Shown: positions 1 to 64,000 of the stretch, piece after piece
Position numbering within the stretch: the stretch's first letter is position 1
Layout: every line of letters starts with the position of its first letter
Source: Verrucomicrobiales bacterium
GTDB taxonomy: Bacteria; Verrucomicrobiota; Verrucomicrobiia; Limisphaerales; UBA11358
Length of the DNA: 64,000 nucleotides
Direction: 5' to 3'
Assembly: GCA_028712475.1 (NCBI GenBank)
Contig: JAQTQB010000002.1
Span: 248,001 to 312,000, forward strand
Notes under the pieces: generated by a model
The model's input: the letters and a program-made list of their open reading frames with translations, nothing else
The model's database searches: none
Told to the model about the DNA's origin: nothing
Made by a program: the position numbers and the translations under genes

Positions 1-93
1 ACGCGAAGAAAGCGCAAGTGACCTTGCCGCCATTGGAAGATTATGAGAAATGCGGACGAATGCCCCAGCGATGATCCCGGATGTCTGCCGGAA

Positions 94-441
94 CTAGCCG
101 GTCATCGGCACGGACAAATTCAACTCGGAGGAAAGACCGTTCGTTGCGACCAGCGGCGAACGGCCTTTATTGCTGGTGTTCTTTTTGTGCCAGTGCTGGT
201 AGATGGTGGTGGAAACGCGCACCAGCCAGTTGCGGTCTTTGCTGAGTTCCAGCACATCAGCGGTGCAGAAAAACTTGATGCTGTTGGCCGCAGGATTGCC
301 GAGCGGCTTGAGCAGCTTGGCCGCGACCAGCACCGGCACATCATGCACCTGACAATTCAACACCCAAGCCGACTGCTCCGCCGTAAGGCGGGCGGGCAAC
401 TGCCCCAACAAGGTCAGGAATTGATGTTGATCGTCTCTCAT
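94..441 (-). CDS. small HTH / excisionase-like DNA-binding protein
   Basis: A 115-aa protein. Residues about 15-70 follow the pattern of a winged helix-turn-helix of the excisionase/MerR type: LTAEQSAWVL, then VPVLVAAKLLKPLG, then KFFCTADVLEL. In that pattern a recognition segment is followed by a 'shape of the address to bind' strand and a DVLEL helix. It lies downstream of the HUH initiator gene on the same strand, separated by about 400 bp that contain a large hairpin. Such small HTH proteins commonly control excision or copy number in mobile elements; this role is inferred from context. The C-terminal 45 residues are not recognised. The opposite-strand reading frame over the same region looks like a shadow. 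Confidence 0.6.
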   Translation of the reverse strand: MRDDQHQFLTLLGQLPARLTAEQSAWVLNCQVHDVPVLVAAKLLKPLGNPAANSIKFFCTADVLELSKDRNWLVRVSTTIYQHWHKKNTSNKGRSPLVATNGLSSELNLSVPMTG

Positions 442-838
442 CTAAATCTCGTTTTCAATCGCCAGTGGTTGGCGGCATATCGTCGTTCCATCCGGGCATA
501 GGAATTCTACAAGGAGCCTTGGCCGGCGGTCGGCTGGCGGGCGCTGCGCGCCCGCCAACCGACTCACCGGCCAAGGAATCCATTTAATTTGACACGCGCC
601 ACAATCGCTTTGGCGTTTTATCGGCGGCCTCCATCGGCGGATTTTCGGACTTGCGGTTTGTAACTGTCAGACGCTTTCGCGTGAGTCAGCTTTGTTCCAA
701 CATCGTGGTATTAGCACGCCAAGCCAGAACCCGCCCGCCACTGCCCGCAACCGTCGAGGCTGTCTCATCGTAAAGGCTACCGGGCGCAAAGGACGCACTG
801 GCCGTCAGAATTGCACCTTTCACCACCAGCCCGTTTTT
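442..838. other. non-coding interval of the HUH element
   Basis: About 400 bp with no convincing gene between the HTH gene and the HUH initiator. Its most prominent content is the long hairpin at 517-576; the rest shows no recognised motif. Its place just 3' of the initiator gene makes it a candidate replication-origin or control region, which is an inference from layout only. Confidence 0.5.
517..576. repeat. 60-nt near-perfect hairpin, candidate origin of the HUH element
   Basis: CCTTGGCCGG (517-526) pairs with CCGGCCAAGG (567-576), GTCGG (529-533) with CCGAC (559-563), and GGCGGGCGC (536-544) with GCGCCCGCC (548-556), leaving a 3-nt loop. No T-tract follows on either strand, so a rho-independent terminator is unlikely. 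HUH initiators nick at or beside hairpins, and the initiator gene ends 263 nt away. Origin function is inference. Confidence 0.55.
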
Positions 839-1387
839 TCATGTGTCCCGGCCGCAGCGTCTGTCTCCACTCGAATCAATACCCGCTATCAGGCGGATAA
901 CAGAATCAGACAGCGTCACCGTGTTCGCAAAGCTGTATTTGTTCAGCTCGTATGCATTTGCCCCAAGGCATTTGCAGACGTATTCCGCGCCGGCCAGGGC
1001 GCTGTGATATTGACGAACATCTACCCGCGCCCCACCTGATTGGATCTTCCACAAATGTTCCATCTGATGTTGCAGCGTGTGACAGTTGCGCGTAGCAGTT
1101 CTCCCCACCAGACAGTGGAAGTGGAAACGCCCGTTTTCTTCGCCCACTTCACCACGCAGTGCAATGAGCAGGCGATTATAGGGGACGCCGCAGACTTTGG
1201 CCGTTTCTTGCAACCAGCGCCATGCCATGCCGTATGCGATGTTCGCGCGGGGAACTGTGCCCCTAAAGGTCGGCGTTGCAAAAACGTCCCACTGGATTCT
1301 CGCCAGTGAGAGGCCAAAGTCCGTGGCGGTCTCGGATTTGCGGATCGGATCGCGCCAGTCTCTGTCTATCCGAGGATTTTTAGCCAT
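839..1387 (-). CDS. HUH-superfamily rolling-circle replication initiator (Rep-like)
   Basis: A 182-aa protein with the three hallmarks of single-domain HUH initiators in order. A hydrophobic motif 1 around residues 33-41 reads WDVFATPTF. The metal-binding HUH motif is His89-Phe-His91 in GRFHFHCLVG. A motif with the candidate catalytic tyrosine, Tyr136, reads AGAEYVCKCLG. The family nicks one strand at an origin, forms a 5'-phosphotyrosine link and starts rolling-circle replication or mobilisation. No helicase domain is present and the length fits compact plasmid or ssDNA-phage Reps. Its ATG lies inside the end of the upstream 95-aa gene (8-nt overlap), suggesting translational coupling. Family assignment rests on motifs alone. 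Confidence 0.75.
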   Translation of the reverse strand: MAKNPRIDRDWRDPIRKSETATDFGLSLARIQWDVFATPTFRGTVPRANIAYGMAWRWLQETAKVCGVPYNRLLIALRGEVGEENGRFHFHCLVGRTATRNCHTLQHQMEHLWKIQSGGARVDVRQYHSALAGAEYVCKCLGANAYELNKYSFANTVTLSDSVIRLIAGIDSSGDRRCGRDT

Positions 1388-1667
1388 AAGTTTTTACTTT
1401 TTGGCTGCCGAGCAGCGTTGCCTTGCCGCCGTTCTCTCCGTGGCGGATCTTCGACACGCCCACCTGGATCGTGTTGCCGACCGACTTGCCCCAGACCTTG
1501 GGGCGTTCTTCCTCCTTCGTCCGGTAGTAAAGCATTTCTTCCATGCGATGCTCCGGCGGATTGCTGTTGTCCATGCAGAGCAAATCGTAAGATTCGCCTG
1601 CGGGTTTGCCGTTCTTGGCCGGCCATGTGTTGTGGACCTCCTTGAACACGGTTAATGACATGATCAT
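1380..1667 (-). CDS. small protein coupled to the HUH initiator
   Basis: A 95-aa hypothetical protein immediately upstream of, and overlapping by 8 nt, the HUH initiator gene. The C-terminal half has alternating hydrophobic strands (KVWGKSVGNTIQVGVSKIR, then KATLLGSQK) that could form a small beta-barrel. In filamentous phages and some rolling-circle plasmids a small single-stranded-DNA-binding OB-fold protein is encoded beside the initiator, so that role is possible. No sequence motif proves it. Translation may start at residue 1 or 3 (MIM). No signal peptide or membrane segment is visible. Confidence 0.6.
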   Translation of the reverse strand: MIMSLTVFKEVHNTWPAKNGKPAGESYDLLCMDNSNPPEHRMEEMLYYRTKEEERPKVWGKSVGNTIQVGVSKIRHGENGGKATLLGSQKVKTYG

Positions 1668-1871
1668 TTTAGTTCCTGTTGTGTGTTTCCGGCATCGTTG
1701 GTGGTTCCTGTCCGCAGCCGGGCACGGATTGGAGATTGAACAGGATGAATCCCTTGAACTGTCTTACGACGTTCAACCAATTTTCTTGATGAAGATTTGT
1801 GTTCAACGCCATGAGTAAATCATGTCGTGAACTTGAGAAATACCGACAGCGTGAAGCCCCTGCTGTCTGAA

Positions 1872-2594
1872 TTATTTTAGCTTCTTGGGACGTCCTGGCT
1901 TGCGGTAATGAATATCTAATCGCTGGCAGATTTTTTCAGTTCGCTTCAAGTCGCCTATCCGATACGGACCAAATACTTTGACCAGCACTTCATGAAGATG
2001 GTGGACCGAATTCAGCCGATCAATTATCCGCCAATAAACGAGCATGAAATTGTAAATTTCAATCGCCGTATTTCCGAAGCTGCCGAAGCCTGGGCCGGTC
2101 GGTTTTTGAGCGAATGCGCTGGCGTAGGCCAGCAGAAACTCCTTCATGTCATCATAGGGCTGATCCACGCAGGAGCACAACGCCCGCTTCGCCAGCCGCC
2201 GAAGTGCCGGATACCAGTGGTCTGCCAGTTTAATCAAAAACTCTTCGCCTGTTTTGAGTTGCTCCGCCGTTAATTTTGAACCGTCTACTTCTTCCTGCTT
2301 TTGCAACTCCTTTTCAAGCCATTCAATCAACCAGACGCCCAATGCGCATTGGTGCCCGATGATGGCAGCCAATCGTCCGGGTGTCAGTTTGGATTCTTGC
2401 TTGAGCTTGGCGACTGGAAACAGGGTCGCCCCCATCTCGCGTTCCAGATTTTCGACCCATTTCGGGCAGCCTTCGTCAGGAAGAAAATTTTCCACCGGCA
2501 TGGTCTGTTCAAGCTTGATATATTCGTTAGCCAACCGGCGCAACCATTCTTGCCGGCTCTTTGCTGGGTCAATTTGTATTTCTTTTTCGGCCAT
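1872..2594 (-). CDS. hypothetical protein beside the HUH module
   Basis: A 240-aa soluble, largely helical protein that I do not recognise. It has charged N-terminal helices (about residues 10-45) and a hydrophobic helical core (GHQCALGVWLIEWLEKEL). The basic C-terminus, YRKPGRPKKLK, resembles an AT-hook or nuclear-type basic tail that could contact nucleic acid. I chose the ATG at 2592-2594 because the 28 residues preceding it, back to an ATG at 2678, look unstructured; neither start has a clear ribosome-binding site. It is co-oriented with the HUH initiator cluster about 200 bp downstream and may be part of the same element, though the link is only positional. Confidence 0.6.
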   Translation of the reverse strand: MAEKEIQIDPAKSRQEWLRRLANEYIKLEQTMPVENFLPDEGCPKWVENLEREMGATLFPVAKLKQESKLTPGRLAAIIGHQCALGVWLIEWLEKELQKQEEVDGSKLTAEQLKTGEEFLIKLADHWYPALRRLAKRALCSCVDQPYDDMKEFLLAYASAFAQKPTGPGFGSFGNTAIEIYNFMLVYWRIIDRLNSVHHLHEVLVKVFGPYRIGDLKRTEKICQRLDIHYRKPGRPKKLK

Positions 2595-2888
2595 TTGCTG
2601 ATTGCGACTTAAGGTTTTAACACCACCTCTGTTATTTCGTTGCTCACCGGTGTCGTAACTAAACTTTGCAGGATGCATTCAACCAGCCAAGTTTCGCCAC
2701 CGTTTGGAGCGAGCCAGCCTTCGTTCGTAATAGCCGGTGAATCTGATAACTTTCCCGCCGATTGATTTAAGAGGCGGAAACATCAGTAACCGGCGACGTG
2801 TCCGATATAGCCTAATTCTTGACAGCTCGCCAAGGTCAGGAGCAAACCGACGACCAATAGGCGGCACAATGCCCTATTTTTCCTTTCA

Positions 2889-4286
2889 TTATTTCTCCGG
2901 TGGTTTAAATACCGTGAACGGGCGTTGGGGAAGTTTTGGGCTGGCTGAAGCTTTTGAGGGAATTTTGTTCGTTGTCGGCGGTTCCGGCAAGGAGATTGGC
3001 GCATCAATCGGCGGCGGTTTATTCCAATAGGCTTTGTGATCGTAATATAAAGACTGTAATCTGCCTTTATCCAAATCAACTTCGGCCTCTACCTTTGATT
3101 GCAGATCATCCTCGTTCTCTGTGTTCCAAAAAATGAAAAGGCGCGGAATTCCAGGCAAAGCAGGGCGCAAAAAATTCGGCTGAAAATCCATGTGGACGAG
3201 ATTCGTCGGATAATTGAATTTGCTCATGGTGTTGCGCACTAAATCAATCGCTTCCTGTTCCGTAATGTTCTGTTTGCCGACAAATTGCCTAATGAGAATT
3301 GGACGGTTGTCACTATTAAACAGATTATCCGGCGCGTAATAGCCGTTGACCATGCTGTTGCGGTAAATAAAACGCCAGCCGTTCGTCAGTTCAATTTCGC
3401 AATGCGGCCAGCCGCCGTTGTCAGCGAGCGAAAACTTCGCGACATGATTGGTAGTCAACGGGCGGGGAATTGGAAGTGACAGTTTTCTTCCGTATTCGTC
3501 TATTGCCTGAAAAGCAATTGGAATCAGCTTTCGTGCGTATTCAGGATTGGTTAAATACCAGGACGAGGAGCGCGAGGCAGGTGGCGGCACGTTCAGCTTG
3601 GGCGCGGGTCTTTCCAGATGCTTGTTGTTTGAAAAGGAAATCCGCGCCACCCGCTTTGCGTTTGCGTCAACGTCTATACGAACGGACGGGGCAAGCGACT
3701 GTATGGGGCCAAACCACTCGATATGGAAATGAGGAATTGTGTTTGTGCCAATATGCACTGGTTCGGTGACACGCGGCTCCTGTTCGGCAAAAACTTGTTC
3801 CAAGGGGATGCCAAGTTTTTTAATCGTGTCTCTCGCCAGTTGGATGGCCTCGGCTTTTGACATCTTCACTTCGCCGAAAAATTCCGGGATTCTGTCAGGG
3901 TCTTGCATGGTGAAATACTCACGCGGGCCCTGGATGACTCGCATATAGCCGTGGTCGAATTGAAAAAACCAGCCTCCTTTCACGCCGATTTCTGCCTCAA
4001 GATTCCGTTGAGGCAGAATGCTACAATGAAACACATCTTCCGCAGCGACGGGGTGCGGCACAGGTAAATCAAGCCTCTGTGCCACGTCATTCACATACGG
4101 CAAGACCGCCGCGAGCACCGCATTTGAGTAATTGGCCGTGACACGAATTGAATCAAAGGCCGAATAATACTGCCCGAGTTCGAGAGTCATGCCGTTGGCT
4201 TTTGCCGTAAAGGCATATACAACAAGCAAACCAGCGAGACGGACAGTATGCCATTTAAGAAGGTATCTTGTAGCTAAGCGAATCAT
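2889..4286 (-). CDS. secreted protein with an internal duplication, partner of the caspase-like gene
   Basis: A 465-aa protein with an N-terminal signal or anchor segment (LAGLLVVYAFTAKANG). It contains two homologous halves. Residues about 53-80 (LAAVLPYVNDVAQRLDLPVP) align with residues about 250-280 (IPIAFQAIDEYGRKLSLPIP), and both halves continue with WFFQFDHGY / WRFIYRNSM-type strands. They then run into a helix resembling PepSY/YpeB repeats (KAEAIQLARDTIKKLG; EQEAIDLVRNTMSKFN). PepSY-type domains occur in secreted peptidase propeptides and inhibitors. Its start codon overlaps the stop of the upstream caspase-like gene by 4 nt (ATGA), so the two are almost certainly co-expressed. The C-terminal 40 residues are proline-rich. 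Function unknown; a chaperone or inhibitor role is speculation. Confidence 0.7.
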   Translation of the reverse strand: MIRLATRYLLKWHTVRLAGLLVVYAFTAKANGMTLELGQYYSAFDSIRVTANYSNAVLAAVLPYVNDVAQRLDLPVPHPVAAEDVFHCSILPQRNLEAEIGVKGGWFFQFDHGYMRVIQGPREYFTMQDPDRIPEFFGEVKMSKAEAIQLARDTIKKLGIPLEQVFAEQEPRVTEPVHIGTNTIPHFHIEWFGPIQSLAPSVRIDVDANAKRVARISFSNNKHLERPAPKLNVPPPASRSSSWYLTNPEYARKLIPIAFQAIDEYGRKLSLPIPRPLTTNHVAKFSLADNGGWPHCEIELTNGWRFIYRNSMVNGYYAPDNLFNSDNRPILIRQFVGKQNITEQEAIDLVRNTMSKFNYPTNLVHMDFQPNFLRPALPGIPRLFIFWNTENEDDLQSKVEAEVDLDKGRLQSLYYDHKAYWNKPPPIDAPISLPEPPTTNKIPSKASASPKLPQRPFTVFKPPEK

Positions 4287-6334
4287 GGTGTCGGCCAGTC
4301 TGTTTTTTTATTATACTCGTTCATCTTCAAAACATTATAACCATACACGCGTATGCCGCCCTCAAACTGAGCCTGCTGAATCCAGTCTGAATTATGGCGA
4401 CCGTCTTCAAGCGCCTGATTAAGCGGTTTGGTATTCATGTTATACGACCACGAAGTTATCCACTCGCTGCGGCAAAAGAAAAATCCGGTGACCGTTCCCC
4501 ATCCTGGTCCTCCGGGTTTGGTTGCCCAGCCCACGAAAGCAGAGGGACGCTGATGAGATGGATTGTTGGTGCCGTTGTTGTAATAGGCAAGATCATTGGT
4601 TCCCTTATTTACACCAAAAGCACCAGGCCAATTGCCGAGCGCAGTATTGCATCCGTCCAACCAGACGAAGCGATAATGATGCACACCCGTGCTATTATTA
4701 AACGTGACTTCGCTTTTTACAGTCGAGCTAGCCAAATACGCTTTCGAGTTCGGCAGGTATTGGGATCCCGTGATGACACCATTTGTGTCATATGAATTCA
4801 AGTCGCCGCCAATGCTGTTGCTGTTGCCATGTCCGAAATAATAAAAATTACGAGAGTCCGGGCGAGCCAATTCAGATTTCACCGTTAACCAATCTCCGTC
4901 TCGTTCGGCTTGGGTGTAATTATCATTTGTTCCGTAGGCTACCGGAAAAAGCAACGTCGGAACATCGCGAAATTCCACCCATCCTTGAATTGCACGCATA
5001 CAGTCAACCATTTTTTCGTTGCTTGAAGTCCCTGCGTCATAAAAGGTGTTTTGGAAAGAAATCAACCACGCCCCAATGCTGGGATAAGAGATGACAGGCA
5101 CCGGCATGGGGCGGCTCGTTTGTGCCGCTGCCGGGGCAGGTTCGTTGCCACCCAAAGCGGCGGCAGCACCTGCTTCATCGAGTGTAATCCACGGGTCAAA
5201 GAATGGATCGTTACCTAAATCATCCCTAAGATTTCCACTGTAATCCCTCAAATCCCAAGTCCATTCGATTTGGCCGTCGGTTGTATGTCCTGAATTTCCG
5301 TTTATCCAAAGGCCCCAAGCGTCATAAATGTCAATAACCCAATCCGTGTTTATGTTTTTCGTCTGTGCTCTAAAAGTATAATTCGTGTTGTTCCATGCCA
5401 TGTCATCCCAATTCGTGAATGTCACCTGATTGTCAACAACGACAGAACGCGTAAGATTGGACAGCACTAAGAACGTGGCCTCGTCATCGGCCTCAGCATT
5501 CAGCTTAAGCGTGGACACCAATTGAATCTGATGCGTGCCGTTTGAAATGCGGTCAAAATAAATGCCCATACCCCAGTTCGTCTGGCCGTTGTAAAACAGT
5601 GACATGTAGTCAGCATATGTTGTCGGCTCACCGTCAATCAAAACCTCAATATTTTCCACGCGTTCCCGGTAGTCGGCGAAATCCACCGGAATGAAAATCG
5701 GCCCGTCAAAGATGTAATTGGTGATGCCTGCTGGAAAGCTTGGAATGTGAAATACCCGGTAGAACCCTATCTCTGGCTCCGGTGTCGGATCACCGGTCCC
5801 GCCGCCATCTCCATCCTGCGGTTCCGGGCCGTTGAATTGCTGCGGGCTTAAAGCGAGCGGGCTGGCCGAGTATTCCGACCAACTCATTGATTCTCCCGAG
5901 ACGGGATCAAAAATGATAAAACCAGACATATCAATGCCGGGTGGATAAAGCGCAAGCGGAACAGCCCCACCAGTCCCATTCGCCGGTATTGCCATCGGCA
6001 CCGGCGGAAGCGATGGTCTGGCAATGTTGGCCATCGAAGCATACGCTCCGTTGCCGCCGCCAGCATTCATGCCCGGAGATGCTGCCACTCTCAACGTGGT
6101 GAGGTTCGTGCCGGCTGGATAGGCGTTGGTGAATGTGCTCCATGAATCGAAGGGATCAAGCGCGTGGCGATATTGAACCAGATATTGTTCATAACCCTGG
6201 CTCGGCCACGAGAGAACAATATTTGTCCCCGAGACGGCGATGGCAGTGTTGGTGATGGCGTGGCACGCAAACCCTGATGCAAGAAACGCCGCGATGGTGA
6301 GCAGTTTGATTGTCTTCATAGGCTTTGTTTTCAT
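4283..6334 (-). CDS. secreted clan CD (caspase/gingipain-like) cysteine-peptidase-like protein
   Basis: A 683-aa exported protein with a signal peptide at residues 1-26 (IKLLTIAAFLASGFACHA). The N-terminal 400 residues look like beta-sandwich adhesion domains with a linker rich in Gly/Asp/Pro near 170-190. The C-terminal third carries a caspase-type dyad arrangement. A hydrophobic strand ends in FYYFGHGN, with His502, and a second ends in RFVWLDGCN, with Cys562. In clan CD enzymes (caspases, gingipains, CHAT) the catalytic His follows 'GHG' and the Cys follows the next core strand, so this is a plausible active peptidase. It is the first gene of a two-gene operon. Weak homologs may be annotated only as hypothetical. 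Confidence 0.65.
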   Translation of the reverse strand: MKTKPMKTIKLLTIAAFLASGFACHAITNTAIAVSGTNIVLSWPSQGYEQYLVQYRHALDPFDSWSTFTNAYPAGTNLTTLRVAASPGMNAGGGNGAYASMANIARPSLPPVPMAIPANGTGGAVPLALYPPGIDMSGFIIFDPVSGESMSWSEYSASPLALSPQQFNGPEPQDGDGGGTGDPTPEPEIGFYRVFHIPSFPAGITNYIFDGPIFIPVDFADYRERVENIEVLIDGEPTTYADYMSLFYNGQTNWGMGIYFDRISNGTHQIQLVSTLKLNAEADDEATFLVLSNLTRSVVVDNQVTFTNWDDMAWNNTNYTFRAQTKNINTDWVIDIYDAWGLWINGNSGHTTDGQIEWTWDLRDYSGNLRDDLGNDPFFDPWITLDEAGAAAALGGNEPAPAAAQTSRPMPVPVISYPSIGAWLISFQNTFYDAGTSSNEKMVDCMRAIQGWVEFRDVPTLLFPVAYGTNDNYTQAERDGDWLTVKSELARPDSRNFYYFGHGNSNSIGGDLNSYDTNGVITGSQYLPNSKAYLASSTVKSEVTFNNSTGVHHYRFVWLDGCNTALGNWPGAFGVNKGTNDLAYYNNGTNNPSHQRPSAFVGWATKPGGPGWGTVTGFFFCRSEWITSWSYNMNTKPLNQALEDGRHNSDWIQQAQFEGGIRVYGYNVLKMNEYNKKTDWPTP

Positions 6335-6641
6335 TTAGTTTTAAACCCTGTCAGCGAGCCACGGTCTATTTTAGTGAACCTTCACCGACCCCTTCCTTTT
6401 TCACAGTTTCCGTTTTTACGTCTAATCCGATTTATTTACAACGCGTCCATTGTCATAATTTTTGGCAATAGAGGGTGAGAGCAGAAATCAGGGTGGGTAA
6501 TATCCCGCAAATCTGTGGTTGGGAGCTTGTTGAACCAGCAGCGGCCAAAACCCGCTCCCGTCACGCAGATCTGGCGCACACACCGCGCACTTGCCGTTGC
6601 CGCCCTGCCTTTGCTACCGTTCGCCTCATGCCGATCACGAC
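6335..6641. other. divergent intergenic region, no gene seen
   Basis: About 300 bp separating the minus-strand secreted operon from the plus-strand restriction-modification operon, so it must hold both promoters. It is more AT-rich than its surroundings between about 6405 and 6480. I could not identify a convincing -35/-10 pair or operator. Confidence 0.5.
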
Positions 6642-9600
6642 ATGACCGCCGCCGAATTCAAAAAGAAGTGGTCGCGCTATCAGGGCAAGGAAACTTCGGC
6701 CTACCAAAGTCACTTCGACGATCTCTGCCGGCTGCTCGAACAGCCGACGCCCAATGAAGCCGATCCCAGCGGCACGGATTTTTTCTGCTTCCAGAAGCGC
6801 GTCGTCAAGGACGCCGAGCTGTTCGACGTTGAAACGCCCGACGCCAGCGAGCCGGAGGAACGCGGCTTTGCCGACGTGTGGAAAAAGGGCTGCTTCACCT
6901 GGGAATACAAAGGCAAAAAGAAAAATCTCGATGAAGCCTACAAACAATTGCTCCGTTACCGCGAATCGCTGCTGAATCCGCCGCTGTTGGTGGTCTGCGA
7001 TTTTGACCGCTACATCATCAAAACGAACTTCAACGGCACGGTGCAGGAGGTTCACGAATTCACCAACGACGAGATTGACCGCCCGGAAAACTGGCGGCTG
7101 TTGCGCGCCCTGTTTGAAAATCCCGATTTTCTCAAACCCCAGCGCACCACGGCGGAAGTGACGGAAAAACTCGCCGGCAAAATCGCCGAGGTTGCGCGCC
7201 TGCTGCAAAAACGTGAGAGCGTGGAGATCGCCGACGCCACCACGCGCAAGCAGGTGAACTTTGCGCAGCGCAATAATCTCCGCATCGCCCGGTTCCTGAA
7301 TCGCATTGTGTTTTGTTTCTTCGCCGAGGACAGCGGACTGTTGCCGCCGCGCCTATTTTCGGAAATCGCCAAGACCGCGCTCGACGATCCCAAACAGTTC
7401 GCCGCCGCCACTGAGGAATTGTTTCGCGTCATGGCCAAAGGCGGCATGTTCGGGCAGCACAAGATCCGCCACTTCAACGGCCATCTGTTCGAGGAAGCCA
7501 CGGTATTTGAATTGAACGAAGCCGAGTTGAAGATTCTCGTGGAAGCCGCCGAAGCCGACTGGCAGTTCATCCAGCCGAGCATCCTGGGCACGCTGTTTGA
7601 ACGCGCCCTGGACGAAAGGCAACGCGCCGCCCTGGGTGCCCAATACACCGGCGAATCGGATATCCGCGACCTGGTGGAACCCGTCCTCATGGCCCCGCTC
7701 CGCCGCGAATGGGCCGCGCTCAAGGCCAGCCTGATGCCCGCGCTCAGACGCGGCAAAGGCGATGCCGAAGCCCGCGCTCGCATCACCGTATTTCTCAAAA
7801 AGCTCTGCACCATCATTGTCCTCGATCCGGCGTGCGGCAGCGGCAATTTCCTTTACGTCGCGCTCCAGATGCTGCTCGACTTGGAAAAGGAAGTTATCGC
7901 GTTCGCTACCCAGCTCGGTTTCAAATTCGATCTCAAAGTCAACGTGCAGCAGTTGAAGGCCATTGAAATCAATCCCTACGCCTACGAACTGGCGCAAGTG
8001 TCGGTGCAGATTGGCTACCTGCAATGGCGGCGTGCCAACGGTTTTGATAATGACCGCACGCCCGTCTTGCGCGTGCTGGACGGCTTTGAAAACAAAGACG
8101 CGTTGATGCACGAGACGTTCAAGAAGAAGGCGAAGAACCTGAAAGCCGCACGCGCAGAGGAACACCAAAGCCAAGACAATTTGTTCAAGGTCTATGTTGA
8201 ACGCGCCTGGCCGGAGTGTGATGTCCTCGTCGGCAATCCGCCGTTTCTGGGTGACAAATTCATGCGGCGTGAGTTGGGCGACGACTACGTTGAGGAACTG
8301 CGCAAAATTTACGGCAACCGGATTCCCGGCCAATCTGATTTGTGCTGCTATAGGTTTGAGAAAGCCCGCGATTTGATCGAGCACGGCAAATGCAAACGTG
8401 CCGGATTGCTGGCGACGCAGGGGATTCGCGGCGGCGCGAACCGCGAAGTTTTGAAACGCATCAAAGAAACCGGCGACATCTTTTTTGCCGAGAGTGACCG
8501 CGAATGGATTTTAGCCGGTGCGAATGTTCATGTCAGCATGGTTGGATTTGACGATGGAAAACAGAAGGATCGGACTCTTAACGGCGAATTGACAAAGGAA
8601 ATTTATTCGAACCTTGCCGGATTAGAACAAGACACAACGACGGCACTTCCACTAACAAGCAATGCTGGGATTGGCTTTATTGGTTTGCTGCCCGCCGGCC
8701 CATTTGCAATTACAAGTGAATGCGCCATGCAGTTGATTGCTCAACCGAATCTGAATGGCAAACCGAGCAGTGATGTATTGCGGCCCTATTTTAACGGCGA
8801 TGATTTGATGAAAGTTCCATCGCGGTCATGGGTCATAGATTTTGATGACCTAAAGATTGACGACGCTGCGAAGTTTGATCCTGTTTTTCAATATGTCATA
8901 AACAATGTCCGCACAGCGCGCGAAAGCAGCAATGATAGCAATCGGCCTAAACTTTGGTGGCTATTTGGACGCAATCGGCCAGAGTTTCGTGCTGCTTCGC
9001 GCAACCAAGCTCGCATGTTGGTAACGGCCAGGGTTGCAAAATATAGAGTTTTTGTATGGCGCGGCTCTTTTGAGTTGCCAGATTCGCAGACTGTGGCCTT
9101 CGCGAGGGACGATGATTTTTTCTTTGGAATCTTACAGTCGCGGTTTCATCAAACCTGGTCTTTGAAACAAGGCACGCGGCTTGAAACTCGCCCGCGATAC
9201 ACGCCGACAACATGCTTTGAAACATTTCCGTTTCCGCGCCCGACGCCCGCGCAGGAAGCCGCGATTGCCGCCGCCGCCCAAGAGTTGAATGCGTTGCGCG
9301 AACGCTGGCTGAATCCGCCCGAATGGACGGTGGAAAAGATTCTGGAATTTCCCGGCAGCGTCACCGGCCCTTGGTCGCGCTACGTCGCCCCGCAAACGGT
9401 GGACGCCAAAACCGGCGTCGGCACGGTGCGTTATCCCCGCCTTGAACCCAAAGACGCCGATTGCGCCGCCAAGTTGAAAAAGCGCACGCTCACCAATCTC
9501 TACAACGAGCACCCCGCCTGGCTCGATCTCGCGCATAAGACTCTGGACGCCGCCGTCGCCACCGCCTACGGCTGGAATGACTTTGCCGAAATCTTGGGGC

Positions 9601-9830
9601 AAACGGAGTCCGGCACGATTTTCGATTTCAAAACCGGCGCCTTTGCCCAGTTCGACACCGATGCAATCGGGTTGCCCCAGGCGCACGCGGAATTTGAAAA
9701 GGAGTTTGCCGAGAAAATCCTGGAGCGGTTGCTGGCATTGAATCTTGAGCGTGCCGCCGAGGAAGCTAAATCCACAAAGGTGAAAAAGCCAAAAGAACAG
9801 CGGGCGAAAGTAGCGGACGAAATTATCTAG
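6642..9830 (+). CDS. type IIL (MmeI-like) bifunctional restriction-modification enzyme
   Basis: A 1062-aa single-chain restriction endonuclease/adenine methyltransferase. The N-terminal nuclease shows the PD-(D/E)XK signature in the MmeI spacing D-X9-E-X-K (Asp78, Glu88, Lys90, in FADVWKKGCFTWEYK). A helical connector follows. SAM-binding motif I, DPACGSGNF, begins at Asp395 and the catalytic motif IV, NPPF, begins at Asn532. A DNA-recognition region and a C-terminal helical tail complete the MmeI-type order, and the length matches the family. The enzyme methylates one strand of an asymmetric site and cuts a fixed distance away. I start at the ATG at 6642 rather than the in-frame TTG at 6591. 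A TIR gene follows after 7 nt. Confidence 0.88.
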   Translation: MTAAEFKKKWSRYQGKETSAYQSHFDDLCRLLEQPTPNEADPSGTDFFCFQKRVVKDAELFDVETPDASEPEERGFADVWKKGCFTWEYKGKKKNLDEAYKQLLRYRESLLNPPLLVVCDFDRYIIKTNFNGTVQEVHEFTNDEIDRPENWRLLRALFENPDFLKPQRTTAEVTEKLAGKIAEVARLLQKRESVEIADATTRKQVNFAQRNNLRIARFLNRIVFCFFAEDSGLLPPRLFSEIAKTALDDPKQFAAATEELFRVMAKGGMFGQHKIRHFNGHLFEEATVFELNEAELKILVEAAEADWQFIQPSILGTLFERALDERQRAALGAQYTGESDIRDLVEPVLMAPLRREWAALKASLMPALRRGKGDAEARARITVFLKKLCTIIVLDPACGSGNFLYVALQMLLDLEKEVIAFATQLGFKFDLKVNVQQLKAIEINPYAYELAQVSVQIGYLQWRRANGFDNDRTPVLRVLDGFENKDALMHETFKKKAKNLKAARAEEHQSQDNLFKVYVERAWPECDVLVGNPPFLGDKFMRRELGDDYVEELRKIYGNRIPGQSDLCCYRFEKARDLIEHGKCKRAGLLATQGIRGGANREVLKRIKETGDIFFAESDREWILAGANVHVSMVGFDDGKQKDRTLNGELTKEIYSNLAGLEQDTTTALPLTSNAGIGFIGLLPAGPFAITSECAMQLIAQPNLNGKPSSDVLRPYFNGDDLMKVPSRSWVIDFDDLKIDDAAKFDPVFQYVINNVRTARESSNDSNRPKLWWLFGRNRPEFRAASRNQARMLVTARVAKYRVFVWRGSFELPDSQTVAFARDDDFFFGILQSRFHQTWSLKQGTRLETRPRYTPTTCFETFPFPRPTPAQEAAIAAAAQELNALRERWLNPPEWTVEKILEFPGSVTGPWSRYVAPQTVDAKTGVGTVRYPRLEPKDADCAAKLKKRTLTNLYNEHPAWLDLAHKTLDAAVATAYGWNDFAEILGQTESGTIFDFKTGAFAQFDTDAIGLPQAHAEFEKEFAEKILERLLALNLERAAEEAKSTKVKKPKEQRAKVADEII

Positions 9831-9837
9831 TGATTTT

Positions 9838-10818
9838 ATGCCATTGCCTGACAGCTTTACAGCGCAAGAAGTCAATGACGCTATCGCTGACTTAAAAGCC
9901 TGCATTGATGATGCCACGGAAGGTGGTTCTTTTAAGGAATTGGAAAAGCACCTACCCCGCTTTTCGCATATCTTCAGGCATAATCCAGTCCTTGTTCAAC
10001 TACTCAGCAGCCTGCCAAAAGCCGACATTCAAAACCTCTTGGCTTGCGCGCAAATAAAGTGGATGAGTGATAGGGAAAAGGAATTTCCGATTGACCCAAA
10101 AGCCAGGATGTCCAAGCAAATCGCGATCTTGATTGCCATTGGAGAACAGAAATTGAATTTGTGGGACTTTTCGGAATTGTTTTTTGGGCATAATAATGGC
10201 GGCAATTTTTGGCAGGAAATTTTTTACCCCGCAACGAGAGACATTTTACGCCATGCTGTATCATTACAAAGGGATTTTAGTGAGCGGAAAAAGCAAAACA
10301 ATTCAGTCCAAAGGCAAAAATTGAACACGATTATGAATTATTCGCTGGATTTATTTATCAGCCACTCAAGCAAAGACAAGCAATCTGCCAAAGCACTCGT
10401 TGAATTTCTTTGTGTAGCTTTGGCAATTCCGCATGACCGCGTGCGCTGCACCAGCGTTGATGGTTACAAACTATCCGCAGGTGTGAAAACCGAAGCCATC
10501 TTGAGAAAGGAAATTCAAGACGCCTGTTGCTTCATTGGATTGATTACGCCAGCCAGCCTGAAATCACAGTTTGCGCTTTTTGAATGGGGAGCACGATGGG
10601 GTTCAGATGAGCATTTTGTTCCGCTATTGGCGAGCGGGCTAAAGGCGAGTGTGTTGCGTCCGCCGCTTTCGAGTCTCAATGCACTTAATTGCGCGAGCAA
10701 AAGTGAAATGGAACAACTTGTTCACGATCTCGCAAAGAAGTTAAAAAAGAGTGTGGCGCTCCCAACGATTTACAAAGTGCAACTTGCCGCCTTGTTAAAA
10801 ATAAAAAAGGGCCACTGA
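9838..10818 (+). CDS. TIR-domain protein, probable NADase effector
   Basis: A 326-aa protein. Residues about 1-160 form a helical N-terminal region that I do not recognise. Residues about 168-300 are a TIR domain: strand A DLFISHSSKD (171-180), a following helix, the CFIGLITPAS strand, and a candidate catalytic glutamate Glu249 in FALFEWGARWG. Bacterial TIR domains with this glutamate cleave NAD+ or make signalling nucleotides during anti-phage defence. The gene starts 7 nt after the type IIL enzyme stop and overlaps the next gene by one nucleotide (TGATG), so all three are likely one operon. The N-terminal region probably senses or oligomerises; this is inference. Confidence 0.8.
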   Translation: MPLPDSFTAQEVNDAIADLKACIDDATEGGSFKELEKHLPRFSHIFRHNPVLVQLLSSLPKADIQNLLACAQIKWMSDREKEFPIDPKARMSKQIAILIAIGEQKLNLWDFSELFFGHNNGGNFWQEIFYPATRDILRHAVSLQRDFSERKKQNNSVQRQKLNTIMNYSLDLFISHSSKDKQSAKALVEFLCVALAIPHDRVRCTSVDGYKLSAGVKTEAILRKEIQDACCFIGLITPASLKSQFALFEWGARWGSDEHFVPLLASGLKASVLRPPLSSLNALNCASKSEMEQLVHDLAKKLKKSVALPTIYKVQLAALLKIKKGH

Positions 10819-11423
10819 TGAGCGGTGGAAATAATCATTACTCGTCCTGCACTTGCCCGTGGTGTTTTCACATTCGCTCCAGAGAAAACACAGACGCTAA
10901 ATCAATTGATTTCAAGAGCGACACCCTTTCGGCAATTGTAAATCCAAATGCGCGCTGCCCTGTCTGTGACGCTCCGGTTTATTATTACAGGTCGCCGTTC
11001 AACGGAAGGGTCTTTTTCGATAGTCTTGGCTGGCCGTGGCCGAAACATCCCTGCACTGACAACGGCAGGACAGTGAGGCGTAACCATCCTGCGATTTCGG
11101 GCAATCAGACGGAACTTGACCTCGCACACAAATGGAAGGAAGGCGGGTGGATACCGATCATGTTTATCAGATTTGGAAAACCTGACGAAAAAGGTCTTCG
11201 CGACTTGGTTGTGCGCGAAGTGGGTAAAAGTTCACTGCATCTTTTGGATGTTTCTAACATTCCAAATGAAGTCGAACACGATCCTGCTTTCATCAGGGCG
11301 ACGCCTGACAATGAATGGGAAATTGATACGCCTTGCGGTATTTTTCCAGCGAAAAAACGCAAACTCAACCCAAATGCACACTGGCGAAAAAGGCTTTCCC
11401 CTTTGAGGAATCTGCCGTCGTGA
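10818..11423 (+). CDS. zinc-ribbon protein coupled to the TIR gene
   Basis: A 201-aa protein with cysteine clusters suggestive of zinc binding: Cys11, Cys13 and Cys16 in the N-terminus, then CPVC (47-50) and HPC (77-79). The segment NGRVFFDSLGWPWPKHPC resembles a short conserved block that I recall from uncharacterised bacterial proteins, but I cannot name a family. A beta-rich C-terminal half follows. Its ATG overlaps the TIR stop codon, giving strict coupling. The pairing suggests a two-component defence module (TIR effector plus sensor or regulator), or an accessory of the upstream restriction enzyme. Function is unknown. Confidence 0.65.
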   Translation: MSGGNNHYSSCTCPWCFHIRSRENTDAKSIDFKSDTLSAIVNPNARCPVCDAPVYYYRSPFNGRVFFDSLGWPWPKHPCTDNGRTVRRNHPAISGNQTELDLAHKWKEGGWIPIMFIRFGKPDEKGLRDLVVREVGKSSLHLLDVSNIPNEVEHDPAFIRATPDNEWEIDTPCGIFPAKKRKLNPNAHWRKRLSPLRNLPS

Positions 11424-11994
11424 CGGCTGTGTGCTCAAGCACCCTGACTCCGTCCGGTTCCGACCGCTGCACTTCACTTCTTTGCGCGTGAGCAGTCGAC
11501 CTGCGCCCGCCTGTTCGCGCTTCGCTGCGTTCAGTTCCGCAATCTGAATCCGGCGGAGACAGGCCCAGACGTGAACGCAATTTCAGTCTGACATCCGGTG
11601 GTTTGTCATTCGCTGCGCTGCTCCCAAACCGCCGGAAGTCAGATCAGTCGGATTTGTGCCTTCGGCGACTCTGCGAGGCTAGAGGTTTTTGGTTTAGTGT
11701 TTTTGGCATGGCGCGTTTTGGTTTGAAGCAGGCGCCATCCGTCTCTCTCAGTAGTCCGCTTGCTGCTCCGCCATCTTTTTCAATCTTCTGATTCCCGCTT
11801 CACGGGGCGTTTTATTTCCGGCGACGAAGGGCATGGGTCACGCCAGCGACCGGGCTATTTGGTAACGCCCATCTTTCGCTGTCATGCCCCATGCACGCCG
11901 GAAATAAACCGGGTTCAGTTCAAAAAATGTCTGCGCCTGGGTGAAGCAAGCGGCATACGGCGAGACACGGACGGCGATCATCAAAAAAAAGCTT
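11424..11994. other. intergenic stretch with a long inverted repeat
   Basis: About 570 bp without a convincing gene; the frames open here have codon patterns unlike the neighbours. It contains an inverted repeat at 11587-11643. TCTGAC pairs with GTCAGA outside, and CCGGTGGTTTG pairs with CAAACCGCCGG (one mismatch) inside, around a 19-nt loop. No T-tract is adjacent, so it may be a mobile-element end or structural repeat rather than a terminator for the defence operon. Confidence 0.45.
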
Positions 11995-12375
11995 ATGAAA
12001 AACAAATTATCAGTGGAAGCAGCGGCTCCAGCAAACGCCAGCCAGCTATCATCAAAAGCGAGTCGGGCCAAAATCAATCTGGCTTTGCGCCGGAAGAATC
12101 GGAAACTTGAAACTGAAAAATTGCTGACGTTGCTCCGCACTAAAGCCCCGAACTTTTTTGAATTGGCCGAAGTGGTTGGCAAATGGGTTTGGATTCAGTT
12201 CTCCGACAAACAGCCGCCCACCGTCACCCGCGTTCTAGCCGAGCTTGGCTTTCATTGGAACAACACCCGCCAGACGTGGCAGCACCCTTGCGGCACGATT
12301 CCCGACGAGCGGGCGACCTATGACCCCCGCCAGCGTTACGGCAGTTATTTCGCAGCCGACCTCAAACCCGCGTGA
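11995..12375 (+). CDS. small conserved partner of the RadC-like gene
   Basis: A 126-aa basic protein. The N-terminal 50 residues are Ala/Lys/Arg rich. Residues about 60-115 form a compact domain (FFELAEVVGKWVWIQF, then VLAELGFHWNNTRQTWQHPCG). This pattern of a small aromatic-rich domain just upstream of a stand-alone JAB-domain RadC resembles accessory genes of plasmids and integrative elements. I start at the ATG at 11995 rather than the GTG 54 nt upstream. The gene ends 8 nt before the ATG of the RadC-like gene, so they form an operon. Function unknown. Confidence 0.6.
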   Translation: MKNKLSVEAAAPANASQLSSKASRAKINLALRRKNRKLETEKLLTLLRTKAPNFFELAEVVGKWVWIQFSDKQPPTVTRVLAELGFHWNNTRQTWQHPCGTIPDERATYDPRQRYGSYFAADLKPA

Positions 12376-12383
12376 ATCCTGCC

Positions 12384-12899
12384 ATGAATACCACCGCCAC
12401 TTTTCCCGGATTTGAATCGCTGGTGAAACCGTTCCGGTTTGCCGCCAGCCCGTATGAATACAAAGTCACCGCCTTGCGCGAATGTCCGACGCCGGACAGC
12501 TTGCAGACCTGCGAGACGCCCGACAAAGCCGCCGATTATTGGCGGCTGCATATCGCCAGCCATCCTTATTTCAACCCCGATTGTGAATGTTTCGCCGCGT
12601 TGCTTTTGAACACGCGCCGGAAGGTCAAAGGGCATCACCTGATTTCCATCGGCACGATGGACACGATTTTGGTGCATCCGCGCGAAGTGTTCCGGTTGGC
12701 GATTATGACCGCCGCCAGCGCCGTGATAGTCATGCACAATCACCCCAGCGGCGAAAGCACCCCGTCGGAGGCCGACATCAAAGTGACGCGGGATTTAATC
12801 CGCGCCGGCCAGCTTTTAAAAATGGAATTGCTCGATCACGTCGTCATCGGCACCGGCAATTTTTCATCTTTGCGCGCCCTTGGATATTTTTATGCCTGA
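12384..12899 (+). CDS. RadC-like JAB/MPN-domain protein
   Basis: A 171-aa protein made up mostly of the JAB metalloprotease-like domain of RadC. The zinc-ligand signature H-X-H-P-S-G followed by a downstream Asp is present as HNHPSGESTPSEAD, preceded by the core helix MTAASAVIVM. The N-terminal helix-hairpin-helix part of chromosomal RadC is missing, as is usual for RadC-like genes on phages, plasmids and genomic islands. The biochemical role of these short RadCs is unsettled; they often lie in anti-restriction or conjugative regions. An in-frame GTG at 12372 is an alternative start. Confidence 0.8.
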   Translation: MNTTATFPGFESLVKPFRFAASPYEYKVTALRECPTPDSLQTCETPDKAADYWRLHIASHPYFNPDCECFAALLLNTRRKVKGHHLISIGTMDTILVHPREVFRLAIMTAASAVIVMHNHPSGESTPSEADIKVTRDLIRAGQLLKMELLDHVVIGTGNFSSLRALGYFYA

Positions 12900-13276
12900 C
12901 CCCACATGACCACGAACAACGAACAAACGCCCGTTGTTTTGGTGACTAACGCCGTCCCCAAACCCCGCGCCAAAGGGCAAGCCCTCTGGACACCCTTTTC
13001 ACTGCGTAGGCTTTCACGCTGCGCGCCCTTTTCGCCGGTCGAAAAGGAGAGTGTTGCGGGGTGGACTGTCAGTGAAACTGTCAGTAAAAGGGGTGGTAGA
13101 GTAGTGAAAAATAGTGGCGAGTTAAACCAGATAAACATTGAATTTACAGGCGATTTTGCTATTTTATTGAATCTGAATCATGCGTTCCGGTCGCAGCGCG
13201 CCGTCCCTACCAATTCGTGTTCATTGGTGTCCATTCGTGGTTTGTCTTCTTTCCTGCCTGCCGCTAACTTTGCCGC
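12900..13276. other. intergenic region with a 10-bp-period repeat
   Basis: No convincing gene; a 124-codon frame starting at 12906 covers it but shows no recognisable domain. At 13211-13240 there is a three-unit 10-nt repeat (CAATTCGTGT, TCATTGGTGT, CCATTCGTGG). Just before it, GCGCGCCGTCCCTACC at about 13196-13211 resembles the ends of the palindromic repeats seen elsewhere in the window. Confidence 0.45.
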
Positions 13277-14077
13277 GTGAAACTTCTCTTCATCGGCGAC
13301 ATCGTGGGCGAACCCGGACGCAAGGCCGTCCACAACATTCTCCCCCGCCTCCGCGACCAGCACGCGCTCGATTTCGTCATTGCGAACGGCGAAAACTCCG
13401 CCGGCGGCAACGGCATCACGCCCAAGATCGCCGGCGAACTGTTCTCCGCCGGCGTGGACGTCATCACCAGCGGCGATCATTTGTGGGATCAGAAGGAAGT
13501 CATGGAACTGCTCCAGAACGAGCCGCGCTTTCTCCGGCCGCTGAATTATCCGGCGAATGTTCCTGGACGCGGCGCGAACGTTTTTGAAATTAAAAATTCA
13601 AAATTAAAAATTCAAAACCCGGTGTTGGTCGCCGTGATGAATGTGCAAGGCCGCGTATTCATGCCGCCGCTGGAGAATCCCTTTCTGACCGCCCGCGACG
13701 AAGTTGAACGCCTGCGCCGGCAGACCAGGATCATCTTCGTGGATTTTCACGCCGAGGCGACCTCGGAGAAAATCGCGTTCGCGCGGATGCTCGACGGCCA
13801 GGTGAGCGCGGTTGTCGGCACGCACACGCACGTGCAGACAGCGGACGAACAGATTCTGCCTGAAGGCACGGCCTATCTGACCGATGCCGGGTTCACCGGC
13901 CCGCACGACGGCTGCTTGGGGCGCGAAATCGAACCGGTGCTCAAAAAATTTCTCACCGCCATGCCGCAACGGTTTGAAGTGGCCAAAAACCGCGTGCTGC
14001 TCCACGGCGCGGTCATCCGCATTGACGACGCCACAGGCAAAGCGGTGTCCATCCAGCGCGTGTCGGAAGCTATTTGA
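13277..14077 (+). CDS. ymdB: YmdB-family metallophosphoesterase
   Basis: A 266-aa protein matching the TIGR00282/YmdB family of calcineurin-like phosphoesterases that hydrolyse 2',3'-cyclic nucleotides or related substrates. Visible metal-site motifs are GDIVGEPGR at the N-terminus, ANGENSAGGNG, and GTHTHVQTADE near residue 180. The motif usually written GNH appears as SGDHLWD, so an expected Asn is Asp here. An 11-residue insert (EIKNSKLKIQN) encoded by an AT-rich tandem repeat interrupts the loop before the VLVAVMNVQGR strand. It starts with GTG. It lies downstream of the mobile-type RadC genes and is probably core chromosomal. Confidence 0.88.
   Translation: MKLLFIGDIVGEPGRKAVHNILPRLRDQHALDFVIANGENSAGGNGITPKIAGELFSAGVDVITSGDHLWDQKEVMELLQNEPRFLRPLNYPANVPGRGANVFEIKNSKLKIQNPVLVAVMNVQGRVFMPPLENPFLTARDEVERLRRQTRIIFVDFHAEATSEKIAFARMLDGQVSAVVGTHTHVQTADEQILPEGTAYLTDAGFTGPHDGCLGREIEPVLKKFLTAMPQRFEVAKNRVLLHGAVIRIDDATGKAVSIQRVSEAI
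13587..13614 (+). repeat. 2 x 14-bp AT-rich tandem repeat inside ymdB
   Basis: Two perfect copies of AAATTAAAAATTCA in tandem, in-frame, inside an otherwise GC-rich coding sequence. They account for most of an 11-residue insert relative to what I expect of the family. Similar AT-rich runs are known as intergenic simple repeats in other bacteria. Confidence 0.7.
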
Positions 14078-14193
14078 TCAGCCACAGGGAAAACACAGGC
14101 TTCAAAAATTTTAATCGCAGATTAACGCTGTTCAAATTGCGCGCTGGAACCGGACGGATGGAACGTGCGGCCGTGCGGTTGGGCAGCACAACT

Positions 14194-14832
14194 TCAATCC
14201 AATTTGCGCCGGAATTCCGCGCAGGCCCTGGCGATGTCCGGCGCGTTGAGGATGGCGGAGACGACGCAAATACGTTTTGCGCCTGCCGCTAAAAGTTCGT
14301 CAATTGTCTGCAAATTGACACCGCCGATGGCGAACCACGGGACGGTCGCGTTCGCCGCCGCCCAGCGGACGTATTCGAGCGTCACGGGTTCGGCGGTCGG
14401 CTTGGTGCCGGTGGCGTAAACTGGCCCGATGGCGAGGTAATCCGCGCCGGCAGCCAGTGCGCGTTGCGCTTGTTTGGGCGAATGCGTTGACAAACCAATC
14501 CGCAATACACGCTCCATGCTCCACAATTCGATGACGCTCTTGTGTCCGGCGTCAAAGAAATCTTCCTGTCCCAAATGGCAGAAATCCGCGTCAAGCTCCC
14601 TCGCAATATCATCGTAATCGTTGATGACCAGACCAGCATTGGCGGCTCTGGTAACTGGCAGAATCTTTTCCGCCATTGCGCGGATTTCATCGGGCGATAA
14701 ATTTTTAGCGCGCAGTTGAATCAAGTCGCTGCCGCCGTCACAGAGCTGTTGTGCGACGAGTTCGGGCGCGCGGCCATGCAGATAGGCCGTGTCCACGAAG
14801 GTGTAAAGTTTGCAGTCCGCGAGCGGTTTCAT
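14194..14832 (-). CDS. thiE: thiamine-phosphate synthase
   Basis: A 212-aa TIM-barrel enzyme that joins HMP-pyrophosphate and thiazole phosphate into thiamine monophosphate in the cytosol. The expected ThiE motifs are present: the substrate-binding LIQLRAKN near residues 37-44, VINDYDDIA near 70, the GQEDFFDA loop near 88-95, GLSTHSPKQ, the phosphate-binding region AIGPVYATGTKP near 132-143, and WFAIGGVN near 165-172. The length is normal. It is convergent with the ymdB gene and appears to be a stand-alone thiamine gene here; no riboswitch is visible upstream. Confidence 0.9.
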   Translation of the reverse strand: MKPLADCKLYTFVDTAYLHGRAPELVAQQLCDGGSDLIQLRAKNLSPDEIRAMAEKILPVTRAANAGLVINDYDDIARELDADFCHLGQEDFFDAGHKSVIELWSMERVLRIGLSTHSPKQAQRALAAGADYLAIGPVYATGTKPTAEPVTLEYVRWAAANATVPWFAIGGVNLQTIDELLAAGAKRICVVSAILNAPDIARACAEFRRKLD

Positions 14833-14834
14833 TT

Positions 14835-14900
14835 TTTGTAGCGTCGCTCTGTGAGCGTCACCTTTTAAGTTACACGGCGGTCACAGACCGCCGCCACAAA
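14835..14900. repeat. REP/MITE-like palindromic element
   Basis: A 66-nt element with imperfect terminal inverted repeats (TTTGTAGCG versus CGCCACAAA) and two internal hairpins, CGCTC-tgt-GAGCG and GGCGGT-cacag-ACCGCC. It fills the gap between thiE and the FAD oxidoreductase gene. It resembles the dispersed 'TGTAGCGGCGG' type palindromes of verrucomicrobial genomes (recalled, not checked). Confidence 0.6.
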
Positions 14901-14902
14901 AT

Positions 14903-15946
14903 TCAGCGCGTGCGTTCAAACGCCAATCGCCAAAACCAGTCGCTCCTGGCGGCGAGCGCAACAAGCGGGTTTTGCAGCGTGGGCGTGAGGATGAGTCGTT
15001 GCAGCCATTTCGCCCACGCGAGGCGTCGCGCAAAAGCGGCGTCGCAATCACGGGCGATTTTGCCACGGGCTTCCTCCCATGAAATTTCGTCCCGGCTCCA
15101 CGCGGCGAGCGGCGCAACCGCCAGTTCCGCCGACTCGAACGCCATGGACATGCCATTGCCGGTGACGGGCGGAATCATGGTGATGGCGTCGCCCACGCAA
15201 ATCTCGGCGCGCGACGCGGCCTGCTGTGGTCGCAATGAAAGTCCGGCAACGGCGCAAAAGGAATTTTCATCGAACTCGGCTGAAACGAGCCGGTGGTTCA
15301 ACGGCGAACCGATCTGGCCGCGCAGCCATTCGCGCCAGTTTTTTGATTCACTGTTCTCGTCCGTGCGTTTGCGGAACAAGCCGCAGACGTTCACCCCGCC
15401 GCCGGCAATTTTGCACAGTCCGACGTAGCCGCGCGGCGAAACGTGCATCTCCAAATCCGCCGTGAGCGCAACTTTTCGCGCGTGGACTTTCAAGCCAAAC
15501 CAGCGCGCACCGCCCTGCTCTGCTTGCGCACGGCGTCCGGTGGCGCGAACGACACTCTCGCCAAAATCTTCCGGGGGAAAGCGTTTGCCCTCGAGCAATT
15601 CGCCGCCAAGTTCGCGGAAATTTTTCGCCAGCGCGGCGTCCAGCTTGAAGCGTGAAAGACACATGGCTGGCGACGGCAGCGGGCGCGGCGGCGTTGATTT
15701 GGTCGCCGAAAAAAAAGCCGTCGTCTGCGCGCCGACCGCGCCAGCACGTTCAAGCAATTCTGCCAAGCCCAGCCGCACGAGCGTGGCCTGTCCACGTCCG
15801 CTGATGAATTCGCCGCAGACGCGGTGGCGCGGATAATTCCCCGCCTCGTGAATCGTCACCGGCACGCCGCGCTGCCGCAACCCGATGCCGAGAGTCAGCC
15901 CCGCGAGGCCGCCGCCGACAATCGTGATGGGTTTTGCATCAGCCAT
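14903..15946 (-). CDS. FAD-dependent oxidoreductase of the type III PKS cluster
   Basis: A 347-aa geranylgeranyl-reductase/UbiH-like flavoprotein. The FAD-binding Rossmann motif is GGGLAGLTLGIGL (about residues 11-23). A HRVCGEFISG segment near 41-50 is typical of the reductase/halogenase-like group. The second FAD motif is ICVGDAITMIPPVTGNGMSMAFESA (in part) near 245-270. It is the last gene of a three-gene minus-strand set with a methyltransferase 3 nt upstream and a type III polyketide synthase. In related clusters such enzymes hydroxylate or oxidise the polyketide ring. The exact substrate is unknown. Confidence 0.8.
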   Translation of the reverse strand: MADAKPITIVGGGLAGLTLGIGLRQRGVPVTIHEAGNYPRHRVCGEFISGRGQATLVRLGLAELLERAGAVGAQTTAFFSATKSTPPRPLPSPAMCLSRFKLDAALAKNFRELGGELLEGKRFPPEDFGESVVRATGRRAQAEQGGARWFGLKVHARKVALTADLEMHVSPRGYVGLCKIAGGGVNVCGLFRKRTDENSESKNWREWLRGQIGSPLNHRLVSAEFDENSFCAVAGLSLRPQQAASRAEICVGDAITMIPPVTGNGMSMAFESAELAVAPLAAWSRDEISWEEARGKIARDCDAAFARRLAWAKWLQRLILTPTLQNPLVALAARSDWFWRLAFERTR

Positions 15947-15949
15947 GAT

Positions 15950-16639
15950 TCAATTCATTTTTCGAGCGATAAAAAGATGGCTGAAGTTTCCGGCGGATTG
16001 TTCTTCCAACTTCCAGTCATCGTTGTCCGGCCAGAGCGATGCGAGTTCATTGCCGGAAAATCCCGCGCGCACACTGGCCACGGCGTCGTGGCGTGTCACG
16101 TCGTTGCAACCAATCGCCCACAACAGGCGGCTGCAAAACAGCGGCCATCTGGCGCGGCGCGGCTCAAGAGCGATGAATAATTTTGCGCGCCGGGAAATCA
16201 GGCGGAGCAGTTCCGACAGGCGAGCGCCTTCAAAGTGGTGCAGAAACAGATTGGCGATGATGACTTCGCCCCTGCTCGAAGTTTGCGGCCAGTTGAAAAC
16301 GTCGGCCACAACGGTTTCCGCGCGCCAGCCTTGTGCACCGAAGGCAGCGAGCGTCCCGGCGGAAATATTTTTTTGCAGGTCGAGCAAGGTGACGTTCACC
16401 TCCGGCCAGTGCCGTGAAACCTTTTGCGCGACGCGGAGCAGGAAATCTCCGTCTCCCGCGCCAAGTTCGGTGATTTGTCCGGGCGCATGGACGTTCAAGT
16501 TATTTTGCAGCGCGCGGGCCATCATGCCATGGTTGCCCATCCACGAATTGACGCGGCGCAGATCGCGGCGGGAACGGATCGCGCGCGGGTCGTCCGGTGG
16601 CAGCGTGTCGAGGAGTTCGGGTTGGACGATGCGGTTCAT
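15950..16639 (-). CDS. class I SAM-dependent methyltransferase of the type III PKS cluster
   Basis: A 229-aa protein with the SAM-binding motif ELGAGDGDFLLRVA near residues 58-71, an acidic strand end (VTLLDLQ), and a post-motif VIIANLFLHHFEG typical of small-molecule C/O-methyltransferases. I start at the ATG at 16637-16639 (MNRIVQPELLD). The 50 codons upstream overlap a palindromic repeat remnant and run into the preceding gene. It lies between the polyketide synthase and the FAD oxidoreductase, with only 3 nt to the latter. It probably methylates the synthase product; this is inferred from the cluster. Confidence 0.8.
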   Translation of the reverse strand: MNRIVQPELLDTLPPDDPRAIRSRRDLRRVNSWMGNHGMMARALQNNLNVHAPGQITELGAGDGDFLLRVAQKVSRHWPEVNVTLLDLQKNISAGTLAAFGAQGWRAETVVADVFNWPQTSSRGEVIIANLFLHHFEGARLSELLRLISRRAKLFIALEPRRARWPLFCSRLLWAIGCNDVTRHDAVASVRAGFSGNELASLWPDNDDWKLEEQSAGNFSHLFIARKMN

Positions 16640-16647
16640 TTGATTTT

Positions 16648-16676
16648 GGCTCGCAGGGACGCTCGCCCCACCAGTT
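16648..16676. repeat. partial palindromic-repeat remnant
   Basis: On the minus strand this gap reads TGGTGGGGCGAGCGTCCC and continues CTGCGAGCC. It resembles one arm of the palindromic repeats at 14835 and 32873 and fills the space between the polyketide synthase and methyltransferase genes. Only one arm is recognisable. Confidence 0.35.
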
Positions 16677-16682
16677 AAAAAT

Positions 16683-17741
16683 TCATCCGACTTCCAAAAA
16701 TGCGCCGTGGCAACTGAAGCCCGCGCCGAATGTGGACATCCACCACAGGCCGTCGGGCACGGTGTCACGCAAGGCACGTTCGAGGACAAAATAAACAGTG
16801 GGGCTGCTGATGTTGCCGAATTCGCGCAGCACGGCGGCGCTGTGGCGCACGTCGGCCTCGCTTAATTTGAGCTTGTCGCGCAGGGCGAGAATCACGTCGC
16901 GCCCGCCGGTGTGCAGAATCCAGCCCGTGATCTGCTCGCGTTTCACGGCCGCCACGGCGAGCGATTCGGCAAATAATCTCCCGGCAATCTCGCTGGCGAC
17001 CTGCGGCACTTGCGGCAGCAAAATGTTCCGCAACATCCCGTTCTTGTGGCTGAACCGGAGCGCGTCGCGTTCGGCGGTGACGAGGCGCGAGTCGGTGAAT
17101 TTCCATTCGACGCGCCGACGGTCGGGCAATGGTTGGTTCGACAAAACCGCCGCGCCGGCACCGTCTGCGAACAGGCAGGCGCTGATCAAAACGCCGGCAT
17201 CATCATCGAGATAAAATGCCGCGCTGCAAACCTCGACGCAGACGGAGAGAACTTTTTTGGCGCGCCCGGCGGTGAGGATTGCTTCTCCCGTCCGCAGATT
17301 TGGCAACGCCGCGCCGCAGCCCTGGCCGACGAGGTCGAGGGTGAAAATATTTTGGCGCAGGCCGAGCTTTTCGCTGACGTAGCTCGTGAGGCCGGGACAC
17401 AGATAGCCGGTGCAGGTGCTGATGATGAGGCTGTCAATTTCCTCCGGCCGGCAGTCCGCATCCTTCAGCGCGCGACGCGCGGCTTCCGTGGCCAGCGTCG
17501 GCGCGTGTTTTGCAAAGCGAGTCTGCAGCACATCGGGTGTCTGAACAAAAATTTCCGTGAGCGGGGCGAGCGCAAGGTGGCGCGCGTCAATGCCGTTGTC
17601 GCCGCAGAGGACTTTTTTGAGGATGGCCTGTGAACGCGGTTTGAGCTGCGGGAACTGCGGCCAGTTTTGCAGCGCGTCCCAGGAATCACGCTGGGTGTAG
17701 CGCTGCGGCGGAACGGCGGTGCCGAGTCCGGTGATAAACAT
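16683..17741 (-). CDS. type III polyketide synthase
   Basis: A 352-aa chalcone/stilbene-synthase-like enzyme. All three catalytic residues of the thiolase-fold active site are visible: Cys142 in VGQGCGAALP, His277 in WILHTGGRD and Asn310 in EFGNISSPTVYFVLE. The N-terminal TGLGTAVPP and the C-terminal FGAGFSCHGAFLE are also characteristic. The family extends an acyl-CoA starter with malonyl-CoA to alkylresorcinols, alkylpyrones or phloroglucinol-type products. It is the first gene of the set followed by the methyltransferase and the FAD oxidoreductase, suggesting a methylated and oxidised small aromatic or quinone product. The product identity cannot be read from sequence. Confidence 0.88.
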   Translation of the reverse strand: MFITGLGTAVPPQRYTQRDSWDALQNWPQFPQLKPRSQAILKKVLCGDNGIDARHLALAPLTEIFVQTPDVLQTRFAKHAPTLATEAARRALKDADCRPEEIDSLIISTCTGYLCPGLTSYVSEKLGLRQNIFTLDLVGQGCGAALPNLRTGEAILTAGRAKKVLSVCVEVCSAAFYLDDDAGVLISACLFADGAGAAVLSNQPLPDRRRVEWKFTDSRLVTAERDALRFSHKNGMLRNILLPQVPQVASEIAGRLFAESLAVAAVKREQITGWILHTGGRDVILALRDKLKLSEADVRHSAAVLREFGNISSPTVYFVLERALRDTVPDGLWWMSTFGAGFSCHGAFLEVG

Positions 17742-18010
17742 AAAAAAATTTAACGCGCGTTCTGTCCGCGCGCCATTTCAATCGGTGAGATGCTCAAAAA
17801 TTCCTTTAGTTCCCCGCAAAAAACGGCGGCGGAATCGCCGAATGACAATCACCGGCTGCGGTGTCAGGCGTTGCATCGTCAAATTCAACCTGGTTTTTCG
17901 TGTCCAATCTTGCTGGGACGCCAACCGAACGGAGCGCGGCTACATAAATAAGGGTCTTTCCTAGTTGAGCGGGTGCGAACGGGTTTCTTTCAAGAGCAAC
18001 GCGTAGAGGT

Positions 18011-18526
18011 TATCACGGCGGCTACGTTGAAAATGCCGCCATCTACCATTGCCCCTCGGACACCAGCGTGGACCGGCTCAAAGGTCTGCCGAGGGCACGA
18101 TCAGTTTCGATGAACGGTTGGATAAACCCGGGACTGAACGGGCCTTTCAGCGGCAGTTCGGCGGCGTTGGCGTTTGAAAAATACCGGCGGGAGGGCGACT
18201 TCGTGCGTCTGGCGCCTTCCGATGCGTTCGTGTTTCTGGACGAACGTCCTGACAGCATCAACGACGGATGGTTCCGGGTGGAGACTTCCGGCTACAGTCC
18301 GTTGAACCTGGCAGATCTGACCATCACCGATCTGCCTGCGGTCTATCACAATGACGCAACGTCCTTCACTTTTGCCGATGGCCATTCCGAATTCCATCGC
18401 TGGCGCGGCTTGCAGAAACTGGCGTTAAAGATGGCTGGCGGCAAACGTCAGGCGATACCGGCGCCCAACGACCAGGACGTGCAATGGCTGATGGAACACG
18501 CGACCAAACCCACAGCGGCAAATTGA
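18011..18526 (+). pseudogene. decayed H-X9-DG pseudopilin (C-terminal part only)
   Basis: The open frame from about 18011 encodes the C-terminal half of the same protein family as the intact genes at 37167 and 38039. It has YHCPSD (versus YKCPGD), the SVSMNGW strand, FVFLDERPDSINDGWF, and the FADGHSEFHRW block with final VQWLMEHAT. The N-terminal prepilin signal helix and first third are absent, and an in-frame TGA lies at 17966-17968, so it is a truncated remnant. It has no promoter or start that I can support. Confidence 0.7.
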
Positions 18527-18570
18527 CAGCACTCCAGTTCCGGCAGCTCGCCGCAACCGGCCTCGGTCCC

Positions 18571-18667
18571 GTGGCGGAATCAGCCGTGGAGAAATTTCAC
18601 CACCGCTTCCGTCCGGGAGTGGACGTGCAACTTCTCATAAACGGTCCGCACATAGTAACGAACCGTG
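18571..18667. repeat. 97-bp direct repeat, left copy (response-regulator 3' end remnant)
   Basis: Matches 21271-21367 with three mismatches at an offset of exactly 2700 bp. The right copy is the last 29 codons of the NarL-type regulator gene plus 9 bp beyond its stop. The left copy is therefore an orphan fragment of that gene, sitting between the dead pseudopilin and the LVIVD propeller gene. Confidence 0.85.
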
Positions 18668-18699
18668 ACAAATCTCCAGCCTATGAGACAATCTCGACG

Positions 18700-21252
18700 A
18701 TGAAACAAACTTGGCTTTATTCTATGGGACTGACTTTGGCGGTGTGTCTGTCGGTGGTCGAAGGGACTGCGTTCGCTGCGCCGGAAAGTTTATTTCCCGA
18801 CAGCAAGACCGGCAACGACTCGGGACCGGAAGGCGTTCACTACGAACTCGGCACCATTTTCCGCGCGAGCCTCGCGGGCAACCTCACGCATCTGCGCGTC
18901 TATGCGCTGGCGTCGGAATCGGGCGATCACACAGCGCGCGTGTGGCGCAATTCGGACGACACGGTCGTCGCGGGGCCGTTCGTGTGGAGTTACGGCGGCG
19001 TCACGGGCTGGACAAACCTCGACATTCCGGATGTGCCCATCGCGGCGGACACGGATTACACGGTCGTCGTCTCGACCGGCGGGGGCGGACGCAATTATCC
19101 GGCTCTCGACGGCGATCTCGCGTCGGCGGGCGGCAACGGGACGAACCTGACGTATCCGGCCGGCGCGGGCGTTTTCACCACGACGGCGGGCGCGCGTCCG
19201 GATCAGGTTTTTCAAGACGCGAATTATTTGCGCGACATTGTGTTCGTCGCCGATCCGCCGCCGGTCATCCCGCCACCGCTGGAACTTCAAATCAAAGGTC
19301 GCTGGCCCGGCTATCCGCGCGGCGAGACGCGGGGAGTTTTTGTGGCCGGCACTTACGCCTACCTCGCGCAATTTGGCGGGGGACTCGGCGTTTACAACAT
19401 CAGCCAGCCCACCAACATCGTCCGCGTGGGCGGCTACGACACGCCGGGGCGGGCCGTCAGTGTGCAGGTGGCCGGAACTTTGGCCTACGTGGCGGATGGT
19501 GACTTTGGCCTGCATGTTTTCGATGTCTCGAATCCGACGAATGTTGTCCGCGTGGGCGGCTACGACACGCCCGGTGTAGCGGAGGAGGTGCGGGTGGTGG
19601 GCGCGCTGGCCTACGTTGCCGACGGCGGCTCGCTGCAAATTCTCAACGTCGCCAATCCCACCAATGTCTTTTGGGTCGGCCAATGGATCACGCCGGGTTA
19701 CGCGCGAGGCGTGGCGGTCGCCGGCACGCGCGCTTATGTGGCCACAGCGGATGCGGGTTTGCAAATATACGATGTCAGCGACCCGACGAACGTGGCTTAC
19801 CTCGGCACTTTCGATACATCCGGCAATGCGCTGGGCGTGGCGGTTTCCGGCAACGTGGCCTATGTGGCGGACGGACAGGACGGCGTGCTGGCTTTGAACG
19901 TCGCCAATCCCGCCAACATCACGCCCCTCCGCACAAACGACACTGCGGGTTACACGTATCGGTTGCGCGTGGATGGCGCACGGCTCCATGCCGCCGACGC
20001 CCAGGGCGGGCTGGCCATCTTTGACATCAGCGGCGGGACCAATCTGACCTTGCTGGGCAGTTACCCGACCAGCAAATCCACTTTCGAAACGTTCATCGTG
20101 GGCACGACCGCCTATCTCGCGTCGGGCAGCGATGGCTTGCAAGTGTTGGACATCAGCAATCCCGCGAACATCACGCTCACCGCCCAGGCGGGCCGGGCCG
20201 CTTCAGTCACCGGCGTTCATGTCGCGGACGACATCGCCTACATCGCCGATGAGGTGAACGGCTTGGAAATTCTCAATGCGACGAATCCTGCCGCCATCAC
20301 GCGCTTGGGCGGGTTCTACAGCGGAGGTCCCACCTGGAGCGTCCTGGTGGAAAGCAACCGCGCCTATGTGGCGGACGGATACTTCGGCCTACGCATCCTG
20401 GACGTGACCAATCCGGCAAACCCCGACGTCCTTGGCAGCTTCAATCCCGGCGGCGACGCTTGGAGCGTGCAGATTGTCAGCAACAAAACCTACGGTGCCT
20501 TTCGCGGGGGCGGGTTGCAGATTCTCGACACCTCGCTGCCGGCGGCTGTGCAATCGCTCGGGAGCATCGCCGTGCCCGGCTTCGCCGCTGCGGAGGTGCA
20601 GGTGCGAGTAAACCTAGCCTATGTCGCGGACGGCGCCTACGGTCTGGAGATTTACAACGTCAGCAATCCGGCCAACATCATTCCCCTTAGCACGAACGTC
20701 ACCGGCGGTTACGCCTACGGTCTGGACGTGGTGGGCACACGCGCTTATCTGGCCGACGGCTATCAGGGCGTGAAAGTGTTCGATGTAAGCCAGCCGACGA
20801 ATGTGATTCAACTGGGCAGCTATCCCAGCCGCGAAGCCTGGAAGGTGCGGGTTCATGGAAACCTCGCCTATGTGGCGAACGGGGCGGACGGACTGCTGGT
20901 GTTGGACGTGAGCAATCCCGCCAACATCATCGAGGCGGCCCGCGTCGCCACCGGCGGTTACGCGCGCGACGTGAAAGTGGCCGGCAGCCGCATCTATCTG
21001 GCCGACGGTGAATGGGGACTGACGGTTTTCGAAGCGCCGCCCCGGTTTGGCCCGCCCCAAAAAACGAACGGCCTCTTTGAGGCGACCCTCCTAAACCTGA
21101 CCGGAACCGGAACGCTGCAGTTTGAATCCTCGGCAAACGCCGTGGGCTGGATGCCGCTTCAGACCAACACCATCACGGGCCGCGAGCAGCTTCTGTCGGT
21201 GCCGCTGGCTCCTGGTTCAACCAACCGCATCTTCCGGGCGAAAGTTCGATAA
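18700..21252 (+). CDS. secreted LVIVD-repeat beta-propeller with DUF4082-like domain
   Basis: An 850-aa exported protein. The signal peptide ends near residue 27 (SVVEGTAFAAPE). Residues about 28-185 resemble the DUF4082 beta-sandwich (ELGTIFRASLAGNLTHLRVYA, in part; then WTNLDIPDVPIAADTDYTVV). After a PPPVIPPPLE linker come 14 tandem repeats of about 42 residues, each of the form VAGTLAYVADGDFGLHVFDVSNPTN, in part. These are LVIVD repeats that fold as propeller blades, and 14 could make two seven-bladed propellers. A C-terminal beta domain follows. I start at the ATG at 18700 because the preceding codons read through the repeat copy. Likely extracellular; function unknown. Confidence 0.8.
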   Translation: MKQTWLYSMGLTLAVCLSVVEGTAFAAPESLFPDSKTGNDSGPEGVHYELGTIFRASLAGNLTHLRVYALASESGDHTARVWRNSDDTVVAGPFVWSYGGVTGWTNLDIPDVPIAADTDYTVVVSTGGGGRNYPALDGDLASAGGNGTNLTYPAGAGVFTTTAGARPDQVFQDANYLRDIVFVADPPPVIPPPLELQIKGRWPGYPRGETRGVFVAGTYAYLAQFGGGLGVYNISQPTNIVRVGGYDTPGRAVSVQVAGTLAYVADGDFGLHVFDVSNPTNVVRVGGYDTPGVAEEVRVVGALAYVADGGSLQILNVANPTNVFWVGQWITPGYARGVAVAGTRAYVATADAGLQIYDVSDPTNVAYLGTFDTSGNALGVAVSGNVAYVADGQDGVLALNVANPANITPLRTNDTAGYTYRLRVDGARLHAADAQGGLAIFDISGGTNLTLLGSYPTSKSTFETFIVGTTAYLASGSDGLQVLDISNPANITLTAQAGRAASVTGVHVADDIAYIADEVNGLEILNATNPAAITRLGGFYSGGPTWSVLVESNRAYVADGYFGLRILDVTNPANPDVLGSFNPGGDAWSVQIVSNKTYGAFRGGGLQILDTSLPAAVQSLGSIAVPGFAAAEVQVRVNLAYVADGAYGLEIYNVSNPANIIPLSTNVTGGYAYGLDVVGTRAYLADGYQGVKVFDVSQPTNVIQLGSYPSREAWKVRVHGNLAYVANGADGLLVLDVSNPANIIEAARVATGGYARDVKVAGSRIYLADGEWGLTVFEAPPRFGPPQKTNGLFEATLLNLTGTGTLQFESSANAVGWMPLQTNTITGREQLLSVPLAPGSTNRIFRAKVR

Positions 21253-21270
21253 GTTTTTGGGAACCGTTCG

Positions 21271-21367
21271 GTAGCGGAATCAGCCGTGGAGAAATTTCAC
21301 CACCGCTTCCGTCCGGGAGTGGACGTGCAGTTTCTCATAAACGGTCCGCACATAGTAACGAACCGTG
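21271..21367. repeat. 97-bp direct repeat, right copy
   Basis: This copy overlaps the 3' end of the NarL-type regulator gene (positions 21280-21367 are coding). With the left copy at 18571-18667 it brackets the whole LVIVD propeller gene. Confidence 0.85.
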
Positions 21368-21903
21368 TCCGTGCTGATGCCCATGTGTTCGGCGATTTCC
21401 TTGTAAACGTAGCCCCTGGCCAGAAGTTGAAGGAACTCGCGTTCTCCGGGGCTTAGCCGGGTGACTTGTGACTCGTCCTGGGGCTTGGAAAAAAACTGAA
21501 CCACGCGCCGGGCCAGTTGCGGCGACATGGGCGAGCCGCCCGCATGGACGTCACGGACGGCTTCCAATAACTGTGACGAACTGGTGCGTTTGAGCAGGTA
21601 TCCGCTCGCCCCGGCTTTGAGCGAATTGAACAGCGAGTCGCTGTCCTCATAGACGGTGAGCATCAAAACCTGCACCGCCGGGACAATCATCTTCAACTGG
21701 CGGACACATTCGATCCCGGCCATGCCGGGCATGTTGATGTCCATGAGGACGACGTCGGGCGGCTGCTGCGGGATTTCATCCAGGGCCGTCTCTGCGTTCG
21801 CGTAGCTGCCGGCCAGTTTAAGCGAAGGCGCCTCCCGGATCAAAGCCGCGAGACTCGCCCGCATGTCTTTGTCGTCATCTACAATTGCCACTTTGATCTG
21901 CAT
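21280..21903 (-). CDS. NarL/FixJ-family response regulator
   Basis: A 207-aa two-component regulator. The receiver domain has the acidic pocket VDDD (8-11), phospho-acceptor Asp55 in LMDINMPG, and Lys105 in GYLLKRTSS. The C-terminal LuxR-type HTH runs from about residue 145 (LSPGEREFLQLLARG, then YKEIAEHMGISTDTVRYYVRTVY, in part). It binds DNA as a dimer when phosphorylated. The nearest candidate partner is the HisKA_3-type propeller kinase at 24698-28468. Its upstream region carries one copy of the CTGCATGAATGTGCAG palindrome, which suggests autoregulation (inference). Its last 29 codons are duplicated at 18571-18667. Confidence 0.88.
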   Translation of the reverse strand: MQIKVAIVDDDKDMRASLAALIREAPSLKLAGSYANAETALDEIPQQPPDVVLMDINMPGMAGIECVRQLKMIVPAVQVLMLTVYEDSDSLFNSLKAGASGYLLKRTSSSQLLEAVRDVHAGGSPMSPQLARRVVQFFSKPQDESQVTRLSPGEREFLQLLARGYVYKEIAEHMGISTDTVRYYVRTVYEKLHVHSRTEAVVKFLHG

Positions 21904-21977
21904 AACTTATATCTTTACTCACGCCCGCCATGCCAATGCCACGTCTCCATTTAACTGGATTTGCCACTGGGAAGCAA

Positions 21978-21993
21978 CTGCATGAATGTGCAG
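21978..21993. promoter_or_regulatory. 16-bp inverted repeat, candidate operator (site 1)
   Basis: CTGCATGAATGTGCAG is the exact reverse complement of the site at 24612-24627. It lies between the divergent response-regulator (ATG 75 nt away) and lipoprotein genes. The arms CTGCA/TGCAG are a perfect inverted repeat with a 6-nt centre. Confidence 0.5.
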
Positions 21994-22039
21994 CAGCGTT
22001 GCACGTTGACAAAGTCCAAAAGTCATAGCCACTCTTACC

Positions 22040-22960
22040 ATGAAAATGAAATCTTTCCTGGTTCTTATCTTGTCACTTCCGTTCCTCGCCGGTTGCGCCA
22101 CGAAACATTATTCTGAATTCACCGGCAGCCGGACGTGGCTCACCACGAAAAATGCCGTGGCCGACCAGGCTTATGCCGTGCCGGTTTACTGGAACTGGCC
22201 GGAGCGTCCTTATCGGGTCATGGGCAGCATCCAGCTTGCGGATCCACACAAAAAATGGAAGGACAGCGACACCGCGCAGTCCGCCCGCATGGCGAGAAGC
22301 AAAGGAGGCGATGCGCTGATTGTTTTTTTTGGCGATGAGCCGGGTGGAATCTCAAACGCGCCGCACGTCATGCAATTGTTTCCGACCGCGCCGGCCTGCG
22401 CTTTGGTCATCCAATGGAAATCCCAAAGCGATGTTGATGAGGAAAGTCATCGTCTGGACGGACTGCGGGCTTACCTGCGGCGCTCATATCCGGCGCTGAA
22501 TCTTGGAATAAAGAACGACCTGTGGGAAATGGGCGTTGAATACGTCGCGTGGCTCGGACTGAACATCAGCGTGCCGCGCGGCGCAACCAAACTGGAGGAC
22601 GCGTTGAGCAGTTTGATGGCGGCTTCCAAAGATGCCAGTCCGTCCAAATGGCTGTTCAAAGGGACGCTGCGCGCCAATGATCACTCAACCACGCCGACCG
22701 AAACCGTTGTCTATGGGATTGCGACGTTCACCCAGACTGGCGAAAACGTGGCCATCGTTTCTCAACCTGGGAAGATAAATGCCAGCTTCCACGGCCTCAC
22801 GAGAGACGGTCAAGTGAGTGGTCGGCTCGATTTTGCTGCGGGGGCAACAGTTTTCACAGGTCAAGCCGAAGGCTTGCAGTTGCCCGACAAGATTTCCATG
22901 AGCAGCCAAGGGCAGGTCGCCGGCAAACCGGTTCAAGGGACTTTTCTACTTCTGCGCTAG
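22040..22960 (+). CDS. lipoprotein of unknown function
   Basis: A 306-aa protein with a lipoprotein signal: a basic N-terminus, hydrophobic core LVLILSLPF and lipobox LAGC with the modified Cys at residue 19. The mature part has two regions. Residues about 40-120 (PYRVMGSIQLADP, then ARSKGGDALIVFF) resemble the heavy-metal-binding / YbjQ-like alpha-beta fold often found in lipoproteins. The C-terminal beta-rich segment ends VQGTFLLLR. It is divergent from the response regulator. Function unknown; I assign only localisation with confidence. Confidence 0.65.
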   Translation: MKMKSFLVLILSLPFLAGCATKHYSEFTGSRTWLTTKNAVADQAYAVPVYWNWPERPYRVMGSIQLADPHKKWKDSDTAQSARMARSKGGDALIVFFGDEPGGISNAPHVMQLFPTAPACALVIQWKSQSDVDEESHRLDGLRAYLRRSYPALNLGIKNDLWEMGVEYVAWLGLNISVPRGATKLEDALSSLMAASKDASPSKWLFKGTLRANDHSTTPTETVVYGIATFTQTGENVAIVSQPGKINASFHGLTRDGQVSGRLDFAAGATVFTGQAEGLQLPDKISMSSQGQVAGKPVQGTFLLLR

Positions 22961-22994
22961 AAACAAAAAAGGTCATGCCATTTCTGGCATGACC
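22961..22994 (-). terminator. rho-independent terminator of the alpha-amylase gene
   Basis: GGTCATGCCA (22971-22980) and TGGCATGACC (22985-22994) form a perfect 10-bp stem with a TTTC loop. On the minus strand the stem is followed by six Ts. It sits 20 nt past the amylase stop at 23015. It also falls just after the convergent lipoprotein stop, but has no T-tract in that direction. Confidence 0.85.
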
Positions 22995-23014
22995 CTTGTG
23001 TAAAACAAACTCCG

Positions 23015-24460
23015 TCAGAATCCGGTCACGGAATAAACCGCATAACCTCTGGGAGCGGCCCAGACTTGCACACTGCCGGCCGAATTGCAGAACTGGTCAT
23101 TAGGCTGGTAATTCTGCCCGCTCTTCGAGGAAGACCACGCATACGCCTTCAACGTCTTGTTTTTCAAGTAGCCGTTGTCAACGGTGACGGTCTGCCCCTT
23201 CCACTGGGTGGCATCGTCATTGATGATGACCACATAGCCTGGCTGGGAAGCGGAGGTTCCGTAGGATTCGTATATGATGTATTGGGTGTTTTGACTCTCA
23301 AGAACGTGGATGGAAGGGCCGCCGTTGGCGAATTTCTCACGCATCCAGACGAGCTGCCTTATGCCGTTGCCCCAGCCGCTGCCGTTGCCACCACCGTCCT
23401 TCAGGCCGTAGTTGAAGTAGTCCTTCCAGAAGATGCAGGGATATCCTTGGTAAGTGAGGATGAAGGCATAACCCATCATTTTGTCTGTGATAATCTCGTC
23501 CGTGTCATGATTAGCGATGAAGGTCACAGCCTTGCCCGCATTCTTTTTTGCGTAACATTTGGTTGCATCCAGCATGTTGCGCACGTCCCCACCGCCACCC
23601 GTGTTGTTGCAGATGTCCTTCAGGGTATAATAAAGAGCAAAGTCAAACGCGTGTGCGTTGGCGGCGTTGGCCCAATTATCAAGCAGTGTGGTGTTGGCAT
23701 CCCAGTATTCACCGACTGTGAAATCCGGCCCGGAAGCGGCGTTCATATCATTGACCACCCACGGATGGTAGCCCTTCACATAATCATATCGCCAGCCGTC
23801 GAAGCCGGCATTGGCGTGGTTTTTCAGCCAGCTCAACCAAGTTTTCATGGCTCCATAGGGGGCGCCTGAATTGAAGGTAAGGTCAGGGTAGCCGCCGAAG
23901 GTGCCTTCATCGCTCACTTCATAAAAATTGGGATGAAAATCATACCAATGCCATTTGCACAATCCGCTCTGGACGGCGTTGAAGTCGGTGTAGGAACTGC
24001 CGCCCGTATAGCCGTTGGCTTCGCTCGCGCCACCGCTGCGGTGGTTCAAAACAATGTCGGCGGTGCAGGAAACACCCAGAGCCTGATAGGCGGCGATGGC
24101 GCTTTTCAACTGCGCCTGCGTCCCGAAGTGCGTCCCCGGCCCGCCCTTTTGAGAATACGAGCCAACATCGTAGTAATCGTAGGGATCATAGCCCATGGAA
24201 AATCCGCCACTGGCTGATTTCTGCGGCACCGGAAACCAAATCCGGTTGATGCCATATCCGCCGATCATGCTCCGCAGCGAAGCGGCGTTGGTTTGCATGG
24301 TAGGATACCACGGACCAGGAACATCCCAGTAGAAGCCTTGCATCATCACGCCGGAGAACAGCGATGACGTTGAAAGGGTGAACAATGTTAACAAGCCGAA
24401 AACCTTTGCGAGGGGCTTCCTCTTTCGGAGGAAGTTGAATCTTAATATCAAGTTTGACAT
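23015..24460 (-). CDS. secreted alpha-amylase, GH13 archaeal-type
   Basis: A 481-aa endo-acting alpha-1,4-glucan hydrolase, exported by a signal peptide (FGLLTLFTLSTSSLFSG). The GH13 regions are all present: region I DIVLNH, region II GWRYDYVKGY with the Asp nucleophile, region III VGEYWD with the Glu acid/base, and region IV FIANHDTD. The text VMMQGFYWDV, SMGYDPYDYYDVG and EGTFGGYPDL is strikingly like Pyrococcus/Thermococcus and plant amylases (subfamilies GH13_7/6). I chose the ATG at 24458-24460, preceded by GAGAGAAT, over an upstream in-frame start at 24577. A good terminator follows. A candidate operator lies 152 nt upstream. Confidence 0.9.
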   Translation of the reverse strand: MSNLILRFNFLRKRKPLAKVFGLLTLFTLSTSSLFSGVMMQGFYWDVPGPWYPTMQTNAASLRSMIGGYGINRIWFPVPQKSASGGFSMGYDPYDYYDVGSYSQKGGPGTHFGTQAQLKSAIAAYQALGVSCTADIVLNHRSGGASEANGYTGGSSYTDFNAVQSGLCKWHWYDFHPNFYEVSDEGTFGGYPDLTFNSGAPYGAMKTWLSWLKNHANAGFDGWRYDYVKGYHPWVVNDMNAASGPDFTVGEYWDANTTLLDNWANAANAHAFDFALYYTLKDICNNTGGGGDVRNMLDATKCYAKKNAGKAVTFIANHDTDEIITDKMMGYAFILTYQGYPCIFWKDYFNYGLKDGGGNGSGWGNGIRQLVWMREKFANGGPSIHVLESQNTQYIIYESYGTSASQPGYVVIINDDATQWKGQTVTVDNGYLKNKTLKAYAWSSSKSGQNYQPNDQFCNSAGSVQVWAAPRGYAVYSVTGF

Positions 24461-24611
24461 ATTTATTCTCTCTATTGTGGGGGTTGCTGTGGTTTGGTTG
24501 TGAATGTCCTCCCTGTTTTTCGACACACCAATGGCGGTGGACGATACAAACAGTGACGTTTGCGGACAAGGGGACATGGGGGGATTCTAATCATCTAAAG
24601 CAAAGATTCTA

Positions 24612-24627
24612 CTGCACATTCATGCAG
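24612..24627. promoter_or_regulatory. 16-bp inverted repeat, candidate operator (site 2)
   Basis: CTGCACATTCATGCAG, identical (in reverse) to the site at 21978-21993, upstream of the alpha-amylase and just past the end of the propeller kinase gene. Confidence 0.5.
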
Positions 24628-24697
24628 GCTGGAAACAGGCCTGCCAAACAAGGTTGATGATGCTCCCTTTCCGTCCGCAACCGTGTTATGCCGCCAT

Positions 24698-27600
24698 TTA
24701 CTTGCTGCGGTGGAAATTGACCAGCAGCCGGACGGTCGTTCCGTTGCCGGACGTGGTCTGCATTTCCAGTTTCCCGCCAACCGCCTCCGCCCGCCGGCGC
24801 ATGTTTCCCAACCCATTCCCTTCCCGGACGCTTTGCGAGCTGGCCGGGTCAAAACCATTTCCATCGTCCTGGATCACGACTTCAAGCGAGTCCATGTCCG
24901 CCTTGACCTGCACACAAACCTCACTGGCCGCCGCATGCTTCATCGCATTCGTAAGCGCTTCCTTGGCGATGAGAAAGATGTTGTGACGCATTTCAGGGGG
25001 CAACGAACGCGTCGGCAGATTGTCCGGCAGATCCAGCCGGCAGCGGACGCCGTTGCCCTTGAACAATTCGCCGGCGAAATGGGCGATGTATTCCACGAGG
25101 CTCTGCAACGAATCACTGCCCGGTCTCACGGCCCAGACAATCTCGTCCAGCGCCCGCAGCGTTTGTCCCGCGAGCTGGGAAATTTTGTCCACATGAACTC
25201 CCGTTTGTGAGTAGCTGTCTTTTCCCACCTTGGCCAGGTCGCTCAAAAAAGAAATCCGCGACAACGAAGCGCCGAGATCATCGTGCAAGTCCTGGGCGAT
25301 GCGCGCCCGCTCCCGTTCCAGCGCCCGCGCCCGCTCCAGATGCTTGAGCTGTTGTTGCACTTTTCGCTTTTCGAGGAAGCGAACGGTTCCGCCGACGGAA
25401 ACAAGAAGCCCTGCGGCCGCCGCCCCGATGAACCACCAAGTTTGCCAGAAGTAACGCAACACCGCCAGTTCCAGGCTCGCCCCGGATTCGCTCCACATGC
25501 CGTCCCCGTCGCAGGCCTTGACTTGGAACTGGTGCTCGCCCGGCGGCACATAACTGTAAAAAGCGGCGCGGCGGTCGCCTGCATCCACCCAATCGGAATC
25601 CAGCCCCCTCATCCGATAACGAAAACGCACGCGCTCTGGCGCGGTGAAATTCAGTCCGGTGTAGCGCAACTCGATCCGGTGCTTGCCAGGCGGAATCTGG
25701 AGCCTCGTCGCGGCCATCCCGGCACCGGATTTCTGGCCCTGGGCTTCGGTTTTTGAATCGGCAGCTTGGAATGACGAGACCGGCTCGCCGTCCACCGTCA
25801 CCTCCTCGAGGATGACGGAAGGCCCGTGTGTTGCCGGGCTCTTGAGACGCGGGTTGATCACCGCCAGCCCTTTCAGAGTGGAAAACCAGAGCAATCCATC
25901 TTTGGTTTTAAGTCCCGCCGGCTGAAATCCGCCCGTGCATTCTTCGGACATCATTCCTTCCGCCCGGCCAAAGATGCGCGGATAGAGCGTGGTGGTTTTG
26001 CCCGCCGCCACTTCTTGCAGCTCGGCTTTGGACACAGACGCGATCCCGCGATTGCTTCCCAGCCAGAGTTGGCCGTCATCGTCTTCTAGAATCTGCGAAA
26101 TGGTATCGTCCGGCAGACCTTCGCGCGTGGTGAACACGGTGAAACGTCCCTCCTGCCACCGCGCCAATCCGCCTCCCGCCGTGCCGATCCACAGCACACC
26201 TTGGGCGTCTTGATGCAGAGCGCGAATGGAATCGCTCAAGAGCCCGTTGGCTTTGCCATATTTGACAAATCCCCGATCTTGATAACGGCGCAATCCATGG
26301 CCATCAGTTCCAACCCACATCGAACCATCGGAGCCTGGCAGAATGGCCGTGACAGGACGCGTTTGCCAGAGATTGGTCGCAGCGGTAAGCCCGCCGCCTT
26401 GCAGCCGCCAGACCTCGCCTTCCCGCGTGCCCGCCCACACCGCACCCTCCCGGTCTTCGGCGAGTGAAAGGACATTCAACTCCAACAGCTCGGTCGGTTG
26501 TGTTTCCACTGAATCTGCTTTCGGATCTTCGACGTGCAACAGTCCCTTGCTGCTCGCCACCCAGCAGCCGCCGTCGCGCGTGGCGAGCACGGTATTGACT
26601 TGAGCCTCGTTTTGCGACAAGCCCGCCAGCACCAGACGGCTGAAATTTCTTCCCTCCCAGCGATACAGCCCGTCGCTTGCTTTGCCCGCCCAGATCAATC
26701 CGGGCGCAATCTCCGCCAGCCCTTGCACCGCCCCGTAGCCCAACCCTTCCTCCTGTCCCAGAAACAAAACGCTTTTGGGCCGCAACTGATTCAAACCCGC
26801 GCTCGTGCCGGCCCACAGATTTTCTTCCCGGTCCACCAGCAACGACTCGACAACATTGTCCAGCATCCCGCTGCTCGCATTGATTGCGACCAGCTTGCCG
26901 TCCTTGAAGTGAAACAATCCCTCGCTCACCGACCCGGCCCAAACCGTGCCATCCCGCGATTCCGCCAGCGTGGTGACGAACGGCTTGTCCAAGTGGCGCG
27001 GAATCCGGTAGCGGATCCATTGGCTGCCGTCGCGGCACAAAACGAAATCATCGCCCGCGCCCACCCAAAGCCGGTCGCTCTGATCCAAGAGCACACAATG
27101 CGGGTCACGCAGCAGTTTTTCCGCCGAACTGTCATTGATGGGATTCAATCTGCCGTCTTGGAATTGGAAAACTCCCACGCCTGTGGCCGCCACCCAGAGC
27201 GTTCCTTTTTTGTCTTTGAACAATCCGGTGATTGCCTTGCCCTGCACTGCTTCATTGGTCAATGTCGTCCAGCGGCCCTCCAGCAATGAACCCAATCCCG
27301 CTGCGGTGCCGACCCAGAGCCGTCCCTCATTGTCCTCGGCGAGCGCGGTGATCGAATCGGCGGGCAGCCCATCCCGGGTTGTGAACATGACGAATTTTCC
27401 GTCCTGCCATCTCGTCAATCCGCCACTGATGCTTCCAATCCAAAGCGCACCGCGACGATCCTCTAAAATCCGGCTCACCGGGCCGCACCGCAATCCCTCG
27501 CGCTCACCGAAGGAAACGAAGCGCACGCCGTCGAAGCGGGTCACGCCGTTATCCGTTCCGATCCACAAATATCCCTCACGCGTTTGCGCCAGCGCGCGAA

Positions 27601-28468
27601 CGGAGCTTTGCGGCAGCCCCTGCTCCCGCTGCCATGACCGGAAGGTGAACGGCAATGTTCCCCGCCCGGCGACCGGCGAGGATTTGCCCGGCTCGATGCC
27701 GCTGGGAGCCACGAAGTCACTGAACGCGGTTGCGATCGCCATGTCGCTGAAGGTCCAGCCGCCGCCGCCGCCACCGTGCCGGAGATGAATTTCATTGAAC
27801 GAGCAATTCGCCTTGAAGCTCGTGGTCAAGTTTTCGGGCTGGTTCGTTTCCGTCGCTCCGGCCTCCAGGTCAGGACTCAACCAGACCGTCACGAGATCGT
27901 CTTCCCCCGCGACGTATTGAACTTTGAAAACAATGGTCCGGTCAATGCCACGGCGCGGCTGTTCATACTTCTTGAAAACCCCCACGGCGGTTGACTCCGG
28001 GCGTGAAGAGTGCAAGTCAAAGTCGCCGGAAACTGTATTTAACTCACCCTTGTCGGAAGTGTGAAACGCACTGTATGCCCAGGCCTTCATGGCATTGCCC
28101 ACGGCCAGCCCTCTCGTTTCTCCATCGAACAATTCAAACCCGGCAAAATATTCCTCCGTGCTCACATCGGACAGCGGATCCACATGAAACTTGAAGTAGA
28201 GCGTGTCCGTGGCGGTGTCGTCCCGCTTGACCGCGCCGCCGAGAATGTCCTGGCCGTCGCCCGTATCGTGAACCAGGGTCGCTCCCAAATCATTCCAAAG
28301 GGTCACGGCCCGGGCGGAAAAACAAAACAATGCGATTGTGAAACAGATGAGCGCCGCGCGAAGCGGAACGAGGTTGAATGCGCCCGCCATGCCCCGTTTT
28401 TCTGCCGCCGGACGGCCTGGGGATTTGGTGCGACAAAACATGGTGAACTCACGATGCACGTTTGCCAT
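24698..28468 (-). CDS. propeller-type sensor histidine kinase (Reg_prop, Y_Y_Y, HisKA_3)
   Basis: A 1256-aa membrane sensor. After an N-terminal signal segment (ALICFTIALFCFSARA, about 40-55) comes a beta-sandwich of about 220 residues. A long series of two-component-regulator-propeller repeats follows, with motifs such as GYLWIGTDNGVTRFDG, GRLWVGTAAGLGSL and GVLWIGTAGGGLARWQ. A Y_Y_Y domain (LNFTAPERVRFRYRMRGLDSD, in part) and one transmembrane helix near residue 1000 come next. The cytoplasmic kinase has the HisKA_3 phospho-His at about 1062 (AQDLHDDLGASL) and a HATPase domain (NAMKHA, DDGNGFD, GNGLGNMRRRA). Such kinases sense oligosaccharides in the periplasm; the NarL-type regulator at 21280 is the likely partner. 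ATG codons at 28390 or 28441 could also be the start. Confidence 0.88.
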   Translation of the reverse strand: MANVHREFTMFCRTKSPGRPAAEKRGMAGAFNLVPLRAALICFTIALFCFSARAVTLWNDLGATLVHDTGDGQDILGGAVKRDDTATDTLYFKFHVDPLSDVSTEEYFAGFELFDGETRGLAVGNAMKAWAYSAFHTSDKGELNTVSGDFDLHSSRPESTAVGVFKKYEQPRRGIDRTIVFKVQYVAGEDDLVTVWLSPDLEAGATETNQPENLTTSFKANCSFNEIHLRHGGGGGGWTFSDMAIATAFSDFVAPSGIEPGKSSPVAGRGTLPFTFRSWQREQGLPQSSVRALAQTREGYLWIGTDNGVTRFDGVRFVSFGEREGLRCGPVSRILEDRRGALWIGSISGGLTRWQDGKFVMFTTRDGLPADSITALAEDNEGRLWVGTAAGLGSLLEGRWTTLTNEAVQGKAITGLFKDKKGTLWVAATGVGVFQFQDGRLNPINDSSAEKLLRDPHCVLLDQSDRLWVGAGDDFVLCRDGSQWIRYRIPRHLDKPFVTTLAESRDGTVWAGSVSEGLFHFKDGKLVAINASSGMLDNVVESLLVDREENLWAGTSAGLNQLRPKSVLFLGQEEGLGYGAVQGLAEIAPGLIWAGKASDGLYRWEGRNFSRLVLAGLSQNEAQVNTVLATRDGGCWVASSKGLLHVEDPKADSVETQPTELLELNVLSLAEDREGAVWAGTREGEVWRLQGGGLTAATNLWQTRPVTAILPGSDGSMWVGTDGHGLRRYQDRGFVKYGKANGLLSDSIRALHQDAQGVLWIGTAGGGLARWQEGRFTVFTTREGLPDDTISQILEDDDGQLWLGSNRGIASVSKAELQEVAAGKTTTLYPRIFGRAEGMMSEECTGGFQPAGLKTKDGLLWFSTLKGLAVINPRLKSPATHGPSVILEEVTVDGEPVSSFQAADSKTEAQGQKSGAGMAATRLQIPPGKHRIELRYTGLNFTAPERVRFRYRMRGLDSDWVDAGDRRAAFYSYVPPGEHQFQVKACDGDGMWSESGASLELAVLRYFWQTWWFIGAAAAGLLVSVGGTVRFLEKRKVQQQLKHLERARALERERARIAQDLHDDLGASLSRISFLSDLAKVGKDSYSQTGVHVDKISQLAGQTLRALDEIVWAVRPGSDSLQSLVEYIAHFAGELFKGNGVRCRLDLPDNLPTRSLPPEMRHNIFLIAKEALTNAMKHAAASEVCVQVKADMDSLEVVIQDDGNGFDPASSQSVREGNGLGNMRRRAEAVGGKLEMQTTSGNGTTVRLLVNFHRSK

Positions 28469-28530
28469 CGTGCCAGCGATTCTGCCTTAACACAAGCCAG
28501 CGGCAATCACGACCGTTAAGGCGGCTGCCC

Positions 28531-29637
28531 CTATTGGCGGTCTGCTGCGGGGAGATCAATCCGTTTGCCGGTCGCGGCGGACTCGCGCGCCGCGTCAAGA
28601 ATTTCCATCACAACCATGTTCACTTCGAGCGAGGAAAGCCCGGACGGCTGGATGTCTCCGCGCACCACCGCCGCGAGATAGGAGATCGGGTCGGCCTCCG
28701 GGCCGGTCAACGGTGCGACGGTCGTTTCCTTTTCAGGCTGGTCGCCCTGCAACACCCGCAACACATTATTTTGCGGCACCAGCACATAGCCAGTCTTGCC
28801 ATAAATTTCCATGTCCTTCCGGTTATACGGCCAGTTCCAGGAAGCCTGGATGATTCCCTGCGCCTTGGGATACGTCACCACAATCGTCGCCTCATCGTCC
28901 ACTTTCGGATAAATCTCCGGCTTGATGTGCTGCGTCACCGCGAAAACCGAAGTCGGCCGCTGGCCCTGCATAAGCCAGGTCATCAGGTCTGCGCCGTAAC
29001 AGCCAAAATCCGTCAGCGCCCCGCCGCCGTTCTGCACCGGGTCGGTGAGCCATTCCAAAAATTCCGGCGGGCAGCCGATTTCTTTCGGCCCGCGATGCCC
29101 GTCATGAACCACGAACTTGCGCAATGCCCCGATGGCGTTCTCGTCCCAGATCAATTTGTAGGCGGCCTGGTTGGCGGAATACCAGGTGGTCTCATAGTTG
29201 ACCAGCAGATGTATGTTGCCCTTCTTGGCAGCGGCGGCCATGGCGCGGGCGTGTTCCATGTTCACCGCCAGCGGTTTTTCCATCATCACATGAATGCCGC
29301 GCGGCGCGCATGTTTCCACGACGCGCTTGTGATCGAACGTGCTGGTGAACGTCGCCACCGCCTGCACGTTGGTTTTGGCGAACAACGCCTCCAGGCTGGG
29401 ATAAAATAAATTTGTGTTCAGATGATAACGCCGGGCGGCTTGCGCCACCAACTTCTGGTCCGGCTCCACGATGCCGACCACCTGCACCTCTGGATTGGCG
29501 AGAGAGCGCGGCAGGAACCCGTGCACATGGGTGTGGACAAGCCCGATGATGGCCAGTTGCACCGGCGGTTTGTTTTCCCCGGAATAAACCGGCAAAGCGG
29601 TCAGACCGAGAATGGCAGCAAGAAGTAAACGGTTCAT
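28531..29637 (-). CDS. exported Gfo/Idh/MocA-family oxidoreductase
   Basis: A 368-aa NAD(P)-dependent oxidoreductase-like protein. It has a short signal peptide (LLLAAILGLTALPVYSG), so it probably acts outside the cytoplasm. The N-terminal Rossmann fold keeps the family EKP motif (MMEKPLAVN, near residue 118) but the usual glycine-rich loop is replaced by IIGLVHTHVHGF. The C-terminal alpha/beta domain has the GGGALTDFGCYGADLM helix with the typical Asp-x-Gly. Secreted members of this superfamily are common in Verrucomicrobiota and Planctomycetota, and several act on sugars. Substrate unknown. It lies 62 bp upstream of the propeller kinase gene on the same strand. Confidence 0.8.
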   Translation of the reverse strand: MNRLLLAAILGLTALPVYSGENKPPVQLAIIGLVHTHVHGFLPRSLANPEVQVVGIVEPDQKLVAQAARRYHLNTNLFYPSLEALFAKTNVQAVATFTSTFDHKRVVETCAPRGIHVMMEKPLAVNMEHARAMAAAAKKGNIHLLVNYETTWYSANQAAYKLIWDENAIGALRKFVVHDGHRGPKEIGCPPEFLEWLTDPVQNGGGALTDFGCYGADLMTWLMQGQRPTSVFAVTQHIKPEIYPKVDDEATIVVTYPKAQGIIQASWNWPYNRKDMEIYGKTGYVLVPQNNVLRVLQGDQPEKETTVAPLTGPEADPISYLAAVVRGDIQPSGLSSLEVNMVVMEILDAARESAATGKRIDLPAADRQ

Positions 29638-29860
29638 AATTTATGTGAGTTTCTTTATGTGAGTTGCGGAGACATTTCGAGTTCGCCAGACTTGCAATCA
29701 GATCTCGACGCCAAACATCCTGAACATCCCTGCAGATTCCAGGCCGGCGTCGTTGTTTCATTAAACACTCGCAAAGACCGCCAAACCCGCCGCACGGCAC
29801 ATGCTTCCTCGCGATTGCGTTATGGCCGGCAGGCTATTGCATTGATAACAACAAAATCTA

Positions 29861-29876
29861 CTGCACATACATGCGG
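29861..29876. promoter_or_regulatory. degenerate inverted repeat, candidate operator (site 3)
   Basis: CTGCACATACATGCGG differs from site 2 at two positions and is also preceded by a shared TCTA. It ends 28 nt before the chosen start of the GH13 branching-enzyme-like gene, within the probable promoter. Confidence 0.45.
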
Positions 29877-29904
29877 TGGAATTCGCGCTCAAACGTGGCA
29901 TTGT

Positions 29905-32157
29905 ATGTCAACAATGACCACTAATAACATGCGCAAACCGCTGGAATCCCGCCCCGTCAACCAGACGGCAAAAACAACCACGGCAATCTTTGCAATCTCC
30001 ACAGCACTCCTCTCCGGCTGGCTCGCCATCCCATCCGCCACCGCACAATCCATCCGCCCCGGCATGGGCTCCATCCCCTACGCCGACGCCGGCGGCACCG
30101 GCGTCACCTTCCGCGTCTGGGCGCCAGACGCCACCAGCGTCGCCGTGCCCGGCACATTCAACGGCTGGAACACCACCGCCAATTATCTCGTCCTCGAACC
30201 CGACGGCCTCGGCATCTGGTCCGGCGACATTCCGGCTGCGCGCAACGGCGACCAATATAAATACTACCTTGGCGGCAGCACCGCCCCCTGGAAACGCGAC
30301 CCGCGCGGACGCAAAGTCGTCAACTCCTCCGACAACACCATCGTCTATGACCCCAGCGCCTTCGCCTGGGACGGCGACACCCGCCTGGCCGTGACCAATT
30401 CCGACCTCGTCATCTACGAACTCCATGTCGGCTCATTCTACGACTCCACCCCCGGCTCCGGCGGCCCCGGGAAATTCGCCGACGCCATCACCAAACTCGA
30501 CCACCTCGTGGACCTCGGCATCAACGCAGTCGAACTCATGCCCCTCTCCGAATTCGCCGGCGACTACAGCTGGGGTTACAACCCCGCCGATATTTACGCC
30601 GTGGAAAACTCCGCTTACGGCGGCCCCGATGGATTGAAAGCCTTTGTCAAAGCCGCCCACCAGCGCGGCCTCCGCGTCCTCCTCGACGTCGTCCATAATC
30701 ATTACGGCTCAAGCGATCTTGACCTCTACACCTTTGACACCGGAGCCAGCCCCAGCATCTACTTCTTCACCGGCGCCATGCTCAACACCCCCTGGGGAGC
30801 CAACCGCCCCAACTACTCCACCGAAGGCGTCCGCTCCTTCATCATCGGCAACTTCCGCATGTGGATGGACGAATGCCACATTGACGGCTTCCGCTGGGAC
30901 GCCGTGGGCGCCATGAGATATTACAGCGGCGGAAACGTCACCGGCGCCGACACCCTCATCAAATACATCAACGACACCGTCATCCACGCCGACCATCCCG
31001 GAGCCATCAGCATCGCCGAAGACGCATCCGGCGGCATGGACTTCGACGGCGAATGGGGCGTCGGCTTTGGCGACAACCTCATCAACGTCGTCACCCAAGG
31101 CAGCGACGCCAACCGGGATATGAACAGCCTGTGGAACGCCATGAACGGCTCCGGCTACTTCCGCCTCCTCTACGACGAAACCCACGACCTGACCGGCGAC
31201 TTGAACAACGGCAAACGCCTGCCCGTGCGCATCAACGGAGCTGACCCCACCGGCTACTACTCCCGCAAACGCTCCATGCTCGCCGCCGCCGTAGTCATGA
31301 CCATCCCCGCCACCCCTATGCTGTTCATGGGGCAGGAAATGCTCGTCACCAATCAGTTCGGTGATTCCAAGCCGCTCAACTGGGCCAACAAGACCACCTA
31401 TTCAAACGTCGTGAATTTCTATCGCGACTTGGTTCATCTGCGCCGGAATCTCGACGGCGTCAGTCTGGGCCTGACCGGGCCAAGCGTGGCATCGCATGTG
31501 GTGGACAACACCGCCAAAGTCCTCGCCTTTCACCGCTACGGGGCCGGGGCCAACGATCAGGTGATGGTGGTGATGAATTTTTCCAACCAGACGCTCTCTA
31601 ACTACTCGGTCGGCGGATTTCCCGCCAACGGGACGTGGTATGTCAACCTGAACTCCGACTGGCCAACCTATGGTTCCGACTTCGAGAACAAGGGCAGCAA
31701 CGTGGTCCAGGTGGCAGGTGGCAACAGCCAGATCACCCTTGGCCGTTACAGCGTGCAGATTCTCTCGCGCCAGGCGCATCCGCAGTTGGATGCCGACGGG
31801 GATGGATTGCTCAACGGATGGGAGCAGGCGCATTTTGGCGATCCCATCAGCGCAGACCCGACAGTGGATCCCGATGAGGACGGTATGAACAACCTGCAGG
31901 AGCAGACTGCCGACACTGATCCGAATTCGGCCAGTTCAGTCTTCAAGTTCACCGACATTCAGGCCGGGAGCGGTCAGGTCGCCCTGACGTGGAAAGGCGG
32001 TCAGGCCGTGCGCCAGGTTCTCAAACAAGCCAGCCAGTTGAGCGGGCCGTGGACTGCCATTTACACCAACAATCCTCCCACCGCCATCACGAACTCAACC
32101 ACGATTCCGCTGCCCGTTTCGTCCGCTGCGTTTTATCGGATTGAAACCGCACCGTAA
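29905..32157 (+). CDS. secreted GH13 branching-enzyme-like protein with CBM48
   Basis: A 750-aa protein with a signal peptide (AIFAISTALLSGWLAIPSATA, in part). Residues about 55-140 form a CBM48/isoamylase N-domain (GVTFRVWAPDATSVAVPGTF, in part). The GH13 barrel follows with region I DVVHNHYG, region II DGFRWDAVGAM (Asp nucleophile), region III SIAEDASG (Glu) and region IV YDETHD. The order and the ESHDQ-like last motif are closest to 1,4-alpha-glucan branching enzymes, but export from the cell is unusual for that role. After the barrel come a beta domain, a calcium-type DADGDG/DPDEDG segment and a short beta tail ending FYRIETAP. The start could be any of three nearby ATGs (29905, 29914, 29929). 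Confidence 0.83.
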   Translation: MSTMTTNNMRKPLESRPVNQTAKTTTAIFAISTALLSGWLAIPSATAQSIRPGMGSIPYADAGGTGVTFRVWAPDATSVAVPGTFNGWNTTANYLVLEPDGLGIWSGDIPAARNGDQYKYYLGGSTAPWKRDPRGRKVVNSSDNTIVYDPSAFAWDGDTRLAVTNSDLVIYELHVGSFYDSTPGSGGPGKFADAITKLDHLVDLGINAVELMPLSEFAGDYSWGYNPADIYAVENSAYGGPDGLKAFVKAAHQRGLRVLLDVVHNHYGSSDLDLYTFDTGASPSIYFFTGAMLNTPWGANRPNYSTEGVRSFIIGNFRMWMDECHIDGFRWDAVGAMRYYSGGNVTGADTLIKYINDTVIHADHPGAISIAEDASGGMDFDGEWGVGFGDNLINVVTQGSDANRDMNSLWNAMNGSGYFRLLYDETHDLTGDLNNGKRLPVRINGADPTGYYSRKRSMLAAAVVMTIPATPMLFMGQEMLVTNQFGDSKPLNWANKTTYSNVVNFYRDLVHLRRNLDGVSLGLTGPSVASHVVDNTAKVLAFHRYGAGANDQVMVVMNFSNQTLSNYSVGGFPANGTWYVNLNSDWPTYGSDFENKGSNVVQVAGGNSQITLGRYSVQILSRQAHPQLDADGDGLLNGWEQAHFGDPISADPTVDPDEDGMNNLQEQTADTDPNSASSVFKFTDIQAGSGQVALTWKGGQAVRQVLKQASQLSGPWTAIYTNNPPTAITNSTTIPLPVSSAAFYRIETAP

Positions 32158-32175
32158 TCTGGCCGGCCCGACTCG

Positions 32176-32844
32176 ATGGAAACACTTCACGGAAAAACCG
32201 CCATCGTCACGGGTGGCGGCAGCGGGATTGGCAAGGCCATTGCCGAGGCGCTGATCCGTGAAGGCGCGAACGTGCTGATCGCCTCCCGCCGCGCGCCGTC
32301 CGTTGAAGGCGCCGCCAGCATCGTTTGTGATGTCCGAAAAAAGGCCGATGTCATCAAGGTGGCCGCGACCGCGAAGCAGCGGTTTGGCGGGATTGATATT
32401 CTCATCAACAACACCGGCCTTGGCGTTACAAGCAAGATCGTTGATTGCTCCGAGGAAGACTGGCAACTGGTTCTTGACACGAACCTGACGGGCACGTTTC
32501 TGATGACTCAAGCCGTCTTGCCGGTAATGATTGCCCAGCGGCGCGGCTCCATCATCAACATCGCCTCCCAGGCCGCCAAGCATGGCTATCCGAACGCCGG
32601 CCCTTACTGCGCCTCAAAATTCGGCATCGTCGGACTTTCCGAGGCGCTGCAACACGAGGTGCGCGAATACGGCATTCATGTGCATTGCCTCTGCCCCGGA
32701 CTCGTCCAAGTCCCCACGCCAAAAAACAAAGATGAGGTTCGCGCCGGGGTGTTGCAAACGGAAGACCTGGCCACTGCCGCACTGTTTGTTTTAAAAATGC
32801 CAAGCCGGGTCAATCTGGAAAATATCGGCCTCTACCATTTCTGA
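32176..32844 (+). CDS. short-chain dehydrogenase/reductase
   Basis: A 222-aa classical SDR. It has the cofactor-binding TGGGSGIGK (residues 12-20), the structural NNTG motif near 79-82 (usually NNAG), the catalytic Ser in IINIASQAA, and Tyr/Lys in YCASK. The cofactor is probably NADP(H) given the SRR after strand 2. It starts 18 nt after the GH13 gene stop and may be co-transcribed with it. The substrate is not predictable; the closest families are FabG-like ketoreductases. Confidence 0.85.
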   Translation: METLHGKTAIVTGGGSGIGKAIAEALIREGANVLIASRRAPSVEGAASIVCDVRKKADVIKVAATAKQRFGGIDILINNTGLGVTSKIVDCSEEDWQLVLDTNLTGTFLMTQAVLPVMIAQRRGSIINIASQAAKHGYPNAGPYCASKFGIVGLSEALQHEVREYGIHVHCLCPGLVQVPTPKNKDEVRAGVLQTEDLATAALFVLKMPSRVNLENIGLYHF

Positions 32845-32872
32845 AGAGCCGGGTCCCTCTGACGCATTGTCT

Positions 32873-32968
32873 GGTAGGGCGGGCAGTCCTCTGCCCGCCG
32901 CAAACGTGGCGAATCTTGCGTTGGTTCTCGTTCTGGCTGACGGCGCGCACGGAGTGACGCGCCCTACC
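32873..32968. repeat. 96-nt REP/MITE-like element
   Basis: Ends GGTAGGGCG and CGCCCTACC form perfect 9-bp terminal inverted repeats, and GGCGGGCAG-tcct-CTGCCCGCC makes a strong internal hairpin. It fills the space between the convergent SDR and MFS genes and could also terminate transcription. Confidence 0.65.
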
Positions 32969-32998
32969 CTGTCCCAATGTTGTCCGAAACTGCCATTG

Positions 32999-34681
32999 TT
33001 ATCCCCTGGGCCGGACATTCCACAGGAACGCCAGCAGCGCGATGCCCATGAGAATGCAGCCGATGACGGCGTAAAGCCCCGCGTCCCATCCGTAGTTTTG
33101 CGCGACCCATCCAAGGCCGAGTCCCTGAATGACCCGGCCGCCCACATAGCCAAACAATCCCACGAAGCCCGCCGCCGTGGCCTGCGCCTTTTTCGAGGTC
33201 AGGTCGAGCGCGACGACGCCGGAAAAAGTCACCGGCGTATAAACAAAAAACCCGATCACGCCAAACAGCACGAGGTTCAGCCACAACAACCGGGCTGGCG
33301 TGAAACGGCTCTGCCGGAGCATGTCGGGAAAGGCATCTTCCAACAGCAACCGGTTGCGATAAGTCAGATTCGCTGCTTTGAGTTTTTTTGAAAGCAAATC
33401 CTGCGTCTGCTCCCGCAGCTTCACGCCGGCAAACCGCGACGGATCATAAAACATTTCATTCTTAAGCGCCGCGTTCAGTCCGCCGGTCAGCGCAAATTGC
33501 TGCGCGGTGGAATTGGGGGCGGCCTTGATCAATTCCTGCCGGGAGGAATCTGGAATCTGGCTCCAGACGAACTGGTCAACCGCATTGGTTCCAAACCGGA
33601 TTTCCGCCAGCAGCCTGTCAGAAGCCTGGATATCGCGCGGTGCCAAAAGCAGCGAGCCGGAGAAAATTAACCCGAGAAACGCCGGCACCAGAGGAATCAT
33701 CGCCAGCGCGCTCAACCGCGCGCGACGCCCGCCGATTTTGTCCGAAAACCAGCCCATGAGAATCATCCCCGACGCGCCCGAAAATTCGATGACCAACGTG
33801 CTGAATCCGCCGCTCATCAGCGATGCGCCTTTGACTTCCTTGAGATAGGTCGGCCCCCAGTCCACCATCGCATACCGCGCGATATAGACGAAGATGTTGG
33901 CGAAGGCCAGCAGCCAGAGCATTTTGTTGGGCAGGATGTATTGCAGGAAAATTTCCCGGAAGGTGAGTTCCTTCTCATGCTTTTCCTTTTCCTCCGGCGG
34001 CCAGTCGTTCTTGTATTCCTCAACCGGCGGCAATCCTTCTGATTGCGGCGTGTCGCGCATTCGCCAGAACAGGTAAATAGAGCAGAGCAGCGCGATCGCG
34101 CCCGGCACATAAAACGCCGAACGCCAGCCCCAATACTGCGCGCAGGCGGCCGCCAGATAACCCGCTGCGCCGCCGCCAATGCAATGCGCCGTGTTCCACA
34201 CGCCGAAGATGGTTCCGCGCTCCTTCACGCTATACCAGTGCGACAACCCCCGCGCGCACGGGCCGTAACCCATGCCTTGCACAAAACCATTCAGCGTCCA
34301 TAGCACAAGCTGGCTGTGATAGCTCGTCGTGCCGCTAAACAGAAAATTGAAGCACGCCGTCATCAGCATCCCCACGGCTATGTATTTGCGCGAATCGCTC
34401 CGGTCGGCAAAGTAGCCCATCACCAGCTTGCCGATGCCATACGCTATGGCCGTGCCTGCAAGGATGTTGCCGATCATCACCTTGTCGTAAAGCAGCGCCG
34501 CGCCGATCTCCTTGGACACGGGCGCAAAGTTGTTGCGCACAAGGTAAAACGTGGCGTAGGCGATGAAGGCGGATTCGAATATCTGCCACCGGCAGCGCGG
34601 ATATTGCCGGGCGATTTCGTCCTCTTTCAGCCGGGTCCGGTGCGGCGCGGGCTTAAACCATTGGATGACGCGGGGGATCAT
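32999..34681 (-). CDS. GlpT/UhpT-like organophosphate:phosphate antiporter (MFS)
   Basis: A 560-aa inner-membrane transporter. The cytoplasmic start (RWQIFESAFIAYATFYLVRNN, in part) is the OPA-family signature of GlpT and UhpT. The N-domain continues with LVMGYFADRSDSRKY and NGFVQGMGYGPCARGLSHW. The family is usually about 450 residues; here an extra hydrophilic segment of about 110 residues (roughly 380-490) sits between two late transmembrane helices. I start at the ATG at 34679-34681, since the longer frame overlaps glpD. It is the last gene of the glycerol-3-phosphate operon, overlapping glpD by 29 nt, which supports glycerol-3-phosphate as substrate. Confidence 0.82.
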   Translation of the reverse strand: MIPRVIQWFKPAPHRTRLKEDEIARQYPRCRWQIFESAFIAYATFYLVRNNFAPVSKEIGAALLYDKVMIGNILAGTAIAYGIGKLVMGYFADRSDSRKYIAVGMLMTACFNFLFSGTTSYHSQLVLWTLNGFVQGMGYGPCARGLSHWYSVKERGTIFGVWNTAHCIGGGAAGYLAAACAQYWGWRSAFYVPGAIALLCSIYLFWRMRDTPQSEGLPPVEEYKNDWPPEEKEKHEKELTFREIFLQYILPNKMLWLLAFANIFVYIARYAMVDWGPTYLKEVKGASLMSGGFSTLVIEFSGASGMILMGWFSDKIGGRRARLSALAMIPLVPAFLGLIFSGSLLLAPRDIQASDRLLAEIRFGTNAVDQFVWSQIPDSSRQELIKAAPNSTAQQFALTGGLNAALKNEMFYDPSRFAGVKLREQTQDLLSKKLKAANLTYRNRLLLEDAFPDMLRQSRFTPARLLWLNLVLFGVIGFFVYTPVTFSGVVALDLTSKKAQATAAGFVGLFGYVGGRVIQGLGLGWVAQNYGWDAGLYAVIGCILMGIALLAFLWNVRPRG

Positions 34682-36200
34682 TTTGTTGCGCGGATGCGGC
34701 AGAGGTTGAAGTTTTTTCCGCAGCCTGGCAACCCGCAAACGTGTAATAACGCGCCAGCTCGGCGTCGCGCTGGGCGTCGGGCCAGCCAAGCAGTTCGCCC
34801 ATCCACCGCGCCACATGTTCCGCCTTCGCGCCAGCATCGCGGTGGTAATGCTGCCAGCGCGTCCGCCGCACCATCACGTCGTCCAGATGCACGGCCCACT
34901 CGTTGCCACAGTAATGCTCCACCACGCGACGGCAGAATTCCGGCGGGAGTATGCCGCTGATGTTCTGGGTCTCGTCGGCGGGGAGCAGCGGTTCCACCGC
35001 CGTCCGGCAGGGTGCGGCAAACTGCAGCGTCGCATTGGACTGGTTCAATGTTCTGACTATTTGATCCACGGCCTGCTCGGCCATGAGCCGGTAGGTGGTG
35101 AGTTTGCCGCCGGCCACATCCCACCAGCCGGGTTCGGGATTTTTTATCTCGTGCGTGCGTGAAATGTCGGATGGCCTGCCGTTCGGGTCGGCCAGCAGCG
35201 GTCGCAGCCCGGCCCAGTAACTGATGACTTCCGCGCTGGTGAGTTTCGCTTCTGGAAAAAACTGGTTCGTGATTTGCAGGACGTAACTGATGTCGGACGC
35301 GTCGGCGGTCACATGGTCGGCGGATCCCTGGTAATCGGTGTCGGTGGTGCCGAGGATGGTGCGTTCGCCCCACGGGATCGCGAACAGGATGCGTTTGCCC
35401 TCGGTCATGACGACGGTTTCCGGCACGGCCACCCGGCTGCGTTCCACGACGATGTGGATTCCCTTGGTCACGCGGAGCTTCACCTGGCTGTGCGGCAGTC
35501 CGCCGGCCCATGGCCCGGTGGCGTTCACGACGTGGCGCGCTTGAACGGGCAGCGTCTTCCCGGTCAGCACGTCTTGGACTGCGCAGTCCCAGAATTCCAA
35601 GCGCGTGGCATTCCGAAAGCGGCAGTAGTTCAGGAGCGTGGCCCCGGCCTTGGCCGCCGAGCGGAGCGTGTCCAGCACGAGGCGGGCGTCGTTGGTGAAG
35701 CCGTCGTAGTAACGCACGGCTCCGTTGAGGCCGTCGGTGTTCAGGCCGGGAACTTTGCCCGTCACCTCATCTGTTTTCAGCCAGGTGGACTTGCCGAGAT
35801 TGCGCCCGCCGCAGAGCAGGTCGTAAATCTTCACGCCGATCTTCAACTGCCAGAGCCGCCAGTTTTTGTTGCCGCGATAAGTCGGGAAAATGAACGGCAA
35901 CGGCTCGGCCAGATGCGGCGCAATCCGGTGGATGATGGTTTTCTCAACGCTGGCCTCTCGCACGAGACCGATGCGGCCTTGCGCGAGATAACGAAGCCCC
36001 CCGTGAAGCAAACGGCTGGAACGGCTGCTGGTGCCGAAGGCGAAGTCGTGTTGTTCGACGAGCGCGGTTTTTAATCCGCGCATCGCAGCATCGCGGGCGA
36101 TGCCGGAGCCGACGATGCCGCCGCCGATGATCAGAAGGTCGAAGGTGGAGCCGGCCAGCCGGGCCAGCGCGCTTTCCCGTTGCGCCCCGGCGCTCATCAC
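34653..36200 (-). CDS. glpD: aerobic glycerol-3-phosphate dehydrogenase
   Basis: A 515-aa FAD-dependent enzyme that oxidises sn-glycerol-3-phosphate to dihydroxyacetone phosphate and feeds electrons to quinone at the inner membrane. It has the N-terminal FAD motif LLIIGGGIVGSGIARDAAMRG (in part), the family signature SSRSSRLLHGGLRYL near residues 58-72, IPWGERTILGTTDTDY near 275-290, and GGKLTTYRLMAEQA in the C-terminal part. The length is normal. It overlaps the upstream HAD phosphatase by 4 nt (ATGA) and the downstream transporter by 29 nt, forming a tight operon. Confidence 0.93.
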   Translation of the reverse strand: MMSAGAQRESALARLAGSTFDLLIIGGGIVGSGIARDAAMRGLKTALVEQHDFAFGTSSRSSRLLHGGLRYLAQGRIGLVREASVEKTIIHRIAPHLAEPLPFIFPTYRGNKNWRLWQLKIGVKIYDLLCGGRNLGKSTWLKTDEVTGKVPGLNTDGLNGAVRYYDGFTNDARLVLDTLRSAAKAGATLLNYCRFRNATRLEFWDCAVQDVLTGKTLPVQARHVVNATGPWAGGLPHSQVKLRVTKGIHIVVERSRVAVPETVVMTEGKRILFAIPWGERTILGTTDTDYQGSADHVTADASDISYVLQITNQFFPEAKLTSAEVISYWAGLRPLLADPNGRPSDISRTHEIKNPEPGWWDVAGGKLTTYRLMAEQAVDQIVRTLNQSNATLQFAAPCRTAVEPLLPADETQNISGILPPEFCRRVVEHYCGNEWAVHLDDVMVRRTRWQHYHRDAGAKAEHVARWMGELLGWPDAQRDAELARYYTFAGCQAAEKTSTSAASAQQNDPPRHPMV

Positions 36201-37084
36201 AAACCTCCGTTCCGGGCGGCTTTCAACATTTCTCCAAGCTGCGCGATGTCCTTCACCACCAGGTCCAGCCCGGGAACATGGCTCGCCGCCTCCGCCGCCG
36301 TGGCTTCGCCCGTCAGCACCAGCACGCCCAGCGCCCCGGTGCGTTGCGCCATGATCATGTCCGTGTAAAGCCGGTCCCCAACCATCGCCAGATTTTCAGG
36401 CCGCAGTTCGTGCCGCTGCAGGACTTCCCCCAACATGCGCGGGTCGGGCTTGCCCAGCACCGCGTCGGGCTTGCGTCCCGTGGCTTCCGTGAGCGCCGCG
36501 CAAACCGAACCGCAGTCCACCAGCACGGTCGGTTGATCCGTGGGACAGACCCGGTCCACATGCGACGCGATAAATGGCTTTCCCTGCTTGATCCAATAGG
36601 CCGCCCGGCAGAGCCGGGCAAACGTCAGCCCCGTGTCGAAACCCACCACCACGGCGTCTGGCTCGTCTTGCGGATCGTCGGCCGCCAGCGTGAATCCGGC
36701 GGCGGCGATTTCGCGGCTCATGCTGGCCGTGCCGAGGAGAAAGATGCGGCGCACCCGGGGCAGCTCCTCCTTCAAATACTCGATGGTCAGATGGGTCGAG
36801 GTGCAGAGCTGGTCGGCCGTGACGCGGACTCCCATGCGCCGCAGGTGGGCGATGTAGTCCGCCACGCTCTTGGAGGAGTTGTTGGTCAGCAGCGTGAAGC
36901 CGATGTTCAACTCCGCAAGCAGTTTGAAAAATGGATTCGTGAACGGAAACACCGTCCCGCCGCAGTAAATCGTCCCGTCCATGTCCAGCGCCACATGCTG
37001 AATTTCACGGAGGCGGTCAACAAGCGCAGGAACAGCTACGCCCCCGTTTTTTTCAGTGAATTTCCTTGGAAACAATGTTTGCAT
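36197..37084 (-). CDS. NagD-like HAD phosphatase, first gene of the glp operon
   Basis: A 295-aa HAD-superfamily IIA phosphatase. It has motif I DMDGTIYCGG with two catalytic Asp, motif II TNNSSKS, a conserved Lys in GKPDPRML, and motif IV MVGDRLYTDMIMA. Family members dephosphorylate small sugar phosphates, glycerol-3-phosphate or phosphoglycolate. Position as the leader gene of the operon with glpD and a GlpT-like carrier makes glycerol phosphate or a toxic by-product of its metabolism the likely substrate (inference). A promoter with TTGACA lies about 70 nt upstream. Confidence 0.85.
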   Translation of the reverse strand: MQTLFPRKFTEKNGGVAVPALVDRLREIQHVALDMDGTIYCGGTVFPFTNPFFKLLAELNIGFTLLTNNSSKSVADYIAHLRRMGVRVTADQLCTSTHLTIEYLKEELPRVRRIFLLGTASMSREIAAAGFTLAADDPQDEPDAVVVGFDTGLTFARLCRAAYWIKQGKPFIASHVDRVCPTDQPTVLVDCGSVCAALTEATGRKPDAVLGKPDPRMLGEVLQRHELRPENLAMVGDRLYTDMIMAQRTGALGVLVLTGEATAAEAASHVPGLDLVVKDIAQLGEMLKAARNGGL

Positions 37085-37128
37085 AGGCGGCTTGCCGATC
37101 AGTCTTCCGTCACTCCTCGCTCGATGAG

Positions 37129-37162
37129 TTTGTATTCAAATGGATGTTCATTGTCAATGAAC
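37129..37162 (-). promoter_or_regulatory. promoter and palindrome upstream of the glp operon
   Basis: On the minus strand TTGACA (37152-37157) is separated by exactly 17 nt from TACAAA (37129-37134), about 45 nt before the HAD phosphatase ATG. The -35 is embedded in a perfect palindrome GTTCATTGTCAATGAAC (37146-37162), a good candidate operator for a repressor such as a GlpR-type protein. No regulator gene is adjacent. Confidence 0.6.
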
Positions 37163-37166
37163 CATC

Positions 37167-38027
37167 TCATTTTCTGGTGGCGTGAGCCTGCAGCCACTCG
37201 GCGTCCTCGTTGCCATTCGGCGTGTCAATGTTGATTGTAATCGTGCCAGGCTTCGGGTTCTCCAGCACAACAGCGGTTTTCCACTTGTGCAGTTCAGAAT
37301 GGCCGTCGACAAATGAAAGTCCGCCCGAACCCCCATGATAACTTGCCGGCCTATTCACTATGTGAGTCGCCTTATTGGGATAACCATCCATTTCCACCAC
37401 AAAAAAACCGTCATCAATGCTGTCTTCGCGTTCGTCAAGAAAAACAAAGGTGCCAGAAGGGCCTGGACTGACGAAGTCTGAAGATTTGCGATATTGACGC
37501 CAAGGACCGCCGGTGTCCCACGGAGACATGTTTGGGTCTGGGGCGCCGGTGAGGGGGGTGCCGCGAGCGCCCACCCAGTTCAGCATGGACATGGAGCGCA
37601 CACGCGGGCGAGTTTTGAATGAGGCGTCGGCAGCAACGCTTCGATCACCCGGACATTTGTAGAGGCCGAGATTCTTTCCGCAATAAGGCCAAAGGAGACT
37701 GGACATGATGTTGTTTCCCCCGGCCGAAGGCGTTACCGCCGGATCTGTGTTTTCTGGGGTAAATCGCATATCTCCACCCACCCATTCATAAGGCCCGCCT
37801 TTGGAGTTTGGCAGGCGATCCTCATTGTCATCCACATACATTTTCCAAGCCAGCAACAATTGGCGATGGTTGTTCATGCACTGAATTCCTTGGGCTTTCA
37901 ATTTGGCCTTGGATAGCGCCGGTAAAAGCATGGCTGCGAGAATGGCGATGATGGCGATCACCACCAGCAGTTCAATCAGCGTGAACGCGGCCTGCGACGT
38001 TGCCCGGATTTTTTTTGAAACGTTCAT
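37167..38027 (-). CDS. H-X9-DG type pseudopilin (prepilin N-terminal domain)
   Basis: A 286-aa type II-secretion/type IV-pilin-like protein. A basic leader is followed by the prepilin peptidase site and hydrophobic helix [20 protein letters not shown] (residues 15-34), cut before Phe15 with Glu at +5. The C-terminal globular region carries [21 protein letters not shown] and the [11 protein letters not shown] block named for its His-X9-Asp-Gly spacing. Such proteins occur in dozens of copies in Verrucomicrobiota, Planctomycetota and Lentisphaerota. They are thought to be surface or pseudopilus components; individual functions are unknown. The next paralog starts 12 nt upstream of it, so the two are probably co-transcribed. 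Confidence 0.85.
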
Positions 38028-38038
38028 CTTTGAGGCTC

Positions 38039-38878
38039 TTAAGGTGCGCTGGTGCGCTCACAGAGCCACGGTAAATCATCGGACTTTGGATCCCTTGCAG
38101 GATTACCGGAGGGGACTGCCTTCAAGTTCAGAATGACTGTGTCTTTCCATTTTTTGATTTCTGAATGACCGTCGGCAAATGAAAGTCCGCCCGCGCCGTT
38201 GTGGTAAGTTGCCGGAATATCTACCCAATTGTCAGGCATGCTGGGATCAACAACCATGAACCCATCGTTGATGCTGAATGGGTTTTCATCCATATACACC
38301 CAGCACTTGGAGGGTGCTGGCCGGACGATGTCCGACTGCTTACGGAAGACGCGATTCGGGGGAAAGCTGTTCCACGGCTGGTGCGGATTCATCGCACAAC
38401 TGGTGGACATGCTGCGGATGGTGTCCACTCGCTTGAAATTTGCATCTGTAAAAAGGCTTTTGTCCGCCGGGCACTTGTAAATCTTGAGTGTTTTGACGTA
38501 AGGGAAAATTAATCCCAACTGTATAAGCTGGGGGTCGGCCGATGTCTGCACGTTTCCATAAACCCAGTTATTTTCCGGCCGACCGGGATCGGTCCAAGGC
38601 GGACTATGCGAGTCTGGGATGGCAGTGACCATGGCTTCAGTCCCCGCAGTCATTACAATCTTGTCATCGTTATCGCCTGAATATAAAACCCAGCCAAGCT
38701 GCAATTGCTTGAGATTGTTCATGCAACTGATGCCTTGTGCCTTGGCCTTGGCCTTGGACAACGCCGGCAAAAGCATGGCGGCAAGGATGGCGATGATGGC
38801 GATCACCACCAGCAGTTCAATCAGGGTGAAACCTGATCGGCCTTGTCGAACTGCCTTGATTGTCTTGAGTTGATTCAT
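38039..38878 (-). CDS. H-X9-DG type pseudopilin, paralog
   Basis: A 279-aa paralog of the adjacent downstream gene. It has the same leader and helix ([20 protein letters not shown] from about residue 17), then [36 protein letters not shown] and [11 protein letters not shown], ending [11 protein letters not shown] use the ATG at 38876-38878 rather than the one 33 nt upstream because it places a normal-length leader before the cleavage site. It is followed after 11 nt by the next pseudopilin. Probably exported through the pilin pathway; function unknown. Confidence 0.83.
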
Positions 38879-38958
38879 CTGGTCTCCTGTTTGTTTGGGA
38901 GCCGCCGGCAAACAGCCGGCGGCTCCACATATTCAATTTCTACTGTTATGCAGACCTA

Positions 38959-41900
38959 TCAGTTCTGCGCCGTCGCCTGCACTCGATAGAAGGCTGTGCC
39001 CGCAGGCGCAGTTGTGTCGGTGTATGTGGTGCCAGTCAGCACAGGTGAGATGGTCGTGTAAGTGCCGTTCACAGTGGAGCTGCGTTGGACGGCATAGTTC
39101 ACTGCACCACCCGATGTCCACGCCAGACTAGCGCTTCCGCCAGAACGGCTGACGTTTGTGATGGTAATCGTCGGAATCACGAACGCTTCGTTGTGGAAGA
39201 TCAACATGCGACTGCCACCCGAGCAGGGTGACTGATCGCTGACCACAAGAAAACTGCCGTTCGTGGAGAACGCCAAGCCCGGATCCTTGAAGTCAATATG
39301 ACGGTCCGGACGATCTCCGGACGGAGCGATGTTCGGGAACGTCAGTTCCTGTATGAATGACGTGTTAACATCTCCCGGCGTAACGCTAGCAGAATCAAAG
39401 GACACGATCTGCGGTGTATTGAACGCAGAGGGATTGAAGGTGTTCTTACGATCGGAAACCCAAATGCGGCCTGTCGTGGGATCCACTGCGATTCCAGCAC
39501 CCCAAGTGATGCCAGAGCCGCTGGTGGATATGTAGCGGATGGCTCCCGAACCATCAATGGCGCTGATGATGCCGTTGGTGCTGCGGATTCCGGCTGTGTC
39601 GGTTCCTTCCCAGATTGTCACCAATTCACCCGTCGCCGGCAACGCGGCAATCCCGTTGGCATTGCCTCCGATGACTCCGGCTCCAGCGAGGTTCAGGTCG
39701 TTGGGAGCGACCAGTTGGTTGATGCCACCTTGGTTGTAATCGAACTGATACGTCGAGGTGGTGGCGGGATTCACCAACCAGATGGCGTTCGGGTTGTTGT
39801 TCCCATCAACGCCACGATCCAGAACCGCCAGTTGCGGCACCGTGCCGGAGAACGTGGACGGCACAAAGACCAAGGCACACGCCTGATCAGACCGGTTGGT
39901 CGGGGCGCTGCCAAAGTCCGTGACAATCTCCTCAACCGGGCTGGAGGCCCACGGCTGTTTCAAACGGCGGAGAGCGGTCTGTGTCCCGCCCTTCACAGCA
40001 TCGTAAACCCACCAAAGAGTCCCGTTGGTTTCCACAACCAAGGAGTTCGGATTATACTGGTTGGAAACGACCGGCGTGCTGTCAATCACCCAGTTGCCGC
40101 TGGCCACTTTGGTCGCGTGCCAGATGCTTCCATTCTGTTCCTCGTCAATCGTGAACAGGATGGACGTGTTGTCCCGTGGATCCACCGTCACACCGCCGAT
40201 AGTTCTCCCAGGAATAGTCAGCACCGTGTAGTTGGTGAACCGGCTGGTCACCATGGTCGGCGTATAAGGACGTGCCGGTGGATTCTTGGTATTGGTATAG
40301 GGTGCGATTGTAATATCGTCAACATAGGTCGGCGGACTGGCTCCGGGGGTGGTTTGGTTCGACGTGCTGAACCCGATCGTATGCATCTTCTTGTTGTTGC
40401 CCCATGACGAGATGTATTGTCCGTCCGTCACGATGGCGACCGGGGTGCTGCTCGGGTTTTTGACAAGGTCGTAGGAGTTGTGCCGCACGTCTGTCGTCAC
40501 TTGATACTCTTCCCATGTGTCCGGGGTGTAAGTCTGCAAGGTGTCGCCCCAGTTGCCGCCAGCAAACCATTCGCTGAACCAGCGGTTGAAGGTGATAATG
40601 GAGTTTGTTGTGCCAGAACCGTTATTCGGAATCATGAAACTCGAAGCACGATGGCCGTAACCAAACAGCATGGTGTCCGAAGCGGCGCTATAATTAGCCT
40701 CCCATCCGTAGATTGACACGCGCAAATAGACTTGGTCGGGGGTCAACGTCCCAGTGTTGGTTTCTCCCGGAACTTTCGCCCACCAAGTGATCTGAACATC
40801 TTCGTTGGTCGGTTGGGCCCATGAAATCGAAATGCCAGCGGTCTGGCTCTGCGAGACCATGAGGCACTTGCTGCCGGAATGGGGCGCGGTGACACTGCTG
40901 TCCACCACCTGCACCTTGGTCGGGGCAAATGTGTTATTGTTGCCAATGCCAGTGGTCTCCGCCGTAAGCCAGGCTCCTCCCGGATTATTGTCGGCAGTGC
41001 CAACCGTCGCCGAAGTCGAGGCGGTATAAGCTTCAAAGCCGTCCGTGTAAGAGCCGGTGGCAAGGTCAATGAATTCGCCATCCACGGTCAATTTGGCATT
41101 GTCAATCAAAGTGTATCCGTCATCAAACGAATTGCCTTCATTGGCAAACCGCATGGCGATTACTGGAAGATTCTGGGGACGGGACAAGTAATTCGTCAGC
41201 GCACTAATCGGCGTCACCATGTCGTTGATGTAAAACTTGAAGGTGCGGTTGATTGCGTCAGCCTCAATCTTGTAGTGAGCCCACACATTGTTGGTCACAA
41301 AAGCCGGCGTGCCAGCGGCCGTATTGCTCATCGTAACCCATTGGTTCGGAAGACCGAGTCCGCTTGCGGCGTTAAAGCCATTGAACGCTTGGATGATATC
41401 CACGCCGTCAATACCCGGAAGACCGGCTGCAAGGGCAGCGGCACTGGTGGTCGTAAACTGCCCGGAGCGGAAGATCAAAAAGTCTTGTTCGTTTTGATCC
41501 GCACCCTCTTCAGACAAGGAAACCCGGAAGCCGCGGTCAGCGGTGCCGCTCTTGGAACTCAACATGTCGAATTCCCACACATAGTTCGTGCCACCCCGAG
41601 GATCGAGATTGCAGTAAAAAGCGGTGTTTGGCCGGAGCAACATGCAGTTCGGAGCGGAGGGAGGGGAACCCCAGTTGACCAACTGGACACCATCATATCC
41701 AAGGCCGCCAGGAGAGTCTTGGTTTGCTATGCCGTCTTGCACCCTTATGTAATCGGTGTTCGGTATCGCTAGCTTGGTGTCGTTAAGATTTGTCGCGGCT
41801 CCAGAATAGGAGTCGAAGTTTTCATTAACTAGCGTCAGGGTTGCGCCTGCGTTGCTCGCCGAGAAACCGAGGAGAACGGCGATAAGAGCCATCCATCGCC

Positions 41901-41964
41901 ACAGGGCAAACGGTTTCTGCCGGTCGTGATTTTTTCTATTTTGGGGAGGTATCTGGGTTTTCAT
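38959..41964 (-). CDS. 1001-aa secreted beta-rich protein
   Basis: An exported protein with a signal peptide ending near residue 42 (WMALIAVLLGFSASNAGA). The N-terminal half contains two LamG/concanavalin-like sandwich segments, each with an FxDGYTLIDNAKL- or SYTDGFEAY-type strand and dates of 'NFDSYSGA'. The centre (about 550-900) looks like a beta-propeller (TSILFTIDEEQNGSIWHATK, in part; GIAALPATGELVTIWEG; GRIWVSDRKN). The C-terminus is a fibronectin-like domain ending FYRVQATAQN. It may bind or display polysaccharide at the surface. Two operator-like sites with promoter motifs precede it, identical in layout to that of the pseudopilin gene at 42238, so both seem co-regulated. Confidence 0.75.
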   Translation of the reverse strand: MKTQIPPQNRKNHDRQKPFALWRWMALIAVLLGFSASNAGATLTLVNENFDSYSGAATNLNDTKLAIPNTDYIRVQDGIANQDSPGGLGYDGVQLVNWGSPPSAPNCMLLRPNTAFYCNLDPRGGTNYVWEFDMLSSKSGTADRGFRVSLSEEGADQNEQDFLIFRSGQFTTTSAAALAAGLPGIDGVDIIQAFNGFNAASGLGLPNQWVTMSNTAAGTPAFVTNNVWAHYKIEADAINRTFKFYINDMVTPISALTNYLSRPQNLPVIAMRFANEGNSFDDGYTLIDNAKLTVDGEFIDLATGSYTDGFEAYTASTSATVGTADNNPGGAWLTAETTGIGNNNTFAPTKVQVVDSSVTAPHSGSKCLMVSQSQTAGISISWAQPTNEDVQITWWAKVPGETNTGTLTPDQVYLRVSIYGWEANYSAASDTMLFGYGHRASSFMIPNNGSGTTNSIITFNRWFSEWFAGGNWGDTLQTYTPDTWEEYQVTTDVRHNSYDLVKNPSSTPVAIVTDGQYISSWGNNKKMHTIGFSTSNQTTPGASPPTYVDDITIAPYTNTKNPPARPYTPTMVTSRFTNYTVLTIPGRTIGGVTVDPRDNTSILFTIDEEQNGSIWHATKVASGNWVIDSTPVVSNQYNPNSLVVETNGTLWWVYDAVKGGTQTALRRLKQPWASSPVEEIVTDFGSAPTNRSDQACALVFVPSTFSGTVPQLAVLDRGVDGNNNPNAIWLVNPATTSTYQFDYNQGGINQLVAPNDLNLAGAGVIGGNANGIAALPATGELVTIWEGTDTAGIRSTNGIISAIDGSGAIRYISTSGSGITWGAGIAVDPTTGRIWVSDRKNTFNPSAFNTPQIVSFDSASVTPGDVNTSFIQELTFPNIAPSGDRPDRHIDFKDPGLAFSTNGSFLVVSDQSPCSGGSRMLIFHNEAFVIPTITITNVSRSGGSASLAWTSGGAVNYAVQRSSTVNGTYTTISPVLTGTTYTDTTAPAGTAFYRVQATAQN

Positions 41965-42065
41965 AGGTGTTAATGGTTGAACTGCACTGGGGGAACATGG
42001 TTTGATGACTGTCGCGAATTTTAACTGTTAATTACTGGCTTTTCCGGCACTTTCCACATTGCGCG

Positions 42066-42078
42066 TTGACGCACTAAC
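42066..42078. promoter_or_regulatory. operator-like site, promoter-proximal copy for the 1001-aa protein
   Basis: TTGACGCACTAAC about 100 nt upstream of the ATG. On the minus strand the site follows a weak TTGCGC-N16-TATGTT promoter, whose -10 merges into the TTAGTGCGTCAA site. Confidence 0.5.
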
Positions 42079-42129
42079 ATAATTTTCCAAATCAAGCGCG
42101 CAAGGATGCCTTGGTTGTGTGTTTGTGTG

Positions 42130-42168
42130 TTGACGCACTAACTAAACATGGAGGACGGAATTTGTCAA
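42130..42168 (-). promoter_or_regulatory. promoter with overlapping operator-like site
   Basis: Minus-strand TTGACAAATTCCG begins at 42168 and the site GTTAGTGCGTCAA occupies 42130-42142, with the predicted -10 (TTTAGT, 42141-42146) overlapping it. The 38-nt layout is nearly the same as at 43138-43176. Confidence 0.6.
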
Positions 42169-42237
42169 TTTCTTTTTGAATGTTTTTTTATTTTTTAGCA
42201 GCCTCGGCCGGACTGGCTTGCCCCGGCCACGAGATGA

Positions 42238-43095
42238 TCACCACCAAAATCCCGGCGACCCGCCTTGCGTCCGTGGAAGCATTTTTTCCCACTTGCGCCA
42301 CTCGCCGTGACCATCAAGCATGACCACATTGCCGCCCGCCGGAAAACTGCCGCTCATGTGTGACGTCTCATGCAGATCATCGGGGTTGCCGGTGACCAAA
42401 TTCCAGCCGCCCGCAATCTTTGTAAATTTGTAGGTGTTGCGCTGGGCGTTGTCGTTCTGGCCTCCGGCGGAAACCGTTGCATCGGCGACCAGCACTTTCT
42501 CGGTGGATGACACGGCGGGGGCGGTCTGACGCTTGAAGTTATTGTCAACGATTGACAGCGGCACTGGAATTATGGACGGATTCCAGTTGGACCAGGTCAG
42601 CGAGTAGGTGCTGGCAAATGCAAGCGACGGGGCAAAAGTTTGCGCATAGCCAATCACGCGATAACCGCTGTTGGCAAATCCGTTCGCGTCTCCCCACAGC
42701 ACATCATTGTTCTGCCTGGGGTTTCCGGGGCAATACATGACGTTCCGCGTCGCACCGTTCTGGAGCATGATATCCACCGCAGGAACCGGCATGTCCCACA
42801 CCCAGTTGCCAAAGGCCATTTGTGGCAGCTTGTCTTTTGAATCCACGGCGTAAACCTGGATGGCCAGCCCGAACTGCCGGAGGTTGCTCAAGCATTGGAT
42901 GCGTTTGGCCTTGTCCTTGGCTTTCGACAGCGCTGGCAGCAGCATCGCCGCGAGAATGGCGATGATGGCAATCACAACCAGCAACTCGATCAATGTGAAT
43001 CCACGACGGCAGCAGCGACCAACTTGTGGCATTGGTCTTGGGCGCAGAACCGGCACGGCGACACAGGCGAATTTGGATTGCAGCAGGGATTTCAT
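42238..43095 (-). CDS. H-X9-DG type pseudopilin under the GntR-type operator
   Basis: A 285-aa protein with a long basic leader and the prepilin helix [20 protein letters not shown] beginning at about residue 33. The body has [16 protein letters not shown] and a final [15 protein letters not shown] block with the H/DG motif. An internal ATG (residue 22) would give a more usual leader length. It lies between the 1001-aa secreted protein and the GntR regulator, and its own promoter (TTGACA-N16-GATACT) overlaps an operator-like site. It is probably a surface component made together with the secreted protein. Confidence 0.83.
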
Positions 43096-43137
43096 GACAT
43101 ATGGGCAAAAAAACGCAATTTAACGTTAGTTTGCGCG

Positions 43138-43176
43138 TTGACGCACCAAGTATCCACAGAAGTCGGAATTTGTCAA
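43138..43176 (-). promoter_or_regulatory. promoter with overlapping operator-like site
   Basis: Minus-strand TTGACA (43171-43176), 16-nt spacer, GATACT (43149-43154), with CTTGGTGCGTCAA (43138-43150) overlapping the -10. It lies 43 nt upstream of the pseudopilin ATG. Repressor binding here would block RNA polymerase. Confidence 0.65.
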
Positions 43177-43194
43177 TTATTAAAGCGATCCCCT

Positions 43195-43941
43195 TTACCG
43201 GACGGCTTTCGCAGCGAAGCGATACATGTCGCCACGATAGATGGAATCTTCCATCTCAATGATCAAATCCTTGCTGCAAAATGAAACGCCCTCGACCCGG
43301 AACGCAGGCACGGGCTTGTCCAGATTGAAATGCTTCAGTTGCCCGCCGTCCAGCAGCACCGCGCTGACCATCTGGTTGATCTCGGTCAGGTGAATTCCGT
43401 AATTCTTCGCAAAAATGTCATACAGCGATTGCTCAAGGTTCTTGCGATGTATGTCCGGGCAAAGCCCCATCGAAATATAGCGCGTCTCCTTCATCACCGG
43501 CACGCCGTCGGCATAGCGGATGCGCTCGATTTCGCAATACGGGGCTTTCAGTGTGAACTCGCGGCCATTGACGGTCTGCTTGTGATCCGAATTATGCAGG
43601 TGAAACCCGATCAACTTTGTCGCCGGCTTGCGACCGGCCTCGAGCATGTTTTTTGTGAAACCAAAAATCCGGTTGATGGCGCGCACCACCGTCTGGTCAC
43701 GGACAAAAGTGCCCTTGCCCTTGACCCGCGTGACCCAGCCCTCATTTTCCAATTCGTGCAGCGCCTTGCGCGCGGTCGTGTTGCTGACCTGATATTTCTC
43801 GATGATCTCGTTCTCCGAAGGCACCGGCGAACCGGGGGCCAGCGTGCCAAGCTGAATCATGCCGATGATCTTGCGGCTGATCTGGAAGTATTTTGGCGGG
43901 CTGTGTTTTTCAGTGTTCACGCTGTTTCCTCGCACCGCCAT
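43195..43941 (-). CDS. GntR/HutC-family transcriptional regulator (UTRA)
   Basis: A 248-aa regulator. The N-terminal winged HTH (about residues 15-80) has PSENEIIEKYQVSNTTARKALHELENEGWV (in part) followed by KGKGTFV. The remaining part is a UTRA ligand-binding domain (ERIRYADGVPVMKETRYI, near 150; then AFRVEGVSFCSKDLIIEMEDSIYRG, in part). UTRA regulators sense small metabolites such as sugar phosphates. I start at the ATG at 43939-43941. Five copies of a TTGACGCACTAA-like motif upstream of nearby secreted-protein and GDPD genes are its most economical target; this is inference. No such site is seen before its own gene. Confidence 0.85.
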   Translation of the reverse strand: MAVRGNSVNTEKHSPPKYFQISRKIIGMIQLGTLAPGSPVPSENEIIEKYQVSNTTARKALHELENEGWVTRVKGKGTFVRDQTVVRAINRIFGFTKNMLEAGRKPATKLIGFHLHNSDHKQTVNGREFTLKAPYCEIERIRYADGVPVMKETRYISMGLCPDIHRKNLEQSLYDIFAKNYGIHLTEINQMVSAVLLDGGQLKHFNLDKPVPAFRVEGVSFCSKDLIIEMEDSIYRGDMYRFAAKAVR

Positions 43942-44001
43942 TAAGGGAATCTCCGCAGGTTTTGTCAAGCAGCGAGCGGCACTCAATCGTTTTTCTGGCA
44001 A

Positions 44002-44042
44002 CAAAAACCGGGCGCAACCCTGCCGGAGCCAGGTTGCGCCCG
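44002..44042 (-). terminator. rho-independent terminator of the malectin lipoprotein gene
   Basis: CGGGCGCAACC (44009-44019) pairs with GGTTGCGCCCG (44032-44042), an 11-bp perfect stem with a 12-nt loop. On the minus strand it is followed by GTTTTTG. It lies 22 nt after the stop of the lipoprotein gene. Confidence 0.8.
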
Positions 44043-44063
44043 ATAAAAAAACGGCCTTCCTTT

Positions 44064-44768
44064 TTACGGCGCGGGAATGATCTCTATGCCGTTGATTTCG
44101 GGATTGTCCACACCGCTCTCAAACGTGATGTCGAGCTTGCCGTCGGCGATGGTCACGGGGACCGTTTCGATGTAAGCGCGACGCGGGCCGCCCGCCTTCA
44201 CCCACACGTCAAAATCCTTGAACTCCTGCCCTTCGACGTTGAAGGAAAAGACGCGCCCTTCCGGGCCGGAGATGCCGTCATACGTTTCGGCAAAATGAAG
44301 TTTCACCACATATTTGCCGTTGGGCAGCGGCTGGGAAAAGGAACTCATGCCCCAATGCTCGGAGCGATAGATCCCGGCATCCGTCGTGTTCTCGATCTTC
44401 ATGTCGTCTTCGCGGACGGAAACATCTCCACCCTCAAAGCCGGTGTCCGCAAGCCAGACGTTGCCGTTCGAATCGGTGAAGCTGGCGTCAGCGCCGGCAT
44501 CAATGCGGATTGCTGAACTCGCCGGCGCAGCTTCCGCAGGTTTCACCTCAACTGGTGACGCAGCAGGTGCAACCGGCGCGGTCGGAGCGGCAGGTGCAGG
44601 CTCGACAGCGGGCGCAGGCGCTGGTGTGACGGCTGCGGGCGCGACAGCCGCAGCTTGCTTCTCGCCGCCCTTCTCTTCCGCTGACTCGCAGCCGGCCAAA
44701 AGGACGGCGGCCAGCATTGAAATGAAAAGGCAGCCCGTTGAATTAAGGAGGAAGTTTTTTTTGCTCAT
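44064..44768 (-). CDS. malectin-domain lipoprotein
   Basis: A 234-aa lipoprotein with lipobox LAGC (Cys27), a 50-residue Ala/Pro-rich linker, and a C-terminal malectin-type carbohydrate-binding domain from about residue 87 (IRIDAGADASFTDSNGNVWL, in part; then YRSEHWGMSSFSQPLPNGKY, in part; LHFAETYDG; PEINGIEIIPAP). The domain is almost the same in protein and DNA as the C-terminal module of the GH127-like enzyme at 52730-55153. It is therefore a recent copy of that module, displayed on its own at the outer or inner membrane. It may hold substrate near the enzymes. A clear terminator follows. Confidence 0.83.
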   Translation of the reverse strand: MSKKNFLLNSTGCLFISMLAAVLLAGCESAEEKGGEKQAAAVAPAAVTPAPAPAVEPAPAAPTAPVAPAASPVEVKPAEAAPASSAIRIDAGADASFTDSNGNVWLADTGFEGGDVSVREDDMKIENTTDAGIYRSEHWGMSSFSQPLPNGKYVVKLHFAETYDGISGPEGRVFSFNVEGQEFKDFDVWVKAGGPRRAYIETVPVTIADGKLDITFESGVDNPEINGIEIIPAP

Positions 44769-44890
44769 ATGTTTGTTTTGGTTTGCGGTTCAAGTTTCAG
44801 ACTGACGGATTTAATGGAAATCGTCAATTTTTTCGTTGCTGAATTTTGATCGTGGGCTCATGCCTGATTTTGCTGGTCATGGTTTCGCCC

Positions 44891-45763
44891 TCACTTCGAG
44901 GGCGGGATCCGCAGCCTGGCCGCCACGGGAAAATGATCGCTGGGGAACTGGCCGTCGCGCGCGAGCGTGGATATCTCGGCGCGCTCCACCGTCACTTCGC
45001 CGCGCGTGAGAATCCAGTCAATGCGCGGGCCATTTGGCTTGGCGGCTTTGAAATCGTTGAACGTGCCCACCCCCTCACCGCGTCGCTCGGGCGCAGCGAG
45101 CCACGCGTCCGTGAAAAAATTCTCGGCGGTTAAAATTTTGTATGCCCTGTTCGATTCGGCGGCGGAGTTGAAGTCGCCAATCAGCAGCACGGGGAGTTTC
45201 GTGTCAAGTGCAGCGACGCGTTTGCGGACAAGTTTCGCGCTCTTCTCGCGCGCCGCCTGAACTTGGTGATCGAAGTGAGTGTTGAACAAAAAGAATTCAC
45301 CGCCCGTCTCGCGGTCGCGGAATTTTACCCACGTCACCATTCGCCGGCAGGTGTTGCCCCAAGTCGTTGAATTCATCACGTCCGGCGTGTCGGAGAGCCA
45401 GAAGTGATCGAAGGCGAGCGGTTCGAGACGTGCCTTGCGATAGAACACCGCCATGAACTCGCCACGGCTCCCGCCTTCACGACCAAGGCCAATCCAGTCA
45501 TACTCCGGCAGGTCAGCGGCGATGTCCTTGATCTGGGAATAAATCCCTTCCTGCGTGCCCATCACGTCCGGCGCGAGGTTCTGGATAAGTTCGCGCATGA
45601 GCGGACGGCGCTGCGGCCAGGCATTGGGCGGATTCGTGCTGGCGAAGCGCAAATTGTAAGTCATCACGGTGAGCGCAGCGGGCGACGCATTGGTCGGAAG
45701 GTCGGTGCGGCTCGTCAATGCAAGGGGCAGCGACACAATGACAAAAAGGAGCAACTTTTTCAT
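44891..45763 (-). CDS. exported endonuclease/exonuclease/phosphatase-family protein
   Basis: A 290-aa EEP-fold enzyme with a signal peptide (LLLFVIVSLPLALTSRTDL). Characteristic motifs are VMTYNLRF with the Asn, GTQEGI with the metal-binding Glu, LFNTHFDH, LLIGDFNSAAES with Asp/Asn, RIDWILTR, and SDHFPV at the C-terminus. Secreted EEP proteins of this type occur in polysaccharide-use clusters and may act on phosphodiesters. I start at the ATG at 45761-45763. It begins 8 nt after the ABC permease stop and so ends the long pentose-uptake operon. Confidence 0.85.
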   Translation of the reverse strand: MKKLLLFVIVSLPLALTSRTDLPTNASPAALTVMTYNLRFASTNPPNAWPQRRPLMRELIQNLAPDVMGTQEGIYSQIKDIAADLPEYDWIGLGREGGSRGEFMAVFYRKARLEPLAFDHFWLSDTPDVMNSTTWGNTCRRMVTWVKFRDRETGGEFFLFNTHFDHQVQAAREKSAKLVRKRVAALDTKLPVLLIGDFNSAAESNRAYKILTAENFFTDAWLAAPERRGEGVGTFNDFKAAKPNGPRIDWILTRGEVTVERAEISTLARDGQFPSDHFPVAARLRIPPSK

Positions 45764-45771
45764 AGTGGGAT

Positions 45772-46776
45772 TCACGGAGTCGATTTTGACGAAGGGGGGC
45801 GCGAAAACAATTGTTTCAACAGCATGAATTTTTTGCCGGTCAGGTGATGCCGCCATGCGTCGAGAATCACCGCCCCCACAATCACCACCCCGGTGATGAC
45901 GCGCTTGGTCGGCTCGGACGCGCCGACTTGCGCCAGCCCCGCCTCCAGCGTGGCGATGATGAGCACGCCGAAAAAAGTGTTCACCACGGAACCGCGTCCG
46001 CCCATGAGGCTCGTGCCGCCGATGACCACGGCCGCGATGGCCGAGAGTTCCAAGCCCACGCCCGCGTTCGGATCGGACGAGCCGAGCCGCGAGGTGTAAA
46101 AAACCCCGCCCAGCCCGGTCAGCAGCCCCAGCAGCGCGAAGACCGCAATCTTGACCGGCTTGGGATTGATGCCCGCCAGGCGCACGGCCTGTTCGTTCGT
46201 GCCAATTGCGATGAGATAGCGGCCGAACACCGTGCGCGACAGGACCACCTGTCCGGCCACGACCACCAGCACGGCGATGAGGAACGCCGGCGAAACCGCC
46301 AGCCCGGCGACCGGCGTTGACAGGCCTTCCACCGCGCCGCCGATGTATTTGGTCTGCGAGTTGGTGGTGAGATAGGCGAGACCGCGCGCGATCTCCAGCA
46401 TCCCCAGCGAAACGATGAACGATGGAATGCCGAAGCCCACGCTGACCAGGCCGTTCAACGTGCCGGCACCGAGACCGACGCCGAGGCCGAGAAGGATGGC
46501 CGCCCAGAACGGCAGGTGAAAATTAACAAGCGCCAGCCCCACCACCGCCCCGCAGAGGCCGAGCACCGAACCAACCGAAAGGTCAATCCCGCCGATGATG
46601 AGCACCAAGGTCATGCCCGCCGCGACCACGGTGAGCGCCGGAATGCGGTTGGCCAGCGTGACAAAGGTGCGCTCGCTTAGAAAATTGTGGCTCATCAGGC
46701 CGAACAACAGCACCAGCCCAAGCCAGATCACCAGCATGGCCATATATTCAACCAGTTTTTTGGCTTTAAGATTCAT
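45772..46776 (-). CDS. rbsC: ribose-type ABC transporter permease
   Basis: A 334-aa inner-membrane permease of the BPD_transp_2/RbsC family with about nine to ten hydrophobic helices. Signature stretches are VAAGMTLVLIIGGIDLSVGS near residues 60-80, GIPSFIVSLGMLEIARGLAY, and the ATPase-coupling loop with AIGTNEQAVRLAGI near 195-208. Start at the ATG at 46774-46776, overlapping the ATPase gene by 4 nt (ATGA). It imports a pentose or similar sugar together with the flanking ATPase and binding protein; the neighbouring ribokinase and arabinofuranosidase-like genes point to a pentose. Confidence 0.9.
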   Translation of the reverse strand: MNLKAKKLVEYMAMLVIWLGLVLLFGLMSHNFLSERTFVTLANRIPALTVVAAGMTLVLIIGGIDLSVGSVLGLCGAVVGLALVNFHLPFWAAILLGLGVGLGAGTLNGLVSVGFGIPSFIVSLGMLEIARGLAYLTTNSQTKYIGGAVEGLSTPVAGLAVSPAFLIAVLVVVAGQVVLSRTVFGRYLIAIGTNEQAVRLAGINPKPVKIAVFALLGLLTGLGGVFYTSRLGSSDPNAGVGLELSAIAAVVIGGTSLMGGRGSVVNTFFGVLIIATLEAGLAQVGASEPTKRVITGVVIVGAVILDAWRHHLTGKKFMLLKQLFSRPPSSKSTP

Positions 46777-48389
46777 GTGGCAATGGCGCTTTCTTTCTGG
46801 TCGAGATAACCGCTGAAAGCGGCCTGGGTGATTTTTTCCTGCGTCCACTCGTCGGGCGTGAACTCGGCGGTGATGCGTCCTTGCGACATCACGAGGAGAC
46901 GGTCGCACAGCGCCATCAGTTCAACCAGTTCGCTTGAGACGACCATGACCGCCTTTCCTTCCGCCGCCAGGTCGTGCAACAACTGGTAGATGGTGTGCTT
47001 CGCGGCGACATCAATTCCGCGCGTCGGCTCATCGAACAGCAGGATGCGGCAATCCCGCGCGAGCCAGCGGGCGATGACCACCTTCTGCTGGTTGCCGCCG
47101 CTCAACTCGCCGATGGTTTGTTCGTGTGACGTGCATTGCACCTGCAACCGGCCGCAAAAAGATTCGGTGGTTTTCGTTTCCGCACGGGTGTCCAGCCAGC
47201 CGCCGGCGTTGGCGTGCCGGGCAATGGTGCTCAACGTGGTGTTGACCCGGATGGGTTGTGGCAGCAGCAGGCCATCCTGTTTGCGGTCTTCGGGCACGAG
47301 ACCGATGCCGGCGCGCAGCGCGTCGGCCGGGCTGCGGATGACCACCGGCTGCTCGCCGACGAGAATCTCCCCGCCGTCTTTTGCATCCGCGCCGAAGATC
47401 GCGCGCAAGGTTTCGGTGCGGCCGGAACCAATCAGGCCTGCGATGCCCAGAATTTCACCACGTCGTAATTCAAAACTGACGTCGCGCACCTGGTCGCCCG
47501 CCCGCAGGTTGCGCACGCGCAAAGCGACTTCCCCGACGGGCCGTTCGACCACGCTCTTCTTCCGCTCCGGCAAATCATGCCCGACCATCTCGCGGACCAG
47601 TTCCGCAGGCGTCACGTCGCCGGCCTGATGAGTGGCAACGACGCGGCCATCGCGCATCACGGTGATGCGGTCGGCAATGCGGCGGATTTCATCCATCCGG
47701 TGGCTGACGTAAATGATCCCCACGCCCTCCTTTTGGAGCTGGCGGATGTTTTCAAACAACTGCTCGATCTCGGGGTCGGTCAGCGCCGCCGTCGGTTCAT
47801 CCAGAATGAGCAGCCGGCAATTCTGCGACAATGCGCCGGCAATCTCAACCAGCTGCTGCTGACCCACGCCCAGAAATCCCGCCGGGGTGGACGGATCAAC
47901 GCCGCCGAGACCCACGCGAGAGAGAGCCTGGCGGGCCTCATTGTGCAGGCCGACGAAGCGGAGAAAGCCACCGCGTCGCGGCAGCCGGTTGAGAAAAATA
48001 TTTTCCGCGATGCTCATGGTTCCAATCACATTGAGTTCCTGCAGCACCATGATGACGCCCGCGTGTTCGGCCTCACGCTTGGAACCCGGGTTGTAGGGAC
48101 GGCCTTCAAGCTGGATGTCTCCGCCATCCCGGTCGGTCAGCCCGGAAAGGATGCGCGCGAAAGTGGATTTGCCCGCGCCGTTGCTGCCCACCAACGCATG
48201 AACTTCGCCGCGCTCCAAGGCGAAGCTGAAGTCCACCAACACGGGGACGTTGTAGCTTTTCTGAAGCCGGGTGACTTGCAGGAGCGGTCCGGACGCCGGG
48301 TTCGGAGTCAGGCCTTCAGGCGGCGTCCCGGACCGCGTAAACGCGGAACTCCGAACTTCGGATTGGTGGAGTGGACCGGCGTTGGCCAT
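46773..48389 (-). CDS. rbsA: ribose-type ABC transporter ATPase (tandem domains)
   Basis: A 538-aa protein with two ABC domains, as usual for sugar CUT2 systems. The first domain has Walker A GSNGAGKST near residue 69 and the LLILDEPTAALTD Walker B region. The second has the signature LSGGNQQKVVIARWL and LLFDEPTRGID. The N-terminal 35 residues differ from family members. Residues about 11-31 are encoded by a 57-nt palindromic repeat element (48300-48356) that lies in frame just after the start codon. The real start might therefore lie downstream of it, though no good ATG is visible. It lies between rbsB and rbsC. Confidence 0.88.
   Translation of the reverse strand: MANAGPLHQSEVRSSAFTRSGTPPEGLTPNPASGPLLQVTRLQKSYNVPVLVDFSFALERGEVHALVGSNGAGKSTFARILSGLTDRDGGDIQLEGRPYNPGSKREAEHAGVIMVLQELNVIGTMSIAENIFLNRLPRRGGFLRFVGLHNEARQALSRVGLGGVDPSTPAGFLGVGQQQLVEIAGALSQNCRLLILDEPTAALTDPEIEQLFENIRQLQKEGVGIIYVSHRMDEIRRIADRITVMRDGRVVATHQAGDVTPAELVREMVGHDLPERKKSVVERPVGEVALRVRNLRAGDQVRDVSFELRRGEILGIAGLIGSGRTETLRAIFGADAKDGGEILVGEQPVVIRSPADALRAGIGLVPEDRKQDGLLLPQPIRVNTTLSTIARHANAGGWLDTRAETKTTESFCGRLQVQCTSHEQTIGELSGGNQQKVVIARWLARDCRILLFDEPTRGIDVAAKHTIYQLLHDLAAEGKAVMVVSSELVELMALCDRLLVMSQGRITAEFTPDEWTQEKITQAAFSGYLDQKESAIAT
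48300..48356. repeat. 57-nt palindromic repeat inside the rbsA 5' end
   Basis: Ends GTTCGGAGT and ACTCCGAAC form a perfect 9-bp inverted repeat, with an internal hairpin CCGCG-taaa-CGCGG and a smaller one GCC-ttca-GGC. Its length of 57 nt is exactly 19 codons, so it is read through in frame. The layout is the same as for other REP-like elements in the window. Confidence 0.6.
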
Positions 48390-48398
48390 GACAGGAAA

Positions 48399-49382
48399 TT
48401 ACTTGGTTACGACATCCACCGCCGTGGTCTGGTCTGCGGGCGGAGCTTCGCCCTTCAAGATTTTCAGCGCCGCCTCGATGCCGAACACCGCGAGCCGGTC
48501 GCCGTGCTGGTCCGCCGTCGCCACCACCTGTCCCTTGTCCAGCAACGGCCGCAGCGCGCTGATGTTGTCGAAGCCCACGACGAGCACCTTTCCGGTCTTG
48601 TCCGCCGCCTGAATGGCGGACACCGCGCCGAGGGCCATGTTGTCGTTCGCACACAGGATGGCCTTCAGGTCCGCATGTTCGTTGAGCATCGCACTGGCGA
48701 CGTTGTTGGCCTTTTCCATTTCCCACCGGCCGCTCTGGACGCTCACGATGTTCACTCCCGCAGCCTTCATGGCGTCCTCAAATCCCAGCCGGCGCTGCTG
48801 GCCGTTGAAGGCGGTCGGGATGCCCTCGATGATGGCCACCTTGTCGCCCGCTTGAAGTTGTTTCGCGAGCGCCTCGCCCACCTTGCGCGCGCCGGCCCGG
48901 TTGTCCGGCCCGACGAAAGGCACGGTGATGCCCGCTTGCTTCAGCACATCGGCATCGAGCTTGTTGTCAATGTTCACCACGAGGATGCCCGCTTCCTTGG
49001 CGTGCTTGAGCACCGTCACCAGCGCTTTCGAGTCCGCCGGCGCGATGACGATGGCGTTGACCTGCTGCGCAATCATCTGCTCCACGAGATTCACCTGCTC
49101 GGCGAGGTCGGTCTCATTCTTGATGCCGTTGACGACGAGGTCGTAACTGGCGGCGTTGGCGGCCTGATGCTGCTTTGCGCCTTCCGCCATCGTGCTGAAG
49201 AATTCATTCGCCAGCGACTTCATGACAAGCGCGACCTTTGGCTTGGCGGGCGCGGATTTGTTGTCGGCCGTGTTTTGGGATTTATTGCAGCCGCCGTTCA
49301 ACACGGCGAGCGAACCGAGGGACAAGGCGAGCGCCAGTCCCGCGACAGAGTTTGAGAACAGAGTTTTTTTCATAGGATTCAT
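48399..49382 (-). CDS. rbsB: ribose-type ABC transporter substrate-binding lipoprotein
   Basis: A 327-aa periplasmic binding protein of the peripla_BP_4/RbsB family. It has a lipoprotein-like signal ending GGC (Cys32 in VLNGGCNKS). Domain motifs are VALVMKSLANEFFSTMAEGA (in part) near 50-65, ADSKALVTVLKHAKEAGI, VPFVGPDNRAGARKVGEALA and ILCANDNMALGAVSAI. It is the first transporter gene, followed by rbsA after 9 nt. The ligand may be ribose, arabinose or another pentose; family assignment cannot settle this. Confidence 0.9.
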   Translation of the reverse strand: MNPMKKTLFSNSVAGLALALSLGSLAVLNGGCNKSQNTADNKSAPAKPKVALVMKSLANEFFSTMAEGAKQHQAANAASYDLVVNGIKNETDLAEQVNLVEQMIAQQVNAIVIAPADSKALVTVLKHAKEAGILVVNIDNKLDADVLKQAGITVPFVGPDNRAGARKVGEALAKQLQAGDKVAIIEGIPTAFNGQQRRLGFEDAMKAAGVNIVSVQSGRWEMEKANNVASAMLNEHADLKAILCANDNMALGAVSAIQAADKTGKVLVVGFDNISALRPLLDKGQVVATADQHGDRLAVFGIEAALKILKGEAPPADQTTAVDVVTK

Positions 49383-49400
49383 GGACAGGTTTATACAGGT

Positions 49401-50390
49401 TTATTTTTGGCGACGCAATTCCGCCCCGGCCCGGACTTTTCGCGTGGCGAGCATGGCTAGAATTTCTTTGCGTGCCGGAGCGGAGGGCTGCGCGCCAAAG
49501 CGGGTCACAGAAATGGCCGCCGCCGCGCTGGCAAACCGCGCGGCCTCCAGCAGTGCCCTGCCCTCGGCCAGCGCAACGACAAGCGCGCCGTTGAAAACGT
49601 CGCCTGCTCCCGTGGCGTCCACGGCGCTCACTTTGAATCCGGGGATCAACTGCCGCACGTCTTTCCCGGACACGAACGCGCCGCGCGAACCCATCGTGAT
49701 AATCACGTTTTGCACGCCGCGCGCCAGCAGCTTGTCGGCGGCTTTGGCCGCCGCAGCTTCGTTGGTCACCGCCACACCCGTAAGCAGTTCGGCTTCGCTC
49801 TGGTTGGGCGTCAGCAGGTAAATGCGCTTGAGCAATTGGGCCGGGAGTGGCCGGGCGGGCGCAGGATTCAAAACCACCCGCACGCCGGCAGCGGCGGCAA
49901 GAGCGACGGACGCTGCGACCGTCTTCAGCGGCGTTTCCAATTGGAGAAGGATGACACGGGCGCGGCGCAGCACACCTTTCGCCTTGCGAACATCGGCGCG
50001 GCTTAATTTGTCATTCGCGCCCGAAGCCACCGCGATGCTGTTCTCGCCATTCTTGCCGACGAAAATAAGGGCCACGCCGGACGGAGTTTTCGCGTCGCGA
50101 ATCACATGACTAACATTGATTCCGTCGGCCGCAAAACCGGCCAACGCCTGTTCACCGTTTGCGTCACGGCCAACGCGGGCGATGAACGTGACGGCTCCGC
50201 CCGCCCGTGCGGCGGCGACGGCTTGATTTGCACCTTTGCCGCCGGCGGCGCGGACAAATTCGCCGCCCAGAATTGTTTCACCGGGTTTGGGGATGCGCGC
50301 CGCCTTGATGATCAGGTCGGTGTTCGAACTGCCGATCACGAGCACCGGCGGCTTGATCGGGCGCACGGGTTGTTGTTTCCCCATTTTCAT
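49401..50390 (-). CDS. rbsK: ribokinase
   Basis: A 329-aa PfkB-family sugar kinase. The first family motif AAGGKGANQAVAAARAGG near residues 53-70 and the ATP/anion-hole motif VDATGAGDVFNGALVVALAEG (in part) near 270-290 are both intact; the latter includes the catalytic Asp in GAGD. The start at 50388-50390 overlaps the upstream GH127-like gene by 4 nt. It phosphorylates the imported pentose (ribose or a near relative) at O-5 in the cytosol. It lies directly between the hydrolase genes and the transporter. Confidence 0.92.
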   Translation of the reverse strand: MKMGKQQPVRPIKPPVLVIGSSNTDLIIKAARIPKPGETILGGEFVRAAGGKGANQAVAAARAGGAVTFIARVGRDANGEQALAGFAADGINVSHVIRDAKTPSGVALIFVGKNGENSIAVASGANDKLSRADVRKAKGVLRRARVILLQLETPLKTVAASVALAAAAGVRVVLNPAPARPLPAQLLKRIYLLTPNQSEAELLTGVAVTNEAAAAKAADKLLARGVQNVIITMGSRGAFVSGKDVRQLIPGFKVSAVDATGAGDVFNGALVVALAEGRALLEAARFASAAAAISVTRFGAQPSAPARKEILAMLATRKVRAGAELRRQK

Positions 50391-52723
50391 GGATCGAACG
50401 CCTGCAGTTCCGCGCAGGACGAAAAGTTTTGACTTGGACTGTCGCCGCACGCAGGCACGCCGAGGACGCGCACGGCGAGAGCTTGAACCGGACTTGCCAG
50501 TTGAAGCGTGAATGCCTGGCCGGGTTTCAGGTTCGCGTTGTCGGTCGCGGTCGTTGCGGGGTAATCCGCCAGCTCGCCAATGGTTTCCCACGCGCCGCCT
50601 TGCTCGCGCTGGATTTGCACCTGGGGCTTGCCCGCGCTGGTGTCAAACCAGCCGCCGTCGCGGGAAGTTTTTCCGTGACGGAAAACCACGCGACTGATCG
50701 CGGTGGGCGCGTCGAGCGTCACAGCGAACCAGTCTTCCTTCTCCAGACTGGAGTTGAAGGTCACCATCGCGTTTTTGAGATCGTCGTCATTGATTTCCCC
50801 GGTCGGGTGAAGTTGACGGGACACGCTGTCCATTCCGAGCAGCAACACGTTTCCTGTCAGTGGTGCGGGCAACGGAAGCCAGACTTTATAACGGGAGCCT
50901 GTGCCGCCCGCATCGGCGAAGGATATGAGGCGAATGGTCACGGGCGAACCATCTTTGCGGCTCACGGCGTTGATGCGAAAGACCTGTGCGCCCGGCCACG
51001 TCTTCACGCCTGCCGGCGCGGGTTCCGGCGTGAGCGCCAGCGCGGCGACATCCGGCTTGGCGATGGCAAAGGTGAAGATTGTCTGCCCCTCGGCCCGGAG
51101 CAGCGCATCATCCGCTGCGAGGACGAGAGGCCCGTAGAGGATCGCGACTTTGCCCTCATTGAGATGATCGCCGACGATCAGCCGGGCTTCCTGTTTCAAG
51201 CTCAACTCGATCTTGTCGCCGGGTTTCCATTTGCGCTTGATCTTCACGTAGCCGTCAGGGCCGGGTTTGATCTCAACCTTCTGGCCGTTGACCTCAACGG
51301 ACGCGTTGCGACACCATGACGGGATTCGTAACTTGATCGCAAAAGATTTTTTCTTCGCCGGCGACACGGTGATCCTGATCTGATCCTCGCCGGGATACAG
51401 CGTGTCGGTGTTAATCTCAACCGGCATGCCGTTGCGCAGCGCGAGTTTGGCCTGGCCGGATTCGTAGAGATTGACCACCACGCCATCCGCATCCGTGGTG
51501 ACGGCAAACGTGGGTATCAGCGCAAGCCCGCGCGGCCCGCTGGACGCACAGCAATCGCCGATCTCGTCGCGCTTGCCGTAAGGTTTCTTGCCTTCCATCT
51601 GCGCGTAGTTGCACCAGCCGGAGCCATCGCAGAGCTGCGCGCCGAGCAACTGGTTGAGAATGACCCGTTCAAGCTCGTCGGCAAACCGCGCCTCGCCTGT
51701 CAGCCGCAGCAATTGCGCGTTGAATTGAATCCAAGTCACCGTGACACAGTTTTCACCAATGTTGTTGACGTTGGGCAGATCGAAGTCGCCGTGGAAACGT
51801 TCCCGATAACTCATCGCGCCGGTGAGGTATTCCCGCTTGTCCACGATGTCCTGCCACGCATTCAAACAAGCCTCGAGAACTTTCTTGTCGCCCGTGGTGC
51901 GGTAGTATTCCAAGGCTCCATTCAGGCAGGAGAGCATTTCATAGGCTTTGCCATTGCCGACCTTGTTCACGCCCTTGCCGTCCAGCAGACGGGAAACGAT
52001 GTGGGGACCGTTCGGCTGTTCCCACGCGCGGAGAATGTATTTGCAGAAATCAAGATAACGCGGGTCGCCCGTCAACCGGTAGAGCAGCATCATCGGCTCC
52101 AGCACGCTGGTCGGGGCCATGCCGATGTGTTCACCGGCCTTGATGATGTCGCGTTTGCCCGGCTCGTCGCCAAAAGTTTCGCAGAGAATATCTCCCATGC
52201 GTGTGCAGGTGGGCAGCAGATTCGTGTTGCCGGTGTAGCGCACATAGGCGACCAGACCGAGCAGGTTGTATTTGTGCGACCACACGTCCCATGAAGTCCA
52301 GCGGTTCGTGGCCAGATAGGTGCCGAGATAGCCGTCCGCCTCTTGGCTCTTGGCCAGTTCCGTTGCCACATAATCCAGCTTCGCGCGCAAGACCGGATCG
52401 CCGCTGTTGACCCATTCCAGCGTGGCCGCGTGCAGCCATTTGCCCACATGCTCGCCATCCCATTCTTGCCGGCCCGGACGTTTGCTGTAGCCTTCCAACA
52501 GGCGCGCGGGATCAATCCTGACCAGCCGGTTCGTGATGCTGGCGGCGGAGCGCATTCCTTCCCACCCGGTCTGATGCACCCGGTCAGGAATCTGGGAATC
52601 CTGCCGGTCCTTGACCGCGCCGGAGGTTTTTTCCGGCACGGGAGTGATCGGTTCGGCCAAGGCGGTTGCGACCGTGGCTACCAGCATAAGGGAAAGAATT
52701 CTAGTGCTCATCTTCGTGTTCAA
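50387..52723 (-). CDS. GH127 (DUF1680) beta-L-arabinofuranosidase-like enzyme with F5/8C-like tail
   Basis: A 778-aa exported enzyme (signal peptide to about residue 24). The helical barrel carries family landmarks such as WDGEHVGKWLHAA. The residues matching the Zn(Cys)3Glu site of the known GH127 enzyme are kept: Glu324 and Cys326 in GENCVTV, and Cys391-Cys392 in GDCCASSGPRG. A beta-sandwich follows. The last 150 residues resemble a discoidin (F5/8 type C) domain (EDWFAVTLDAPTAISRVVF, near 670). It is a tandem paralog of the upstream gene, with which it shares an identical 172-bp stretch, and leads the operon with rbsK and the transporter. Substrate assumed to be arabinofuranosides. Confidence 0.85.
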   Translation of the reverse strand: MNTKMSTRILSLMLVATVATALAEPITPVPEKTSGAVKDRQDSQIPDRVHQTGWEGMRSAASITNRLVRIDPARLLEGYSKRPGRQEWDGEHVGKWLHAATLEWVNSGDPVLRAKLDYVATELAKSQEADGYLGTYLATNRWTSWDVWSHKYNLLGLVAYVRYTGNTNLLPTCTRMGDILCETFGDEPGKRDIIKAGEHIGMAPTSVLEPMMLLYRLTGDPRYLDFCKYILRAWEQPNGPHIVSRLLDGKGVNKVGNGKAYEMLSCLNGALEYYRTTGDKKVLEACLNAWQDIVDKREYLTGAMSYRERFHGDFDLPNVNNIGENCVTVTWIQFNAQLLRLTGEARFADELERVILNQLLGAQLCDGSGWCNYAQMEGKKPYGKRDEIGDCCASSGPRGLALIPTFAVTTDADGVVVNLYESGQAKLALRNGMPVEINTDTLYPGEDQIRITVSPAKKKSFAIKLRIPSWCRNASVEVNGQKVEIKPGPDGYVKIKRKWKPGDKIELSLKQEARLIVGDHLNEGKVAILYGPLVLAADDALLRAEGQTIFTFAIAKPDVAALALTPEPAPAGVKTWPGAQVFRINAVSRKDGSPVTIRLISFADAGGTGSRYKVWLPLPAPLTGNVLLLGMDSVSRQLHPTGEINDDDLKNAMVTFNSSLEKEDWFAVTLDAPTAISRVVFRHGKTSRDGGWFDTSAGKPQVQIQREQGGAWETIGELADYPATTATDNANLKPGQAFTLQLASPVQALAVRVLGVPACGDSPSQNFSSCAELQAFDP
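50901..51072. repeat. 172-bp tract identical to 53294-53465
   Basis: Within the two tandem GH127-like genes this stretch is base-for-base the same at an offset of 2393 bp, while flanking DNA differs in scattered positions. That pattern suggests recent gene conversion or duplication. Confidence 0.65.
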
Positions 52724-52729
52724 GGTTCA

Positions 52730-55153
52730 TCATGGCGCCGGAATGATCTCGATGCCGTTGATTTCGGGATTATCCACGCCGCTCACGAACGTGATGTCGA
52801 GCTTGCCGTCGGCGATGGTCACAGGAACCGTTTCGATGTAAGCGCGCTGACCGCCGCCTGCCTTCACCCACACATCAAAATCCTTGAACTCCTGCCCTTC
52901 GACATTAAAAGAAAAGACGCGCCCTTCCGGACCGGTGACCCCGTCCCAAGTTTCGGCAAAATGAAGTTTCACCACATACTTGCCATTGGGCAGCGGCTGG
53001 GAAAAGGAACTCATGCCCCAATGCTCGGTGCGATAGATGCCGGCATCCGTCGTGTTCGCAATCTTCATGTCGTCTTCGCGGACGGAATTTTCGCCGCCGT
53101 CAAAGCCGCGATCGGACAGCCAGATGTTTCCGGCAGCATCCGTGAAATCGGTTGCCGAGCCGGCATCAATGCGTATCACCGAACCCACCGGGGTCACGGT
53201 CGCCGGCTGAACAGATGCAGCGGGCACCTTGGTTGCCGCCGGAACCGGTGCCACATAGCCAGGCAGCGGCAGCCAGACTTGATAATTGGTGCCGGTGCCG
53301 CCCGCATCGGCGAAGGATATGAGGCGAATGGTCACGGGCGAACCATCTTTGCGGCTCACGGCGTTGATGCGAAAGACCTGTGCGCCCGGCCACGTCTTCA
53401 CGCCTGCCGGCGCGGGTTCCGGCGTGAGCGCCAGCGCGGCGACATCCGGCTTGGCGATGGCAAAGGAGGTGAGCGTCTGCCCGTCGGCCTGGAGCAAGTC
53501 AGCGTCAGCCGCCAGAACCAGCGGGCCGTAGAGGATCGCAACCCGGTCCTGATTTTTGTGATTGCCGACTATCAGCCGGGCTTCCTGTTTCAAGCTCAAC
53601 TCGATCTTGTCGCCGGGTTTCCATGTGCGCTTGATCTTCGCATAGCCGTCAGGGCCGGGTTTGATCTCAACCTTCTGGCCGTTGACCTCAACGGTCGCGT
53701 TGCGACACCATGACGGGATTCGTAACTTGATCGCAAAAGATTTTTTCTTCGCCGGCGACACGGTGATCCTGATCTGATCCTCGCCGGGATACAGCGTGTC
53801 GGTGTCAAGTTGAACTGCGGTGCCGTTGCGCAGCGCGAGTTTGGCCTGCCCGGATTCGTAGAGATTGACCACCACGCCATCCGCATCCGTGGTGACGGCA
53901 AACGTGGGTATCAGCGCAAGCCCGCGCGGCCCGCTGGACAGGCAGCAGGTGAACCCGACGCCAGCGACGCCCTTCTCGTCGCCCTTATAATAGGGTTTTT
54001 TGCCTTCCATTTGGACATAGTAGCCCCAGCCGGAGCCATCGCAGGTCTGGGCACCGAGCAGTTGGTTGAGAATGACCCGCTCAAGCTCGTCGGCAAACCG
54101 CGCCTCGCCTGTCAACCGCAGCAACTGCGCGTTGAACTGAAGCCAGGTAACAGTGACGCAGGTTTCGCCGACGTTGTTGACATTGGGCAGATCAAAGTTG
54201 TCGTGGAAATGTTCCCGATAACTCATCGCGCCGGTGAGATAAATCCGATTGTCCACGATGTCCTGCCACGCATTCAAACAAGCCTCGAGAACTTTCTTGT
54301 CGCCCGTGGTGCGGTAGTATTCCAAGGCTCCGTTCAGACACGAGAGCATTTCATAGGCTTTGCCATTGCCGACCTTGTCAACGCGTTTGGCGGTCAGCAA
54401 AGTGGAGACGATGTGCGGGCCATACTGGGTGTGCGGACCCTTCGGCTGTTCCCATGCGCGGAGAATGTATTTGCAGAAATCAAGATAACGCGGGTCGCCC
54501 GTCAGCCGGTAGAGCAGCATCATCGGCTCCAGCACGCTGGTCGGGGCCATGCCGATATGTTCACCGGCCTTGATGATGTCGCGTTTGCCCGGCTCGTCGC
54601 CAAAGGTTTCGCAGAGGATGTCTCCCATGCGTGTGCAGGTGGGCAGCAGATTCGTGTTGCCGGTGTAGCGCACATAAGTGACCAGGCCAATCAAATCATA
54701 TTTATGCACCCACACGTCCCATGAGGTCCAGCGGTTCGTGGCCAGATAGGTGCCAAGATAACCGTCGTCCGTCTGGCACTTGGCCAGTTCCGCCGCCACA
54801 TAATCCAGCTTTTCGCGCAAGACCGGATCGCCGCTGTTGACCCATTCCAGCGTGGCCGCGTGCAGCCATTTGCCCACATGCTCGCCATCCCAGGCCTGCC
54901 GGCCCGGACGATGGCGGAAGCCATCAAGCAAACTATCCAAATTCACCTTCTCCAGCCGGTTCGTGATGCTGGCGGCGGAGCGCATTCCTTCCCACCCGGT
55001 CTGATGCACCCGGTCAGGAATCTGGGAATCCTGCCGGTCCTTGACCGCGCCGGAAATTTTTTCCGGCACGGGGGCGATTGGTTGGGCAAGGGCTGTCGCG
55101 ACGGCGGCGACCATGAAAAAAGAAAGAATTTTAACGTTCATATTCGTGTTCAC
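52730..55153 (-). CDS. GH127 (DUF1680) enzyme with C-terminal malectin domain
   Basis: An 807-aa exported enzyme, paralogous over its first 650 residues to the downstream gene and sharing the Cys/Glu metal residues (GETCVTV and FTCCLSSGPRG). The C-terminus is different. A short Ala/Thr/Pro linker (PVPAATKVPAASVQ) leads to a malectin domain of about 145 residues (YRTEHWGMSSFSQPL, then FNVEGQEFKDFDVWV), closely matching the lipoprotein at 44064. It starts the long operon with the second GH127-like gene 6 nt downstream. It probably releases L-arabinose from polymers at the surface. Confidence 0.85.
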   Translation of the reverse strand: MNTNMNVKILSFFMVAAVATALAQPIAPVPEKISGAVKDRQDSQIPDRVHQTGWEGMRSAASITNRLEKVNLDSLLDGFRHRPGRQAWDGEHVGKWLHAATLEWVNSGDPVLREKLDYVAAELAKCQTDDGYLGTYLATNRWTSWDVWVHKYDLIGLVTYVRYTGNTNLLPTCTRMGDILCETFGDEPGKRDIIKAGEHIGMAPTSVLEPMMLLYRLTGDPRYLDFCKYILRAWEQPKGPHTQYGPHIVSTLLTAKRVDKVGNGKAYEMLSCLNGALEYYRTTGDKKVLEACLNAWQDIVDNRIYLTGAMSYREHFHDNFDLPNVNNVGETCVTVTWLQFNAQLLRLTGEARFADELERVILNQLLGAQTCDGSGWGYYVQMEGKKPYYKGDEKGVAGVGFTCCLSSGPRGLALIPTFAVTTDADGVVVNLYESGQAKLALRNGTAVQLDTDTLYPGEDQIRITVSPAKKKSFAIKLRIPSWCRNATVEVNGQKVEIKPGPDGYAKIKRTWKPGDKIELSLKQEARLIVGNHKNQDRVAILYGPLVLAADADLLQADGQTLTSFAIAKPDVAALALTPEPAPAGVKTWPGAQVFRINAVSRKDGSPVTIRLISFADAGGTGTNYQVWLPLPGYVAPVPAATKVPAASVQPATVTPVGSVIRIDAGSATDFTDAAGNIWLSDRGFDGGENSVREDDMKIANTTDAGIYRTEHWGMSSFSQPLPNGKYVVKLHFAETWDGVTGPEGRVFSFNVEGQEFKDFDVWVKAGGGQRAYIETVPVTIADGKLDITFVSGVDNPEINGIEIIPAP
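53294..53465. repeat. 172-bp tract identical to 50901-51072
   Basis: Second copy of the identical stretch in the upstream tandem paralog. Confidence 0.65.
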
Positions 55154-55294
55154 GATTGGTTTGAGCGAATGTCATGGATTTGTCAGGTTAAAAAAAATTC
55201 ACCAAAGTGCGAGTCGGCAAAACTGCGGATGGGGCTAAAAGCTGTGGTTTCATAAACCCACGGTCAAAAATCAAGATGGCTATTATTTTTCCAT

Positions 55295-57133
55295 TCAGTA
55301 ACTCAACCCGAAGCCGTATGGAAATTGTGCGTCCACCTTGGCGCGGTCGTTACCTAGCTGCGGGAGCTGCTCGTTCGTGCGCGGCCAGGTGCGCGGGAGT
55401 TTGCCTGTGGGTTTTTGGTCGCCAAACAAAACGTCGGTGAGGCCGCGGCCTTCCGTGCCGGGCAGCCACGCGGCGACAAACGCATCGCTCGATTCCAGCG
55501 CCGCGCCCAAGACCAGCGGGCGTCCTGAATAAAGCACGGTGATGACGGGCGCACCGGTTTGTCTGGCTTTGTTGACCAGATCGAGATCGGCGGGGGCAAG
55601 GGTCAAATCTTTCTTGTCGCCCTTCGTCTCGGCGTAAGGCTTTTCAGCAACCACGACAATCACCGCGTCAGCGTCTTTCAGTCCGCTGCCATCGGCGGAG
55701 AAAGTTATTTTTGTCTCCGCGGAAACGGTCTGGCGAATCGCGGCGAGAAGAGTCGTTCCACCCTTGATGACGTTGCCGCTCTTGCCCTGCCAGTCAATCG
55801 TCCAGCCGCCGCATTGCAGTCCCAAATCATCAGCAGCCTGGCCGACGACAACGAGATGCTTGATTTTCTTCGAGAGCGGCAAAGCCTTGCGGTCATTCTT
55901 CAGCAGCACCAATGACTCACGCACGCATTCGCGCGCGACCTGCCGATGCTCCGCCGAACCCACCGACGCGAGCAGCGCGGGGTCGGCGGAATCTTGATCG
56001 AACAAGCCCATCTGGAATTTCACGCGCAAAATCCGGCGCACAGCGTCGTCAATCCGCGCCTGTGGCACCTTGCCCTCCGCGACCAGTTGCTTGAGATAGG
56101 TGATGAATGTGATGTAGTTGTTCTTCTCCCACGAGTTTGTCTGCATCGGGCCGTAGGGAACCATGGCCATGTCGAGACCGGCGTTGATGGAGGAAGCGAT
56201 ATCATTCCTGTAATTTCCGGAACGCTGGTCAATCGCGTCCCAGTCCGAGACGAGAAATCCTTTGAAGCCGAGTTCGCCCTTCAACACGTCGGTGAGCAGG
56301 TATTTATTGTGATGCATTCTCTTGCCGTTCCAACTGTTGAACGAAACCATGATGGAGCCGACGCCCGCCTTTATGGCTGCGACATAAGGCGACAAGTAAA
56401 GCCGTCGCAGTGTGGCTTCGTCGCACACGGTGTTGCCTTCGTTCTTGCCGTCCTGCGTTCCGCCGTCGCCGACAAAATGTTTTGCGCAGGCCAGCACCAA
56501 GGAGGAGCTGGAAAGTTGTTTGCCCTGCCACCCGCGCACGGCAGCCGCGCCCAGCCTGGAAACAAGTTCCGGCGATTCGCCATAGCTTTCGTAAGTGCGC
56601 CCCCAACGCGCATCCTGCGCCACGGCGATGCAAGGAGCGAAAGCCCATTGCACGCCAATCGCCCGCGTTTCGAGCGCGGCGATGTGCGCGGCGCGTTCGA
56701 CGAGCTTGGCGTCGCGCGTGGCACCGAGGCCGATGTTGTGCGGGAAGATCACCGCGCCATCCACGTTGTTGTTCCCGTGAACCGCATCAATTCCGTAGAG
56801 CAGCGGAATCTTCAACCGCGTCTGCGACGCATACGATTTGAATTCATCCACCGCGCCTCTCCAGGCTGCCGGGGAATTGTCCGCCGGATCCGAGTCGCCG
56901 CCGCTCAACACCGAACCGAGGGCGTATTTTTGCACGTCGGCCTTGTCGTGCAGCGCGTTCATGTCAACCTGGGTCATCTGCCCGATTTTTTCGTCGAGCG
57001 TCATTTGTGCCAGCAACGCCTCGGCGCGCTGGTCGGGAGTCGGCGCGGCCTGGACAAGCGGATTGAACGTGACGAGCAGCGCGGCAAGCGCGATGTGATT
57101 TTTTAAGACAATGTTAAGGAAGCGTGTTTTCAT
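55295..57133 (-). CDS. secreted GH3 beta-glucosidase / beta-xylosidase
   Basis: A 612-aa family 3 glycoside hydrolase with a signal peptide ending at about residue 30 (NPLVQAA). Landmarks are LLYGIDAVHGNNNV near 111-124, ACAKHFVGDGG with Lys218-His219, the nucleophile Asp297 in GFLVSDWDAID, and the second-domain SLVLLKNDRKALPL. The C-terminal TWPRTNEQLP and YGFGLSY are typical of a two-domain GH3. Most such enzymes cut beta-glucosides and some cut xylosides or arabinosides. It overlaps the GDPD-LamG gene by 4 nt (ATGA) and is probably transcribed with it. Confidence 0.9.
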   Translation of the reverse strand: MKTRFLNIVLKNHIALAALLVTFNPLVQAAPTPDQRAEALLAQMTLDEKIGQMTQVDMNALHDKADVQKYALGSVLSGGDSDPADNSPAAWRGAVDEFKSYASQTRLKIPLLYGIDAVHGNNNVDGAVIFPHNIGLGATRDAKLVERAAHIAALETRAIGVQWAFAPCIAVAQDARWGRTYESYGESPELVSRLGAAAVRGWQGKQLSSSSLVLACAKHFVGDGGTQDGKNEGNTVCDEATLRRLYLSPYVAAIKAGVGSIMVSFNSWNGKRMHHNKYLLTDVLKGELGFKGFLVSDWDAIDQRSGNYRNDIASSINAGLDMAMVPYGPMQTNSWEKNNYITFITYLKQLVAEGKVPQARIDDAVRRILRVKFQMGLFDQDSADPALLASVGSAEHRQVARECVRESLVLLKNDRKALPLSKKIKHLVVVGQAADDLGLQCGGWTIDWQGKSGNVIKGGTTLLAAIRQTVSAETKITFSADGSGLKDADAVIVVVAEKPYAETKGDKKDLTLAPADLDLVNKARQTGAPVITVLYSGRPLVLGAALESSDAFVAAWLPGTEGRGLTDVLFGDQKPTGKLPRTWPRTNEQLPQLGNDRAKVDAQFPYGFGLSY

Positions 57134-58932
57134 AAACCTTCGATTCGGAAAAACTCACCGGTGTTGTTGGTGGGTGAATAATCGTAACGATAGTTTCCAC
57201 CGCCCAAGGCTGCCGGCACAAGCCCGGAAACAGGGAAAAACGGACCGGCAACATTGGTAGAGCGGCGAAGCTGGAACGAAGACCACGGGCCAAGATTCTG
57301 GAAGTTGATTTCCAAGTGAGCGTCCGGCGGCGTTTGTATGATCGAAGTGATCACGAGCAGGTTTGTCGGCTGGATCATCAAATCGCCGAGGCTCTGGCCG
57401 AGCTGTCCGCCATTGAAAATATTTTGGATCTCCGTCTGCGTCAGCGCGCGTTTCCAAAGGGCGAAGTCATCCACCATGCCGGAGAAATAGTTTGCGCCCG
57501 CCGGGCCTTCGCGGCCCATCGAAGCCACCTGGCCAATCTTGACGTTGCCGGTCAAACCTGTTCCGGGAGAGTTGTCACTGCCGATATGGGTGTCCATGAG
57601 CGCGCCGTTCAAATAGATCGTGGCGCGGCCAGCAGAACCGGCGTTGCCGTTGTAAACAGCGGCAATGTGCAGCCACTGGTTGGTTTGCAGAAAAGGAGCG
57701 GCGATGCCAGGACGGGCGGGGGCGCCAGTGCTGTCGGTGATTTTGAAACGCAGTTCATTGTTCGCCTTGTCGAGATAGAGAACATAGCAGTCGCTGGTGG
57801 AATCATAGATCGGGCCGAAGCTCGTCGCCAGTTGCGCGGGCAGAATTTCCAGCCGCACCCATGTTGAGATGGACAGCTCGTTTGTGTTGATGTTGAGGTT
57901 GTCGTTAGTGGGCATGTTCACATAGGCGTTCAGCCCGGCCAGTTGCAGGCTGCCGCCAAGCTTGGCGGTGCCGCCGCTGATCCAGTGCGAAATGCCGTCG
58001 TTTCGCACCAGCGTGGCGTGGTTGGTGCCTTTACTGTCGGCAACAACATTGGTGAAGCCGTAGGCAAGGCCGTCATCCATTTTCCAATACGCGACGAGCC
58101 GGTCGCCCAGATAAGTTGGCGACGGCGGCGGATTTGTTGTCCCGATGATCGGCGGCGGAACTCCGCGCACCGTCCACGGATCGTCGGAGACGATTCCATC
58201 CACACCCATGTTGATGAAGTTCGTTATCTCCGCGCCGCTGTTGATCGTCCAGACATACAACGTCAAGCCCATGCCATGCGCGAGGTTGACTTCGTTCGAG
58301 GTGACATTCGCACCCGCCCACGAAACAATGCGCACCCCGGCGTTGGTGATGCTGATCAGGCTTGATGCGGTCATGGTGCCGCTACCGAGCGCGCACAGGC
58401 GGAGGTTCGGTTCAAGCGCGTGAGTCTGCGCAAGAAAATTCCAATCGAAGGATTGAAAAATGATGTTCGTCACCACGTTGAGGCGTTGGAATTCCGCCAC
58501 ATAAGCTGAAGCTGCGCCCGCCTTTGACTCAATAAACGGAATCGAGAATGGCAGCGTGTTGGTGATCATCTCCTCCATCGTAGGGATGCGCTCGCCGATG
58601 TAGTTGGTGGAAAACCAGGAGCCGGCGTCCAGCAGTTTCAATTGCGCCAGCGTCTGGGATACAATCGTGCCCGTGCCATCCGTGGTGCGATCCACCGTGA
58701 GGTCGTGCATGATGACGAACTTGCCGTCGCTCGTGATCTGCGCGTCTGTCTCCATCAGGTCGGTGATGGCGCGTGAATTGGTGAATGCCGCGACGGTGTT
58801 TTCCGGCGCATATAAGGCTCCGCCCCGATGAGCGATGCTTAAAACCTGTGCGCCTTGCGATTGAACCACTTCCGCAAAAAAAGAGATGACGAGAATCCAG
58901 ATGTGAAAAAGGCGTTGAGGCATGGGAAGCAT
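57130..58932 (-). CDS. secreted glycerophosphodiester phosphodiesterase with LamG domain
   Basis: A 600-aa exported protein. It has a signal peptide (FHIWILVISFFAEVVQSQGA, about 8-27). The GDPD barrel (about 30-255) has AHRGGALYAPENT, METDAQITSDGK with Glu/Asp metal ligands, IMHDLTVDRTT with the catalytic His, and GVDGIVSDDP. A PPP-rich linker leads to a LamG/concanavalin domain (about 275-500; VAYWKMDDGLAYGF, then ISTWVRLEILP, and FSGMVDDFALWKRALTQTEI, in part). A C-terminal beta domain ends FFRIEGL. It may cleave glycerophosphodiesters of teichoic acids or lipids. The ATG at 58921-58923 is also possible. An operator-like site abuts the start. Confidence 0.83.
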   Translation of the reverse strand: MLPMPQRLFHIWILVISFFAEVVQSQGAQVLSIAHRGGALYAPENTVAAFTNSRAITDLMETDAQITSDGKFVIMHDLTVDRTTDGTGTIVSQTLAQLKLLDAGSWFSTNYIGERIPTMEEMITNTLPFSIPFIESKAGAASAYVAEFQRLNVVTNIIFQSFDWNFLAQTHALEPNLRLCALGSGTMTASSLISITNAGVRIVSWAGANVTSNEVNLAHGMGLTLYVWTINSGAEITNFINMGVDGIVSDDPWTVRGVPPPIIGTTNPPPSPTYLGDRLVAYWKMDDGLAYGFTNVVADSKGTNHATLVRNDGISHWISGGTAKLGGSLQLAGLNAYVNMPTNDNLNINTNELSISTWVRLEILPAQLATSFGPIYDSTSDCYVLYLDKANNELRFKITDSTGAPARPGIAAPFLQTNQWLHIAAVYNGNAGSAGRATIYLNGALMDTHIGSDNSPGTGLTGNVKIGQVASMGREGPAGANYFSGMVDDFALWKRALTQTEIQNIFNGGQLGQSLGDLMIQPTNLLVITSIIQTPPDAHLEINFQNLGPWSSFQLRRSTNVAGPFFPVSGLVPAALGGGNYRYDYSPTNNTGEFFRIEGL

Positions 58933-58945
58933 CTTAACGCACTAA
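58932..58945. promoter_or_regulatory. operator-like site at the GDPD-LamG start
   Basis: CTTAACGCACTAAG lies immediately 5' of the GDPD-LamG start codon and about 120 nt before the divergent GH16 gene. It matches the TTGACGCACTAA motif with one substitution, and its outer CTTA/TAAG arms are palindromic. Confidence 0.5.
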
Positions 58946-59065
58946 GTTCTTGATGTCAAAACTAATCTTGTGTTATGATTGGTCGCAAATTTAATGCATG
59001 AAATAAGCTGGCAAAGGATTGTTGGCGGACTAAGAATCGCAGTAAATGTAAAAAACGAAGATTGA

Positions 59066-59953
59066 ATGATGAAACTTGACCGCAAAAATGGTTATCCGGC
59101 AAAAACACTTTTCATTTTGCCAAAACGATTCACCAAAACTTTCGCCCGTCCGAATGTGCATCGCTGGTTTTGCGTTGGGCTGCTGTTTTTGGGAACGGCG
59201 GGTTGCACGAGCCATTCAACGAGCCAGTGGCAATTAGTCTGGCAGGATGAATTCAACGGCAACCAGGTTGATCCGGCCAGATGGGAGTTTGAAGTGAACG
59301 CAAACGGCGGAGGCAACAACGAACTTCAATACTACGTGACCAACAATGCCCGGGTGCAGGACGGCCTCCTGTTCATCGAAGCGCGGAAGGAAAATTACAC
59401 CGGCCCGGAAGTCTCGCGCGAATTCACATCGTCACGCATTCGCACGAAGGATCACGGCGACTGGAAATATGGCCGGTTTGAAATCCGCGCAAAACTCCCG
59501 ACGGGACAAGGCTATTGGCCGGCCATCTGGATGCTCCCGACGGATAATGTTTACGGCGGGTGGCCGCACAGTGGCGAAATTGACATCATGGAAGTCGTCG
59601 GCCACAAACCTAACAACCTTCACGGCACTTTGCATTACGCGGATCTGAAAGGAAACCACACCTACCGCGGAACGAACACCGCGCTCGCCGCCGGGACGTT
59701 TGCCGATACGTTTCACGTCTTCAGTTTGGAATGGGATCCCAGCACGATACGCTGGTATCTCGACAACCAGCTTTACCAGACCCAAACCAACTGGACGTCC
59801 GGCACGAATTTGTTTCCCGCGCCGTTCGATCAACGCTTTCATCTCATCCTAAACCTCGCCATCGGTGGCAACTGGCCTGGCAACCCCGACACAAATACAG
59901 TTTTCCCTCAAGCCATGGTTGTGGATTATGTCCGGGTTTATCAGAAAAAGTGA
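59066..59953 (+). CDS. GH16 beta-glucanase lipoprotein (laminarinase-like)
   Basis: A 295-aa endo-beta-1,3(4)-glucanase. A long basic leader is followed by a hydrophobic core and lipobox GTAGC (Cys47), so it is probably membrane-anchored. The jelly-roll has WQDEFNGNQVDPARWEF (near 59-75), the RIRTKDHGDWKYGRFEIRAKLP (in part) platform, and the GH16 active site Glu171-x-Asp173-x-x-Glu176 in GEIDIMEVVG. The FHLILNLAIGGNWPG segment near 275 is typical of laminarinases. It is divergent from the GDPD-LamG gene, and an operator-like site lies between them. Confidence 0.92.
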   Translation: MMKLDRKNGYPAKTLFILPKRFTKTFARPNVHRWFCVGLLFLGTAGCTSHSTSQWQLVWQDEFNGNQVDPARWEFEVNANGGGNNELQYYVTNNARVQDGLLFIEARKENYTGPEVSREFTSSRIRTKDHGDWKYGRFEIRAKLPTGQGYWPAIWMLPTDNVYGGWPHSGEIDIMEVVGHKPNNLHGTLHYADLKGNHTYRGTNTALAAGTFADTFHVFSLEWDPSTIRWYLDNQLYQTQTNWTSGTNLFPAPFDQRFHLILNLAIGGNWPGNPDTNTVFPQAMVVDYVRVYQKK

Positions 59954-60042
59954 CCTGGCACATTCCAGTTTTGATGCAAGAAAGAGCGAATACGGCTGCG
60001 AAATTGACTCCTGTCGGCAAGTCTTAACTTACCGGATTTTGT

Positions 60043-60056
60043 CTTGACGCACTAAG
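60043..60056. promoter_or_regulatory. operator-like site upstream of the second GDPD
   Basis: CTTGACGCACTAAG, 19 nt before the GDPD ATG. It matches the other four copies but in the same orientation as the gene. Confidence 0.55.
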
Positions 60057-60075
60057 CTGGTTGTGACAATCTTAA

Positions 60076-61023
60076 ATGATGCTCAACGCGTCAAAACAGT
60101 CGTCTGACTGGATTTTATTAATCTTACTTGGTCTTGCATTCATGAATGCGGAAAACACTGCGAAAGCTGCCGAGCCGTCTTCTCCGGTTGAGACGCTCAT
60201 CAATCTCCACCGCCCGATTGTGATCGGACATCGCGGCTACAACCAGATTGCCCCGGAAAACACACTGCCCTCGTTCAAGCTCGCCAAGATGGCTGGTGCC
60301 GACATGGTGGAACTGGACTATTACAACGCGAAAGATGGCAAGCTCGTCTGCATCCATGACGAGGTGCTGGACCGCACGACGGACGCAGTGGCCAAGTGGG
60401 GCGAAAAAGGCGTTCACATCAACAGCAAGACTTCTGATGAACTGTGCTCGCTGGATGCGGGGAAATGGTTCGACAAGAAAAATGCGGGGTCTCATCTGCC
60501 CATCTACGCCGGAACGCACCTGCCGACGCTGGACGAGTCGCTGGATTTGATTCAAGACGGCAACCTGACACTCATCCACCACAAGGAAGGCGACGCGGCC
60601 ACCTGCTTGAAACTGTTGCGCGAAAAAAACCTCGTGAACAAAGTCATCGTGCAATCCTTCGACTGGAATTATCTCAAAGACTTTCATCAACTGGAACCGA
60701 ACCAGGTGCTTGGCGCGCTCGGCCCGCTTTGGTCGCGGGGCGGAAAACAACTTACAAATGCGGAAAAGGTCTTGGATCAATCGTGGGTGGACGAGGTCAA
60801 GAGCAACGGCGCCCGACTGGTCGTTTGGAATAATCAGATCACACGTGAGGCCGTGGATTACGCCCACCAGCACGGAATGAAAGTCTGGGTTTACACCATC
60901 AACGAACCGGCGATGGCGAACAAGATGCTGGACCTCGGCGCGGATGGCATCATCACAGACAACACCTCGATCATCTGGCGGGCCATCGCGCTTCGGGCCA
61001 CGGAAAAAGGATTGCCGCGTTAA
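60076..61023 (+). CDS. exported glycerophosphodiester phosphodiesterase
   Basis: A 315-aa GDPD enzyme with an N-terminal export segment (WILLILLGLAFMNA, then AKAAE). Metal and catalytic residues are His52 in GHRGYNQIAPENT, Glu79 and Asp81 in MVELDYYN, and His94 in VCIHDEVLDRTTD. The C-terminal DLGADGIITDN is also typical. It is related in sequence to the GDPD part of the gene at 57130 (shared IVQSFDWN). It hydrolyses glycerophosphodiesters to glycerol-3-phosphate, which the glp operon in this window could import and oxidise (inference). Confidence 0.9.
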   Translation: MMLNASKQSSDWILLILLGLAFMNAENTAKAAEPSSPVETLINLHRPIVIGHRGYNQIAPENTLPSFKLAKMAGADMVELDYYNAKDGKLVCIHDEVLDRTTDAVAKWGEKGVHINSKTSDELCSLDAGKWFDKKNAGSHLPIYAGTHLPTLDESLDLIQDGNLTLIHHKEGDAATCLKLLREKNLVNKVIVQSFDWNYLKDFHQLEPNQVLGALGPLWSRGGKQLTNAEKVLDQSWVDEVKSNGARLVVWNNQITREAVDYAHQHGMKVWVYTINEPAMANKMLDLGADGIITDNTSIIWRAIALRATEKGLPR

Positions 61024-61308
61024 GCCGGAATCTTGTCCTGAAAAAGCGGGCATTCGTGTGCGCCGGAGCCAGACGCCAGCGACAAGGGCTAAACCAAGGC
61101 CAAGGACGCGGGGGCATTCGACTTTTGTGCGAGCGACCTGTGTTTCCTCCTGCCAAACACTTTCTCAATCTTTCCATCCACCTTCATGGTGCAAAAGGTT
61201 CCCGATCGGCTCTGGTATAGTGTGTAGATTTTCGAGGCATATTGTATTGTGCTTGACAGCATTATAATCGACATATTTCATTCGTTGAGGCTTTAAAGCG
61301 AACAATTC

Positions 61309-62238
61309 ATGGCAAAAATTCTTATCATTGACGACGACAAGCAGATTTGCAGTGTGGTGAGCGAAGGCCTGCGACGACAGGGATATGAAGTGACGACTGC
61401 TTCGAATGGCGAGGAAGGGCTGGTTGCAGCAGCAGCAATGACTCCGGATTTGATTTTGTGCGATCTGGACATGCCTGGACTAAATGGACAAGAGGTGGTT
61501 TCCGCGTTACGCCGGGATGGCCGGCTGGGAGAAATTCCGGTCATCTTTTTGAGCGCCTGCATGGATCGCGATCAAATTCGCCGCAGCATGAATCTGGGCG
61601 GGGATGATTTTATCACAAAACCGGCGCCATGGCTGGAAATTCTCGCCGCCGTCAATGCCCGGCTGGAACGTCGGCAGAAGCAGCTTCAGAAAATGGATCA
61701 GCAAGTGGAAACGGCGGCGAAAATTTTTGTTGGGATGATTCATGATCTTAATCAGGGGGACACGGAAGTCCGGTGGCTGGCCGACACGGTGATGGAAACG
61801 GCCGACCAGCAAAACCGGATTATCCAGCGCGTGCACGAATCCTTGACCGCAAGTCATTCCTCCGTCACCGGCTCGCTGTCAGTTCCATCCCGGCCAGACT
61901 CCGTGCTCGTCAAGGACAGCCAGCGCCAGCAACTCCTGAAACTGTCAGAAGTGAAGGCGTTGATGGCTGACGGCGAATACTCCAATATCTACTGGGGCAA
62001 AGATCAACGCCTGATGTTTCGCAAGCCGCTGAAACAATGGGTGGTGGAATTGCCATCGGAACAATTTATCCGGGTTCACCGGCAGGCCATCGTCAATCTG
62101 GCCTTTCTCGATTTCGTGGATAAGGATTCCGATGGCAGATTGCAGATTCATTTGCGTGAATTCAAGCAGGTCATCCCGATCAGCCAGCGCGAGACACCCA
62201 GATTCAACCGCTGCTTGAAGCAATACCAGACGCGCTAA
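61309..62238 (+). CDS. response regulator with LytTR DNA-binding domain
   Basis: A 309-aa regulator. The receiver domain (1-125) has IIDDDKQ, phospho-acceptor Asp52 in LCDLDMPG and the Lys of FITKPAPW. A helical linker of about 80 residues (AKIFVGMIHDLNQG) precedes a C-terminal LytTR domain (about 208-305; LLKLSEVKALMADGEYSNIY, in part; then FIRVHRQAIVNLAFLDFV). LytTR regulators bind paired direct repeats upstream of surface or secreted-protein genes. No kinase gene is adjacent. It precedes the minor-pseudopilin operon by 350 bp and could control it (inference). Confidence 0.88.
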   Translation: MAKILIIDDDKQICSVVSEGLRRQGYEVTTASNGEEGLVAAAAMTPDLILCDLDMPGLNGQEVVSALRRDGRLGEIPVIFLSACMDRDQIRRSMNLGGDDFITKPAPWLEILAAVNARLERRQKQLQKMDQQVETAAKIFVGMIHDLNQGDTEVRWLADTVMETADQQNRIIQRVHESLTASHSSVTGSLSVPSRPDSVLVKDSQRQQLLKLSEVKALMADGEYSNIYWGKDQRLMFRKPLKQWVVELPSEQFIRVHRQAIVNLAFLDFVDKDSDGRLQIHLREFKQVIPISQRETPRFNRCLKQYQTR

Positions 62239-62591
62239 ACGGGTTGTGTCCGTGGGCAGGCTTGCTTCGTCGCCCATGCGATGCAGAGCCTGAAACGTGA
62301 AAACGAAAAGCGCGGGTCAGGAGTAATCTGATATTCACACCCTCCCGTCGCTGGCTCGTTCCCTCACCGTCAAATCCCCCGCATTTTCCACCAGCGCCCG
62401 GCTGCACCTTGGCAACCGAACCAAATCGTGACACGCACTGTCTTCGGCGGGGTTACAAATCTTGCAGTGGATGGCTTGGTTGCCGCTAAAAGCAGTCGCT
62501 CACTGCAAATATCCCATCGTTCATTGCAATCAATTATCAATTGATTCAACCCGAGTGTATCAAGGGCATAGACAATTCATAAAAATTGGAC
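62239..62591. other. intergenic region before the pseudopilin operon, with a palindrome
   Basis: About 350 bp with no convincing gene. At 62528-62546 AATCAATT and AATTGATT form a perfect 8-bp inverted repeat around ATC. Upstream, CACTGCAAATATCC (62500-62513) and CATTGCAATCAATT (62522-62535) form a loose direct repeat. One or both may bind a regulator; no clear -35/-10 pair was found. Confidence 0.45.
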
Positions 62592-63107
62592 ATGAGGACA
62601 AATCTTACATCTATGAACGGACGGTGCCGGCCGGCGGGGGTTCAGGCTTTCTCGCTGGTGGAGTTGATGATTGCCGCCTGTATCATGGCCATTGTCTTTG
62701 CGTCTCTGTTTGCAGGCATTTCGACCACTTTCAGTCTGATGGACGTAACGCGTGAGAATTTACGGGGCACTCAAATCATGGTTTCCCGTTTGGAAGGGCT
62801 GCGATTGTGCGCTTGGAGCAACGGTCAGTTATTCAACACCAACGTGGTTCCGCCCAATTATACGGAATCGTTCTATCCGCTCGGCCTGAACTCATCTACC
62901 AACGTTGGCACCATCTATACCGGCACATTGATTGTTACAACCAACTTTGCATTAAATCCGCCCGCCACCTACAGCAACAAGCTGGCAAAGGTGACAATTG
63001 CAATCGCATGGGTCAGCAGCCATGGAAGCGCCACAAATGTCCACCAACGCTCCATGATCACCTATGTCGCCCAATATGGCATGCAGAATTATACATACGC
63101 CCACTGA
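62592..63107 (+). CDS. minor pseudopilin (GspI/PilV-like)
   Basis: A 171-aa prepilin-like protein. The cleavage site is unusual (Ala at -1, QA before FSLVELMIAACIMAIVFASL, in part), with Phe at +1 and Glu at +5. The hydrophobic helix is followed by a small beta-rich domain (GTIYTGTLIVTTNFALNP). Length and order, followed by GspJ/PilW-like and GspK/PilX-like genes, suggest the minor pseudopilin set of a type II secretion or pilus-like machine. I start at the ATG at 62592; 62613 is also possible. Confidence 0.78.
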   Translation: MRTNLTSMNGRCRPAGVQAFSLVELMIAACIMAIVFASLFAGISTTFSLMDVTRENLRGTQIMVSRLEGLRLCAWSNGQLFNTNVVPPNYTESFYPLGLNSSTNVGTIYTGTLIVTTNFALNPPATYSNKLAKVTIAIAWVSSHGSATNVHQRSMITYVAQYGMQNYTYAH

Positions 63108-63126
63108 CCATTAACCAACAAACCAC

Positions 63127-63675
63127 ATGTTAAAACATTTTTCATTCTCATCACGCCGTCGGGCGCAATTCCGCCGTGGTTTCACGCTGGTGGAAACGCT
63201 CGTGGCCACGTTCGGCGCCTCTGCCATTTTGGGTTCCATTCTGGTCACTGGCAGCACTATCACCAACACGATGGCGGCAATCGTCAATTATAATGATCTG
63301 AATAAATGCAGCCGCAACACTTTGGACATCATGAGCCGGGATCTCCGCAACACCGCCACAGTAACATCCTTGAGCAATAATCAGGTGACCGTGACCAACG
63401 CCATCACAGGTGATTCGATCAGCTATAATTGGGATGGAACAAACAATTTCACCCGCACCGTGAATGGTTCCCGCACCGTTATGCTGACGGGTTGTGATAC
63501 GCTGACTTTCAATGGCTATCAACGCAACCCCACAAACAACTTCCAATTTGTGCCTGCACATACGGCCTCGGCAACCAAACTGATCAGCGTCAGCTGGCGT
63601 TGCTCTCGCCAGATTTTGGGCGCCAAACTCAATACCGAGAGCGTTCAGACGGCGCAAATTTGCATCCGCAATTAA
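63127..63675 (+). CDS. minor pseudopilin (GspJ/PilW-like)
   Basis: A 182-aa protein with a basic leader and the site RRG before FTLVETLVATFGASAIL, with Glu at +5. A helical region (NKCSRNTLDIMSRDLRNTAT, in part) typical of the PilW/GspJ N-domain follows, then an Asn/Thr-rich beta domain. It starts 19 nt after the previous pseudopilin and is followed 18 nt later by a third. It is probably a tip component of a pseudopilus. Confidence 0.8.
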   Translation: MLKHFSFSSRRRAQFRRGFTLVETLVATFGASAILGSILVTGSTITNTMAAIVNYNDLNKCSRNTLDIMSRDLRNTATVTSLSNNQVTVTNAITGDSISYNWDGTNNFTRTVNGSRTVMLTGCDTLTFNGYQRNPTNNFQFVPAHTASATKLISVSWRCSRQILGAKLNTESVQTAQICIRN

Positions 63676-63693
63676 AACAAAAAGAGATCAACC

Positions 63694-64000
63694 ATGAAAA
63701 TTCAAATTATCCCTGCCCTAAAACGCCGTGATGGTGGTGCCTTGGTGATTACGGCGATCGTCCTGGTCTTTATCGGAGCGGTGCTGGCCACCTACCTGCT
63801 ATTGTCACAGAATGAATACATGCTCGTTGCCCGCTCGCAAACATGGAACAGTTCGATGGCATTGACCGAGGCGGGCGTGGAAGACGGCCTGGCCTTCATC
63901 AATAAATACGAGGGTAATTTCACGATGGTGACAAACTGGTCCACGGCGGCGTCGGCAGCCGAAGACAATTGGACCGTGGCTGGCAACATCTATTCCATGC
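63694..64000 (+). CDS. PilX/GspK-like protein, 5' part only
   Basis: The first 102 codons of a gene that continues beyond the window. The sequence starts MKIQIIPALKRRDGG and then has a single transmembrane helix ALVITAIVLVFIGAVLATYLL (in part) and a helix with SMALTEAGVEDGLAFINKYEG. This is the usual N-terminus of PilX/GspK-type proteins (Glu in the 'AEAG' helix). AAAGAG lies 8 nt upstream of the ATG. It is the third gene of the pseudopilin operon. Confidence 0.75.
   Translation, partial: MKIQIIPALKRRDGGALVITAIVLVFIGAVLATYLLLSQNEYMLVARSQTWNSSMALTEAGVEDGLAFINKYEGNFTMVTNWSTAASAAEDNWTVAGNIYSM

Follow-up and report, generated by a model that had tools for sequence, protein, structure and literature searches.

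An integrated element without coat genes, probably derived from Verrucomicrobial inoviruses

Known filamentous-phage satellites and the layout of the locus

Judging by the title of Schmid et al. 2024 (doi 10.1128/aem.00246-24, cited in PMC11389934), an autonomous plasmid reportedly acts as an inovirus satellite; the element described here differs from such a plasmid in that it carries an integrase and was found integrated only. A second system for comparison is RS1 of CTXphi, a filamentous satellite without structural genes that uses the morphogenesis genes of CTXphi for the production of particles (PMC7326730). As in RS1, the genes of our element are chromosomal and serve filamentous-phage replication, integration and regulation, structural genes being absent (PMC7326730). 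Unlike RS1, it has its own tyrosine recombinase, a G2P/VP4-like Rep of 182 aa, an OB-like protein (p95) and an HTH protein; some of its relatives carry extra genes, and the use of a helper is something that we infer here. The inovirus survey of Roux et al. 2019 took pI as universal marker, and its main text names no Verrucomicrobia (PMC6813254). The inoviruses described there have short coat-like ORFs with a single TM, the Zot (pI) gene, genes for replication and, in some cases, integrases, a description that fits four genomes discussed below (G161, G373, G447 and G145), whereas our element is devoid of pI (PMC6813254). Since the survey rested on pI, it could not have listed coat-less elements of this type (PMC6813254); more generally, coat-less inovirus relatives are invisible to surveys keyed to Zot/pI.

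The window, by which we mean the whole stretch of 64,000 nucleotides that was analysed, begins inside such an element. We consider it likely that what lies here is an element of some 4 kb, integrated and coat-less, that derives from Verrucomicrobial inoviruses, replicates by the rolling-circle mechanism and is probably a satellite of a helper filamentous phage. An HTH-like gene, a hairpin, an HUH initiator and a coupled 95-aa protein had been placed on one strand by an earlier note, and all four were confirmed on the minus strand where that note had put them (Table 1). Read along this strand, the order is p268, p95, Rep, the origin (hairpin plus motif) and HTH, followed by a convergent integrase gene, the element extending past both of the ends given earlier, with p268 on one side and the integrase on the other. 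The same note had seen neither a coat nor an integrase gene. Inspection of the ORFs between p268 and the integrase revealed no short single-TM coat proteins, and Zot is likewise absent from the window element. The integrase, however, is present, and was missed because the window edge cuts the gene: window 1-71 codes for its last 23 residues, and the remainder lies outside the window. The integrated nature of the element, which the note had proposed, is supported.

The right-hand limit of the element, read from where homology stops, is near C17:246,855 (C17 being the contig of the window), and the left limit may fall at about window 2680-2890. Among copies, right-hand homology stops at similar places, often inside a repeat. 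No convincing attachment-site direct repeats were found flanking the element, and none at all on its left side, so that its ends are approximate. All its parts would presumably move as one unit.

Table 1. Features of the element in window coordinates
Feature	Position	Strand	Remarks
Integrase, 3' end (last 23 residues and stop)	1..74	+	Phage_integrase match; convergent with HTH gene
HTH-like protein, 115 aa, putative excisionase/regulator	94..441	-	Paired with integrase
Origin motif CTTGTAGAATTCCTATGCCCGGAT, directly 3' of hairpin; candidate nick site between CTTG and TAGA	490..513	-	
Hairpin, 60 nt, 28 base pairs, loop GCA	517..576	-	Folding
Smaller stem-loop AAAACGCC...GGCGCGTGTCAAA, upstream of main hairpin	591..622	-	Apparently conserved, as seen in the sequences
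Rep, 182-aa HUH (Y1) rolling-circle initiator; His89-Phe-His91, Tyr136, Lys139	839..1387	-	
p95, 95-aa OB-like, putative ssDNA-binding protein; overlaps Rep start	1380..1667	-	AF2, Foldseek
p268, basic GRPKK C-terminus; upstream gene	1872..2678	-	Common to several relatives

The replication proteins and the origin hairpin

The reading of Rep as a rolling-circle HUH initiator is supported by the conservation of its motif residues. In 11 Reps that are 48-91% identical to the window Rep, H91, Y136 and K139 never vary and H89 hardly does; in a set of 11 divergent Reps (26-75% identical to the first row of their alignment) the two H, the Y and the K are all invariant. The Pfam family REP_ORF2-G2P is matched by the window Rep at 1.9e-4 with a score of 22.1 bits, below the curated cut-off of 27.8; the Rep of G161 reaches 26.3 bits, and 10 of the 11 divergent members match at E <= 1. 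The AlphaFold check that the earlier note had proposed is compatible with an HUH-like topology as far as the order of elements and the structural neighbours are concerned, in a model that is itself weak (AF2, pLDDT 58): a Foldseek search with this model gave as best match in BFVD a microviral replication initiator (8.1e-6), and its weak neighbours in the PDB, none below 1e-3, include AAV Rep and a vientovirus Rep. With the microviral/Ff-type initiators (REP_ORF2-G2P) the protein shares the HUH motif and one catalytic Tyr, and it is linked to them by a weak match to the family and by its neighbours in fold; it differs from them in being short and in falling below the Pfam curated cut-off. Rep found no sequence relatives in the phage and plasmid collections searched, nor did scans of viral contigs with Rep, p95, the divergent Reps and two origin patterns return any match.

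Homologues of p95 lie directly 5' of Rep in most copies. Its AF2 model (pLDDT 84) has five strands and a helix, with an OB-like barrel, and weak Foldseek matches (best E 0.014) include PriB, the Ff gene V protein and SSBs. The C-terminus of the window p95 reads GSQKVKTYG where close relatives have GSIITEAKK (window 1380-1410); a frameshift is probably responsible, and the window copy may therefore be slightly damaged. The upstream protein p268 is 64% identical in G017, and its counterpart in the full inovirus G161 is p260; since p268, p260 (G161) and p277 (G119) went into the p268 profile, these three match it by construction.

Folded as ssDNA, window 470-640 attains -48.7 kcal/mol, as compared to -33.2 +/- 3.1 for shuffled sequences (z -4.95), with 0 of 200 shuffles as good. 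Across the class, the Rep-p95 pair recurs with a GC hairpin and a conserved CTTG(A/T)AGA...TATGCCC motif behind it. Of 41 segments, 30 have hairpin and motif no more than 900 bp 3' of Rep, as compared to 5/41 in reversed, 2/41 in opposite-strand and 2/41 in upstream controls, a count to be taken as descriptive and not as an independent test since the motif was defined from some of the same loci. Homologues do recur as a set of genes together with hairpin and motif, which the earlier note had proposed to look for, and are thus not always isolated genes. The stem varies in sequence (26 distinct inner arms out of 30) while pairing is retained, and swapping arms between copies gives 63% pairing; both figures are approximate, the stems of G138, G019 and G158 not being the hairpin adjacent to the motif. 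Among copies with unrelated 3' flanks, the conserved DNA begins a short way upstream of p95 and stops immediately beyond the hairpin, terminating in CTTGTAGAATTCCTATGCCC (window ~494-513). Rfam returned no relevant family for the loci with the origin region. The hairpin-motif combination offers a simple DNA signature for finding more coat-less elements, and the small size of the Rep-origin pair would allow nicking to be assayed directly.

Relatives with and without structural genes

Within the order, a profile of Rep matches 37 of 320 genomes, which belong to 23 of 118 genera and hold one or two copies each, some of them broken; further genomes of the class are matched as well. Four genomes hold the same Rep family within full or near-complete inovirus gene sets. 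G161 has the order p268, p95, Rep, origin, a coat-like ORF of 67 aa, a secreted protein of 582 aa, Zot (9.9e-11), HTH and the remnant of an integrase; in G373, p95, Rep and the origin are followed by structural ORFs and Zot (6.4e-19); G447 combines Rep with a Gp8-like coat (5.4e-4), Zot (4.9e-13) and a secretin (2.8e-36), the only secretin in the four sets; and G145 has p95, Rep and Zot (9.2e-5). The hairpin and CTTG(A/T)AGA motif are present in G161 and G373, a degenerate motif occurs in G145, and the origin motif was not found in G447. As this Rep also sits within full sets of inovirus genes, we take the Rep module of the window to be the one by which Verrucomicrobial filamentous phages replicate. 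The resemblance to filamentous phages noticed earlier is thereby substantiated, and the suggestion of an undescribed class of element gives way to another picture: with four near-complete relatives at hand, the locus corresponds to that half of a Verrucomicrobial inovirus which serves replication and integration. The four full phages occupy four separate positions in the Rep tree, with G373 grouping with the window clade (support 100/98), and no fewer than 6 label changes are needed for the coat-less type; as many forks of this tree are open and its branches long, only its starred groupings should be used.

Besides the window copy, at least eight relatives are without coat and Zot genes. The coat-less order p95-Rep-origin-HTH-integrase was seen in the genome of the window (G000) and in G017, G047, G035, G046, G042, G132, G156 and G119. 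The flanks of eight loci with both modules have no homology save a 39-bp repeat, and their insertion sites are therefore unrelated. Circular contigs with the gene set, which the earlier note had envisaged, were not found, there being no terminal overlaps in the 15 small contigs or loci tested.

HTH and integrase make up a second, separable module, which adjoins the Rep module in about ten loci. The integrase (346 aa, G000:C17:247034-248074) matches Pfam Phage_integrase over the cut-off (2.6e-8) and is kept at the same place in 8 loci. When it was aligned with its homologues from L113-L117, L019 and L022, the position of the canonical Arg I, as judged by eye from the alignment, read Ala in 8/8 integrases (GGAQSD/GAAQSD); HxxR and the GH...Y region are retained in intact copies. 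The HTH protein has no family match in Pfam. It occurs in 40 of the 49 genomes of the family, at 0-12 copies per genome, and many of the copies retrieved form a pair with the integrase. Its inclusion in the smallest conserved unit was considered and rejected, as L005, L009, L010 and L021 carry the Rep element without HTH. In three genomes further genes separate HTH from the integrase: two small ORFs in G017 (L113), an ORC-CDC6-like ATPase in G023 (L159) and membrane-type ORFs in G162 (L134). The HTH-integrase pair also ends tailed-phage-like gene sets (L120-L122) and adjoins pilin/sigma-factor-like genes (L123, L124, L127), the phage and pilin labels coming from inspection of ORFs; such placements would suit an integration module that can be exchanged. 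Homology at the right ends of these modules stops in CACAGATGGACACGGAT-type repeats, often with an inverted copy nearby (for example at L022:7617 and, in rep-strand orientation, at L123:7746 and L127:11759), and it is possible that such repeats are an insertion target. Upstream of one HTH copy (L096 / L118, G006:C136) there is a fragment with a YCAKYCTK motif, as in other phage initiators, possibly a second Rep type linked to HTH.

Proposed cycle and alternative readings

One can picture a cycle in which the tyrosine recombinase would insert and excise the element, with the HTH protein probably acting as directionality factor. Rep would nick one strand beside the hairpin via Tyr136, presumably between CTTG and TAGA, and so start rolling-circle replication, the displaced strand being coated by p95 much as gene V protein would do in Ff phages. 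The resulting ssDNA circle might then return to duplex and reintegrate or, alternatively, be packaged for export by a filamentous phage infecting the same cell, in which case the helper would supply coat, Zot and secretin. Integration by the recombinase, nicking by Rep, coating by p95 and rolling-circle copying are steps that we infer from the protein families; excision would be expected as well, and the least secure part of the scheme is helper packaging. The genome of the window itself has no match to Zot at E <= 0.001, and among 11 genomes with related elements that were searched, a strong Zot was found in G042 only. We tentatively put forward the wider idea that these are widespread filamentous-phage satellites of Verrucomicrobiota, with their own integrase, an inovirus replication module plus hairpin origin and a cargo slot between HTH and integrase, which are moved between cells by helper inoviruses. 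The retained replication module and origin, the own integrase, the extra genes of some copies and the signs of purifying selection suggest that there may be more filamentous-phage satellites than the few on record.

Selection was gauged by simple Nei-Gojobori estimates on a set that includes G073, a Rep-p95-origin copy without HTH. Within clades of coat-less copies, dN/dS ranges over 0.006-0.15 for p95 and 0.17-0.39 for Rep, and pairs with usable dS give 0.16-0.43 for HTH and 0.14-0.40 for the integrase; between clades, p95 values go up to 0.77, at near-saturated sites. All four tested genes of the coat-less copies thus appear to be under purifying selection. While dN/dS alone does not separate vertical retention from mobility, its low values argue against long-inert remnants, and we consider it rather unlikely that the locus is a decaying inovirus prophage that is minus its structural genes and now inert. 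Such decay would agree with the obvious damage, by truncation or frameshift, in several relatives (G013, the Rep of G132, the integrase of G156, and the fragments L017 and L018), with the 6 or more label changes on the Rep tree, by which structural genes were seemingly lost repeatedly, and with the lack of a helper in most genomes. It is hard to reconcile with Rep, p95, HTH and integrase genes that are mostly intact and seem to be kept by purifying selection at dS about 0.3-1, with the retention of the origin architecture and with the same compact arrangement at unrelated loci. Nor was any structural gene detected beside the 12 Reps of the window clade and its sister clade, some of whose contigs end close by.

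It is also worth asking whether an integrative rolling-circle plasmid might have exchanged its module with inoviruses and be spreading without any phage. The element looks complete for replication and integration, some copies carry extra genes, and here too the scarcity of helpers would cause no difficulty. However, there is no transfer gene among the ORFs, the plasmid collection holds no relative, and both gene order and cis region match those of inovirus G161, and we hold the plasmid reading to be improbable. A rolling-circle transposon of the IS91/ISCR or Helitron type, with the hairpin-motif as its origin end, came under consideration as the conserved DNA of copies that differ in their 3' flanks stops just past the hairpin; the motif at window 490-513 also recalls what we take to be the published origin sequence of the IS91/ISCR family. 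This idea was dropped when full inoviruses with the same module appeared, and we now regard it as highly improbable: neither the window Rep nor the 11 divergent members have a Pfam match to IS91-type transposases, REP_ORF2-G2P being the only family matched, and the copies show no conserved left end and are low in number. The reading that we prefer remains that of an inovirus-derived, probable satellite element. Points that count against it are the scarcity of Zot in the genomes searched, the failure to find circular contigs or flanking direct repeats, the damage in some relatives, HTH-integrase pairs beside unrelated genes, integrases without the canonical Arg I and the low confidence of the Rep model.

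Two minor observations concern the origin. Motifs of the origin type without an intact adjacent Rep are found at L025 (G006:C49), L038 (G031:C105) and L103/L119 (G001:C272), and appear to be remnants or non-autonomous copies. At L211 (G261:C341), the Rep origin is followed closely on its 3' side by a GmrSD-type restriction gene (PADLOC HEC-06, 8e-151) of opposite orientation.

Follow-up and report, generated by a model that had tools for sequence, protein, structure and literature searches.

We identified a gene for a free-standing malectin lipoprotein (copy A, 44064..44768; 234 aa from an ATG start, delineated by ORF and Pfam PF11721) in a 64,000-nucleotide stretch of a Verrucomicrobiales contig, JAQTQB010000002.1 (hereafter the window; the features of the gene cluster between 43195 and 57133 are all on its minus strand), and the malectin module of this protein is shared with the C-terminus of a GH127 enzyme (GH127m, copy B, 52730..55153; 807 aa, ORF and Pfam). 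The account that we favour, with moderate confidence, is that a module of the lipoprotein lineage was captured by one copy of a duplicated GH127 gene, that later gene conversion acted on the two modules, and that, as a working model, both would bind sugar of one kind for their operon. The direction proposed in an initial sequence-only reading of this DNA, in which the lipoprotein was copied from an enzyme module, probably has to be reversed.

Copy A is a real feature and an ordinary member of the broad malectin family. Its description as a malectin lipoprotein was borne out: residues 86-228 match Malectin PF11721 with 98.3 bits (cut-off 23; Pfam), and a signal peptide with a lipobox (44688..44768), which reads LLAGC-ES and contains Cys27, was recognized by a simple sequence pattern and by eye. 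The protein is expected to be exported and acylated at Cys27, and is probably membrane-anchored; its acylation, its location and its ligand are all points that we infer. The Ala/Pro-rich linker of copy A (44511..44687) has no demonstrable homology to the linker of GH127m, the score of their comparison being equalled in 729 of 2000 codon shuffles.

The claim that the module is shared with the GH127 gene 8 kb away also stood. In GH127m, residues 659-801 match Malectin with 88.7 bits (cut-off 23; Pfam), the module occupying 52733..53176 (Pfam, blastn), and blastn aligned the two genes without gaps at 394 of 458 identical nucleotides, up to the last sense codon. Across the gap-free 444-nt modules, the identity is 86% at the nucleotide level and 85% at the amino acid level, and it reaches 91% in one 300-nt stretch inside the alignment. 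Because 27 of the 148 common codons differ silently and 20 by a residue change (101 are identical), the modules are not very recent copies. The pair is special among the malectin matches of its own genome (97.95% complete), of which there are three, the third being 31% identical to copy A.

Outside this genome, the closest module is a fragment from SJ485, which belongs to another family of the same order (locus L039, positions 7420-8348, JADLHS010000046.1). In this fragment, a GH127m-like malectin tail runs up against an antisense, truncated DUF2959 gene, with brief similarity where the two meet. Because of this junction, the fragment may be either what is left of a second gene of the GH127-malectin type or a product of assembly; as a clean orthologue it was rejected on the same ground. 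The linker of GH127m (53177..53254, VAPVPAATK...) resembles that of the fragment, with a score equalled in 3 of 2000 codon shuffles, compared with 96 of 2000 for the linker of copy A against that of the fragment.

The identity between copies A and B is uneven along the module. The first 89 nt (44422..44510) contain 28 differences (68% identity) and the last 355 nt (44067..44421), a candidate gene-conversion tract, contain 32 (91%), so that the description of the two as nearly the same at the DNA level holds for the last 355 nt and fails for the first 89. The differences are clustered (0 of 5000 permutations), and identity at third codon positions rises from 0.61 over the first 36 codons to 0.795 over the rest (Fisher p 0.045). 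In codon trees (28 modules from 26 chosen loci, also used for the AU tests), the partner of GH127m was the SJ485 fragment for the first segment (97/80) and copy A for the second (93/86). By identity, the first segment of copy A best matches a free-standing module of a congener (L007, 74%) and that of GH127m the SJ485 fragment (79%); in the best tree of this segment (90 columns, bootstrap unsettled), copy A, GH127m and the fragment do not form a clade, and another module, L015, falls inside the trio. Because of the uneven identity and the segment-specific best trees, later gene conversion between copies A and B is suggested, which would have homogenized the last ~355 nt. A single divergence without conversion, in which the first 89 nt vary more under weaker constraint, is conceivable, if doubtful: the third-position contrast has a p of 0.045, a run test restricted to sites that are informative relative to the SJ485 fragment gave 614 of 10000 (0.061), and 12 of the 20 amino acid differences sit within the first 36 residues. 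However, the third-position contrast between the segments is absent from the comparisons of either copy with the fragment (copy A, 0.64 vs 0.60; GH127m, 0.64 vs 0.64), which speaks against such a relaxation. AU tests on the whole module and on each segment rejected no alternative pairing (p 0.15-0.47).

Gene conversion is evident elsewhere in the cluster. GH127m is followed by a tandem paralogue, GH127f (50387..52723; 778 aa, ORF and Pfam), which lacks malectin and ends in an F5/8-type-C-like tail (21.8 bits, below the Pfam cut-off of 28.2). Together, the pair (50387-55153) forms a mosaic of identical blocks and diverged stretches, with a swap of tails after ...VWLPLP. The longest run without a difference covers 86 polymorphic sites, a length reached in 0 of 5000 permutations (control pair, 954 of 2000), a strong sign that these two genes underwent gene conversion.

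Malectin lipoproteins of this kind are not confined to the window. Module matches were found in 28 of 59 genomes (its own included), many in open frames of ~210-280 aa, and the enzyme-tail query, at E 1e-20, had matches in 65 of the 320 genomes searched within the order, not all of them free-standing. Among 73 distinct modules, obtained from 105 domain hits after leaving out those with <130 profile positions and merging identical copies, 37 are free-standing by a length rule (copy A and the SJ485 fragment included); a permissive lipobox pattern fits 29 of these 37, probably by coincidence in a few cases. As far as gene length and pattern can tell, both the genus and the order repeatedly contain free-standing malectin proteins, many of which carry a lipobox. 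The initial reading had named a pattern that would refute recent copying, namely, a module widespread with equal similarity; the spread was found, the equality was not. In the genome searches and an alignment of 50 modules chosen by us (the two from the window plus 48 from other loci), the similarity to the modules of copy A and GH127m is graded, from 29-40% for the more distant modules of congeners and 51-69% for their closer ones, through 72-74% for L034 of another family and 80-82% for the SJ485 fragment, to 85% between the two copies themselves.

In relatives, the lipoprotein is not tied to the GH127-ribokinase locus. Two genomes (G016 and G002) have GH127 and ribokinase and no module match at E 1e-5, one of them (G016) with a single weak malectin match below the cut-off, and in a third (G030) the malectin lipoprotein and the GH127-ribokinase locus are on different contigs. 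Neighbour clustering yielded no universal genomic partner of the lipoprotein among the 17 loci listed of 23. A Pfam scan of ten neighbour proteins identified an MFS_2 transporter, GH10, GH115 and an alpha-L-fucosidase (GH29) in L041, GH9 in L053 and GH43 in L061, along with neighbours of no evident sugar-enzyme identity, namely an Ig-type protein (L041), a Mal s 1-like protein (L046) and a Rieske-type oxygenase (L034); the lipoprotein relatives sometimes adjoin hemicellulose enzymes (L041, L053, L061) and sometimes do not (L034). A tblastn search placed GH3 relatives at nine loci, with some places listed under two identifiers. In Planctomycetota, three loci (L069, L070, L071) have free-standing malectin genes in a common gene order, with two neighbour families on each side, another lineage-specific setting of the same family.

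The distribution of similarity bears on the possibility that copies A and B were acquired horizontally, separately or together, from a donor outside the genus, neither having been copied from the other here. We regard this as somewhat unlikely. In its favour, the SJ485 fragment, from another family, and L034, from a third family, are closer to the two copies (80-82% and 72-74%) than congeners are (51-69%), and horizontal transfer is kept in consideration because copy A, GH127m and the fragment are distant from the remaining modules, a long branch (0.39 in the 73-module tree) parting the trio from all else. However, the nearest outside match consists of one fragment, both copies lie within one gene cluster, and the best match of copy A in the first segment comes from a congener.

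The tails of related GH127 enzymes bear on the direction of transfer. GH127m is a member of GH127 by its catalytic and middle domains (200.5 and 94.8 bits; Pfam) and aligns with 4qjy at E 1e-44, including the Cys-Cys pair; both GH127m and GH127f have the catalytic domain of the GH127 beta-L-arabinofuranosidases (4qjy, 3wkw), to which, in contrast to these, GH127m adds a C-terminal malectin and GH127f an F5/8-like tail. In a search of 49 genomes of the genus and two others, the five closest GH127 proteins (G016, G030, G002, G072 and SJ485; 63-67% identical) lack malectin; the tail check covered these five, set apart from the many more distant matches in the genus (<40% identity). In four of them, the tail aligns with that of GH127f up to residue 776-777, and the fifth (G030) has no extra tail. 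The Pfam scan for the F5/8-like domain covered the tails of GH127f and SJ485, which both scored below the cut-off, and the tails of G016, G002 and G072 were judged by tblastn alignment to GH127f. Across the 320 genomes of the order, no other malectin-bearing match listed for the enzyme-tail query begins before residue 35 of the query, of which residues 1-49 are the GH127 share, at most nine candidates having been scored in many genomes, and further GH127-malectin genes may exist.

The 73-module tree placed copy A outside the pair of GH127m and the SJ485 fragment, as (copy A,(GH127m,L039)), with a support of 81/90 (not starred, bootstrap unsettled); the codon tree supports the trio at 100/100, and all of its closest neighbours in the 73-module tree are free-standing. 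By our count, a passage from free-standing protein to enzyme takes one state change and one from enzyme to lipoprotein takes two. The simplest reading is that one duplicated GH127 copy gained its malectin tail from the lipoprotein lineage. The proposal of a mobile module is supported, and the proposal that it was copied from an enzyme is not, given that free-standing proteins recur, that the five closest GH127 proteins lack malectin, and that the tree leaves copy A outside the pair of GH127m and the fragment. The formation of the lipoprotein by copying of the GH127m tail behind a lipoprotein leader is unlikely: copies A and B are mutually most similar (85% amino acid, 86% nucleotide identity), their last 355 nt pair with each other (93/86) and a clade of the two is not rejected for the whole module (AU p 0.466), but free-standing malectin is widespread and the closest GH127 proteins are without it, the whole-module tree joins GH127m with the SJ485 fragment, and a path from free-standing to enzyme and back costs one extra change. 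A lipoprotein made from the enzyme tail in one recent copying step was the first possibility weighed, and it ranked below capture by the enzyme on these grounds.

Under the preferred account of capture by the enzyme, copy A would be an established free-standing malectin (CBM57) lipoprotein, with its domain on a flexible Ala/Pro stalk. An ancestral GH127 gene with an F5/8-type-C-like end would have undergone tandem duplication, and GH127m would then have exchanged this tail for a malectin module of the lipoprotein lineage. Afterwards, gene conversion would have kept the last ~355 nt of the malectin copies alike, just as it did the GH127 copies.

The gene neighbourhood suggests a role for the two modules. 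On the same strand, GH127m and GH127f are followed by ribokinase, an ABC importer, a protein of the endonuclease/exonuclease/phosphatase family (EEP; 44891..45856, PF03372), a 122-nt gap and the lipoprotein gene. Ribokinase (49401..50390) matches NF008353 with 365.2 bits (cut-off 341); for its start we chose an in-frame ATG a little ahead of the family match, which begins at residue 83 of the listed ORF starting at 50591. The importer consists of a sugar-binding protein of the ribose/arabinose type (48399..49382; Peripla_BP_4, best names D-allose and ribose, below the cut-off), an ATPase (46773..48389; best AraG, below the cut-off) and a permease (45772..46908; best AraH, below the cut-off, the true start probably lying inside the ORF). 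Upstream of the GH127 pair is a GH3 enzyme (55295..57133; Pfam), and a GDPD-type phosphodiesterase fused to a laminin-G-like domain (57130-58932) overlaps the GH3 gene by 4 nt.

No minus-strand terminator was listed in the gap before the lipoprotein gene, in a scan whose terminator count equals the shuffle count, and we infer that the gene is co-transcribed with those preceding it. After the lipoprotein gene, an RNA fold identified a strong hairpin with arms of 11 nt and a T-run behind it (44009..44042; -32.2 kcal/mol and z -3.6 for 44000-44064), read as a putative intrinsic terminator; it is missing from the consensus terminator scan because its loop is too long (the scan allows loops of 3-8 nt). 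Downstream of the hairpin is a gene for a GntR/UTRA regulator (43195..44004; Pfam). The regulator motif TTGGTGCGTCAACGC is absent before the lipoprotein gene. Sites like TTAGTGCGTCAAC are repeated on the minus strand (42063-42077, 42127-42141, 43135-43149 and 60041-60055), by the GntR gene, by a pseudopilin-like gene and after a GH16 gene; with up to 3 mismatches, 9 occur in the window compared with 4.3 expected, a number reached by 4 of 100 shuffles, and they are a possible, weak candidate for a GntR/UTRA operator. Three genes near the locus with a pseudopilin-type N-terminus (37167-38911 and 42238-43095) have a 141-nt repeat in common.

The malectin of human and Xenopus is an ER protein. The predicted model of copy A (pLDDT 97) has the fold of these proteins (Malectin PF11721, CAZy CBM57), with Z 18.0 and rmsd 2.2 over 148 residues against human malectin (9ikp) and Z 13.6 against Xenopus malectin (2k46). 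An even higher Z of 22 was obtained with residues 717-886 of Bacteroides uniformis beta-glucuronidase (5uj6), in which, as in 6d50 and the NCBIfam beta-glucuronidase/beta-L-arabinofuranosidase family NF049877, the malectin fold is likewise enzyme-borne; a match to NF049877 over its positions 1108-1214 was weak (34 bits, far below the cut-off of 1800). Whereas the malectin folds of those proteins are parts of large enzymes, that of copy A is a separate protein with a presumed lipid anchor, and that of copy B is carried by GH127.

The excerpt of PMC7783096 that we drew on proposes Y67, Y89, Y116, F117 and D186 of Xenopus malectin as disaccharide contacts, and to number these along the 2k46 chain we applied a uniform shift of 23. 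On this placement, Y89, Y116 and D186 correspond to W139, Y163 and D221 of copy A, F117 to D164, and Y67 falls outside the alignment, so that three of the four alignable positions from the excerpt keep an aromatic residue or Asp; at the position of Y116, copy A has Y163 and GH127m a Trp. Unlike human and Xenopus malectin, copy A is a bacterial exported lipoprotein and has Asp in place of F117. It is plausible that copy A binds sugar, and the proposal that it has a sugar-binding role in this locus is supported as plausible.

Our best guess is that copy A is an anchored sugar-retention protein of an arabinofuranoside-digesting operon. The operon would digest arabinofuranosyl oligosaccharides outside the cytoplasm by means of GH127 and GH3, and the anchored and the enzyme-borne malectin would recognize one kind of sugar and keep substrate or product close to the membrane or the enzyme until uptake through the ABC importer and ribokinase. 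Utilization loci of Bacteroidetes contain surface glycan-binding lipoproteins. The arrangement here is similar, in that an anchored binding module lies beside glycoside hydrolases and an importer; however, the importer among the genes from 43195 to 59953 is of the ABC type, and neither SusC nor SusD, the neighbours expected of a SusE/F-type protein, was found among these genes.

To conclude, this work revises which way the domain probably moved, and it documents a GH127-malectin architecture as a modest example of domain exchange with sequence homogenization. Among the literature matches listed, which for GH127 with malectin are plant proteomes by title, none describes this architecture or a malectin lipoprotein family. 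The malectin lipoprotein family is widespread in Verrucomicrobiota and Planctomycetota, with some members beside hemicellulose-degrading enzymes, and its ligand would be easy to test. That the lectin and the enzyme-borne module co-evolve by gene conversion within one operon, their sugar specificity being kept matched, is a rather improbable extension. If true, anchors and enzymes would exchange their binding modules like spare parts.
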